From positions 13,224 through 53,780 of the forward strand of contig JAUNWX010000012.1 of the NCBI GenBank assembly GCA_030540075.1: a stretch of DNA of 40,557 nt, written 5' to 3'. The notes under the pieces are model-generated. The model was not told where the DNA came from, did not search any database, and saw only the letters and a program-made list of their open reading frames with translations. Numbering within the stretch: the first letter of the stretch is position 1; the number at the start of each line of letters is the position of its first letter. The position numbers and the translations under genes are program-made. Of this stretch, positions 1-40,557 are shown in pieces. The DNA is from Lachnospiraceae bacterium. GTDB lineage: Bacteria > Bacillota > Clostridia > Lachnospirales > Lachnospiraceae.

Positions 1-79
1 ACCCCATATCCTCGAGGGACTTCAGTGCGATCGTCTTGCCGGCGCCACTCATTCCCGTCACGATTAAAAGCTTTCCCAT
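1..79 (-). CDS. rapZ: RapZ/YvcJ-family nucleotide-binding protein, N-terminal fragment
   Basis: Only the first 26 residues are in the window and the gene runs off the left edge. They read MGKLLIVTGMSGAGKT, a Walker A P-loop (GMSGAGKT) followed by ALKSLEDMG, the characteristic start of the RapZ/YvcJ family. These proteins bind ATP or GTP; in E. coli RapZ is an RNase adaptor for glmZ, and in Bacillota the homologue has a less defined role. A GGAGGTG ribosome binding site lies just before the ATG. It follows murB and hprK on the same strand, matching the common clostridial order hprK-murB-rapZ-yvcK-whiA. The family call is firm; nothing can be said about the missing C-terminal part. Confidence 0.85.
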   Translation of the reverse strand, partial: MGKLLIVTGMSGAGKTIALKSLEDMG

Positions 80-172
80 GGCTCACCTCCGCTATTCACT
101 CTTTACTCATTGATCACTGGATCTTCAACTCAGCCGCCGTTTCCACAGCGCATGCCGACATCATGCAGACGA

Positions 173-1186
173 TCAGAACTCGCCCCAGATCTTCACCTCC
201 GGGGTCAGCTCGACGTGCTGCTCCAGGAGGACGCGCTTCCGCACCTCGCCGATCAGCCAGTAGATGTCCGCTGCCCGCGCGGTCCCGTCGTTGATGACAA
301 AGCCGCAGTGCTTCTCACTCACCTGCGCACCGCCGTGCCGGAAGCCGCGGAGTCCCGTGTCCTCGATCAGCTTGCCGGCGAAGTAGCCCTCCGGCCGTTT
401 GAAGGTCGAGCCCGCCGAAGCCTTGTCGAGCGGCTGCTTCTCCTTCCGCCGTTTCTGGAAATCGGCCATCCGCGCCTGGATCTCGGCCGGGTCGCCCTTT
501 CGCAGTGCCAATGTCGCCGCCACGACAACATACCCTCTCTCAGGGATCACACTATGCCGGTAGCCGAGCTCGAGCTCCGCCGGCGTCAGGGTCCGAAGCT
601 CCCCCTCCGGTGTCAGGACGTCCACGGAGTACAGCACATCCTTCATCTCTGTGCCATACGCACCTGCGTTCATCGTCACCGCACCACCGATGGTGCCCGG
701 GATGCCACGCAGCGCCTCCATACCAGCGAGCTCCTGCGTCGCTGCAAACTGTGCCGCCTTACTGAGCAGGGTGCCGGCCAGCACGCGGAGATAGTAGATT
801 TTTTCATCCGCTGCTGTCGCATTCACAGCATCTGCGTCCGATGTCGCGCGCGCAGCTGCACTTCCGGCAACCGCCTTCGCCGCGGTTCCGGTCACGGACG
901 ACGACCCGCGAAGCGATGATGTCGCGTCGGAAGCATTGGCCTCCGGAAGCAGCTCGATGCCCTCCAGCGCACGGCCGATCTCGACGACCACATGGTCGAC
1001 GCCGGCATCACTTACCAGCAGATTCGTGCCGTTTCCGATGATGTCATACGGGAGCTTCTCTTCATAGAGGAAGCGAATCAGCTTCTGAAGCTCCTCGATA
1101 TCCTCCGGAACCACATAGACCTTCGCCGGGCCACCGACCCGAAAACTCGTATGCAGCTTCAGAGCTTCATTTTTCAGTATTTTCAT
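173..1186 (-). CDS. murB: UDP-N-acetylenolpyruvoylglucosamine reductase
   Basis: MurB reduces the enolpyruvyl group of UDP-GlcNAc-enolpyruvate with NADPH through FAD, giving UDP-MurNAc for cytoplasmic peptidoglycan precursor synthesis. Visible family features are HTSFRVGGPA (residues 12-21), the FAD-binding stretch IIGNGTNLLVSDAG (49-62), GTIGGAVTMNAGAYG (164-178), the catalytic serine in AGSTFKRPEG (S260) and the terminal glutamate in PEVKIWGEF. At 337 residues it is about 35 longer than usual. The excess is one Ala/Ser/Thr/Asp-rich low-complexity segment at about residues 82-128 between two core elements, probably a surface loop. The start lies 3 bases after the hprK stop, so the two are translationally close and co-transcribed. 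Identity is firm; the inserted loop has no assigned role. Confidence 0.95.
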   Translation of the reverse strand: MKILKNEALKLHTSFRVGGPAKVYVVPEDIEELQKLIRFLYEEKLPYDIIGNGTNLLVSDAGVDHVVVEIGRALEGIELLPEANASDATSSLRGSSSVTGTAAKAVAGSAAARATSDADAVNATAADEKIYYLRVLAGTLLSKAAQFAATQELAGMEALRGIPGTIGGAVTMNAGAYGTEMKDVLYSVDVLTPEGELRTLTPAELELGYRHSVIPERGYVVVAATLALRKGDPAEIQARMADFQKRRKEKQPLDKASAGSTFKRPEGYFAGKLIEDTGLRGFRHGGAQVSEKHCGFVINDGTARAADIYWLIGEVRKRVLLEQHVELTPEVKIWGEF

Positions 1187-1189
1187 AAA

Positions 1190-2125
1190 TCAGTTTCCGT
1201 TCTTCATGTTCGCGGTGACGCGCTCGTAGAGCACCTGCGCCGCATTGTAGCCCATCTTCTTCGCACGGTTGTTGACCGCAGCACACTCGACGATGATGGC
1301 GACATTACGACCCGGACGTACCGGGATATCGTAGCAGATCACCTTGTTGCCGAGGAACTCGGTGTAATTATCCTTGAGGCCGAGGCGGTCGTAATCCTTA
1401 TCCTTCGACCAGTCGGCGAGCTTGATGACCATGTTGATGCTCTGGGTATCCTTCACGCACTCGACACCGAACATCTGCTTGACGTCGATGATGCCGATGC
1501 CTCTAAGCTCGATGAAGTGACGTGTGATATCCGGTGCGCTGCCGACGAGGGTATCATCCGATACCTTGCGGAGCTCGACGACGTCATCCGCCACGAGACG
1601 ATGTCCACGCTTGATGAGCTCGAGCGCTGCCTCGGACTTACCGATCCCGGAATCGCCCATGATCAGCACGCCCTCGCCGTATACATCGACGAGCACGCCG
1701 TGCACGGAAATCATCGGCGCCATCCGGACCTTCAGCCAGCTGATGATCGTCGCCTCCAGCTCCGTCGTCATACGCGTCGACTGCAGCAGCGGGATCCCCG
1801 CATTGCGACACGCATCGATCATGCAGCTGTCCGGCTCGATGCCACGCGCATAGATGATGACCGGAATCGGATACTTCGACAGCGCTGCATACTTCGCACG
1901 GCGCTCCGGTGCATCGAAGGTCATCAGGTACGCGGTCTCCACATTACCGATGATCTGCACACGCTCAGAATCAAACTGGTCGAAAAATCCCGCAAGCTGT
2001 AACGCCGGACGGTTCACATCCGGAATTGTGATAAATTTATGGTCTGTATCGATATCCGGTGTCAGATTTTTGAGTCCTTCCTTCTCGATCAGCTCTGTCA
2101 CACTCACCTTATCTACTGTCTGCAT
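1190..2125 (-). CDS. hprK: HPr kinase/phosphorylase
   Basis: HprK phosphorylates and dephosphorylates Ser46 of the phosphotransferase protein HPr, controlling carbon catabolite repression in Bacillota. The Walker A motif GDSGIGKSE and the adjoining LIKRGHRLVADDVVELR are present, followed by the family signature ELRGIGIIDVKQMFG. I start at the ATG at 2125 (MQTVDKVSV, 311 residues). An AAGGAG site sits 8 bases upstream of it and the length matches the family at about 310. Two upstream in-frame ATGs (2152, 2131) have no ribosome binding site at proper spacing. Its 5' flank holds the long palindrome at 2279-2512, and murI lies further upstream on the same strand. Confidence 0.95.
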   Translation of the reverse strand: MQTVDKVSVTELIEKEGLKNLTPDIDTDHKFITIPDVNRPALQLAGFFDQFDSERVQIIGNVETAYLMTFDAPERRAKYAALSKYPIPVIIYARGIEPDSCMIDACRNAGIPLLQSTRMTTELEATIISWLKVRMAPMISVHGVLVDVYGEGVLIMGDSGIGKSEAALELIKRGHRLVADDVVELRKVSDDTLVGSAPDITRHFIELRGIGIIDVKQMFGVECVKDTQSINMVIKLADWSKDKDYDRLGLKDNYTEFLGNKVICYDIPVRPGRNVAIIVECAAVNNRAKKMGYNAAQVLYERVTANMKNGN

Positions 2126-2278
2126 CTTCATCTCTCCTTCATGTCTCTTCATCTGGCTGATTTCAGCATACTCTGGTGCTGCTTATAGACATACATAAGA
2201 TTAAGTATATTTTGTTGAAGGGCAAAAATCAACTGCGAGGCACGCGCGACGATACAGCCGCGATACACTATGCCATGA

Positions 2279-2512
2279 CCGAAGCCGGGCCGTGGTGGAA
2301 CGGAGGGCCGATCACGCATTTCGGGTCTGTCAACCACGCTTTCTGCAAGGGACGTCGAACCAGCGCCCGATACTCGGCCTGTTTTCCTGATGGAAAACAG
2401 ACCTCAGACAATTCGGTCGCACATAGGACATTGGGACGTCCCTAGCAGAAAGCCTGGGACAGACATCGAAATGCTCTACGGTCCCTCCGTCCTCACCACG
2501 GCCCGGCTTCGG
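2279..2512. repeat. Long imperfect palindrome, copy 1 of an interspersed element
   Basis: The 464 bases between hprK and murI are dominated by one inverted repeat. The outer arms 2279-2297 and 2494-2512 are perfect complements over 19 bases. Pairing continues with gaps through CGGAGGG/CCCTCCG, TTTCG.GTCTGT and its complement, and GGGACGTC/GACGTCCC. The centre is CTGTTTTCC, loop TGAT, GGAAAACAG (2379-2400). A second element at 6615-6854 has the same architecture and a similar core, with CTCGGCC or CTCGTCC on the left and CTCAGACA on the right. No protein-coding gene fits. It could be a MITE-like or REP-like element, or an RNA hairpin acting in the murI-hprK transcript. Confidence 0.8.
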
Positions 2513-2590
2513 AATCTACGTTTTGTTTTTCCGGTGCATACAAATAGCATCCGGTCGATGCAGGCACGTTTCTTACTTTTCTAACTTTTT

Positions 2591-3412
2591 TCAGCTTTCC
2601 GGCGCGTATGTAAATGGCAGGTCGAGGAGCTTCTGCTGAAGCTCTATGGATTCCTGGCCGGGAACGCTGGAGTAAAGGGCGATGGTGCCGGTATCGTCGG
2701 AAGCATTGACGAGATGCGCTTCCTGAAGACGGCGCTTCGTTTCGCGGGCGGTTCCATAGGCACCGTCGTAGAAGGTGAAGTCATAGCCGAGGGCGTTTCG
2801 GATGGCGTCCATCGCGAAAGGAAAATGCGTGCAGCCGAGGACGACGCTGTCGACGAGAAGACCGTCACCGCCGTCTTCCTGCTTGCAGAACGGGCGGAGG
2901 AGGTCCTGAAGATAGTGAAGAAGCTCAGCGGAGTTTTCCTTCCCGGCTTCCACGAGCGGGACGATGCCCGGTGCGGCGACCGGATGGATCTCGGCGGCAT
3001 CACTGAATCGACCAATCAGGTGGTGCAGTCTTTCCCCGTGAATAGTGGATGCAGTCGCGAGCACGAGCACGCGAGGATGCTTCGTTTCGGCGTGATCCAC
3101 CGCAGATTTTACCGCCGGTTCCATGCCGATGATGATCAGCTCCGGATACTTCGCGCGAAGCCAGTCGGCAGCGGCTGAGGTCGCTGTGTTGCAGGCAATG
3201 ACGATGGCCTTGCAACCATGTGCCAGAAGGAACTGAACATTGGCATCCGACATCTCGCGGATACGCGCCTCTGGCTTATCGCCGTAAGGTGCATGGATGC
3301 TGTCACCAAAGAATATATAATTTTCGTTCGGCATATCGTGGCGGAGGATCCGCAGAACGGAGATACCACCAACACCAGAATCGAAGACACCAATCGGAGA
3401 ACTTGAATTCAT
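2591..3412 (-). CDS. murI: Glutamate racemase
   Basis: MurI interconverts L- and D-glutamate without cofactor, supplying D-Glu for peptidoglycan. The protein begins PIGVFDSGVGG (residues 6-16), with the catalytic-site Asp-Ser pair. The two catalytic cysteines are in VIACNTATSA (C74) and VLGCTHFPF (C193, followed by H195), and the substrate-loop motif APYGDK is present. At 273 residues the length is typical. An AGGAAG site lies 8 bases before the ATG. It is divergent from secG, across a 158-base spacer that carries the secG promoter. It points towards hprK with the palindromic element in between. The call is firm. Confidence 0.95.
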   Translation of the reverse strand: MNSSSPIGVFDSGVGGISVLRILRHDMPNENYIFFGDSIHAPYGDKPEARIREMSDANVQFLLAHGCKAIVIACNTATSAAADWLRAKYPELIIIGMEPAVKSAVDHAETKHPRVLVLATASTIHGERLHHLIGRFSDAAEIHPVAAPGIVPLVEAGKENSAELLHYLQDLLRPFCKQEDGGDGLLVDSVVLGCTHFPFAMDAIRNALGYDFTFYDGAYGTARETKRRLQEAHLVNASDDTGTIALYSSVPGQESIELQQKLLDLPFTYAPES

Positions 3413-3499
3413 ATCATTTACTTCCTGTTATATTGCATTCATACTAATATTCGTATCTTAGTTCATTTGGTGCGGTTCCGCAACTCACAGAACTTCCGC

Positions 3500-3528
3500 T
3501 TGCACATTCCGGACGAGTGTGCTATAGT
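3500..3528 (+). promoter_or_regulatory. Sigma-A-type promoter of secG
   Basis: TTGCAC (3500-3505), a 17-base spacer and TATAGT (3523-3528) form a good vegetative promoter about 40 bases before the secG start. A GAGGTGG ribosome binding site follows close to the ATG. Confidence 0.75.
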
Positions 3529-3570
3529 CCATAGGTATTTGTAAAACTATGTATGAGGTGGTGAAGATTT

Positions 3571-3798
3571 ATGAAAATCGCACTTGTCATTATATTCTGT
3601 ATTTTAGGCGTTGCTCTTTCTGCGATCATTCTGATGCAGGAAGGTAAGAGTGAGGGTCTCGGAGCGATCTCCGGTATGGCTGACACTTACTGGGGCAAGA
3701 ACAGAGGCCGTTCCATCGAGGGCGGACTGGAGAAGTTCACGAAGATCGCAGCTGTGCTCTTCTTCGTCGTAGCGCTTGTTCTCGACGTAATCTGGTAA
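3571..3798 (+). CDS. secG: Preprotein translocase subunit SecG
   Basis: SecG is the small accessory subunit of the SecYEG translocon in the cytoplasmic membrane. The 75-residue protein has two hydrophobic helices (about residues 2-21 and 56-74) joined by the conserved loop ILMQEGKSEGLGAISG, which is diagnostic for SecG. It is preceded by its own promoter (3500-3528) and a GAGGTGG site. A strong intrinsic terminator (3822-3858) follows. The neighbouring order secG-rnr-smpB is widespread in Bacillota. Confidence 0.95.
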   Translation: MKIALVIIFCILGVALSAIILMQEGKSEGLGAISGMADTYWGKNRGRSIEGGLEKFTKIAAVLFFVVALVLDVIW

Positions 3799-3821
3799 TG
3801 ACGAATAAGATTTGATACGAT

Positions 3822-3858
3822 GTACCTGCATACTTTTTGTATGCAGGTACTCTTTTTA
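3822..3858 (+). terminator. Intrinsic terminator between secG and rnr
   Basis: A perfect 12-base-pair stem, GTACCTGCATAC (3822-3833) and GTATGCAGGTAC (3839-3850), with a TTTTT loop, is followed by TCTTTTTA. It probably attenuates rather than abolishes read-through into rnr, whose start lies only about 12 bases beyond the T-tract. No separate rnr promoter is obvious. Confidence 0.85.
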
Positions 3859-3869
3859 TGAGGAAAATT

Positions 3870-6044
3870 ATGCAGGATTATCAAAAGGAAAAACTCGCGA
3901 AGCTGATCGTGGATCTCGTGAAGGATCCGATCTATCAGCCGATGAAAGCGAAGGAAATGGCCATGCTGATTGGAATCCCGAAGCCGGAGCGCGCCGCCCT
4001 CCAGGAGGTGCTGGACCGTCTCGTATCGGAGGGCCGCATCGGTATCTCCCAGAAGGGAAAGTATGGCCGCACAGAAAATTTCACACATGTCGGCACCTTC
4101 CATGCGCATCCACGCGGCTTCGGCTTCGTGTCGATGGAGGGCCACGAAAATGAGCCGGATATCTTCATCCCGGCCGATTACGTCGGTGAGGCGCTCGACG
4201 GCGACCGCGTGCGCATCATCATCACCCGAAGCGCAGACGCGAACCATCGCTCGGAGGGACACATCACCCAGATCCTCGAGCATGCCAATAAGGAAATCGT
4301 CGGCTTCTATCATAAGAATAAATCCGTCGGCTTCGTCGAGCCGGACAACCAGCGGATCCTGAAGGACATCTACATCCCGCAGGGCAAGGACATGCACGCC
4401 GTGAACGGACACAAGGTCGTCGTGAAGATCGTGAACTACGGCGATGCGAAGCACAGTCCGGAGGGTGTCATCACCGAGATTCTCGGCCATGTCAATGATC
4501 CGGGCGTCGACATTCTCTCCATCGTCCGGGCCTACGGACTCCCGGAAGCCTTTCCGAAGGACATCATGCGCGCTGCCCAGGCGATTCCGGAGACCGTACC
4601 GGAGGACACCATCGCACGCCGCCGTCAGCACGACTTCCGTCAGCTCACCACCATCACCATCGATGGCGAGGACGCAAAGGATCTCGACGACGCCGTTTCC
4701 CTCGAGTACGACGAGACGACAAAGCAGTACCGCCTCTACGTCCACATCGCGGATGTCAGCGAATATGTGACGGAGCACTCGCTGATCGATCAGGAAGCCC
4801 TGAACCGCGGCACCTCCGTGTACCTCACGGACCGCGTGATCCCGATGCTACCACGCGTGCTCTGCAACGGCATCTGTTCCCTGAATCCGGAGGAGGATCG
4901 TCTGACCCTCTCCTGCGTCATGGACATCGACGCCAGCGGTAAGATCCTGAATCACGAGATCTGTGAGTCCGTCATCCGCTCCGACAAGCGCATGAGCTAC
5001 AGCGGCGTGCATGCGATCCTCACGAACACAGAACTTACAAACGGTGAGGACATCGCCTCCTACCTGCCGTATAAGCCGCTGCTCGAGCGCATGTACGCGC
5101 TATCTCAGCTCCTCCGCAAGCGCCGCTACGAGCGCGGCGGCATCGACTTCGACTTCCCGGAGACGAAGATCATCCTCGATGCACAGGGCCACGTCACCGA
5201 CATTCACCCATACGAGCGAAACGAGGCCCACATGCTGATCGAGGACTTCATGCTCGCGGCCAATGAAACCGTCGCCGAGGACTTCTTCTGGCAGCAGATC
5301 CCGTTCGTCTTCCGTGTACACGAGAAGCCGGATGCCGAGAAGTTCCAGCAGCTCAGCCTCGCCATCGAGAACTTCGGTCACTTCATCCGCATCCGCGATG
5401 ACGAAAGCATTCGCCCGAAGGAGGTTCAGAAGCTCCTCGATGCCATCGTCGGGACCCCGGAGGAGCCGATCATCAAAACGATGACCCTCCGTTCTCTCAA
5501 GCAGGCCCGCTACTCCACCGAGTGCTCCGGCCACTTCGGCCTCGCGGCGAAGTACTACTGCCACTTCACCTCCCCGATCCGCCGTTATCCGGATCTCCAG
5601 ATCCACCGGATCATCAAGGAGGACCTCCGCGGTGAGCTCGACAAGCGCCGCCTCGAGCACTACAAGAACCTGCTCCCGGCCGTCGCCGACCGCTCTTCCA
5701 CCCTCGAGCGCCGCGCCGACGAAGCCGAGCGTGAGACCGACAAGCTGAAGGAATGCGAGTGGATGCGTCACCACATCGATGAGGAGTTTGACGGCGTCAT
5801 CTCCGGCGTCACGAACTACGGCATCTACGTGCAGCTCCCGAACACCGTCGAGGGCATGTGCGCCGTGCGCCTCATGGACTCCGACTACTACATCTTCCGT
5901 GAAGACAAGTACGAGCTGGTCGGTGAACGTACCGGCCGTACCTATCGCCTCGGTGACCACGTCCGTGTACGGGTGCTCAATGCAGACAAACTCACACGTA
6001 CCATCGACTTCCAGCTCCTGCGCCCGGAAGACAGCGAGGCGTGA
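3870..6044 (+). CDS. rnr: Ribonuclease R
   Basis: RNase R is a processive 3'-5' exoribonuclease of the RNB family, acting in mRNA and rRNA turnover and in trans-translation with tmRNA-SmpB. Domains in order are an N-terminal winged helix (about residues 5-65), cold-shock OB folds with HAHPRGFGFVSME, the RNB catalytic domain with the aspartate cluster TIDGEDAKDLDDAVSL (about 262-277), and a C-terminal S1 domain (FDGVISGVTNYGIYVQLP). I start at the ATG at 3870 (MQDYQKEKL, 724 residues) because a GAGGA site precedes it. The ATG at 3837 lies inside the secG terminator stem and is implausible. It is followed by smpB, its functional partner. Confidence 0.95.
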   Translation: MQDYQKEKLAKLIVDLVKDPIYQPMKAKEMAMLIGIPKPERAALQEVLDRLVSEGRIGISQKGKYGRTENFTHVGTFHAHPRGFGFVSMEGHENEPDIFIPADYVGEALDGDRVRIIITRSADANHRSEGHITQILEHANKEIVGFYHKNKSVGFVEPDNQRILKDIYIPQGKDMHAVNGHKVVVKIVNYGDAKHSPEGVITEILGHVNDPGVDILSIVRAYGLPEAFPKDIMRAAQAIPETVPEDTIARRRQHDFRQLTTITIDGEDAKDLDDAVSLEYDETTKQYRLYVHIADVSEYVTEHSLIDQEALNRGTSVYLTDRVIPMLPRVLCNGICSLNPEEDRLTLSCVMDIDASGKILNHEICESVIRSDKRMSYSGVHAILTNTELTNGEDIASYLPYKPLLERMYALSQLLRKRRYERGGIDFDFPETKIILDAQGHVTDIHPYERNEAHMLIEDFMLAANETVAEDFFWQQIPFVFRVHEKPDAEKFQQLSLAIENFGHFIRIRDDESIRPKEVQKLLDAIVGTPEEPIIKTMTLRSLKQARYSTECSGHFGLAAKYYCHFTSPIRRYPDLQIHRIIKEDLRGELDKRRLEHYKNLLPAVADRSSTLERRADEAERETDKLKECEWMRHHIDEEFDGVISGVTNYGIYVQLPNTVEGMCAVRLMDSDYYIFREDKYELVGERTGRTYRLGDHVRVRVLNADKLTRTIDFQLLRPEDSEA

Positions 6045-6125
6045 ACAACCACTGGTTGATTGAAAATCAGTGAATTTCCTGTCATACTAGGGTATATTCA
6101 CACCCATAACAATCGAGGTAACACT

Positions 6126-6608
6126 ATGGCAAATCACGGAAAAGAAGAAGGCACCAAGCTCATCGCCAATAATAAGAAGGCCTACCACGACTACTTCGTG
6201 GATGAGACCTTCGAGTGCGGCATCGAGCTCGCGGGCACGGAGGTCAAGTCACTCCGTCTCGGCCAGTGCTCCATCAAGGAATCCTTCTGCAACATAAAAA
6301 ACGGAGAGGTCTTTATCTACGGCATGCACGTGAATCCGTACGAGAAGGGCAACATCTTTAACAAGGACCCGCTGCGCGACCGCAAGCTCCTCCTCCATAA
6401 GTCCGAGATCAATAAGATCCTCGGAAAGCTGAAGGAAGACGGCTACGCCCTCGTCCCGCTCCGCGTCTACTTCCGCCGCTCCCTCGTGAAGGTCGAGATC
6501 GGCCTCTGCCGAGGCAAGAAGCTCTACGACAAGCGCGCGGACCTCGCGAAGAAGCAGCAGAAACGTGAACTCGAGCGCGACTTCAAGGGCGCAAACCTCC
6601 GTATCTGA
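6126..6608 (+). CDS. smpB: SsrA-binding protein SmpB
   Basis: SmpB binds tmRNA and brings it to stalled ribosomes. Family features are KLIANNKKAYHDYFVDETFECGIELAGTEVKSLR near the N-terminus, GKKLYDKR and the basic tail KRELERDFK. The start at 6126 (MANHGKEEG, 160 residues) has a GAGGT site 6-8 bases upstream. An in-frame extension to 6060 lacks a site and is not family sequence. The tmRNA gene ssrA, often found next, is not present; the downstream 257 bases hold the palindromic element instead. Confidence 0.95.
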   Translation: MANHGKEEGTKLIANNKKAYHDYFVDETFECGIELAGTEVKSLRLGQCSIKESFCNIKNGEVFIYGMHVNPYEKGNIFNKDPLRDRKLLLHKSEINKILGKLKEDGYALVPLRVYFRRSLVKVEIGLCRGKKLYDKRADLAKKQQKRELERDFKGANLRI

Positions 6609-6614
6609 TCTCTG

Positions 6615-6854
6615 TAAGCAGCGCGCAAAGGAGGGCCGTGAAGGTTCCGTTCCTCGAACGCTGAAAATACTAAAAAAAGACTTCGGATTTTTCTAACAGT
6701 CCGGCAAACTCGTCCTTTTTCCTTGACGGAAAAAGGACTCAGACAGTTGCCGGACCACGGGCTTGAGGCCCTGTAAGAAAACTCACGAAGTCTTTTTTTG
6801 TATTTTTCAGCAACCGAGGAGGTCACCTTCACGGCCCTCCTTCAGTGCTGCTTA
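6615..6854. repeat. Long imperfect palindrome, copy 2 of an interspersed element
   Basis: Almost the whole gap between the convergent 3' ends of smpB and pheT is one inverted repeat. TAAGCAGC (6615-6622) pairs with GCTGCTTA (6847-6854). GGAGGGCCGTGAAGG pairs with the complementary stretch near 6826-6840. CTGAAAATAC and AAAAAAAGACTTCG pair with their complements around 6786-6810. The centre is GTCCTTTTTCC, loop TTGAC, GGAAAAAGGAC (6712-6738), flanked by CTCAGACA. The architecture and core match the copy at 2279-2512. Runs of T in both arms mean it could also work as a bidirectional terminator for smpB and pheT. Confidence 0.8.
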
Positions 6855-6865
6855 TATTTTGTATT

Positions 6866-9304
6866 TTAAGAACGAAGGCTCACGCCGAGATGCTCGAGTC
6901 CGTTCAGAATCTTCTTTACGACACCGCCGATCTCGTCGTCGGTGAGGGTGTGATCCTGTGCACGAAGCGTTACCTTGTAGGCCATGGACTTGAAGCCCGC
7001 GAGGACCTGTGCGCCCTCGTATACGTCGAAGAGCTCGATACGCTCGCAGAGCTTGCCGGCACGCTGAACGAGGATGTCCTCGATCTGGCCCGCCGTTACA
7101 GCATGCGGTACGAGCATCGAGAAGTCACGGCTGACGGACGGGAACTTCGCCAGCGGAACGTACTTGGTGTCATCATTGACCAGCGGATAAACCTCCGGCA
7201 TATCCACGACCGCGACGTACGCCGCCTCGCCGATGGCATAGTTCTCAAGAACCTCCGGATGAACCTCACCGAGGTAACCGATCACATGACCATCGTAGAT
7301 GATGTTCGCACGTCTGCCCGGGTGCAGGAACGGCTTCTCACAGCCGGCTGCATCATAGTGGTAGCGACCCGTGAGGCCGAGCTGGTTGAGGATTACCTCC
7401 ACATCGCCCTTCATCGTGAAGAAGTCGCCCTCGCCGATCTCGCCGAGGGTCAGGGTCATACGCTCGTCCGGAAGCTCCGTGAGCGGCAGTGCCTTCGGGA
7501 TGTAGATGGACGCCATCTCATAGAGACGTGCATCACGATTACGACGGTTATAGTTCGTGCTGAGTGAGCTCAGCATTCCGTTCATGCTGGACGTACGCAT
7601 CACCGAGAAGTCCTCACCGAGCGGGTTCAGAATCTTCACCTGCTGACGCTCCTTCGCATCGGCCGGGAACAGGAGCTTATCATATACCTTCGGGGACTCG
7701 AAGCTGTACATGAAGGCCTGAGAATAGCCGAGCGCCTGTGCGTAGTGACGTACACGCTCATTGACCGCGAGGTCCGGAGCCAGACCGCCTGCCACATCCC
7801 CGCCGGATGGAAGGGTCATGGAGACATTGGCATAACCATAGAAACGGAGAACCTCCTCCGCGACATCACACATGCGGTGGATATCCTGACGGAAGGTCGG
7901 CGCGGTCACGGTCAGGGTGTCGCCATCCTCGCCGATCTCGGTCGAGAGCTCGATCTTCTCGAGGTAGGCTTTCATCTGCTCTGCCGTAAGATCGAAGCCG
8001 ATCAGGTGATTGATCTCCGACGCCTTGCATACCACGACGGACGGCTCCCGCTTCACCGGATAGACGTCGATGATGCCACCGACCACCTCACCGGCGCCGA
8101 GCTGCTCGATCAGGGCACATGCACGGTCGATCGCGGACTCTGCAAGGTTCGGGTCGAGGCCCTTCTCGAAGTAGCCGGATGCGTCGGTACGGTTGCCGAC
8201 CTTACGTGCGCTTAAGCGAATGTTGGTACCGTCGAAGGTTGCGGCCTCGAAGACCATCGTCTTCACATCGTCGGTGATCTTCGAGTTCTCACCGCCCATG
8301 ATGCCGGCGAGACCGATCGCGCCCTCTGCATCGCAGATCGTCAGGATGCTGTGATCGAGGGTCCGCATCTGACCGTCGAGGGTCTCGAACTCGTCACCGT
8401 CCTGCGCACGCTTCACGATGATCTCGTGACCACGGATCTTATCGTAGTCATAGCTGTGCATCGGCTGACCGTACTCGAGCATCACATAGTTTGTGATGTC
8501 GACGATGTTGTTGATCGGACGGATACCGGCGCTTGCGAGGCGGATCTGCATCCACTTCGGTGATGGTGCGAGCTGGATGTTCTTCACCATACGTGCGGTA
8601 TAACGCGGGCAGAGCTCCGTATCCTCGACGGACACCTTGAGGTAATCGTGGATATCCTCTGCATTGCCCGACTTCTCCTCTGCCGGCATATGGAAGCTCT
8701 TGCCGAAGGTTGCGGCTGCCTCACGCGCGATACCGATCACGCTGTAGCAGTCCACACGGTTCGAGGTGATCTCATACTCGTGGATTGCATCGTTGAGACC
8801 GAGCAGGGTCGGCGCATCCTGGCCGACTGCGGTGCCCTCCGGGAAGATATAGAGGCCGGACTCCGGTGCCTCCGGATAGAACTCACGGCTGGAGCCGAGC
8901 TCCTCGATGGAGCACATCATACCGTAGGACTCTACGCCACGCAGCTTACCGGCATGGATCTCGATGCCATCCTCCGGAAGTGCGCCGCCGTCATGACCGC
9001 CGGCGACCTTACCACCGTCGAGCACGACCGGCACCACATCGCCGACCTTCATGTTCGACGCACCGGTAACGATCTGGATAAGCTCGGGCGCACCGACATC
9101 GACCTGGCAGATGACGAGCTTCGTCGCATCCGGATGCGGCTCGATGGACTTGATCTGTCCGGTGACGATCTTATCGAGATTCTTATTTAAAATAGTACAG
9201 GTCTCGACCTTCGTTCCGGTCAGCGTCATCGCATCTGTCCACTCCTTCGGTGTACAGTCGAGATCCGGAACATACTCCTTGATCCAGTTCATGGATGTAT
9301 TCAT
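6866..9304 (-). CDS. pheT: Phenylalanine-tRNA ligase beta subunit
   Basis: With PheS it forms the alpha2-beta2 synthetase that charges tRNA-Phe. The 812 residues cover the full family layout. The N-terminal tRNA-binding EMAP/OB domain (about 40-150) includes LVICQVDVG and GVESYGMMCSIEELG. The B3/B4 editing domain and B5 domain follow, with GYFEKGLDP and NNIVDITNYVMLEYGQPMH. A core fold and the C-terminal ferredoxin-like anticodon-binding domain (KFPSVSRDFSMLVP) complete it. It starts 17 bases after pheS and is co-transcribed from the T-box leader. Nothing is truncated. Confidence 0.96.
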   Translation of the reverse strand: MNTSMNWIKEYVPDLDCTPKEWTDAMTLTGTKVETCTILNKNLDKIVTGQIKSIEPHPDATKLVICQVDVGAPELIQIVTGASNMKVGDVVPVVLDGGKVAGGHDGGALPEDGIEIHAGKLRGVESYGMMCSIEELGSSREFYPEAPESGLYIFPEGTAVGQDAPTLLGLNDAIHEYEITSNRVDCYSVIGIAREAAATFGKSFHMPAEEKSGNAEDIHDYLKVSVEDTELCPRYTARMVKNIQLAPSPKWMQIRLASAGIRPINNIVDITNYVMLEYGQPMHSYDYDKIRGHEIIVKRAQDGDEFETLDGQMRTLDHSILTICDAEGAIGLAGIMGGENSKITDDVKTMVFEAATFDGTNIRLSARKVGNRTDASGYFEKGLDPNLAESAIDRACALIEQLGAGEVVGGIIDVYPVKREPSVVVCKASEINHLIGFDLTAEQMKAYLEKIELSTEIGEDGDTLTVTAPTFRQDIHRMCDVAEEVLRFYGYANVSMTLPSGGDVAGGLAPDLAVNERVRHYAQALGYSQAFMYSFESPKVYDKLLFPADAKERQQVKILNPLGEDFSVMRTSSMNGMLSSLSTNYNRRNRDARLYEMASIYIPKALPLTELPDERMTLTLGEIGEGDFFTMKGDVEVILNQLGLTGRYHYDAAGCEKPFLHPGRRANIIYDGHVIGYLGEVHPEVLENYAIGEAAYVAVVDMPEVYPLVNDDTKYVPLAKFPSVSRDFSMLVPHAVTAGQIEDILVQRAGKLCERIELFDVYEGAQVLAGFKSMAYKVTLRAQDHTLTDDEIGGVVKKILNGLEHLGVSLRS

Positions 9305-9321
9305 GCTATTTCCTCCCCTTC

Positions 9322-10344
9322 TTAGAACTGATTCAGAAAACGTGTATCATTCTCATAGAGAAGACGCATGTCATCGATTTCATACTTGAGCAGCGCGATA
9401 CGCTCGAGGCCCACGCCGAACGCGAAGCCCTGGTACTCGTTCGGGTCGATACCGCACATCTCGAGTACGTGCGGGTGCACCATACCGCAGCCGAGGATCT
9501 CGATCCAGCCCTCGCCCTTACAGAAACGGCAGCCCTTGCCACCGCACTTGAAGCAGCTCACATCGACCTCTGCCGACGGCTCCGTGAACGGGAAGTGGTG
9601 CGGACGAAGCTTGGTCTTCGTCTCCGGTCCGAACAGCTCCTTCGCGAAGGTGTCAAGGGTGCCCTTCAGATCTGCGAAGGTCACGTGCTTGTCGATGACG
9701 AGACCCTCGATCTGGTGGAAGGACGGGGAGTGCGTAGCATCTACGGCGTCCGAACGGAATACACGGCCCGGGCAGATCATGCGGATCGGGAGCTTGCCCT
9801 TCTCCATCACACGTGCCTGTACCGAAGAAGTCTGCGTACGAAGCAGAATGCCGTTTCCGATATAGAAGGTATCCTGCTCATCTCTCGCCGGGTGTCCCGC
9901 CGGGATGTTCAGCTTCTCGAAGTTGTACTCATCGTACTCGACCTCCGGACCCTCAACGACCTCATAGCCCATACCGATGAAGATACGCTCGACCTCCTCG
10001 AGGGCCTTCGTGTTCGGATGCGCATGACCATACTGCATCTTCTTCGCCGGCAGTGTCACATCGATCGTCTCCGCCGCCATCTTCGCATCACGCGCCTTCT
10101 TCTGAAGCTCCGTCATGTGCTCCTGCAGCTCCTCCTCGACCTGCTGGCGCAGTGCATTGACCAGCTGACCGAACTTCGGCTTCTCCTCCGCGCTCAGGTC
10201 CTTCATAGACTTCAGCAGCGAGGTGATCTCACCCTTCTTACCAAGGAAACGAACACGCACATCGTTCAGTGCATTCGTGTCCTGCGCTTCGCGGATACTC
10301 TCCTGCGCAAGCTTCTTCAGCTCTTCAAGCTTTGAATTATCCAT
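9322..10344 (-). CDS. pheS: Phenylalanine-tRNA ligase alpha subunit
   Basis: This is the catalytic subunit of class II phenylalanyl-tRNA synthetase. Motif 2 and 3 regions are visible as [11 protein letters not shown] and [22 protein letters not shown]. An N-terminal coiled coil ([13 protein letters not shown]) binds tRNA. I start at 10344 ([11 protein letters not shown], 340 residues), which matches the family length and has AAGGAG 6-7 bases upstream. A longer frame to 10434 reads into the leader and adds non-family residues. Transcription comes from the T-box leader at 10518-10837, so expression should rise when uncharged tRNA-Phe accumulates. Confidence 0.95.
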
Positions 10345-10517
10345 TCTTCTCTCCTTCTCATCACCGTCAGGGTCACGGTATATATATGCAGCTCCACCTT
10401 GCAGAGCCATGATCACTTCACCACGCGTTTCCACTGTTCAGAAAGGATCAGCTGATTTCTCAGCCTGCTACTGCGTCGACATCATCTCGCGCACGCCTAT
10501 CACCGATCATTTCCCAT

Positions 10518-10553
10518 ACAAAAAATCCCTGCATGTCTTACGACACACAGGGA
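10518..10553 (-). terminator. Regulated terminator of the pheST T-box
   Basis: On the minus strand, TCCCTG (10553-10548) pairs with CAGGGA (10531-10526), with an additional GTC/GAC pair inside, followed by a run of six T. It would form when the T-box is not bound by uncharged tRNA. Confidence 0.85.
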
Positions 10554-10837
10554 CGAATCATCGCGGTACCACCCTTGTTCCCGCGGTCAATGCTTCCGAC
10601 TCTACCTCGTCACGAAGCGCTGCCCACAGGCACTCACTATGCTTAACGCGCATCCACGTTCCGAACTACCAGCACGCGCCTGCACGCACGCCTTCCCCCG
10701 GACAACTCCAGTGCGAAAATTCGTATCAGAGATTTCTCAGACCGCTCGCAGCGTGTCACGGTCACTCTCTCAGGAGAAACGATTCTGAACTACTGAACAC
10801 CTTCCATGTATTTATTCACTATAGCCTGTCTGACCCT
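10518..10837 (-). ncRNA. T-box leader riboswitch of pheST
   Basis: Read on the minus strand, this leader holds the T-box sequence AAGGGTGGTACCGCG (about 10562-10576), which pairs with the NCCA end of uncharged tRNA. It also has the Stem I signature AGAGAGTGACC with GCTGCGAGCGGTC. A GAATTTTCGCACTGGAG specifier-loop region contains TTC (10715-10717), a phenylalanine codon matching the downstream genes. The antiterminator/terminator region lies at the 3' end. A TATAAT box at 10845-10850 may be its own promoter, although the -35 is weak. The leader is about 320 bases. Confidence 0.92.
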
Positions 10838-10887
10838 CCAGCACATTATATGGAAGAAAATCAAACTTTCTATAGTTTATTTCCTGA

Positions 10888-11053
10888 CCGCAGAAAAGTC
10901 AAGGGGCTAGAGAGCCCAGCATAGGCCAGCTCAAGTGTACTGTTACAGTTCCGGCAGGGGACCCGGCTTAGATTTCACCGGTCTCGGAGTACTGTGCCTC
11001 CGTTACCGCCCTCTGGGGTCCCATCTGCTCAAACTCTCAGTCTGTCACTTACT
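10888..11053 (-). ncRNA. Candidate structured RNA of unknown class upstream of the pheST T-box
   Basis: About 165 bases on the minus strand have the look of a compact structured RNA. GGGACCC pairs with GGGTCCC and encloses a CGGAG/CTCCG hairpin and a CCGG/CCGG hairpin with a TGAAATCTAAG loop. Downstream, GCCGG pairs with CTGGC around an ACTGT/ACAGT palindrome. It ends with a GGGCT/AGCCC hairpin (10904-10917) followed by CCTTGACTTTTC, a weak terminator. A possible promoter is CTGCCA (11084-11089), 18 bases, TATTAT (11060-11065). Stretches recall riboswitch cores such as cobalamin or FMN aptamers, but none matches fully. It has no open reading frame. It may be a stand-alone RNA or an extra leader element. 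Confidence 0.5.
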
Positions 11054-11146
11054 ATCCGCATAATATTCTTTTTGTATCCTTTTTGGCAGTTTTATAGTAT
11101 ATTATGAATATCCGAATTTCCAGATGAACGAAAGGAGGTCATCACC

Positions 11147-11992
11147 ATGACACTTGAAGAGATGCGCGCACGACGGCGTGAGCTGGGCTTCAGCTACGAG
11201 AAGCTGTCCGAGCTGAGCGGGGTGCCGGTCGGAACGATACGGAAGATTTTCGGTGGCTATACGAAGGCACCACGGTTGGAGACGATCGAGCGACTGACAC
11301 TGGTGCTCGCCCCGTCCCAGTTCCACCGGACGCACAGGAACACCGTGAACTACACGAATCTCGTTCCGGATCAGGCACTGCACGAGTACGCGAGCGGATA
11401 CGGTGATCAGAGCGCTGCAGAGAAGCTGCAGGGAAACTATACGATTTCCGATCTCGAATCACTGCCGAAGGATAAGCGCTTCGAGCTCATCGATGGGTAC
11501 ATCTATGAGATGTCGCAGCCGTCGATTCCGCATGTACTGATTATGCAGGGCATCTACCGTCAGCTCTGGTCCTGCATCGATCGCCATAAAGCACCTTGTA
11601 AGGTCATGGTTTCGGATGTCGGCGTGCGCCTCGACCGCGACGACCAGACGATGGTTTCCCCGGACATCATCCTCTTTTGTGACCGGTCAATGCTGCAGTA
11701 CCGCTACATCGATGGTGCTCCGGACCTCGTCATGGAAATCCTCTCGCCCTCGAACCGAAAGTACGACCAGGAAATCAAGAAGCTGAAGTACGAAAGCGCC
11801 GGCGTACGCGAGTACTGGCTGATCGACCCGGAACGCCAGAAAATCATCCTCTACTATTTCAAGGATCTCGCGGAGGACGACATCTTCATCTATGGTTTTC
11901 ACGATCAGATTCCGGTCGGCATCAGCGAAGGAAAGTGTGAAATCGACTTTGATTTGATTTATAATGAACTGGCAGAAGACGGATTTCTCTGA
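11147..11992 (+). CDS. XRE-type HTH fused to Uma2-family (DUF820) putative nuclease
   Basis: Residues 1-50 form an XRE-like helix-turn-helix (FSYEKLSELSGVPVGTIRKIFGGYTKAPRLETIERL). Residues about 95-275 form a Uma2/DUF820 domain of the PD-(D/E)XK nuclease fold. Its parts are RFELIDGYIYEM, the SPDIILFCD and PDLVMEILSPSN strands, KKLKYESAGVREYWLIDPE, and a C-terminal strand region. A strong AAAGGAGG site precedes the ATG. It stands alone between the pheST leader and the cysteine desulfurase. Uma2 proteins are abundant, of unproven function, and often near mobile DNA. DNA binding and nuclease activity are inferences from the folds only. Confidence 0.85.
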   Translation: MTLEEMRARRRELGFSYEKLSELSGVPVGTIRKIFGGYTKAPRLETIERLTLVLAPSQFHRTHRNTVNYTNLVPDQALHEYASGYGDQSAAEKLQGNYTISDLESLPKDKRFELIDGYIYEMSQPSIPHVLIMQGIYRQLWSCIDRHKAPCKVMVSDVGVRLDRDDQTMVSPDIILFCDRSMLQYRYIDGAPDLVMEILSPSNRKYDQEIKKLKYESAGVREYWLIDPERQKIILYYFKDLAEDDIFIYGFHDQIPVGISEGKCEIDFDLIYNELAEDGFL

Positions 11993-12176
11993 GTGAAGAC
12001 GGGATATCCAACGCTCACCCGGCATAAACTGCCGCTCGACGACATATCTGAAGCGAATCAGAATCCGCACCGCCTTGCTGGAGGCATTTGTCATCCGTGA
12101 ACATAAATGCGAAACCGGATAGCATCAGCATCACTCTCGGCATGACATCTGAAGATTTAAAATGAAAGAGGCCAGA

Positions 12177-13640
12177 ATGAAAGACTATTACATGGATCAT
12201 GCGGCGACCACGCCGCTTTCGAAGGATGCGCTGGAGGCGATGATGCCGTATCTCACCACGGATTATGGCAATGCTTCCACCGTCTACACTTATGGCCAGC
12301 GCGCGAAGGCAGCGGTGGAGCGTAGTCGTCGTACCATCGCGGCGACCATCGGTGCGAAGCCATCCGAAATATATTTCACGAGCGGTGGCACCGAGTCGGA
12401 TAACTGGGCGCTGATCGGCGCGGCTGAAGCAGGTCGTGAACAGCTTCACCAGATAATAAAGACACACGCTGACCGTGCTCTCATCTCATCGGCGATGTCT
12501 TCAACCGTCGAAACATCCTCACCTCAAACCGTCATATCGAAATCTCCATGCGGTCATATCATCACCGATCAGATTGACCATCATGCGATTCTGAATACCT
12601 GCGCGTATCTCGAGAAGCGGGGCTTCGATGTAACGTATCTCCCGGTCGACCGTGAGGGCCATGTCGATCCGGATGCCGTGATGGCAGCGATCCGTCCGGA
12701 CACGCTGCTCGTCAGCATCATGGTCGCGAACAACGAAATCGGTACCATCGAGCCGATCGCAGAGATTGGCGCACGTCTTCAGAAGCATGCGGAGGAGACA
12801 GGCCAGCGCATCCTCTTCCATACGGATGCCGTCCAGGCGTACGCCCATATCCCGCTCGATGTCGACGAACTGAGGGTCGATCTCATGTCGGCGAGCAGCC
12901 ACAAGCTGAACGGCCCGAAGGGGATCGGCTTCCTCTATGTGCGCCGTGGCGTGAAGCTTCCGAGCTTCCTCCATGGTGGTGAACAGGAGCGCGGTCGCCG
13001 CGCTGGCACGGAAAATGTTGCCGGTATCGTCGGCTTCGCCCGCGCCGCCGAGCTCGCCTGTGGCACGGATCCTCAGCCGATAGCTTCCATCTCTGACGCG
13101 GATACCGCTGCCACATCCACGGCTCGCGCCACCGAGCTCGCCTGCAGTACGAACCTGCAGCCGATGAGCCCGAGCTCCGGCACAGGTACCGCCGTCCCAT
13201 CCACGGCAGGCGCACCCTCTGTAGAATCGTACCTCGACCGCATGGCACAGCGCATCGCGCAGGAAAGCGCCGTCCGCGACCATCTCATACAGCGCCTGCT
13301 CGACGAGATTCCGTACACCAGCCTGAACGGGGATCCGACGCATCGCCTCCCGAATAACGTGAACGTCTGCTTCAAATATATCGAAGGCGAGACCCTCCTG
13401 TTGCTCCTGAACGAGAAACACATCTATGCCAGCGCCGGTTCTGCCTGCGCCAGCGGCTCCCTCGAGCCGAGCCACGTACTGCGTGCCATCGGCGTCGCCC
13501 ACGAGGACGCCTACGGAAGCCTACGCCTCACGATCGGCCCGGAGACGACGATCGCGGATGTCGACGAAGTCGTGGACCTCATGAAGCCGATCATCGCGCA
13601 ACTCCGGGAGCAGTCGCCACTTTATCCCTCATCGAAGTAG
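12177..13640 (+). CDS. Cysteine desulfurase, NifS/IscS family, with two extra loops
   Basis: This PLP enzyme takes sulfur from cysteine onto an active-site cysteine. The start at 12177 has GAGG 7 bases upstream and begins [15 protein letters not shown], the family N-terminus. The PLP lysine lies in [10 protein letters not shown] (K243) and the catalytic cysteine in SAGSACASG (C424), followed by EPSHVL. At 487 residues it is about 100 longer than usual. The excess comes from two low-complexity segments, about residues 88-125 and 293-348. The second contains an imperfect duplication ([11 protein letters not shown] and [11 protein letters not shown]). Its 3' end overlaps moaC by 19 bases. XdhC-family chaperones elsewhere receive sulfur from such enzymes, so a role in sulfurated molybdenum cofactor is plausible but inferred. 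Confidence 0.92.
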
Positions 13641-14122
13641 AAATCCCCGCTCTTCCCGCCGTTCTTTTCGACGAGGTGGATGTCCCGGAGGACCATCCGT
13701 TTATCGATGGCCTTACACATATCATAGATGGTGAGCAGGGCGACATTCACGCCGGTCAGTGCTTCCATCTCGACACCGGTTTTTCCTTCGGTCTTCACCT
13801 GACAGAAGGCCGTGATGGAGGTCGTTTCCGGATGGAGCTCGAACCAGACCTTCGCATTCGTCAGGTTCAGGATGTGGCACATCGGGATCAGCTCCGATGT
13901 GCGCTTCGCGCCCATGATACCGGCGACCTGCGCTACGGTCAGGACATCGCCCTTCTTGATCTTCTTTCCGAGGATCGCCGCAAAGACCTCCTCCGTCACC
14001 TTGATGTCTCCCGTCGCGATCGCCATCCGGCTCGTGATGTCCTTTCCGGATACGTCCACCATGTAGGCATTGCCCTGCGCATCGAAGTGCGTAAATTCCT
14101 TCGCTTCATCTATCTTTTCCAT
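13622..14122 (-). CDS. moaC: Cyclic pyranopterin monophosphate synthase
   Basis: MoaC converts the MoaA product 3',8-cyclo-dihydro-GTP to cyclic pyranopterin monophosphate, the first pterin of molybdenum cofactor synthesis. The 166 residues contain the family blocks [68 protein letters not shown] and [14 protein letters not shown] lies 8-9 bases before the ATG. It is the last gene of the molybdenum run and overlaps the convergent cysteine desulfurase by 19 bases, leaving no room for a terminator. Confidence 0.96.
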
Positions 14123-14132
14123 ACTTCTATCC

Positions 14133-15191
14133 TCACTTTAAAAATAACATATCCCGTTCATGCAGCCTGAGATAATCCGGCAGTCCCTTCTCCTCGATGG
14201 TCTGCCAGCAGGCCCGCTGCACAAGCCAGGTCAGAATATCGTCCCGGTGAAACGTCTCTGTTTCCGGCTTCACATAGAAGTTCCGCTCAAACTGGAGCTC
14301 GGCCTTCGAGGAAAGCCGAAAGGCGATGCAGTTCTCCTCGCGTTCTCCCCAGATCGGCTCAAACTGATGCGCGCGGTAGCCGATGTAATGAATCTCATCC
14401 GAAAGCTCGCGCGCCACATGCAGGGTGATGCCCCAGCTCGTCGCTTCCAGCGTATGCGCATCGAGGACCTTCACGTCCGAGAAGTTCTTGCAGCCGGTCA
14501 GCATCGCCGCCGTCTTCGTCACCGGATGATCGAAGATTTCCTTCGTATCACCATGATTCGTGATCTCACCACGGTCGATGATGAGCAGGCGCTGGCTGAA
14601 GCGGTAGATTTCATCCCGGCTGTGCGACACCATGATGACCGTGCCATCGTAGTCCTCGAGCATCTTGATGAGCTCCTCCTGCATATGGTCCTTCAGATAG
14701 CCATCGAGCGCGGAAAACGGCTCATCCAGCAGGATCACGTCCGGCTGGTACGCCATGATACGCGCGAGCGCCACCCGCTGCTGCTGACCACCGGAGAGCT
14801 GCGTCGGAAGCCGCTTCTCGAGCCCCTCGAGCTGAAACTTTCGGATCATCTCCTTCGTGCGTGCCGCATTCGCTCCCCTGCTGCCCCTGAGCCCCGCCGC
14901 GACATTCTGCTCGACGCTCATGGTCGGAAAGAGCGCATAGTTCTGAAACAGATAGCCGACCCGCCGCTCCTGCGGCTTCAGATCGACCTTCTGTGCACTG
15001 TCGAAGAGCGTCCGCTCATTCAGCCGGATCTGCCCTTCCTCCGGATGGACGATCCCGGCGATGGCCTTCAGCGTCATACTCTTGCCGGAGCCGGAGGCCC
15101 CCAGGATACCGATGCGCTTCGAGTCTTCCTCGAAGCCAATGTTTAAGCCGAAGCTGCCGAATTCCTTTCGGATGTGTACTGAAATCCCCAT
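14133..15191 (-). CDS. modC: Molybdate ABC transporter ATP-binding protein
   Basis: This is the ATPase of the ModABC molybdate importer. Walker A GASGSGKS (about residues 30-37), Q-loop [10 protein letters not shown], signature [16 protein letters not shown], Walker [13 protein letters not shown] and the switch histidine in MVSHSRDE are all present. After the ATPase domain comes a C-terminal region (about 230-352) where many ModC proteins have a MOP-type molybdate-binding domain. Here it is divergent and I cannot confirm that fold. It starts 14 bases after modB on the same strand. Confidence 0.93.
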
Positions 15192-15205
15192 AGTTCATGT
15201 TTCCT

Positions 15206-15910
15206 TTACCAGCGATGCACATTTTTGATTGTCTTCCCGGAGATCAGATTCATCAGAAAGATCGACAGGAAGGCGATCAGCAGTACGATCGTGACCCAGA
15301 TGCCTACCGTGCCATAATCCTGATCCTGGATGACCATCGCGATGCGTTGCGAGATGGTCGCCGTTTTTCCCGGGATATTGCCCGCCAGCATCGAGGTCGC
15401 ACCGTACTCACCGAGTGCCCGCGCGAAGGTCAGGATCGTTCCGCTCGCGATGCCCGGTCCGGCCGTCGGCATCACGATCTTCCAGAAAATTGAAAACTCC
15501 GACATGCCGAGCGTCCGGCCGGCATAGACGAGATTTTCATCGATCAGCTCGAAGGCGGCCCGTGCATTCCGATACATCAGCGGGAAGGCGATGACCGTCG
15601 CGGCGATGATGCAGCCGAGCCAGCTCTGCACGATCTTGATCTGGAAGTGGTCCCAGAGAAAGATCCCGAGGGGACGCCGCTTCGAGAACAGCAACAGGAG
15701 GAAGAAACCGGCCACCGTCGGCGGGAGCACCATCGGCAGCGTCAGGATGCCATCGACCACCGCCTTGACCGACGGTCGCAGCTGCATGATCTTCCGCGCC
15801 GCCCAGATCCCGAGGAAAAAGCAGAGAATCGTCGCCACGATCCCTGTTTTCAGTGAAATCCAGAGCGGACTCCAGTCCAGGTCACGCATAAAAGTCATAA
15901 AACCATCCAT
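15206..15910 (-). CDS. modB: Molybdate ABC transporter permease
   Basis: This is the membrane subunit of the molybdate importer. It has about five hydrophobic segments and the BPD_transp_1 signature around EYGATSMLAGNIPGKTAT, preceded by TLGMSEFSIFWKIVMP. I start at 15910 (MDGFMTFMRDLDW, 234 residues) because AGGAGG is correctly spaced before it. The longer frame to 15934 runs into the modA stop region. Confidence 0.93.
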   Translation of the reverse strand: MDGFMTFMRDLDWSPLWISLKTGIVATILCFFLGIWAARKIMQLRPSVKAVVDGILTLPMVLPPTVAGFFLLLLFSKRRPLGIFLWDHFQIKIVQSWLGCIIAATVIAFPLMYRNARAAFELIDENLVYAGRTLGMSEFSIFWKIVMPTAGPGIASGTILTFARALGEYGATSMLAGNIPGKTATISQRIAMVIQDQDYGTVGIWVTIVLLIAFLSIFLMNLISGKTIKNVHRW

Positions 15911-15930
15911 CCTCTTCCTCCTGTTTATCC

Positions 15931-16866
15931 TCACTCTACATCTGTATCGAAGTAATAGTTCCGGAATACGGTCTTCGCATCATCCGATGTTACGAACTGA
16001 ATGAAATCCAGTGCGGTTGCCTTCTCGGCGTCATCCGCCTCCTCGTTCTGCACCTGTGCGATCGGGTAGATGACATTGCCCGTCAGATCGTACGGAATCT
16101 TCTCGAGAATGACCACCTGATCCTCATAGCCATAGGTATCCGAATAGTAAGTAGTACCGACCTCGCAGGAGCCCTCGGTCACCGCCGCCAGCACCTTCGA
16201 CACGTTCGACTGCTCGGAGATCTCGACACCGCCGAGCGCCTGGGAAACCTCCTCGGTCGTGATCTTCGACACGTCCTCGGTCTTCGGCAGCATGCCGGAG
16301 TTTACCATCGCCTGCCGTGTATACTTTCCGACCGGAACCGAACCATCCGCCAGCGCGATGGAGGATGCCTCGCCGATGTTCTGAAGGCCCGTCACCTTCG
16401 TACCGGAATCCTTCGTTGTGATGACGCAGACCTGGTTGTTCACGACGTTCTTCCGTGTGCCCTCGACCACGAGCTTGTCCTCCTCATCGAGTGTATTCAT
16501 CTGTTTCTGGGAAGCGGAGAAGAAAATATCGCAGGCGTAGCCTTCCTCGATCTGGGTGAGCAGCTTTCCGGAGGAATCCGCGTTAAAGGTGATGGTCACT
16601 TCCGGATGCTGCTCGTTGTACTGCTTCGCGAGATCCTGCATCACCGTGTTCAGCGATGCCGCGATGAAGACCTGGATCTCCGTCTTCTCCCCGGCTGCTT
16701 CCGTCGCCGCCTCGGTGGTCGCTGCCTCCGTCGCCGCTGCCGTTGTCTCGGCCTTCGTCTCTGCTGCCGTGGTCTCCGCCGGTTTCGAGGAGCCACATCC
16801 ACTCATCCCCATCAGCATCGCTGCCGCGATGACACCCGCCGTTACCTTACGATACATTCTTCTCAT
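15931..16866 (-). CDS. modA: Molybdate-binding lipoprotein ModA
   Basis: This is the extracellular substrate-binding protein of ModABC. It has a lipoprotein signal (MRRMYRKVTAGVIAAAMLMG) with lipobox MSGC. A Thr/Ala/Glu-rich linker (about residues 27-60) follows, then a family II binding domain with QVFIAASLNTVMQDLA, NADSSGKLLTQIEEG and DIFFSASQKQM. I start at 16866, with AAGGAG 9 bases upstream, in preference to the ATG at 16884. The 115-base gap behind the MOSC-MogA gene contains an inverted repeat, so modABC may have its own promoter. Molybdate rather than tungstate specificity is inferred from the neighbours. Confidence 0.93.
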   Translation of the reverse strand: MRRMYRKVTAGVIAAAMLMGMSGCGSSKPAETTAAETKAETTAAATEAATTEAATEAAGEKTEIQVFIAASLNTVMQDLAKQYNEQHPEVTITFNADSSGKLLTQIEEGYACDIFFSASQKQMNTLDEEDKLVVEGTRKNVVNNQVCVITTKDSGTKVTGLQNIGEASSIALADGSVPVGKYTRQAMVNSGMLPKTEDVSKITTEEVSQALGGVEISEQSNVSKVLAAVTEGSCEVGTTYYSDTYGYEDQVVILEKIPYDLTGNVIYPIAQVQNEEADDAEKATALDFIQFVTSDDAKTVFRNYYFDTDVE

Positions 16867-16885
16867 CGTCTTACTCTCCTTCATT

Positions 16886-16917
16886 GATATATATACATTG
16901 CGTCATACACGTATATC
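16886..16917 (-). promoter_or_regulatory. AT-rich inverted repeat upstream of modA
   Basis: GATATATATACA and the partly complementary ACACGTATATC flank a 9-base spacer just before the modA ribosome binding site. On the minus strand a possible -10 (TATACG) overlaps it, with TTGGCT upstream as a weak -35. Position and symmetry resemble ModE-type boxes of other bacteria, and this locus encodes a ModE-like domain (23715-24698). The sequence match to a known ModE box is loose. Confidence 0.3.
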
Positions 16918-16981
16918 TGATAATATTCCGGAGCCAATGCTTCCATGCGGCACCCGCCCTTCGCATTCCTGCGTTTTCCGT

Positions 16982-17914
16982 TTAATCCGTCGCCGTTCCA
17001 CGCAGGATGCCGAGTCCATGCGCCAGTGGCTTCAGTAGAAATTCGAGGTTCTCCCGACAGGCCTTCGGGCTCCCCGGCAGATTGATGATGAGGCTCTGCT
17101 TCCGAATGCCTGCCGTCTGTCGGCTGAGAATCGCATTCGGCGTATACTTCAGACTGTCAGCCCGAAGTGCTTCACCAATTCCCGGGACCTCCCGGTCACA
17201 CACGGCCTTCGTCGCCTCCGGTGTCAGATCCCGCAGACTGAAGCCGGTGCCGCCGGTCGTAAAGATGACACTGATCTGCCGCTGATCCGCGAGGCGCGTA
17301 AGCTCCAGCTCGAGTCGCGGCCGTCCATCCGGAAGCGCCAGCTGCTCCAGGACCTGGTAGCCTGCCGCCTCCAGCATTTCCCGGATCAGCGGTCCGGATT
17401 TGTCCTCATACTCGCCCCTCGACGCACGGTCCGATAAGGTGATCACCGCAGCCGTAAACGGACGCTCCGGATCCGCCTCGATCAGCGTGATCTCGTCACC
17501 CGGCTTCACGACACCGCCCTTGAGAACGATGGTAAACACACCTTCCCGCGGCATGATGCAGTCGCCGACGACCTTATAGATCTCGCAGTGACTGTGGCAG
17601 GCCTTGCCGATCTGGCTGAGCTCCAGCAGACAGTCACCGATCTGGAAGCGTGTACCGACCGGCAGTGTGCGGAGGTCGAAGCCCCCACACACGATGTTCT
17701 CTCCGAACGCACCGAACGCCACATCCGCGCCCCGCTTCCGGAACTCCTCGATCTTCTCATACGCCAGCAGACTCACCTGCCGGTGCCAGTGTCCGGCATG
17801 CGCATCCCCCTCGATGCCCCAGTCCGGCTTCAGCGTGATTGCATCCACCGGCTGCTTCTGTGTTCCCTTCTGTGCACTGGTACAGACCGCCAGTACCTTT
17901 CCCTTTCTATTCAC
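16982..17914 (-). CDS. MOSC domain fused to MogA/MoaB molybdopterin adenylyltransferase
   Basis: Residues about 1-145 form a MOSC domain, with DWGIEGDAHAGHWHRQVSLL, FGENIVCGG and the cysteine/histidine stretch GKACHSHCEIY. MOSC domains bind sulfur or molybdopterin. Residues about 150-310 form a MogA/MoaB domain, with AVITLSDRASRGEYEDKSGP, VIFTTGGTGFSLRDLTPEAT and INLPGSPKACREN, which adenylates molybdopterin. An AAGGAG site indicates a GTG start at 17914 or 17917 rather than the ATG at 17944. The fusion is common in Clostridia and couples cofactor activation to a sulfur-handling domain. It lies between moaA and modA in the molybdenum run. Confidence 0.92.
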   Translation of the reverse strand: MNRKGKVLAVCTSAQKGTQKQPVDAITLKPDWGIEGDAHAGHWHRQVSLLAYEKIEEFRKRGADVAFGAFGENIVCGGFDLRTLPVGTRFQIGDCLLELSQIGKACHSHCEIYKVVGDCIMPREGVFTIVLKGGVVKPGDEITLIEADPERPFTAAVITLSDRASRGEYEDKSGPLIREMLEAAGYQVLEQLALPDGRPRLELELTRLADQRQISVIFTTGGTGFSLRDLTPEATKAVCDREVPGIGEALRADSLKYTPNAILSRQTAGIRKQSLIINLPGSPKACRENLEFLLKPLAHGLGILRGTATD

Positions 17915-18045
17915 CACGAAGTCTCCTTCCTTTCCATACTTCATACGGAATCGGCCATATCCATCCGACCGCTACAGTTCATTTCATACATATATGGTCA
18001 TGATTTCCCGTCTTTTGTGTATACACTCTTCGCCTCCTGCTCCCG

Positions 18046-19026
18046 TCAACCACCGATCTCCACCATCTCCCGCAGCTCCGTCACCTGTGCGCGCTCCTCG
18101 AAGCAGTGCGCCTCCGGCTTCTGCAGGATGGCTTCCTCGATCGCCTGCCGAAGCAGCGTCTGACGTTCCGTCCCATCTGCCAGCTCAAAAACCGGCTTGA
18201 TATCGAGCGTATCGCCATAGCAGAGGCACGGCTTCAGCTTACCGGTCGAGGTGAGGCGGATACGATTGCACTGTGCGCAAAACTTTCCGTGCATCGCGCT
18301 GATGAAGCCGATGGATCCCTGAAAGCCCGGAAGCCGAAGATAGCTCGCCGGTCCGTTTCCATGGACACGCGCATCCTCGACCGTCCCCGGATACCTCGCC
18401 ATCAGCGCCGCACGCAGGTCCTCGTTATAGATGACATCGAAGTCCTTTCCGTAGCCGATCGGCATCATCTCGATGAAACGCACATCGATCGGCTGCGAGT
18501 GCGCGAGCTCGACGAGCTCCGCCCACTCCGACGCATTGCTGTCCCGCTGCAACACGACGTTCAGCTTCACCGGTATACCGAGGGCCAATGCCTCCTGTAT
18601 TCCCTTCGTCACGCGCCCGAGCGCATCGAAGCCGGTGATGTCCTGAAAGCGCGCCGGCTTCAGTGTATCGAGGCTCACATTGACGGCATCCAGTCCGGCA
18701 GCGCTCAGCTTCGGCAGGTTCTCCGACAGCAACACGCCGTTCGTCGTCATCGTCACCTGCTCGACCCCCGGAATCCGCTTCAGCATCCCGACGAAGTCCG
18801 CGCAGCCGAGCCGCGCAAGCGGTTCTCCACCCGTCACCTTGAAGCGGGTGATCCCGCAGCGGACCGCGGCTTCCGCGATTTCCACCAGCTCCTCGTAGCG
18901 CAGGATATCCTTCATCGCCACCTTATCACTCACACCGTTCGGCATGCAGTAGCGGCAGCGCAGATTGCAGCGATCTGTGATCGACATCCGCATATAATTG
19001 ATTTTTCGGTCATACGCATCTATCAT
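18046..19026 (-). CDS. moaA: GTP 3',8-cyclase
   Basis: MoaA is a radical-SAM enzyme that starts molybdenum cofactor synthesis by cyclising GTP. The N-terminal cluster motif is CNLRCRYC (CxxxCxxC), and TGGEPL and TTNGVLL follow. The second, C-terminal cluster is FCAQCNRIRLTSTGKLKPCLC. The protein ends in Gly-Gly (EMVEIGG), the dipeptide known to be needed in MoaA. At 326 residues the length is normal. A 128-base spacer separates it from xdhC; I see no convincing promoter there. Confidence 0.96.
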   Translation of the reverse strand: MIDAYDRKINYMRMSITDRCNLRCRYCMPNGVSDKVAMKDILRYEELVEIAEAAVRCGITRFKVTGGEPLARLGCADFVGMLKRIPGVEQVTMTTNGVLLSENLPKLSAAGLDAVNVSLDTLKPARFQDITGFDALGRVTKGIQEALALGIPVKLNVVLQRDSNASEWAELVELAHSQPIDVRFIEMMPIGYGKDFDVIYNEDLRAALMARYPGTVEDARVHGNGPASYLRLPGFQGSIGFISAMHGKFCAQCNRIRLTSTGKLKPCLCYGDTLDIKPVFELADGTERQTLLRQAIEEAILQKPEAHCFEERAQVTELREMVEIGG

Positions 19027-19154
19027 TTCTTATCCATCTCATTTCCGTGCCTGCGCCTGATTTCCATATGTCTCTATCCATTCATCTTTTCCACGTTCCC
19101 GTAGAACCGTCTTCAGACGCATCCTCATCCTTTCAATTTCAGATTCTCTCCGCA

Positions 19155-20198
19155 CTAAATCACTTCCATCAGTACATCCAGCACGCCACCGCAGACCATG
19201 CCTTCCTCGGACGCCGCATCATCTGTAAGGTCCACATGGTAGAGAATCGGCTTCGGATCTGCATCGAGCAGCATCTCGCGGCCACGTCGCATGACATCCG
19301 CCTCGACGCAGCCGCCACCGATGGTGCCGATACAGCGTCCATCCGGAAGAATCAGCATCTTCGTCCCGACCTCCCGCGGTGCCGAGCCCTTGCGGGTCAC
19401 GATCGTCGTGAGGATCTTCCGCCCCTCCATCGGGCGCTCATGCGGATTCGCACCCAGGATGGCATCCAGGATCTCCTTCGGATAGCCGAAGTTCCGCTTC
19501 TTCTGATTCTTCACCTCGATGATCTCGGCCATCACCGACACCGCGATTTCTTCCGGAGTCTCCGCACCGATGGCGAGCCCGATCGGCGTATACACCGCAT
19601 CGAGCACCTCACGCGAGATGCCCTCCTCTGCGAGCTTCTCCTTCACGATGCGCACCCGCCGCTTCGACCCCATCAGGCCGATGTAGGCGTGCGGCTTCCG
19701 TGCGATCACCCGCAGGCAGTCCTGATCCCAGCGGTGTCCCCGCGTCACGATGACGAAGTAGGTATCCCCATCCCCCGGAATCTGCTCCAGGGCCTTCATG
19801 AACTCATCGCAGATCACCTGATCGGCACCTGCGATCCGGGCATTGTTCGCAAACATCGGTCGGTCATCGATACAGGTCACCCGACAGCCGATCATCCGTC
19901 CGATCTTGATGATCGGCATCGACACATGCCCGGCGCCCAGCACGACAAGCTTCTTCTCGTGTCCGAGCAGCTCCGCGTAGATCCGCTTTCCGCCGATGTC
20001 GAGGATCCCGCTTTCAGAAACCGCTGCCGCTTCTGCCGCATGCTGTGTGAAAAATCCGTCTGCATCCGACATCCATGCGATTTCGTGATTCGAAATCAGC
20101 GCCTTTTCACCGAAGCCCTCACCCTCCAGCAGCGTCAGAATATAGTTTTCATAATTCGGATTCAGCCCGCTGATTTCTTCATAAAGTTCTGTTCCCAT
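19155..20198 (-). CDS. XdhC/CoxI-family molybdenum hydroxylase maturation factor, permuted domain order
   Basis: XdhC proteins carry and insert sulfurated molybdenum cofactor into xanthine-dehydrogenase-family enzymes. Here the Rossmann half comes first (VVLGAGHVSMPII about residues 84-96, IDDRPMF, GLMGSKRR about 174-181). The CoxI half comes last (TRKGSAPREVGTKML, GTIGGGCVEADV, MVCGGVLDVLMEV). Canonical XdhC has the CoxI half first, so the order is permuted. A related aldehyde-oxidoreductase maturation family may share this order. The start at 20198 has GGAGGA 6 bases upstream. It sits directly behind the MoeA-like gene. Its probable client is the hydroxylase at 30083-35457. Confidence 0.88.
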   Translation of the reverse strand: MGTELYEEISGLNPNYENYILTLLEGEGFGEKALISNHEIAWMSDADGFFTQHAAEAAAVSESGILDIGGKRIYAELLGHEKKLVVLGAGHVSMPIIKIGRMIGCRVTCIDDRPMFANNARIAGADQVICDEFMKALEQIPGDGDTYFVIVTRGHRWDQDCLRVIARKPHAYIGLMGSKRRVRIVKEKLAEEGISREVLDAVYTPIGLAIGAETPEEIAVSVMAEIIEVKNQKKRNFGYPKEILDAILGANPHERPMEGRKILTTIVTRKGSAPREVGTKMLILPDGRCIGTIGGGCVEADVMRRGREMLLDADPKPILYHVDLTDDAASEEGMVCGGVLDVLMEVI

Positions 20199-20219
20199 TT
20201 TTTCTTCCTCCATCAGATC

Positions 20220-21254
20220 TTACGCGTAGGCACCGAAGCCGCAGTTCGGGAAGGTACAGCTCGCGCAGTGCTGGCAGTATCCGCCGACGCCGAGCCGGTC
20301 AATGTCTTCCTTCGTCACGATATCACCGGCCATCACACGAGGCAGGATCAGGTCGAAGATCGTCCGCCCCGCATACATCACACAGCCCGGCAGGCCCAGC
20401 ATCGGAATCTCATCGTGCGCCCCCTTATAGGCCAGCATGAACATCGCGCCCGGCAACACCGGCGCACCATAGCTCACCACCCGATCCGCCGTCTTTCCGA
20501 TGGCGTACGGTGTCTTGTCATCCGGATCGACGCTCATACCACCCGTGCAGAGCACCATATCCGCCCCGGCTGCCAGCACCTTTTCGATGCACGCGATCTC
20601 CATCTCCGGATCATCCGAGCTGTACTCATGCGCGACCACCTCGGCCCCGAAGGCCTCGATCTTCGCCTGCACCACCGGCGTAAAGGTATCCTGGATTCGT
20701 CCGTAGTACACCTCGTTGCCCGTCGTCACGATACCCACCTTTTTATGCTGGTATGGCAGGAGCCGGAACAGCGGCTCATTTCCCACGAGCTTCTGCACAG
20801 CTTCCATCTTCTCCTTCTCGATGATCAGCGGGATGATCCGCAACCCGGCCACATGCTGGTCCTTCTTTACGGGATAGTTATTGTGAAGCGAAGCGATCAT
20901 CATCTGGCCGTAGGCATTGACCTGCTGCAGTCGAGCGACATCGATCTTCAGAAGCCCGTCACAGTCCGCGATCAGCTCGATTTTTCCTTCCTTGATATCC
21001 TCGTTCCGGCGCAGATGCTCGTTTTTGCAGAGATCGTACAGCACCATCGCCGCATCGTTCTCATGCATCATCGTCTCATTGACCTCCCAGATGTAGATAT
21101 GGTCCTTTCCGACGGAAAGCAGCACCGGCACATCCTCCTCCGTGATGATATGTCCCTTCCGGAACACCGGTCCTTTCTTTACGCCCCGGATGATCTGTGT
21201 GATGTCATGACAGAGCATCTGACCCACCGCATCTTCTGTTTTCATCAGCTTCAT
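20220..21254 (-). CDS. MoeA-like molybdopterin-binding protein with C-terminal cysteine cluster
   Basis: The core (about residues 170-300) is a MoaB/Mog-type molybdopterin-binding fold, with VGIVTTGNEVYYGRIQDTF, VLCTGGMSVDPDDKTPYAI and the PVLPGAMFMLAY and GLPGCVMY stretches. That places it near MoeA, which inserts molybdate into adenylated molybdopterin. It is shorter (344 residues) than classical MoeA. It ends in YCQHCASCTFPNCGFG with four cysteines (about C327, C330, C333, C338), possibly a metal or Fe-S site. Such short versions accompany XdhC and MobA-like genes. AGGAG precedes the ATG. It is 4 bases after the phosphatase-HD gene, so tightly coupled. Confidence 0.85.
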   Translation of the reverse strand: MKLMKTEDAVGQMLCHDITQIIRGVKKGPVFRKGHIITEEDVPVLLSVGKDHIYIWEVNETMMHENDAAMVLYDLCKNEHLRRNEDIKEGKIELIADCDGLLKIDVARLQQVNAYGQMMIASLHNNYPVKKDQHVAGLRIIPLIIEKEKMEAVQKLVGNEPLFRLLPYQHKKVGIVTTGNEVYYGRIQDTFTPVVQAKIEAFGAEVVAHEYSSDDPEMEIACIEKVLAAGADMVLCTGGMSVDPDDKTPYAIGKTADRVVSYGAPVLPGAMFMLAYKGAHDEIPMLGLPGCVMYAGRTIFDLILPRVMAGDIVTKEDIDRLGVGGYCQHCASCTFPNCGFGAYA

Positions 21255-21257
21255 ACT

Positions 21258-22490
21258 TCATCTCCTGTTTTTTAAGATTTTCTTTTCGATTTTCAGCGTT
21301 TTCGCGAGCATCGCATCGTGCTTCGCACAGGCCTCCGGCGACCGACATTTCTTCCGGCTCTCCCGGAAGCGCTCCTCCACGGACACCAGCACATCCTCCT
21401 GTACGCGTTTATCCGCATAGAAGAGGATCTCCGCCTCCGTGAGGGGTCCCTGCGCCTCCCGCTCGCTGTACGCCGCCTCATGATGTCCCGCGACGAGCGC
21501 CGCGATGGCAGGATATCCCTCCTTCCGTATCGCCTCCGCCGACACCCGCGCATGCTGCTTCTCCGCCCGGCAGAGATCATGAAGGAGACAGGCCTTTATC
21601 ACACGCACCCGGTTCAGCCCGGGCATCACCGCTGCTTTCTCCATCTCTACCGCAAGTACGCAAGAATCGCTCGGGGCGCTCACCGTATCTTCCCCTGTTG
21701 CATCTATGCTTCGGATTTTCCTTCCGCGCATCTGTATGCCGTCCATCAGCTGCATTGCGAGCTCGGCGACCTTCCGCATATGGCGGATCACCCGTGGTGG
21801 CGTCTCGTATTTCTGATACAACCGTGTGATTTCTGCCGCATCCAGCAGTTCTTCCGGGCGTACGCCAATGCCGTCGGGCACCACACAGGTGCCCTCACTA
21901 TTTAACAGAAGCTCCGTGACCGATGCGTACGGCAGCGGGATGTCCATCAGATGATCGAGCTCCCGCCCCGTCAACAGGCTGAGGTATACACGGATCACGC
22001 CGGCATGGGCGACGATGAGGAGGCTTTCCGACTCGTCCAAATCCGGCAAATACGCCTCGATGGCCTTCTGAAATCGGACACCGGCCTCGAGAAAACTCTC
22101 TCCTCCGGGTGTAGGGTACGTTCCGAGTGCACGCCCCCGTGCCTCATACACCTCCGGAAAATGTTCCCTGATTTTCTGAACGCGCTTCCCTTCCCACTCT
22201 CCGAGGTTGATTTCATGTAGCGCTTCGACGACGGACGGTTCCGAAAGTTTGATTCCTCCATCGGAGAGCACACGGTATATTTTCTCCGCCGTCTGACAAC
22301 ATCGCTGCAGCGGACTGGTCAGAATGCGAACCGTGGTAGTCGCCGACAGATGATGGAGGAAATACCGCCCGAGCTGAGCTGCCTCGGCGCTTCCCCGCGT
22401 ACTGAGCGGGATGTCGGTCACGCCAATATATACTTTTTCACTTGTGCTTTTCTCCGGCATCCCGTGCCGGATCAGATAGATCCGTCGCAT
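21258..22490 (-). CDS. Histidine phosphatase-HD domain fusion in the molybdenum operon
   Basis: Residues 1-205 form a phosphoglycerate-mutase-like histidine phosphatase, with the RHG motif at 8-10 (YLIRHGMPE) and a second catalytic histidine in VAHAGVIRVYL. Residues about 230-410 form an HD-type metal phosphohydrolase, with H237, HD at 304-305 (CLLHDLCRAEKQH) and GHHEAAYS. A low-complexity insert (about 258-287) separates HD elements. I start at 22490, where GAGGAT precedes MRRIYLIRHG; the frame opens with a GTG at 22502. In some anaerobes these domains occur with a MobA-type transferase near molybdenum hydroxylases. Here the transferase is a separate gene. The substrate is unknown; a phosphorylated pterin or nucleotide is a guess. 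Confidence 0.82.
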   Translation of the reverse strand: MRRIYLIRHGMPEKSTSEKVYIGVTDIPLSTRGSAEAAQLGRYFLHHLSATTTVRILTSPLQRCCQTAEKIYRVLSDGGIKLSEPSVVEALHEINLGEWEGKRVQKIREHFPEVYEARGRALGTYPTPGGESFLEAGVRFQKAIEAYLPDLDESESLLIVAHAGVIRVYLSLLTGRELDHLMDIPLPYASVTELLLNSEGTCVVPDGIGVRPEELLDAAEITRLYQKYETPPRVIRHMRKVAELAMQLMDGIQMRGRKIRSIDATGEDTVSAPSDSCVLAVEMEKAAVMPGLNRVRVIKACLLHDLCRAEKQHARVSAEAIRKEGYPAIAALVAGHHEAAYSEREAQGPLTEAEILFYADKRVQEDVLVSVEERFRESRKKCRSPEACAKHDAMLAKTLKIEKKILKNRR

Positions 22491-22590
22491 TTCCATCCTC
22501 ACTACGCATACTCATACGCGATGATACATTTCTGCATCTGTCCGCGATGACAAGCTGTATTTCCGTCTTCCTCACCGGACGACGCCTGAT

Positions 22591-23619
22591 TTACAGAGAG
22601 AGCCCATCGCCTGCTCCACTTTTCACCAGCACCGCTGTGCCATGGAGGTCCATGAGTGGTACCACGAAAAGCTCGTGCGCGCGGCAGTACTCGTCCACCG
22701 CCATCTTCACGCCTTCAAACTGGCAGCTCGTATAGTCGTGGATGAGGATGCGTCCACCCGGGGCGAGCCGCGGATAGAAGTAGCGGAGCCCCTCGAGCGT
22801 CGGCTCATAGAGATCCGGATCCAGACTCACCAGCGCGAAGCAGGGTTCACTTCTATCTTCATGCTGCGGTTCACACGCAGCCGATCCGTTCCCGGACGCC
22901 CGCATCACGTTCCTTCCAAATGTCTGCGGAGCTCGCTGTATCTCCTCATCTCCTCCGCCCTGTTCCGCGTTGCTTCCGGATAGCACTTCAAAATCCAGGC
23001 CCTCCAGACTCGCTGGAAAATAGCCCTGTACGAATCGGGCCATCTCGGGATGCGGCAGGCGGCTGCGCACGAGATCGATCGTAGTATCCGCGAAGCTCCG
23101 ACGCTGTGTCTTCACCCCGGTTCGCGTTTCCTCAATGGCGAGATCGCGCGCATGAAAGCCCTCGAAGGTATCGAAGAGCCAGAGCCTTCGTTTCGGAAAC
23201 AGTCGATTGATCTCCGCGGCAAACGCCCCCTGGTACACGCCGAGCTCCGCGACATCGCCAGGGATTTTCCGTGCTTCGATCTCTCGTGCATGGAGGCGCA
23301 GGGCCGACAGCCGGACATCCTGTATCGCCCGTAGGCTTCCCAGACGGATGCAGTCTCCGGAAAAACCAGCCGCCTCGATCTGCTTTCGGATCAGCTGCTC
23401 TGCCTCCGCGTTCAGAATCGCGAGGATGATTTCCTCCGGATGAAGCTGCAGTGCTTCTTCCAGGCTCAGCACAGGCAGGCCATCCAGCATCTTTCCCTGC
23501 TTTTCCTTATCATTATCGGTAAAACACATGAGCTCCTGCGTGGCCGGTAGCCAGGTCCGCACCATCATGCCCGCCTGCCCGGCACCGAAAATGGCGATCC
23601 GTTTTGTGTCTGTTTTCAT
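22591..23619 (-). CDS. TylF-like methyltransferase with N-terminal Rossmann domain
   Basis: Residues 5-90 form a Rossmann-like nucleotide-binding fold (IAIFGAGQAGMMVR, MCFTDND). Residues about 115-335 resemble TylF/macrocin O-methyltransferases: GDVAELGVYQGAFAAEINRLFP is the SAM-binding region, WLFDTFEGF follows, and VSLDPDLYEPTLEGLRYFYPRL with ILIHDYTS completes it. Asx/Gly/Ser-rich residues about 213-259 interrupt the fold. I start at 23619 (MKTDTKRIAIF), behind a GGAAGGGG site. Its place between the MobA-like and phosphatase-HD genes, in the same direction, suggests a link to cofactor or enzyme maturation, but methyl acceptor and product are unknown. A sugar or peptide modification role is an alternative. 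Confidence 0.75.
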   Translation of the reverse strand: MKTDTKRIAIFGAGQAGMMVRTWLPATQELMCFTDNDKEKQGKMLDGLPVLSLEEALQLHPEEIILAILNAEAEQLIRKQIEAAGFSGDCIRLGSLRAIQDVRLSALRLHAREIEARKIPGDVAELGVYQGAFAAEINRLFPKRRLWLFDTFEGFHARDLAIEETRTGVKTQRRSFADTTIDLVRSRLPHPEMARFVQGYFPASLEGLDFEVLSGSNAEQGGGDEEIQRAPQTFGRNVMRASGNGSAACEPQHEDRSEPCFALVSLDPDLYEPTLEGLRYFYPRLAPGGRILIHDYTSCQFEGVKMAVDEYCRAHELFVVPLMDLHGTAVLVKSGAGDGLSL

Positions 23620-23714
23620 TTCCCGTCCCCTTCCTGCGATCTCGATCTTGCGTCGCACTGTTTCGTTCACGCCTACGCATGCGGCCGCGGCCAGACATAA
23701 ACGCACATCGCAGC

Positions 23715-24698
23715 TTAGGTATCCCCCATATCGCCATGCAGATTCGACTTTTTCAACCAGTCCCCATGGAGGAAGATCTCATCGAACTTCTGCTGCACGA
23801 TCTCATTCATCTCCCGCTCGAGCTGCTCATACAGCAGGATCAGCTTCTCTCCATGCTTCGAGATCACCGACTTGCCACCATACTTTCCGCCCGGCTGACG
23901 CTCGACGATGCGGTAGCCCAGTTCATTTTCACAGTCATGGATGATGGTCCAGCCCTTACTATAGGAGATGCCGCACTTCTCGCAGGCCTCCCGGACACTG
24001 CCGGTCGACGCGATCTGTCGGAACAGATTCACGGTGCCCGGTCCGAAAAACGGCTTCGAATTACACAGTCGCACCCGGATATCCGGTCGCATCAGACGTG
24101 CATTATGAAGATCCAGCAGATTCTGATAATCCTCCTTCGTATCGGCATCCATCACCGCGCCGTCGTCGTCGACGCCGATCTGCAGCACCCTGCCTGCGCC
24201 GGTCTTTTCAAAGGACTCGTAGGCGCCCCGCATCCCGCGTTCACCGGTATACTGAAGCACATACTCCACCGCCCGGTGACTGAGCAGGATCGGATGCCCC
24301 GGTCGTGCATGACAGTACGGCACGATGATATCCGCACTCTCCACACGATTCATCTCAGCCTTTACGGTTTCATCCGTAAAAAACGGCACATCGACCGGAC
24401 AGAAAAACACCGCATCGCAGCGATCCTTCAGATACGAAAAGCCGATACAGGCAGAGTCAAACATCCTGGTCGTCTCGTAGTGATCATTTCGCAGAAAGAC
24501 CACACCGGATCCCTTCAGGGACTTCTCCAGCTCCTCACCACGATAGCCCGTCACGATCGCGATATCCTGTATGCCTGCACGCTGAAAGTTCGTGATGACA
24601 CGGTCCGCGAAGGTCATATCCCCGATCTTCATCAGCTGTTTAAAATCATTCATTCGTTTCGACATCCCCGCCGCCACGATCACTGCTCCGAATCTCAT
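23715..24698 (-). CDS. MobA-type nucleotidyltransferase fused to ModE-like winged helix
   Basis: Residues 1-198 are a MobA/MocA-like NTP transferase: GAVIVAAGMSKRMNDFKQL, a VTGYRGEELE strand, CPVDVPFFTDE, RPGHPILLS and DADTKEDYQNLL. Such enzymes attach CMP or GMP to molybdopterin. Residues about 205-305 match ModE/LysR-type DNA-binding domains: FGPGTVNLFRQIASTGSVREACEKCGISYSKGWTII, followed by GGKYGGKSVISKHGEKL. This is the first gene of the molybdenum run, with AGGAG before the ATG. The fusion suggests a protein that both matures the cofactor and senses or controls the operon. An operator-like palindrome lies just upstream (24725-24736). Confidence 0.85.
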   Translation of the reverse strand: MRFGAVIVAAGMSKRMNDFKQLMKIGDMTFADRVITNFQRAGIQDIAIVTGYRGEELEKSLKGSGVVFLRNDHYETTRMFDSACIGFSYLKDRCDAVFFCPVDVPFFTDETVKAEMNRVESADIIVPYCHARPGHPILLSHRAVEYVLQYTGERGMRGAYESFEKTGAGRVLQIGVDDDGAVMDADTKEDYQNLLDLHNARLMRPDIRVRLCNSKPFFGPGTVNLFRQIASTGSVREACEKCGISYSKGWTIIHDCENELGYRIVERQPGGKYGGKSVISKHGEKLILLYEQLEREMNEIVQQKFDEIFLHGDWLKKSNLHGDMGDT

Positions 24699-24724
24699 AT
24701 AAACTCCTGTCTATGCATTATGTC

Positions 24725-24746
24725 GGTCGTTTGACCTAGTATACCA
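24725..24746 (-). promoter_or_regulatory. Promoter and palindromic operator of the molybdenum run
   Basis: On the minus strand TGGTATACT (24746-24738) is an extended -10 box. Immediately downstream, across the likely start of transcription, is AGGTCAAACGACC; its GGTCAAACGACC (24725-24736) is a palindrome with arms GGTC/GACC. The site is placed as expected for a repressor. Similar GGTCAAACG strings occur at 37710-37718. Confidence 0.5.
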
Positions 24747-24831
24747 CTTTTTTCGTCATATTTCAGTAAACGATTCGTATTTTTTTAACATTCGATAGCA
24801 CATCTCACAAAGCAAAGATGAATTCCATGTC

Positions 24832-25266
24832 TCATCCGGCTTCAATTCGACCATCCACTGCCGGATAGACGATGACGACCACGCCTTCTGCTTCCGTCAC
24901 GATCGTCTCTCCTCTTCGTAATTCTGCCCGAAGGTGAATCGCGCGACTGCCCGGTCTGTGCGCACTCACCCATGCACGTCCCTCGAGATGATCGCCGACA
25001 TAGGCGATCGTGCGATAGTTCACGTTTATATTTGCCGTCACGACGTCCTGCCCGGACCAGGCGCGGCCCGCATAAATCATCAGATTATCGAGGATGGATG
25101 CGGCGATGCCGCCATGCAGGATATGATCATAGCCGATGTAGTTCTCCTGCACGGTCCATGCGCAGGCCGCGCTTCCTTTCTCTGCATCCGTCTCAATCTC
25201 GATATGGGTTCCGATGGGATTCTTCTTTCCGGTGATAAAATCATATTCATATTTCAAGATCGGCAT
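24832..25266 (-). CDS. Hotdog-fold acyl-CoA thioesterase (PaaI/4HBT type)
   Basis: The 144-residue protein has a single hotdog domain. Its helix starts HGGIAASILDNLM (about residues 56-68), the HGG.....D pattern typical of PaaI-like thioesterases, and strands such as VVTANINVNYR and HLEGRAWVSA follow. It would hydrolyse CoA thioesters in the cytoplasm. An AAAGGAG site precedes the ATG. It is the last gene of the CoA-thioester group, 134 bases after the CoA-transferase with a strong hairpin between. It could release product or rescue CoA trapped as a dead-end thioester. Confidence 0.8.
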   Translation of the reverse strand: MPILKYEYDFITGKKNPIGTHIEIETDAEKGSAACAWTVQENYIGYDHILHGGIAASILDNLMIYAGRAWSGQDVVTANINVNYRTIAYVGDHLEGRAWVSAHRPGSRAIHLRAELRRGETIVTEAEGVVVIVYPAVDGRIEAG

Positions 25267-25319
25267 ATTTTCTCCTTTCCATCACGGATATTGCAGTCTC
25301 AGATATTTTTCGGGATATG

Positions 25320-25351
25320 GAATCAGCCAGGTGCTGTCACCTGGCTGATTC
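25320..25351. other. Perfect 14-base-pair hairpin between CoA-transferase and thioesterase genes
   Basis: GAATCAGCCAGGTG (25320-25333) and CACCTGGCTGATTC (25338-25351) flank a CTGT loop. There is no adjoining T-run on either strand, so it is not a classical intrinsic terminator. It could be a processing or stability element between genes of one transcript. Confidence 0.7.
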
Positions 25352-25400
25352 ACAACTATGAAACTGGCATACGGTCAAACAGATACCAGCACAAGCATCA

Positions 25401-26999
25401 TCAGAATGTATCCTTCAGTCTGCCCCAGTTCTCCTGGAACAGTGCTGCATCCATCAGCTTTGGGCCACCCTCCGGCACGATCGGGCGGAAGCCCATATGA
25501 TCGAGCACCTGGGTCTGAAGATCGATGCCCGGTGCGATTTCAGTCAGCACGAGTCCCTCTTCCGTCCGCTCGAATACACAGCGTTCTGTGATATAGCTGA
25601 TCTTATTGCCCTTCTTCAGGCACTGCGCTGCATTGAAGGAAACCTGTACGCAGTGATCTACGAACTTGTTAAAGCGACCTTCCTGATCGATGTGTAGCTT
25701 TCCATCCTCCACATGGCACTCGAGTCCACCGGCGGTAAAGGTGCCCATGAAGATCGAGTGCTTCGCGTTGGCCGAAATATTCGGGAAGCCACCACAGCCG
25801 GCGATCTTGCCATTCAGGTAGGTGGTATTGACATTACCATCCTTATCCACCTCCGGAAGTCCGAAGACACCGGCGTCGAGTCCACCATGGTCGAAGAAAC
25901 TGAAGAAATCGGTCTGATTCACCATCGCAATCGGATTGAAGTGTGCACCGAAATCGCCACCCTGCGCCGGCACACCGCCGATGAGTCCAGACTCGGAAAG
26001 CATCATAATCTGATCATCGACGCCCTCCTCCATCAGAATACTCGGGACGAGACCCGGCATGCCGATGCCGAAATTGCACTTCATGCCATGATGGAATTCC
26101 GCTGCGGTTCGACGTGCGATCACCTTCCGATGATCAAACGGAACCTCCTGCTTCGCGTCTCCGAGTGGTACGCGGATCTCTCCGGTGAACGCCGGATTGA
26201 AGTGAGTGATATGCGTCTGCATCGAACGCTCCGGATGCTCTTCGACGACGACATAATCGACGAGGATGCCTGGGATCTTGACGGTCCTCGGATCCAGAGA
26301 GCCTGTCTTCGCAACGCGCTCGACCTGGGCGATGACGATCGCACCGGAGGCCTTGGCTGCCATCGCGAGATCCAGCGGTTCACATGGCATACACTCCTTT
26401 TCATAGCTCAGGTTGCCGTCTTCATCTGCAGTTGTGCCACGAAGAAGGGCGACGTTCAGCTTCGGAAGGGTATAGAAGAGATACTCCTCTCCCATAAAAT
26501 CCGGAATATGATAAACGAGCTGTTTGCCTTCCTTCTTCGTTTTTTCGTTGATCATCGCACCGTCAAAACGCGGATCGATATAGGTTCCGAGGCCGACCTT
26601 CGTCATCAGTCCAGGGAAACCACGACCGATCTCTCGCCAAATCTGTCCGACGATGCCGAGTGGGATATTGTACGCAAGGATCTTATTATCCGTGATGTTC
26701 TTGATCATTTTAAACGAACAGCCAACATGCCCGTGGATCGAGCAGGTCAGAAGTCCATCCTCTGCCAGGGCATCCTCACCACGTGTCTTCTTTTTTTCAG
26801 GATCCATACGTCCGAAATCGCCCTGTCCTGCGCCGTGAATATGTGTGATTCCTGCCGGATGTCCGCACTCCTTAAAACGCGCCTGGATTGCGAGCCCGAT
26901 TTCCTCCGGCCATCCGGTCATCCCCTGCACTGCCGAACCGATGACTGCGCCATCCGGAATCAGCTCCGCTGCCTGTTTCGGTGTAATAAATTTTGCCAT
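25401..26999 (-). CDS. Family-I CoA-transferase, fused alpha-beta (propionate/acetoacetate CoA-transferase type)
   Basis: This enzyme moves CoA from an acyl-CoA to a free carboxylate through a glutamyl-CoA intermediate. The alpha half opens MAKFITPKQAAELIPDGAVIGSAVQGMTG and contains GAGQGDFGRMD. The beta half holds the catalytic glutamate in MMLSESGLIGGVPAQGG (E336), the family SESG/SENG site. At 532 residues it is a single-chain fusion like Pct or YdiF. AAGGA precedes the ATG. It lies 14 bases after the acyl-CoA ligase. This pairing suggests the ligase primes the pathway with ATP and the transferase then recycles CoA from product to incoming acid. The natural acyl group is not readable. Confidence 0.92.
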   Translation of the reverse strand: MAKFITPKQAAELIPDGAVIGSAVQGMTGWPEEIGLAIQARFKECGHPAGITHIHGAGQGDFGRMDPEKKKTRGEDALAEDGLLTCSIHGHVGCSFKMIKNITDNKILAYNIPLGIVGQIWREIGRGFPGLMTKVGLGTYIDPRFDGAMINEKTKKEGKQLVYHIPDFMGEEYLFYTLPKLNVALLRGTTADEDGNLSYEKECMPCEPLDLAMAAKASGAIVIAQVERVAKTGSLDPRTVKIPGILVDYVVVEEHPERSMQTHITHFNPAFTGEIRVPLGDAKQEVPFDHRKVIARRTAAEFHHGMKCNFGIGMPGLVPSILMEEGVDDQIMMLSESGLIGGVPAQGGDFGAHFNPIAMVNQTDFFSFFDHGGLDAGVFGLPEVDKDGNVNTTYLNGKIAGCGGFPNISANAKHSIFMGTFTAGGLECHVEDGKLHIDQEGRFNKFVDHCVQVSFNAAQCLKKGNKISYITERCVFERTEEGLVLTEIAPGIDLQTQVLDHMGFRPIVPEGGPKLMDAALFQENWGRLKDTF

Positions 27000-27013
27000 A
27001 GTTTATCCTTTCT

Positions 27014-28705
27014 TCAGCTGAATCTCGTATGCTCAGCTGCTATCTTCTTCAGCTCTTCCTTTGCAATCTTACCGGAGCCGGTCAGTGGAAACTGTTGCAG
27101 GATTTCGATTTCTTCCGGAATCTTGATGGTTGAAATCTTCCCTTTACAGTCACTCCGTAGTTCTTCCAGGCATAGTTCCTGCTCCGGCTTCAGGATCAGA
27201 AATGCATAGACACTCTCACCGAATTCACGATTCGGCGCGCCCACGACACAGGCATCCTCGATTTTCGGATGCTGGCGTAAAAAGTCTTCGATTTCCTTCG
27301 GACTGATGTTCTCTCCACCCCGGATGATGATATCCTTGCATCTTCCTTTCAAACGGATGATGCCATCCCGATCCACTGTAGCGATGTCTCCGGTGCGAAG
27401 CCATCCATCCTCGAACGCTTTTTCTGTTTCTTCGATGTTCCGAATATACCCCGCCGTAACACAGGGGCCCTTGATACAGATTTCACCGACCTGATTCTCT
27501 CTCAGCGTGATGCCGGTAGCGAGGTCACGAATCTTCCACTCAACCATGGGCCAGAAACGGCCGACGGTCGTTGACACCATCCGAAGTGGATCCTGTAGCT
27601 CTGTGCTACTGATCCCTGGTCCTGCTTCCGTCATCCCATACATCACCATGAAATGATCGATATGCAGAACCTCCGATGCATGTCGGAACACCTCCTCCGG
27701 ACAGCTCGCTCCGGCGATCACGCAGAGACGAAGATGGAGCTTCTGCTCACCTCCGATTTCTTCTGCATGATGCATCAGTCGAAGGAGAATCGTCGGAACG
27801 CAGCTCATCACCGTACACTTTTCCTTCACCAGAAGCTCCAGCACACCCTCATGCTTCAGATCATCAAACAGCACCATCGTAGCACCGGCCATCAGTGTCG
27901 TCAGCATGCTTCCGATGCAGCCCAGCGAGTGGAACAGCGGAGCCGTCACACACAGCCGGTCATCTGTCGTCATCTTCATATAGTGCACATGTTCGAGTGC
28001 ATTCAGCATCATCTGTCGATGCGTCAGCGGAACGCCTTTCGGGGTACCGCTCGATCCGGACGTATGGATGATCGTGGCGGTCTGGTCCATGTCCAGCTGC
28101 TTCGCCCGATCTTCCAGCAGCTGGTCGGAGCACTGTTCTCCTGCCTTCAGGATCTCATTCAGCTGCCATGCACAGCCTTCCGCTCCTCCCCCACCGGTCA
28201 CGATGATATGCCGAAGCTTCGGCAGCAGTACTGTCTGCAGCCTGCCGGCAGTCTGCGTCTTCAATTCCGGACAGATTTCATACAGCATTTCCATATGATC
28301 CCGGTTTTTCATCCGTTGCTTTATGATCATTATGCTGCATTCAGTATTCTCCAGAAGCCGTCGCAGCATATCCGCTTTTTCATGGATATTCACATTGACG
28401 AGCACTCCACCAGCCTTCGAGATGGCAAGCTTCGTGACGACATGCTCCCAGCAGTTATCGATGATCACCGCCACATGATCGCCCTGCCTGAGTCCCAGAT
28501 GAATCAGCCCCTTCGCCAGATCATCACTGACTGTATCGAGTTCCTGATACGTGAGGCGTCGATCATGCAGATAATCTATCACCGCGAGATGGTCCGGATA
28601 CCGGGAGGCCTGAAGATGAATCAGCTCTCCCAGCGTCCGATTCGAAATGGAGCCACGATATGGATCATCGTCTCTTCGATTTTCGATCAACTGCGATTTG
28701 TCCAT
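27014..28705 (-). CDS. AMP-dependent acyl-CoA ligase
   Basis: An ANL-superfamily enzyme that activates a carboxylic acid with ATP and CoA. The P-loop-like motif IIHTSGSSGTPKGVPLTHRQ is at about residues 212-231. YGMTEAGPG (about 354-362), the hinge GRCKDIIIRGGENISPKEIEDFL and the C-terminal catalytic lysine in TGSGKIAKEEL are all intact. Its 563 residues are normal for medium-chain or aromatic acid ligases; specificity cannot be told from the sequence. It is preceded by the transporter and followed by the CoA-transferase with short gaps, all one direction. Confidence 0.93.
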   Translation of the reverse strand: MDKSQLIENRRDDDPYRGSISNRTLGELIHLQASRYPDHLAVIDYLHDRRLTYQELDTVSDDLAKGLIHLGLRQGDHVAVIIDNCWEHVVTKLAISKAGGVLVNVNIHEKADMLRRLLENTECSIMIIKQRMKNRDHMEMLYEICPELKTQTAGRLQTVLLPKLRHIIVTGGGGAEGCAWQLNEILKAGEQCSDQLLEDRAKQLDMDQTATIIHTSGSSGTPKGVPLTHRQMMLNALEHVHYMKMTTDDRLCVTAPLFHSLGCIGSMLTTLMAGATMVLFDDLKHEGVLELLVKEKCTVMSCVPTILLRLMHHAEEIGGEQKLHLRLCVIAGASCPEEVFRHASEVLHIDHFMVMYGMTEAGPGISSTELQDPLRMVSTTVGRFWPMVEWKIRDLATGITLRENQVGEICIKGPCVTAGYIRNIEETEKAFEDGWLRTGDIATVDRDGIIRLKGRCKDIIIRGGENISPKEIEDFLRQHPKIEDACVVGAPNREFGESVYAFLILKPEQELCLEELRSDCKGKISTIKIPEEIEILQQFPLTGSGKIAKEELKKIAAEHTRFS

Positions 28706-28724
28706 AATAAAACCTGTCTTTTCT

Positions 28725-29966
28725 TTACTTCATACTTTCTCTGAACTTTACGAGAAGGAAAATCAGCACGATCGCCACGATGCCAAATACACCGACGATC
28801 GTCAGCGGCATCGCATAGGATCCACCGGACTGCTCCATCAGACTCGTAAAGAACTTCGGTCCGACATAGCCGCCGAGCGCGAAACCGATAAACATGATGC
28901 CGTAATTGATGCCATTGTTCTTCGGTCCAAAATTATCTGCCGTCAGCGCCGGATATACACCCATGGAACCACCATAGCATGCTGCAATCAGCATAGCAAA
29001 AATCAGGAACATTCCATACGACTGATTTACGCGCGATAAGCAGAAACCACTGATCGCCACGAGGCAGCCCATCGCCATCAGCGCCTTATAGCGTCCGATC
29101 TTATCTGAAATCGAACCCCAGAGAAGACGACCACCGGAATTCGCGATACCGATGAACGATACCGTATACGCCACGAGTGCGCTCTCCTTCGGCAGTCCGC
29201 CGATGGTCTTCGCCATACCGGTCGCCGATTGAATCACGAAGAGACCGGCTGACGAGAAGCAGAGGAACGCGATCACAGCTACATAATAACGTTTGTCCCG
29301 GATCATTTCATTCCAGCTGTAATTCCTAGGTGCCGGACCATTTTTCTTCGGTGCAGGTGGTACGTATCCATCCGGCAACCAGCCTTCCGGTGGAGCCGAG
29401 ATGAAGAATCCACAGATAAATGCGACGATGCCGATCAGGATGGCAAGTATCATGAAGGTCTTCAGTACGCCAATGCTGCCGATCAGAGGTCTCAGCACGA
29501 ACGGGAAAAGAATGGACCCCAGTCCGAAGAAAGCGGTTGTAAGACCTGCAATCGTACCGCGCATTTCCGGGAACCATAATCCGGTGTTGGTGGTCGTGAT
29601 ACCATTGATCATGCCGACACCGAAACCGGCGATGATGCCGAAGCCGATCCATACCATCGGCACACTGTGTGCCATACTCGTCATCAGAAGACCCAGTAAG
29701 GTCAGCACCGCTCCGATTTTGATGACGCCTCCGGCACCAAATTTTTTCTTCATCGCACCGCCGGTAATCATGGTGATCGGCCCGACACCTGTATTAAAGG
29801 TAAATGCCAGTGCCAGCGAAGAAGCCACCACTGTCGCACCGAAAATTTCTTCCGACTCACTCATAAATCCGGACTGGAAGATACTCCAGCAGTACGTAAT
29901 ACCGATAAAGACGTTGACGATGCAGCTGGCTGCTACAACCGTCCATCTTTTCTTCATATAATCCAT
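28725..29966 (-). CDS. OFA-family major facilitator transporter
   Basis: About twelve transmembrane segments fill the 413 residues. The N-terminus (MDYMKKRWTVVAASCIVNVFIGITYCWSIF) and INGITTTNTGLWFPEMRG are typical of the oxalate/formate antiporter family of small carboxylate exchangers. I start at the ATG at 29966, preceded by GGGAGGG; the frame otherwise opens at a TTG. It lies between the hydroxylase and ligase genes, so it likely imports the substrate acid, perhaps in exchange for the product. A short cytoplasmic loop, GWLPDGYVPPAPKKNGPAP, joins the halves. Oxalate itself is not implied, as no oxalyl-CoA decarboxylase is present. Confidence 0.88.
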   Translation of the reverse strand: MDYMKKRWTVVAASCIVNVFIGITYCWSIFQSGFMSESEEIFGATVVASSLALAFTFNTGVGPITMITGGAMKKKFGAGGVIKIGAVLTLLGLLMTSMAHSVPMVWIGFGIIAGFGVGMINGITTTNTGLWFPEMRGTIAGLTTAFFGLGSILFPFVLRPLIGSIGVLKTFMILAILIGIVAFICGFFISAPPEGWLPDGYVPPAPKKNGPAPRNYSWNEMIRDKRYYVAVIAFLCFSSAGLFVIQSATGMAKTIGGLPKESALVAYTVSFIGIANSGGRLLWGSISDKIGRYKALMAMGCLVAISGFCLSRVNQSYGMFLIFAMLIAACYGGSMGVYPALTADNFGPKNNGINYGIMFIGFALGGYVGPKFFTSLMEQSGGSYAMPLTIVGVFGIVAIVLIFLLVKFRESMK

Positions 29967-30039
29967 ACACCCTCCCTTCAAAGAAAAATTCTATTTCTGT
30001 GCGCACGTTATTTATTTAACGATGTTTGCTTTGGAAAGA

Positions 30040-30067
30040 GCGAGTCCCCGTCGTGGACGGGGCTCGC
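30040..30067 (-). terminator. Hairpin after the hydroxylase genes
   Basis: GCGAG and CCCCGTC (30040-30052) pair with GACGGGG and CTCGC (30056-30067) around a GTG loop, with one bulged base. On the minus strand TCTTTCC follows, a weak T-tract. It probably causes partial termination between the hydroxylase and transporter genes. Confidence 0.55.
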
Positions 30068-30082
30068 TTTAAACACACGACT

Positions 30083-32461
30083 TTATGCGTTTGCCATCCG
30101 CTCTACGAGATTTGAGATGAGTGCTCTGACTTCCTGCACCTTATAGGCGTTATACTGAAGCGGTGCAGCATCCTTTACAGCGATCTCTGCAGCCTCAGCA
30201 GCAACTTCCTTCGTAGGTTTCTTTCCGATCAGGAACGCTTCTACCTCCGGTCGTACCAGCGGAACCGGTGCCACTGCACCCAGAACCAGCTTCACATCAC
30301 GGATCACCCCATCCTCGAGCTTATACGCATATGCGAGAGATGCAATTGCGAAGTCGATCGAATCACGTACTCTGAATTTGTCATAGCCGGTCGTATATCC
30401 ATCCAGCTTTTCAAAACGAACTGCCTTGATCAGCTCACCCGGATTCAGCATATCGTATGCCTTGAGTTTCGTCGTAAAGAAATCCTTCGACCGAATGGTT
30501 TTCTCCGTTGTAATCAGTTCCGCATCCATCATCACCATCACCGGTGAAAGGTCGGAAGCATTCACCGAATAACATCCGCAGTCCATACATCTGCCGGCTT
30601 CCTGGATGGCTGTTTCCGGTGTAAAGGATCCCGTATCCTCGTCACTCAGTGTCCGCTCGGATACCGCACGTTCCGGAAGGACATGCATCGTGGTTTCCTT
30701 GATGGCATCCTTATCAAAGTGAAGGAATCCCTTCGTCTGCGGCCAGTGATACTCTTCTACGCCGAGATCCTTATTGATCGTGATAGCTGCAACACGGCCA
30801 CCATGAATCGCCTTGATGGCGAGGTTCGGTCCGGTAACCGCATCACCACCTGCATAGATCTTCGGATTCGAGGTCTTCGCAGTCTCGAGATCGGCATCGA
30901 TCAGACCTCTCGGGCTCTTCACCTGAGACAGGAAGTTCTCGCCGAGGAAGCTGATATCGACACGCTGTCCGGTAGCGAGGATGATATAATCCGACGCAAA
31001 GTTCATCTTCGTGCCGTAATCATACTGCGGATCAAATCTACCCTCTGCATTTCGTACGGAGGTACACTTCATGGACTCGAGTCCGTTGACCTTACCGTCT
31101 GCATCCGTCAGTACTCTGGAAAGACCCCAGCCATTAAAGATTTCGACGCCTTCTTCCTTCGCTCTGCTGACATCTTCTTCTGTCGCCGGCATCTCATCTG
31201 CCTGCTCGAGACAAACCAGCTTCACGGACTTCGCACCGAGACGCTTTGCGGTCATTGCAACATCCATCGCAACATTACCGCCACCACAGACGAGAATATC
31301 ATTACCGATGGCCTTCTGGAGATAGGTATTGACATCGACGAGGAAATTCAGACCGAACTGTGTCAGCTCCTCACCACCGATACCGAGAAGCGGCTGCTTC
31401 CACGCACCTGTACCGAGGTAGATGGCATCGTATTCCTGATCCAGCTGATCGAGGGTGATGTCCTTACCGATTTCCGTATTCATCCGGAACTCGACACCCA
31501 TCTTTTCAAGCTGAGCGGCATATCCGTCAACGATGTCCTTCGGCAGACGATAGTGTGGGATACCATACTGAAGAACACCACCCGCCTTCTCCATACGATC
31601 ATATACCACGACCTTTTCACCGGCACGACGGAGATAATATGCTGCAGTCAGACCACCAGGGCCTGCTCCGACGATGGCCACCTTTTTACCAGACTCCTGT
31701 TCCGGTGCCTTAAAATAGTCATCATAATGCGCGATGATATAATCACCGAGTGAACGCTCTACGGCATGGATATCGACCGGATCACCGTGCTGATTCTGAT
31801 TGCACTTCAGCTGGCAGTTATGCGGACATACCCTCGAGGTAACCATCGGCATAGGATTGTACTCGAGGAAGATTCTGGCCGCACCATCCCAGTCACCTTC
31901 ACGAAGCTTCGCCATGTACCCCGGAATATCCGTATTGCCCGGGCACTCATGGGAACATGGTGTAAACCCCGTCTTCATACCGCCATAGATGGAGTGATAG
32001 CGGTTCTGTCCCTGAATCGCGAAACACTCTTCACCACCCTTACGTGCGCAGTCGAGTCTTCCACCGATACCATTCGGATAGCGGTAGAACCAGCAACGTA
32101 CATCCTGGCAGAGGTTACCGCCGATGGTACCTTCATTACGGATGATCGGTGAAGCGATGGATTTCGCAGCTTCCTGAACGGCTGCTGCTCCTTTCGCAAT
32201 TTCCGGATTTTCTACGATCTTTGTCAATTTCGTCAGGGCACCGATTTCTATTGAGTTCCCTTCCTCTTTGATATAATCTCCATCCTGGATGGTTTTGAGA
32301 TTGACGACCTTCTCCGGTGCCTTCTTCAGGATCTTCTCCTTCATCACACCGACGAGGTCCGTACCTCCGGCGATGGCCACTGCCTTACCGGATTCTGTAT
32401 TCTTTAATAATGTGCTGGCTTCTTCAAAAGAAGCCGCACTCTCATAATCAAAATTTCTCAC
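30083..32461 (-). CDS. Molybdenum hydroxylase FAD subunit with an inserted GltD-like Fe-S/NAD(P)H oxidoreductase
   Basis: Residues 1-161 are the first part of a CoxM-type FAD-binding domain (AIAGGTDLVGVMKEK, RNEGTIGGNLCQDVRCWFYR, GQNRYHSIYGG). Residues about 162-629 are a complete GltD/NfnB-like module. They include Fe-S cysteines C169, C173, C212, C216 and C220, the FAD site VAIVGAGPGG (261-270), the NAD(P) site CGGGNVAMD (392-400) and AGGDAVTGPNLA (537-548). The CoxM domain then resumes at CYSVNASDLSPVMVMMDAEL (630-649) and runs to the end. The insertion lies exactly between GG and the C.AV.PSDLAP motif. C118, C123, C138 and C146 may hold a further cluster. It starts with GTG after AAGGAGG. 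It should feed NAD(P)H electrons to the molybdenum site. Confidence 0.9.
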   Translation of the reverse strand: MRNFDYESAASFEEASTLLKNTESGKAVAIAGGTDLVGVMKEKILKKAPEKVVNLKTIQDGDYIKEEGNSIEIGALTKLTKIVENPEIAKGAAAVQEAAKSIASPIIRNEGTIGGNLCQDVRCWFYRYPNGIGGRLDCARKGGEECFAIQGQNRYHSIYGGMKTGFTPCSHECPGNTDIPGYMAKLREGDWDGAARIFLEYNPMPMVTSRVCPHNCQLKCNQNQHGDPVDIHAVERSLGDYIIAHYDDYFKAPEQESGKKVAIVGAGPGGLTAAYYLRRAGEKVVVYDRMEKAGGVLQYGIPHYRLPKDIVDGYAAQLEKMGVEFRMNTEIGKDITLDQLDQEYDAIYLGTGAWKQPLLGIGGEELTQFGLNFLVDVNTYLQKAIGNDILVCGGGNVAMDVAMTAKRLGAKSVKLVCLEQADEMPATEEDVSRAKEEGVEIFNGWGLSRVLTDADGKVNGLESMKCTSVRNAEGRFDPQYDYGTKMNFASDYIILATGQRVDISFLGENFLSQVKSPRGLIDADLETAKTSNPKIYAGGDAVTGPNLAIKAIHGGRVAAITINKDLGVEEYHWPQTKGFLHFDKDAIKETTMHVLPERAVSERTLSDEDTGSFTPETAIQEAGRCMDCGCYSVNASDLSPVMVMMDAELITTEKTIRSKDFFTTKLKAYDMLNPGELIKAVRFEKLDGYTTGYDKFRVRDSIDFAIASLAYAYKLEDGVIRDVKLVLGAVAPVPLVRPEVEAFLIGKKPTKEVAAEAAEIAVKDAAPLQYNAYKVQEVRALISNLVERMANA

Positions 32462-32479
32462 GATCGGTTCCTCCTTCGA

Positions 32480-34819
32480 TTATGCCTTGCCGATGGCGCT
32501 CAGAATCACGCCAGGAGTTGCAGGGTAGGTCTTGATATCCTTTCCGGTTGCATTGGAAATCGCCATCAGAACTGCACCACCGAGTGCCGCACCGGATACT
32601 TCACCGATGCCGAGTGCCTTAAATACATAGGTATCGATCTGCGATTCCATGACGTATGCGTCATAGGTCGGGAATTCATTGAAGGTTCTCATCTTATACT
32701 CGAGCATGCTTGCGGTCACCAGACGTCCGGTGATCGGATCCTGTAAGCACTCCTCCATCGATGCCGTATCTACACAAGCAGATCCGATGCCACCATGCAG
32801 CTGCATCTCTACCGCCTTCGGATCGAGGATCTGTCCGATATCCGTTCCTGCACCGATATGGAGCAAGCGCTGACGACCCGTCTCGAGGTCGACCTCGACA
32901 TCGACGAACACAGCGATACAGCTCGGAATATTGAAGAGCTCCAGGTGCTTACCATATCCACAGATGGAAAGCTCCTTATCGCAGAGCTTAAACATCGGAA
33001 CCATAAGCTCAGGTGTATCTCGCACATAAACCATATAGTCCTTCGTTTCCATCTGGTCGATGGATCTGTGGAAGTGCGTCGCTGCGAGCTCCAGAGCTTT
33101 CTGCTTACACTCCATCGCTGCCAGCGTCGCTGCCTTACCGGTCGTGATCGTACCTCTGGAACCGCAAAGACCATAGTTGGAAGGATTATACTTCGAACCA
33201 GGGTCCGTGATATAGACCGTCTCTACCGGCACATTAAGAATTTCTGCCACCTGCTTAACTACATTTGATCTCGTACCCATACCAGACTCGGTAACATCCA
33301 TCTCGATCACCGTCTTCGATGCTCTCGGCTTACCTACGAGATCCGGGATGATACGACAGATACACTCTGTATTATCCTCGTTGATATCAGCATTACCGAT
33401 GACGCCCATGCCGACGCCTCTGGCCTTCTTGCCATTCGGGCTTACCCAGTACGGCTTATTCCAGCCGACCCACTTCTTATCCCAGTCGAAACGATCCGCA
33501 GCACCCTGCATCGCTTCTGGGAAGAACATCGAGGATCTGGACTGCCACCAGCGGCCATCACGCCACTGGAAGCGATCGCCCGGTGCCACGTAATTCTTCT
33601 TAAATACATCCAGCGGATTGAGATTTCCTTCCTTCATTGCAGTCGCCATGAGACGCTCGAGACAGCTATTCAGCTCCTGTCCGCCATAGCCACGTACGAT
33701 ACCGGCAGCCTGCCGATTCGTAACGGCAATTTCAGAATCCATATCCCAGTTTGCGCACTTCGCACATACGAGCTGCGCCTCGCCGAGACCGACACCGACC
33801 TGGCCCTGAATCGAGTCTGCGATGGATCCGGTATCTACCAGCCACTTGCCCTTAATCGCATTTACGATGCCATCCTTCGTGATACCGATTTTGGCATTCA
33901 TGATGGATCCCAGACGAACCTCATAGCAGGTCAACTGCTCTTCCTTGGTCATGACCACCTTTACCGGCTTACTGGTCACACGGGACAGCATACATGCGGA
34001 AAGGACAGTCGTCATAAGGGACTGCTTATTACCATAAGAACCGCCGACATTGAACGTACGAACATCGAAGTTGGAGTGATCGATACGGCCTTCGGCCATA
34101 AGCTTCAGGATATGGGAAGACTGAGAAGATGCCCACAGGGTATAATCTGTTCCTCCCGTCCACTTTGCGATGGCAGACGGTGTCTCCGGTGCGGCCGGTG
34201 ATGGCATCTTATCAAATTCCACGCGGTCCTCTGCGACATAAGCACATTCAGCGAACGCTGCTTCCGGGTCACCACGACGGATCTGCCACCACGGACCATC
34301 CGGCTGGAAATACTTGATACCGTTGTCTACATGATTTCCAGGAAATCTCTTATAAAGCTGCGGTGCACCTTCCTTCAGAGCATCCTCTGCATTAAATACA
34401 GCCGGAAGCTTCTTATACTCGACGTCGATCAGATCGAGAGCTTCTTCTGCGATTTCCAGCGTATCAGCGGCAACCAGTGCGACGACATCACCGACACACC
34501 AGACCTCATCCTCGAGAAGATGACGATGTACCGGAAGACCGAGTCCCCACTGCTCCGGAACATTCTTATAGGTCACGACTGCACGTACTCCCGGAAGTGC
34601 CTCTGCCTTCGTCGCATCGATGGATAGAATCTTTGCATGCGGATACGGAGAACGCAGGGTTTTACCATACAGCTGTCCAGGAACATTAAAATCATCCAGA
34701 TAGGTTGCATGTCCGGTCACGATATCCTTGGCATCGATTCTCGGGGTATATTTACCAACATGACGATAGTTCGGCTGAACCACATCACGGTAATTCATTT
34801 TCTTATCTGCTGCACTCAT
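32480..34819 (-). CDS. Molybdenum hydroxylase large subunit (xanthine dehydrogenase/4-hydroxybenzoyl-CoA reductase family)
   Basis: This 779-residue catalytic subunit binds molybdopterin. The N-terminal hammerhead domain (GHATYLDDFNVPGQLYGK) is followed by cofactor-binding motifs GGSYGNKQ (259-266), RGYGGQE (376-382), GSRGTITTGKA, and the catalytic glutamate in ALGIGEVSG (E740). The glutamate that binds purine in xanthine dehydrogenases (GGFGGKE) is replaced by glutamine here, and EP.A motifs differ, so purine as substrate is unlikely. AAGGAGG lies 9-10 bases before the ATG. It sits between the 2Fe-2S and FAD subunits, with 14- and 18-base gaps. The cluster context favours an acyl-CoA substrate; the reaction direction is unknown. 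Confidence 0.92.
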   Translation of the reverse strand: MSAADKKMNYRDVVQPNYRHVGKYTPRIDAKDIVTGHATYLDDFNVPGQLYGKTLRSPYPHAKILSIDATKAEALPGVRAVVTYKNVPEQWGLGLPVHRHLLEDEVWCVGDVVALVAADTLEIAEEALDLIDVEYKKLPAVFNAEDALKEGAPQLYKRFPGNHVDNGIKYFQPDGPWWQIRRGDPEAAFAECAYVAEDRVEFDKMPSPAAPETPSAIAKWTGGTDYTLWASSQSSHILKLMAEGRIDHSNFDVRTFNVGGSYGNKQSLMTTVLSACMLSRVTSKPVKVVMTKEEQLTCYEVRLGSIMNAKIGITKDGIVNAIKGKWLVDTGSIADSIQGQVGVGLGEAQLVCAKCANWDMDSEIAVTNRQAAGIVRGYGGQELNSCLERLMATAMKEGNLNPLDVFKKNYVAPGDRFQWRDGRWWQSRSSMFFPEAMQGAADRFDWDKKWVGWNKPYWVSPNGKKARGVGMGVIGNADINEDNTECICRIIPDLVGKPRASKTVIEMDVTESGMGTRSNVVKQVAEILNVPVETVYITDPGSKYNPSNYGLCGSRGTITTGKAATLAAMECKQKALELAATHFHRSIDQMETKDYMVYVRDTPELMVPMFKLCDKELSICGYGKHLELFNIPSCIAVFVDVEVDLETGRQRLLHIGAGTDIGQILDPKAVEMQLHGGIGSACVDTASMEECLQDPITGRLVTASMLEYKMRTFNEFPTYDAYVMESQIDTYVFKALGIGEVSGAALGGAVLMAISNATGKDIKTYPATPGVILSAIGKA

Positions 34820-34833
34820 TTTGAAGGCCCTCC

Positions 34834-35457
34834 TTAATCTGCTAATGAATGCTCATTGCATGCCTGCCAGGTCGAAGTATTATACGGATGCTTGTTTTCA
34901 CGAACCGGAATACGATCCTCTACAGAGATATCATCCACTGCCCGATGCATCTCGGAAAGTTCGGCATCCTCATTTCCTGCCACCTTATTAAGCGCTCTCA
35001 ATACGGTATAATGACTGATGCAACGGCAGAAATTACCGGAAAGCGCTTCCTGAATTTCCTCCGCAGTCGGATGCGGATTATGCATGAACAGTGCCTTCGC
35101 CGACATGATGATACCTGGTGTGCAGTAGCCACACTGGAAAGAGTACTCATCGATAAAGGCCTGCTGAATCGGATCGAGTCCCTTCTCCGGATCCTCCAGT
35201 CCTTCGATGGTGATGATATCACTACCATCACAGTCCACCGTGAGTGTCATGCAGGATGCGACTGCATACGTATCCTTGATTACGGTACAGCACCCACATG
35301 CACCTTCGTTACAGGACGATTTCGTTCCGGTCAATCCCAGACGATTTCTTAATGTATCTACGAGTGTTTCGGATGGTGGAAGCTGTCCAAAGGCCGTGCC
35401 GACAGAAAACGTATATTCTCGTTTGTTTACTGTCAGAGTTACAAAATCCTTTTTCAT
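34834..35457 (-). CDS. Molybdenum hydroxylase 2Fe-2S subunit
   Basis: This electron-transfer subunit has two [2Fe-2S] sites. The plant-type site is CNEGACGCC followed by a later cysteine in SCMTL. The helical site is QCGYCTPGIIMSA with NFCRCISHYTVLRA. The start at 35457 (MKKDFVTLTVNKREY, 207 residues) has AAGGAGG 10 bases upstream; an upstream in-frame extension overlaps the promoter and operator. A C-terminal tail of about 45 residues (EDAELSEMHRAVDD onward) is longer than in most small subunits and is not a known domain. It is the first gene of the operon. Confidence 0.93.
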   Translation of the reverse strand: MKKDFVTLTVNKREYTFSVGTAFGQLPPSETLVDTLRNRLGLTGTKSSCNEGACGCCTVIKDTYAVASCMTLTVDCDGSDIITIEGLEDPEKGLDPIQQAFIDEYSFQCGYCTPGIIMSAKALFMHNPHPTAEEIQEALSGNFCRCISHYTVLRALNKVAGNEDAELSEMHRAVDDISVEDRIPVRENKHPYNTSTWQACNEHSLAD

Positions 35458-35502
35458 ACTTTTTGAACCTCCTTGTTGTTTATGATGTGACGTTTCATTT
35501 CG

Positions 35503-35550
35503 CGAACATCCGGGCCGCGGATTCGGACGTTCGTTTAGGTCGTTCGTTTG
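35503..35550 (-). promoter_or_regulatory. Operator-like repeats downstream of the hydroxylase promoter
   Basis: On the minus strand AAACGAACGACCT is directly followed by AAACGAACGTCCG, a 13-base direct repeat with two mismatches (within 35524-35549). An inverted repeat, CGAACATCCG (35503-35512) and CGGACGTTCG (35524-35533), overlaps it. They lie just after the promoter at 35561-35589, a fit for repressor binding. The TetR protein at 35870-36559 is the natural candidate. Confidence 0.5.
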
Positions 35551-35560
35551 ATTTGATTTT

Positions 35561-35589
35561 ATTTTAACGGTGTCACTATGTGTTGTCAA
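35561..35589 (-). promoter_or_regulatory. Promoter of the molybdenum hydroxylase operon
   Basis: On the minus strand TTGACA (35589-35584), a 17-base spacer and TAAAAT (35566-35561) form a near-consensus vegetative promoter. The leader to the first gene is about 100 bases and contains the operator-like repeats. Confidence 0.75.
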
Positions 35590-35746
35590 TATTGCACATA
35601 TATAAATGCGTTTTGTTTTAAAATAATATACGCTTTGAACAATCAATAATTCAAAAAACAGGCACTAATGTATGCCCGAATCATATGTTAGTCCGTTCTA
35701 ACTGTGCATTTTGTACAGTGGCTTGTCTGATACGCTCTATCCGCGC

Positions 35747-35794
35747 AATAAAAAACCATCACCCGGAAGTATGTTTCTTCCAGTTGATGGTTTA
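35747..35794 (-). terminator. Intrinsic terminator of the thiF-tetR transcript
   Basis: On the minus strand AAACCATCA pairs with TGATGGTTT (35785-35793 with 35753-35761) and the inner CTGGAAG with CTTCCGG, followed by TTTTTTATT. It lies about 80 bases after the tetR stop and insulates it from the hydroxylase operon. Confidence 0.8.
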
Positions 35795-35869
35795 GATCAC
35801 TCAGATTATTTTGTATGCATGCTGCAACTCAGCTTCATGCCTTTCGCTTTTCATCGTATCACGTTCAGC

Positions 35870-36559
35870 TCATCTGATCTCGATCCGGTCGTCGGAACCT
35901 ACATATGAGGCTCCCTCGACTACACCGTGCACGATCATAAGGCAATCATTCTTTATCATCTTCGGGATCCATTCTCTGACCGGCGCTGAAGCTGTTTTCT
36001 TTGATATAAACGGCGAAACCAGATGCTGGTGCTCTCCGAATGAAATGATACTGCCATTGACGTGACGACTCACGATAAAGGCTTCTTCGAGATTTAGTCC
36101 CGGAGCTAAAAACTTCAGGAGCTGAGCCATCACACTCTCCACCTCCGTGAAGAGGATGTTCGCCAGTGGCTGATCTCCCTTCGGCCCGCGATCTTCCTGC
36201 CATACCATATGTACAGTACAGCGGTTACTCCTGGAAAAAGCGGCTTGTAACTGCAGATCGATGATTTCTTCGATATAAGCAAATGCCTTTTCCTTCGTCA
36301 TCGTATGCTCATCAAAATCCCGGTTTACTTTCTCATACATCGAGTTGTAATAATCACCGACCTGCTCCCCGAGATATCTGAGAGTTTCCTGGTATAGTCC
36401 CTCTTTACCATTATAATGAAACGAAATCGCAGACAGATTCACACCCGCTTCCGTCGCAATCATACGCGTAGATGTTCCTGCATAACCATATTCAGCAAAG
36501 AGCCTGATGGCTGTTTTTAAAATCCTTTTTTTGGTATCATCTCTATCTTTCTTTTCCAT
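35870..36559 (-). CDS. TetR-family transcriptional regulator
   Basis: Residues about 8-55 form the TetR DNA-binding domain (TKKRILKTAIRLFAEYGYAGTSTRMIATEAGVNLSAISFHYNGKEGLYQETL). The 170-residue remainder is a helical ligand domain, perhaps of the CecR/YbiH type. A GAGGAAAA site precedes the ATG. It follows the ThiF-like gene by 13 bases, with its terminator after the stop. The hydroxylase promoter lies about 300 bases past its 3' end. It probably represses the hydroxylase operon and is relieved by a substrate or CoA-thioester ligand; target and ligand are inferred. Confidence 0.88.
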   Translation of the reverse strand: MEKKDRDDTKKRILKTAIRLFAEYGYAGTSTRMIATEAGVNLSAISFHYNGKEGLYQETLRYLGEQVGDYYNSMYEKVNRDFDEHTMTKEKAFAYIEEIIDLQLQAAFSRSNRCTVHMVWQEDRGPKGDQPLANILFTEVESVMAQLLKFLAPGLNLEEAFIVSRHVNGSIISFGEHQHLVSPFISKKTASAPVREWIPKMIKNDCLMIVHGVVEGASYVGSDDRIEIR

Positions 36560-36572
36560 CCAAATTTTCCTC

Positions 36573-37592
36573 TTATAATCCGATATATTCTGAATAGATC
36601 GCCTTTGCTTTTGCTTCAGATGTTACATGTAAAATAATCGCACGTCCATCATAAAAAACCTGAAATGATGCATCACTGCCTTCAAATGTCAGATAATATT
36701 TATTTTTTCTGACATTTCCCAGGTTTGAAAGCTTTTTTTCCAGATCTTCAAGTGAAATGTGGCACCGTTTTTCCGGAAGGATCTGAATCGAATCTTCCCC
36801 ACATAATCGAGATGCCCTCACGCCTGTCACACGCCCTAAATAATGGAATTTCTGTCTCTGACAAATCGGGCAGTCTGCTTTCTTTTCCGGATGAAAATGA
36901 TGGAAGGAATTCTTCCATAAATCAAATGTAATCAGCCCCTGTTCCAGCGTATCCGCCGAAACCAGAATTTTAAGTGCCTCCTTCACTTCCAGCGAAGCTA
37001 CGACTGCCGTCGCCGGAGATAAAACGCCAGCTGTACTGCAGGTTTTCTGTGTGCTCTGATTCACAAATGGCTCTACCGTTCCCGTCACACACGCAAAGCA
37101 TGGGCCTCCCGGTAAAAAGCTCATCGTCATGCCCTGTGCTTCTACAGCTCCACCATAGATCCAGGGCTTACAGAGCTTTACACATACTTCATTGATAAGA
37201 TAGCGTGTTTCCAGATTATCCGTACCATCCAGGATGAGGTCTACATCCTGCAGGAAGCTTTCTGCATTTCCATAATTAAAATCCTCTGGAAAGGCCTCAA
37301 GCTGCACTTCGGAATTGATGCTATGCAGATGCTGCTTACAGGCCTCCGCCTTTAATCTGTGCATACGCACATCCTCTTCATCGTAAAGCATCTGACGTTG
37401 TAAGTTATGCAGTTCTACAAAATCCCGGTCAATGAGGCGCAAAAAGCCGATACCGGCTCTTGTAAGTTCTTCCGCGATGACGGTTCCGAGTGCTCCCAGG
37501 CCGATGATGGCCACCCTGCTTCGTCTTATCTTTTCCTGTCCGTCTTTCCCGATTCCATAGAATCGTTCCTGCCTGGAATAGCGATCATTCAT
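36573..37592 (-). CDS. ThiF/MoeB/HesA-family adenylyltransferase
   Basis: An E1-like enzyme that adenylates the C-terminal glycine of a small sulfur-carrier protein. ATP-binding VAIIGLGALGTVIAEEL is at about residues 27-43, with DRDFVELHNLQRQ, DGTDNLETRYLIN and the paired zinc cysteines (GPCFACVTG and DCPIC). A C-terminal extension of about 85 residues follows the last zinc motif. I start at 37592 (MNDRYSRQERF); an ATG at 37604 is also possible. It is divergent from a MoaD/ThiS-like gene whose product should be its substrate. No thiazole genes are near, so a molybdopterin role fits better. Confidence 0.88.
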   Translation of the reverse strand: MNDRYSRQERFYGIGKDGQEKIRRSRVAIIGLGALGTVIAEELTRAGIGFLRLIDRDFVELHNLQRQMLYDEEDVRMHRLKAEACKQHLHSINSEVQLEAFPEDFNYGNAESFLQDVDLILDGTDNLETRYLINEVCVKLCKPWIYGGAVEAQGMTMSFLPGGPCFACVTGTVEPFVNQSTQKTCSTAGVLSPATAVVASLEVKEALKILVSADTLEQGLITFDLWKNSFHHFHPEKKADCPICQRQKFHYLGRVTGVRASRLCGEDSIQILPEKRCHISLEDLEKKLSNLGNVRKNKYYLTFEGSDASFQVFYDGRAIILHVTSEAKAKAIYSEYIGL

Positions 37593-37686
37593 ATCCTCTC
37601 CCATCTTATCCTGTTAAGTAATCACAAGTGACGATTCGAAAGCTTTCATTTAAAGCGCATGACAGCGGTTTTTTAACCCTATGTAA

Positions 37687-37718
37687 TATATAACTCTTTT
37701 CACAAATTAGGTCAAACG
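37687..37718 (-). promoter_or_regulatory. Promoter of thiF-tetR with an overlapping GGTCAAACG motif
   Basis: On the minus strand TTGACC (37715-37710), 17 bases and TATATA (37692-37687) form a good vegetative promoter. The -35 box is part of GGTCAAACGTTC, which resembles the palindrome before the molybdenum run (24725-24736). A divergent promoter for the MoaD-like gene is likely nearby (TAATAT at 37760-37765), though its -35 is unclear. Confidence 0.55.
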
Positions 37719-37857
37719 TTCATATCATTTTTGCTTGCTTAAACACTCATTTCGGTGGATAATATAGGCATTACGAAGGCTGTATCGGCCTATGAGCCGC
37801 GGCTGGATAGTTCAACTATTCCGCTCAGCATGGAAGGAAAACAGAAAGAAGGTCGTC

Positions 37858-38103
37858 ATGGGATGGCATGGTGAATTTAAGATTCATGTAAAATTCATGG
37901 ACGAAGAAACCGATCCGGAGATTCGTCCTGGAACGACTCTGAAAGAGTTTATTATGCGCTTTATGGAGGATAATCTGCTGGATAATAAAGACAGTGGATG
38001 CTTCGTGAACTGTAACGGCGAAAACATGACCGATAAACTGGACTATATTTTAAAAGAAGGTGATCAGTTAAACATATCGCTCATGCTTCTTGGTGGAGGT
38101 TAA
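37858..38103 (+). CDS. MoaD/ThiS-like sulfur-carrier protein
   Basis: A small beta-grasp protein of 81 residues starting MGWHGEFKIHVKF. RPGTTLKEFI and VNCNGENMTDKLDYILKEGDQLNISLMLLGGG follow. The C-terminal Gly-Gly-Gly is the hallmark of MoaD/ThiS carriers, which are adenylated by a ThiF/MoeB protein and carry thiocarboxylate sulfur. I start at 37858, with AAGAAGG upstream. Its divergent neighbour is such an activating enzyme. No moaE is present in the window, so whether it forms molybdopterin synthase is open. Confidence 0.85.
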   Translation: MGWHGEFKIHVKFMDEETDPEIRPGTTLKEFIMRFMEDNLLDNKDSGCFVNCNGENMTDKLDYILKEGDQLNISLMLLGGG

Positions 38104-38106
38104 CGC

Positions 38107-38298
38107 ATGGATATTACAATGGGAAATCTGCGTCACGCATGCAAGTACTACTTCTGGGAGATTGATTTCTACAATGAACATGGTGGAGAACACACCTGCA
38201 GCTACCAGGGAAACCTTGCAAAGGATGGACAGGCAGGTACGTGTTCTGAGGAAATCTGTCCATTTCTTACGCATGCAGACGATGAAGGCTTCGAATAA
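38107..38298 (+). CDS. Small cysteine-containing protein, unknown function
   Basis: A 63-residue protein beginning MDITMGNLRHACKYY and containing cysteines at 12, 31, 46 and 51 and several histidines. The start has GGAGG 7-8 bases upstream, formed by the 3' end of the preceding gene, and lies 3 bases after its stop. This indicates translational coupling to the MoaD/ThiS-like carrier. I recognise no family. The cysteine spacing suggests metal or sulfur binding. A coding call rests on the ribosome binding site, coupling and composition. Confidence 0.65.
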   Translation: MDITMGNLRHACKYYFWEIDFYNEHGGEHTCSYQGNLAKDGQAGTCSEEICPFLTHADDEGFE

Positions 38299-38315
38299 AT
38301 CTATTCGAAGCCTTC
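38284..38315 (+). other. Hairpin overlapping the stop codon of the small cysteine protein
   Basis: GAAGGCTTCGAATA (38284-38297) and TATTCGAAGCCTTC (38302-38315) form a perfect 14-base-pair stem with an AATC loop. The TAA stop (38296-38298) lies at the top of the stem. No T-tract follows on either strand, so it may protect the 3' end or act as a factor-assisted terminator. Confidence 0.65.
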
Positions 38316-38367
38316 CGTCATCCACATATTCTCATATTCTCAGCTCATTGAAGGTGCATGCACTTTT

Positions 38368-38871
38368 TCAATGGGCTTTCGTTTTATTCTCTTCAAAATC
38401 AAACCCGATGCGTTCTTTCCCCGGCTCATACACGACATCCCCGCAGCGCCGGAATCCATAGCGCTGGAGTGCCTGCTGCATCGGCCGGTTCTGTTCATGT
38501 GTGTCGATGCGGAGATAATCCGTCTGTGCTGCGCAGAAGTCGAAGCACGTCCGTCCGACACCGCGCGTAACGCCATCCGACGCAACGCGGTGAATCACGC
38601 CATACGGCTTCTCCGCGCTCCATGCGCCGTTCGTGATGACATCGTACACTGGCTCATGCCCGATGAAAAACACGAAGGTCCCGACGATGCGTCCCTGCTC
38701 GAGAACCACGTAGCTCCGTCCCAGCGCGATGTCCTCCTCGAGCACCGCACGCTGCGGGTAGCCGTCGCCCCACTGCCCCGGGTTGCCGCTTGCCGCCATA
38801 AACGCGCGCGCCGCCGCAAAAATCTCCATCATCCGGTCGAGGTCCCCGACCCTGCTCTTTCTGATTTCCAT
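38368..38871 (-). CDS. GNAT-family N-acetyltransferase
   Basis: A single GNAT domain of 167 residues starting MEIRKSRVGDLDRMMEIF, with GRSYVVLEQGRIVGTFVFFIG, the acetyl-CoA binding region GVTRGVGRTCFDFC, and RIDTHEQNRPMQQALQRYGFRRCG near the end. I prefer the ATG at 38871, since AGAAGG is properly spaced. Two upstream in-frame ATGs lack a site. Substrate unknown. It is convergent with the small cysteine protein and lies beyond the accessory region. Confidence 0.85.
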   Translation of the reverse strand: MEIRKSRVGDLDRMMEIFAAARAFMAASGNPGQWGDGYPQRAVLEEDIALGRSYVVLEQGRIVGTFVFFIGHEPVYDVITNGAWSAEKPYGVIHRVASDGVTRGVGRTCFDFCAAQTDYLRIDTHEQNRPMQQALQRYGFRRCGDVVYEPGKERIGFDFEENKTKAH

Positions 38872-38995
38872 TTCCTTCATCCTTCTGTTTTTTCGTTCAA
38901 TGCGGTCGTCCGGCACTCGCCCTGCAGTCTGTGGTCACCGCGCAGCTTCGCTTCTCGTCTCCCGCGACGATTTTCTATTTCATCAGGCTGAGAGC

Positions 38996-40042
38996 TTAGA
39001 TCTCCATCATCCGCCAGTACAGTGTTCCGCCCTCATCCGCCTGCGTGTTTTTCGCCGGGCGCAGTGATGCAGTGATGTTTCTCTCCATCCGAGCGGCACA
39101 CGGATACACTTCGGTCCCCTGGATTTCAGGATTAACCGGCTTAATTTTATTCCTGACACTTGTCTGTTCCTGACACTCTGCAGCTCCCATCCTCCGCACG
39201 AGGAGGTTCGTATGCGTGAATCCCGCCCAGCGTGCGACCTCCATCGCCTCCTCGAAGCCACCGTCGAGCAGCTCCTTCTGGTGCGCATCCGCGGAGATCA
39301 CGATCTCACCACCGAGCGCATGAAGATGCCGCAGCAGCTCCGGTCGCGGATACAGTTCCTTCTTCCGCCCGCGGTTCACCGCGCCACAGTTGATTTCAAA
39401 CGGAAGCCCGTACGGCACAAGTGCCTCCATCGCCCGCCGCGCCGGCAGGATGTAGCGCTCACTCGTCTCATCGAGGAAGTGGCCACCATCCGCGCGCGAA
39501 AGGTCATTGAAACGCGTGATCAGGTCGAAATGCCCGATAAAGGTCGGGTGCAGCCGCGCCGCCACCATCGCCTCGAAACGGTAGTAATCCGCCGACAGCG
39601 CGTAGAAGTCACCGCCATAGTACTGTCTGCACTGGTCATGTAAGAGGCCAATGTCTCCATCCACGCCGATCAGATCCCAGTTTTCGGAGCCCTCACGGTG
39701 CGTGCCAAAGGCGGACGGCGCCGACCACACGGCAGAGCCCGGCACCGGCACGAAATGCGTCGAACCGATGGTATATTCCGCAGCGGCCACACATGACGGG
39801 TCGTAGACATTGTCCAGCTCCGCACCACGGAGGATGTCGATCTGCTCGCGGTACGCCGCCTGCAGACGGCAGATTTCCTGCGCGTAGGCCGCGTAGTCCA
39901 TCGAAACGCCCGGGTCCATGTGCCCGCTGAAGCCGAGATGCGTGAAGCCCCGGCGCAGCGCCTCCTGCACCACCGCCTCGGCCGTATCGGAGCCATCACA
40001 AAAAGTGGTATGCGTATGATAATTTGCTTTCAGTTCATTCAT
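38996..40042 (-). CDS. PHP-domain phosphatase (HisK/histidinol-phosphatase type)
   Basis: The PHP metal site is visible in NYHTHTTFCDG (residues 7-17), FSGHMDPG, GSTHFV, HFDLITRF (H171) and ISADAHQKE. HisK-type PHP proteins hydrolyse histidinol phosphate, but related ones have other phosphoester substrates and no his genes are nearby. At 348 residues it is longer than usual. Low-complexity stretches lie at about 101-120 and, near the end, about 287-338 (AAECQEQTSVRNKIKP onward) before the natural-looking tail LYWRMMEI. AAAGGA precedes the ATG. It follows the methyltransferase-like gene by 12 bases. Confidence 0.82.
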   Translation of the reverse strand: MNELKANYHTHTTFCDGSDTAEAVVQEALRRGFTHLGFSGHMDPGVSMDYAAYAQEICRLQAAYREQIDILRGAELDNVYDPSCVAAAEYTIGSTHFVPVPGSAVWSAPSAFGTHREGSENWDLIGVDGDIGLLHDQCRQYYGGDFYALSADYYRFEAMVAARLHPTFIGHFDLITRFNDLSRADGGHFLDETSERYILPARRAMEALVPYGLPFEINCGAVNRGRKKELYPRPELLRHLHALGGEIVISADAHQKELLDGGFEEAMEVARWAGFTHTNLLVRRMGAAECQEQTSVRNKIKPVNPEIQGTEVYPCAARMERNITASLRPAKNTQADEGGTLYWRMMEI

Positions 40043-40054
40043 AAAGATATCCTT

Positions 40055-40557
40055 TTACATCTCGAATGCCGCGTCCGACGCGAAGAAGATGTTGTTCTGC
40101 GGCACGAACGGACTGATCTCGTCGTCGCACTGCATGAGGAAGGTGTACGCGAACACCTTCTGAAAATTCTTCTGCTCGCGGCGCATCTGGATCGAGTGGA
40201 GTCCACGAAGCGCCGTCACCATATTGGCGGCATAGAGGCCACCGTCCGTGAGGCACTGGTGGAACAGCTGCGCCGACGCCTGCATGGATGCGCTCGACTT
40301 GTAGCCGATGTACGCGTCGTTCAGGATGGCGTCATATTTTACTTTATCTAAATTATTTTCCAGATACCGGTGGCCGTCGCCGACGATGACGCGGAGGCGG
40401 TCCGGATACTGCGCTTCCAGTGCGCGCAGTCCGAAATACTCCCGCGCGATCTCGACGATCGTCGGGCTCAGCTCGATCACGTCGATCGACTTCTCCGGAT
40501 AATTCTTCAGAAAAAAACGAGGGTAGGCGAAGCCGCCGCCCCCGATCAGCAGCACCC
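40055..40557 (-). CDS. Spermidine-synthase-like methyltransferase-fold protein, C-terminal part
   Basis: The gene enters from the right edge; its N-terminus is missing. VLLIGGGGFAYPRF is the SAM-type glycine loop and IDVIELSPTIVEIAREYFGL the acidic strand. RVIVGDGHRYLEN and YDAILNDAYIGY follow, where polyamine synthases have their catalytic Asp region. The end of the domain is complete. Such proteins include spermidine synthases and unassigned fused membrane versions; without the N-terminus I cannot choose. Confidence 0.75.
   Translation of the reverse strand, partial: VLLIGGGGFAYPRFFLKNYPEKSIDVIELSPTIVEIAREYFGLRALEAQYPDRLRVIVGDGHRYLENNLDKVKYDAILNDAYIGYKSSASMQASAQLFHQCLTDGGLYAANMVTALRGLHSIQMRREQKNFQKVFAYTFLMQCDDEISPFVPQNNIFFASDAAFEM

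What the first reader, a model, noticed from the sequence alone, without database searches (positions are those of the whole stretch)
30083..32461. A whole GltD-like oxidoreductase nested inside a CoxM FAD domain
The CoxM domain is split at the junction between GG (residue 161) and the C.AV.PSDLAP motif (residue 630). About 470 residues of a GltD/NfnB-type flavoprotein with its own Fe-S cysteines, FAD site and NAD(P) site lie in between. The host domain resumes in register. This gives one chain with two flavins and several clusters, enough for NAD(P)H-driven reduction of a difficult substrate and conceivably for electron bifurcation.
Basis: seen in the sequence. Interest (0 to 1): 0.85.

Follow-up and report, generated by a model that had tools for sequence, protein, structure and literature searches.

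The report
NADH module nested inside molybdoenzyme subunit
A bacterium carries a molybdenum-enzyme subunit with a complete electron-feeding flavoprotein inserted in the middle of one of its iron-sulfur cluster loops, a rare but conserved design that probably lets NADH drive the enzyme directly.

Summary
Window 30083-32461 (-) encodes one 792-residue chain. A xanthine-oxidase-family FAD subunit (CoxM/HcrB type) is interrupted after residue 161 by a GltD/NfnB-type flavoprotein and resumes at C630. With the insert left out, the host matches solved relatives without a break. Twelve aligned copies from eleven genomes share the layout and four unfused relatives show the empty site, so it is not an artefact.

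(1) The insert sits between the third and fourth cysteine ligands of the host's own [4Fe-4S] loop. (2) The insert is circularly permuted relative to NfnB, so its ends meet at one cluster. Eleven cysteines and one glutamate, invariant in 11 of 11 complete copies, can be assigned to three [4Fe-4S] clusters, two of them linked by C628-x-C630. (3) A conserved acidic residue suggests NADH rather than NADPH.

Best reading: a built-in NADH-to-iron-sulfur wire for reductive chemistry, here probably on a CoA-activated carboxylate. One relative without any MoCoBD_1 (Mo-subunit) match in its genome pairs the chain with a fumarate-reductase-like flavoprotein. Electron bifurcation has no specific support. 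Substrate, direction and structure are unproven; the structure prediction failed.

The parts
31979..32461 (-). Host N-terminal half, residues 1-161: FAD_binding_5 with the AGGTDL and TIGGN FAD motifs and three cysteines of the host [4Fe-4S] loop (C123, C138, C146)
   Evidence: Pfam; alignment; cysteine positions
30575..31978 (-). Insert, residues 162-629: permuted GltD/NfnB-type flavoprotein module
   Evidence: the inserts of 11 copies form one clade (SH-aLRT 100, quick tree) against 21 stand-alone GltD proteins
31733..31963 (-). Fer4_20 region of the insert with C169, C173, C212, C216, C220 and E235
   Evidence: Pfam; all invariant in 11 of 11 complete copies
30797..31687 (-). Pyr_redox_2: FAD site (GAGPGG) and NAD(H) site (GGGNVAMD) with E419 at the end of beta-2
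   Evidence: Pfam; E419 in 11 of 12 copies
30575..30727 (-). Permuted tail of the insert, residues about 579-629, ending EAGRCMDCG; equivalent to the N-terminus of canonical NfnB/GltD
   Evidence: tail HMM matches the N-terminus of 2 of 2 canonical proteins and the C-terminal side of the module in the 19 other stand-alone proteins placed (5.9-21.3 bits); best of 440 shuffled controls 4.9 bits
30083..30574 (-). Host C-terminal half, residues 630-792: fourth host-cluster cysteine (C630), PSD-type motif, CO_deh_flav_C at 699-769
   Evidence: Pfam
32480..34819 (-). Mo catalytic subunit (Ald_Xan_dh_C, MoCoBD_1, MoCoBD_2), with GGSYGNK, VRGYGG and GIGE motifs
   Evidence: the only MoCoBD_1 match in the genome
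34834..35457 (-). Small 2x[2Fe-2S] subunit (the ORF runs to 35646; the likely start is the ATG at 35457)
28725..29981 (-). MFS transporter, monocarboxylate/oxalate-formate type (322.9 bits against the NF049980 cut-off of 320)
27014..28705 (-). AMP-forming acyl/aryl-CoA ligase
25401..26999 (-). CoA-transferase
24832..25266 (-). 4HBT-type thioesterase
14133..24698 (-). Mostly molybdate uptake and molybdenum cofactor genes: ABC ATPase, permease and binding protein, MOSC/MoCF, MoaA-like, XdhC, second MoCF, MobA-like NTP transferase with a ModE-type domain; also a histidine phosphatase-HD protein and a TylF-like methyltransferase

Best explanation
The chain is the FAD/Fe-S subunit of a xanthine-oxidase-family molybdenum enzyme into which a permuted GltD-type NADH dehydrogenase module was inserted. 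Shown by sequence: the nesting, its conservation, the operon with a 2Fe-2S and a Mo subunit, and the invariance of twelve potential cluster ligands. Inferred: NADH reduces the insert's FAD; electrons pass through the proximal cluster (C173, C212, C216, E235) and the distal cluster (C169, C220, C625, C628) to the host cluster (C123, C138, C146, C630), then through the host FAD and two [2Fe-2S] clusters to Mo. C628 and C630 lie two residues apart and would serve different clusters, so distal and host cluster must be near each other; the insertion point itself makes the electron junction. Also inferred: the physiological direction is reductive, removing oxygen from an imported carboxylate activated as its CoA thioester. 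The NADH-linked wire is the firmer part (about 0.8); the reductive direction about 0.65; a CoA-thioester substrate about 0.5.
For: Domain layout. Unbroken host after removal of the insert. Empty site in four natural relatives (L059-L062). Twelve ligands invariant in 11 of 11 complete copies. Permutation, with the same domain order in StnC, whose GltD part passes NADPH electrons along a chain of [4Fe-4S] clusters (PMC10482914). Acidic residue at the end of beta-2 in 11 of 12 copies against YRR in NfnB, NfnL, StnC and 9bov. Operon with CoA ligase, CoA-transferase and carboxylate-type transporter, followed by Moco genes. Precedent for direction and donor: Ucdh, a xanthine-oxidase-family phenol dehydroxylase, works with NADH whereas 4-HBCR uses ferredoxin (PMC12771579). 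In G251 (listed as 100% complete, 0 MoCoBD_1 matches) the nested chain follows a fumarate-reductase-like flavoprotein and a small 2Fe-2S protein, which fits an electron-input module for reductases.
Against: No structure: the model had mean pLDDT 35, so cluster geometry and closure of the host fold are inferred from ligand patterns, which are partly recalled from DPD, NfnB and HcrB. The HcrB-type loop also occurs in the oxidative enzyme PaoABC (recalled), so it does not fix direction. CoA-ligase genes lie beside the window copy and beside two of the four unfused relatives, but BLAST with the window ligase and CoA-transferase found none in the fetched regions of the 11 other nested copies. L032 has Lys, not Glu, at the specificity position. 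XdhD with its small FAD subunit reduces urate with NADH without such an insert (PMC12507026). In L054 the host FAD motif itself diverges (SGGVDF for AGGTDL).
Confidence: 0.72

Rival explanations
1. Same architecture, oxidative direction: the Mo subunit hydroxylates its substrate and the nested module hands the electrons to NAD+, as in an NAD-dependent dehydrogenase.
For: Most xanthine-oxidase-family enzymes are oxidative (PMC12771579). The window Mo subunit keeps the GxGE and RGYG motifs and scores better to XdhA (321 bits) than to 4-HBCR alpha (273 bits), both far under their cut-offs.
Against: The closest enzymes in logic (Ucdh, 4-HBCR) are reductive (PMC12771579); the G251 copy stands with a fumarate-reductase-like flavoprotein; an ordinary FAD subunit already passes electrons to NAD+ (recalled), so a GltD module would be superfluous.
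Confidence: 0.25
2. Single-chain electron bifurcation: the insert's FAD splits NADH electrons between the Mo enzyme and a second acceptor such as ferredoxin.
For: The insert keeps the Glu (E235) and Arg (R305) positions of NfnB, and aromatic degradation in Rhodopseudomonas requires an Nfn homologue, AadN (PMC9973337).
Against: No NfnA- or HydBC-like partner gene among the annotated neighbours; StnC keeps the same Arg and does not bifurcate; all clusters can be assigned to one linear path.
Confidence: 0.06
3. Assembly or frameshift artefact, or a decaying gene.
For: None found.
Against: Open frame; same layout in 12 copies from 11 genomes; a named 53% identical homologue; invariant ligands.
Confidence: 0.01

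Closest known systems
4-Hydroxybenzoyl-CoA reductase HcrB/HcrA/HcrC (PDB 1rm6)
   Same: Three-subunit Mo enzyme whose FAD subunit carries an additional [4Fe-4S] cluster loop at the same place (alignment; the extra cluster is named in a reference title seen); reductive dehydroxylation (PMC12771579)
   Different: No GltD insert; ferredoxin donor; none of the three window subunits reaches the 4-HBCR cut-offs; HcrB C146 has no counterpart and the cysteine spacing follows 5y6q_B instead
Urolithin C dehydroxylase Ucdh of Enterocloster bolteae (PMC12771579; outline, passages and section 7 read)
   Same: Xanthine-oxidase-family dehydroxylase driven by NADH; molybdate-transport, Moco and XdhC genes induced alongside
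StnC of the Sporomusa Stn transhydrogenase (PDB 8oh5_C; PMC10482914, passages)
   Same: A GltD-type module in the same permuted order lying between parts of another Fe-S protein and wiring NADPH into it
   Different: Host is a NuoG/FdhF-type protein, Lys instead of Glu at the proximal cluster, NADPH not NADH
NfnB / NfnL (PDB 4ylf, 5jca)
   Same: Fer4_20 plus FAD and NAD(P) domains, proximal-cluster Glu, Arg near FAD
   Different: Not permuted, separate subunit, partner NfnA, bifurcating, NADPH
E. coli XdhD-YgfM and YgfK (PMC12507026, passages)
   Same: NADH-driven reductive chemistry by a xanthine-dehydrogenase homologue, and a flavoprotein with a Pyr_redox_2 domain in the same pathway
   Different: The flavoproteins are separate and act on separate steps; TIGR03315 (YgfK) 240 bits against a cut-off of 835

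Membership tests
Xanthine-oxidase-family FAD (medium) subunit | FAD_binding_5 followed by CO_deh_flav_C, in an operon with [2Fe-2S] and Mo subunits | tested here: met
4-Hydroxybenzoyl-CoA reductase | NCBIfam equivalog cut-offs TIGR03193/03194/03195 | tested here: not met
   137.9 of 257.8, 272.7 of 994.55 and 128.5 of 404.55 bits
4-Hydroxybenzoyl-CoA reductase | Extra [4Fe-4S] loop in the FAD subunit | tested here: met
   four cysteines C123, C138, C146, C630 invariant in 11 of 11 complete copies, spaced as in 5y6q_B rather than HcrB; the cluster itself not shown
4-Hydroxybenzoyl-CoA reductase | Dehydroxylates 4-hydroxybenzoyl-CoA | not testable with these tools
   needs assay
GltD/NfnB-type flavoprotein module | Fer4_20 plus FAD and NAD(P) Rossmann domains | tested here: met
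   Pfam over cut-off
GltD/NfnB-type flavoprotein module | A named NCBIfam GltD/NfnB-type family over its cut-off | tested here: not met
   best is PRK12771 at 422.5 of 516 bits
Nfn (electron-bifurcating) | NfnA partner subunit | tested here: inconclusive
   none among the annotated neighbours; the rest of the genome was not searched for one, and it holds two other GltD-type genes
Nfn (electron-bifurcating) | Measured bifurcation | not testable with these tools
   needs assay
StnC | GltD module between NuoG-type and FdhF-type parts | tested here: not met
   the host is a CoxM/HcrB domain
Ucdh | High identity (over 90% among Enterocloster homologues, PMC12771579) to UcdhA/B/C | not tested
   no Ucdh sequence was available; genus searches around three large genomes of the family found no nested copy and none was identified as Enterocloster

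The most novel reading that the evidence does not exclude
The permuted GltD cassette is a general plug-in that evolution inserts at Fe-S junctions to make enzymes NAD(P)H-driven (here in a Mo enzyme, in G251 beside a fumarate-reductase-like flavoprotein, in StnC in a NuoG-like host); I hold this milder form about even. At the boldest, the Mo-linked form bifurcates electrons within one chain, giving the Mo site electrons more reducing than NADH; the probability stated is for this boldest form.
Probability: 0.07. Interest if true: 0.92.

Novelty: new variant of a known kind. Interest (0 to 1): 0.68.

Why it matters
4-HBCR needs ferredoxin, while Ucdh, a gut enzyme of the same superfamily, works with NADH (PMC12771579), and what I read there does not say how NADH electrons enter. 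This subunit offers a concrete route: an NADH module fused at the host's own [4Fe-4S] site. It also gives a sequence signature to look for NADH-driven Mo reductases, and shows how a domain can be inserted inside a metal-cluster loop with all loop ligands kept, because the insert's permuted ends meet at one cluster. Very different catalytic partners (Mo subunits 24-70% identical to the window's, and one flavoprotein) suggest a reusable electron-input part.

Tried and rejected
A viral-contig scan gave one distant GltD only. In plasmids, 0 of 3 matching records (E up to 1e-60) covered 80% of the query.

I looked for the Enterocloster ucd genes to see whether UcdhA is nested: the genus of G100 has 2 held genomes, both with the nested gene; the genera of G306 (0 of 2), G203 (0 of 1) and G031 (0 of 2) gave nothing. 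None was identified as Enterocloster, so the question stays open. The key paper (Nat Commun 16, 999) is not held.

Single insertion versus two: the free host tree places the unfused clade among the nested ones (96/87 support; 97/83), which is against a single nested clade. The AU test, run without L054 and three long-branch CoxM rows, does not reject one nested clade (p 0.445). The insert tree gives one clade, against relatives drawn mostly from the same family and order. Loss of the insert in the unfused clade also remains possible.

Rows dropped: L049 is cut by its contig end and was left out of the insert and host trees. Eight of 30 stand-alone GltD loci (L004, L009, L015, L018, L020, L022, L028, L029) gave no frame, apparently because my script read only the plus strand, and L006 gave a frame that did not enter the tree; 21 were used.

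Papers: PMC9973337, PMC10482914 and PMC12507026 passages only; PMC12771579 outline with abstract, passages and section 7; others only in search listings. No title or abstract start in the listings describes this nesting; several of those listings were capped (for example 15 of 1,803), and subscription papers and supplements were not searched.

Full report
OBSERVATION. The ORF at 30083-32461 (-) is 792 aa, with a good ribosome site before its GTG. Pfam places FAD_binding_5 (3-119, cut short at profile position 113 of 170), Fer4_20 (167-243), Pyr_redox_2 (259-555) and CO_deh_flav_C (699-769) in one chain. NCBIfam agrees: GltD-type models match the middle, and 4-HBCR beta and XdhB models match in two stretches, of which the best starts at residues 4-6. 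Without residues 162-627 the protein aligns as one stretch to the FAD subunits of an aldehyde oxidase (5y6q_B, 124 bits, 3-316) and of 4-HBCR (1rm6_B, 87 bits, 29-295).

NOT AN ARTEFACT. A 53% identical protein with the same layout lies in a named MAG, Candidatus Scatomorpha stercoravium (L032; Clostridia); the other of the two loci from that scan, L033, matches the GltD part only. A query spanning the first junction (residues 1-330, E up to 1e-45) matched 7 of 397 genomes of the window's family, own included; 2 of 392 of the order, both already counted; and 8 of 398 of the phylum, of which 4 (own included) span the junction and 4 match only the host part. In the class of G934, 3 of 46 matched at 1e-60 (two of these, G1136 and G1137, were not aligned). 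None of the 16 other genomes of the window's genus showed a full-length match among the rows (E up to 1e-60), so the gene is patchy. In a sample of 299 family genomes, 107 have a FAD_binding_5 match; 6 of these 107 carry the nested form (G000, G100, G221, G229, G251, G348).

ANATOMY. I aligned 12 nested copies from 11 genomes (11 complete, one cut by a contig end) and four unfused relatives. In the unfused protein of L060 the loop reads NRYHAIMGGKK-CFAVCPSD; in nested ones the break falls after HS-[IVLA]-[FY]-G-[GA], and the host resumes at C-[YFL]-[SAT]-V-x-x-S-D. In 1rm6_B the four loop cysteines seen in the alignment fall at 122, 138, 146 and 155, the recalled cluster ligands; the nested host matches the pattern of 5y6q_B, with C123, C138, C146 and C630. 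The insertion therefore lies between ligand three and ligand four of one [4Fe-4S] cluster.

PERMUTATION. In NfnB and NfnL the segment EAxRCxxC comes just before the PCxxxCP motif; in the insert it comes about 450 residues later, at the end. A profile of the insert's tail matches the N-terminus of both canonical proteins available (L021 at 39-57, 15.7 bits; L033 at 70-90, 13.7 bits) and the C-terminal side of the module in the 19 other stand-alone proteins placed (5.9-21.3 bits, the weakest not significant alone); of 440 shuffled controls the best scored 4.9 bits. The direct pairwise alignments of that segment to NfnB and NfnL are not significant alone (2.0 and 3.6 bits). 9bov_A and 8oh5_C (StnC) have the permuted order over their full match. 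By the recalled ligand scheme of dihydropyrimidine dehydrogenase, the insert's distal cluster takes C169, C220, C625 and C628, and the proximal one C173, C212, C216 and E235. All twelve ligands are invariant in 11 of 11 complete copies. E235 aligns with StnC K170 (read from the alignment), where NfnB has Glu (PMC10482914). C628 and C630 would then hold two different clusters two residues apart.

NUCLEOTIDE. The end of the second strand of the NAD domain reads CLE or CVE in 11 of 12 copies and CRK in L032, against YRR in NfnB, NfnL and StnC, which use NADP(H) (PMC10482914). By the usual rule (recalled), this predicts NADH.

SURROUNDINGS. The gene follows the 2Fe-2S and Mo subunits. After it come a carboxylate-type MFS transporter, an AMP-forming CoA ligase, a CoA-transferase and a thioesterase, then genes mostly for molybdate uptake and Moco synthesis, including XdhC. 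The Mo subunit is the only MoCoBD_1 match of the genome and the nested chain its only FAD_binding_5 match (genome 93.6% complete). This suggests one dedicated pathway: import, CoA activation, Mo-dependent conversion, CoA recycling. The substrate is not identified; the enzyme does not reach the 4-HBCR cut-offs.

PARTNERS. In 10 of the 11 other nested copies the chain follows 2Fe-2S and Mo subunits, the latter 24-70% identical to the window's. In the four loci L055-L058 the Mo subunit lacks the GxGE and RGFG motifs; GISH stands at GxGE. In the eleventh, L054 (G251), the chain is preceded by a fumarate-reductase/succinate-dehydrogenase-like flavoprotein and a small 2Fe-2S protein that keeps one cluster motif and lacks the second. 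G251 is listed as 100% complete and has no MoCoBD_1 match, while the other 7 of 8 genomes tested do. The nested chain thus seems to be an electron-input part used with different catalytic subunits.

ORIGIN. The 11 inserts form one clade apart from 21 stand-alone GltD proteins (SH-aLRT 100, quick tree). The host tree interleaves the unfused clade (96/87), but one nested clade is not rejected (p 0.445). One insertion, perhaps with later loss, is the simplest reading.

MECHANISM. Proposed path: NADH, insert FAD, proximal cluster, distal cluster, host cluster, host FAD, two [2Fe-2S], Mo. Each step is inferred from ligand patterns and from StnC and 4-HBCR. A reductive direction is favoured by Ucdh, an NADH-driven xanthine-oxidase-family dehydroxylase (PMC12771579, section 7 read), and by the G251 case. 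Bifurcation is not excluded but has no specific support.

LIMITS. No usable structure, no substrate, no assay. Whether Ucdh's own FAD subunit is nested could not be tested. If it is, the function of this architecture is already demonstrated, though the parts I read do not mention it.

Noticed in passing
L055 10712-13066, L056 10842-13196, L057 13421-15844, L058 5029-7407 (all -): Mo subunits paired with nested chains lack the GxGE motif that holds the family's catalytic Glu (recalled role; GISH instead) and the RGFG loop in 4 of 4, so the chemistry may be unusual.
   Followed up: partly
L054 12023-17055 (+): Nested chain in a gene row with a fumarate-reductase-like flavoprotein and a small 2Fe-2S protein lacking its second cluster motif, in a genome listed as 100% complete with no MoCoBD_1 match.
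   Followed up: partly
window 23715-24698 (-): MobA/MocA-like NTP transferase carrying a ModE-type repressor domain at its C-terminus.
   Followed up: no
window 21258-22502 (-): Histidine phosphatase joined to an HD domain within the Moco gene set; related ORFs stand beside the NTP transferase in L055 and L056.
   Followed up: no
L003 313-3156 (+): 947-aa protein with ferredoxin motifs, a permuted GltD module and further Fer4 motifs after it; its GltD part is the best non-nested match to the window protein and shares CLE at the NAD site.
   Followed up: partly
L058 2188-4905 (-): Nested copy whose insert is about 110 residues longer than the others, with a Gly/Ala-rich stretch between the GltD core and its permuted tail.
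   Followed up: no
L057 3-3310 (+): Benzoyl-CoA-reductase/2-hydroxyacyl-CoA-dehydratase-type genes and an activase about 8 kb from a nested copy, on the other strand.
   Followed up: no
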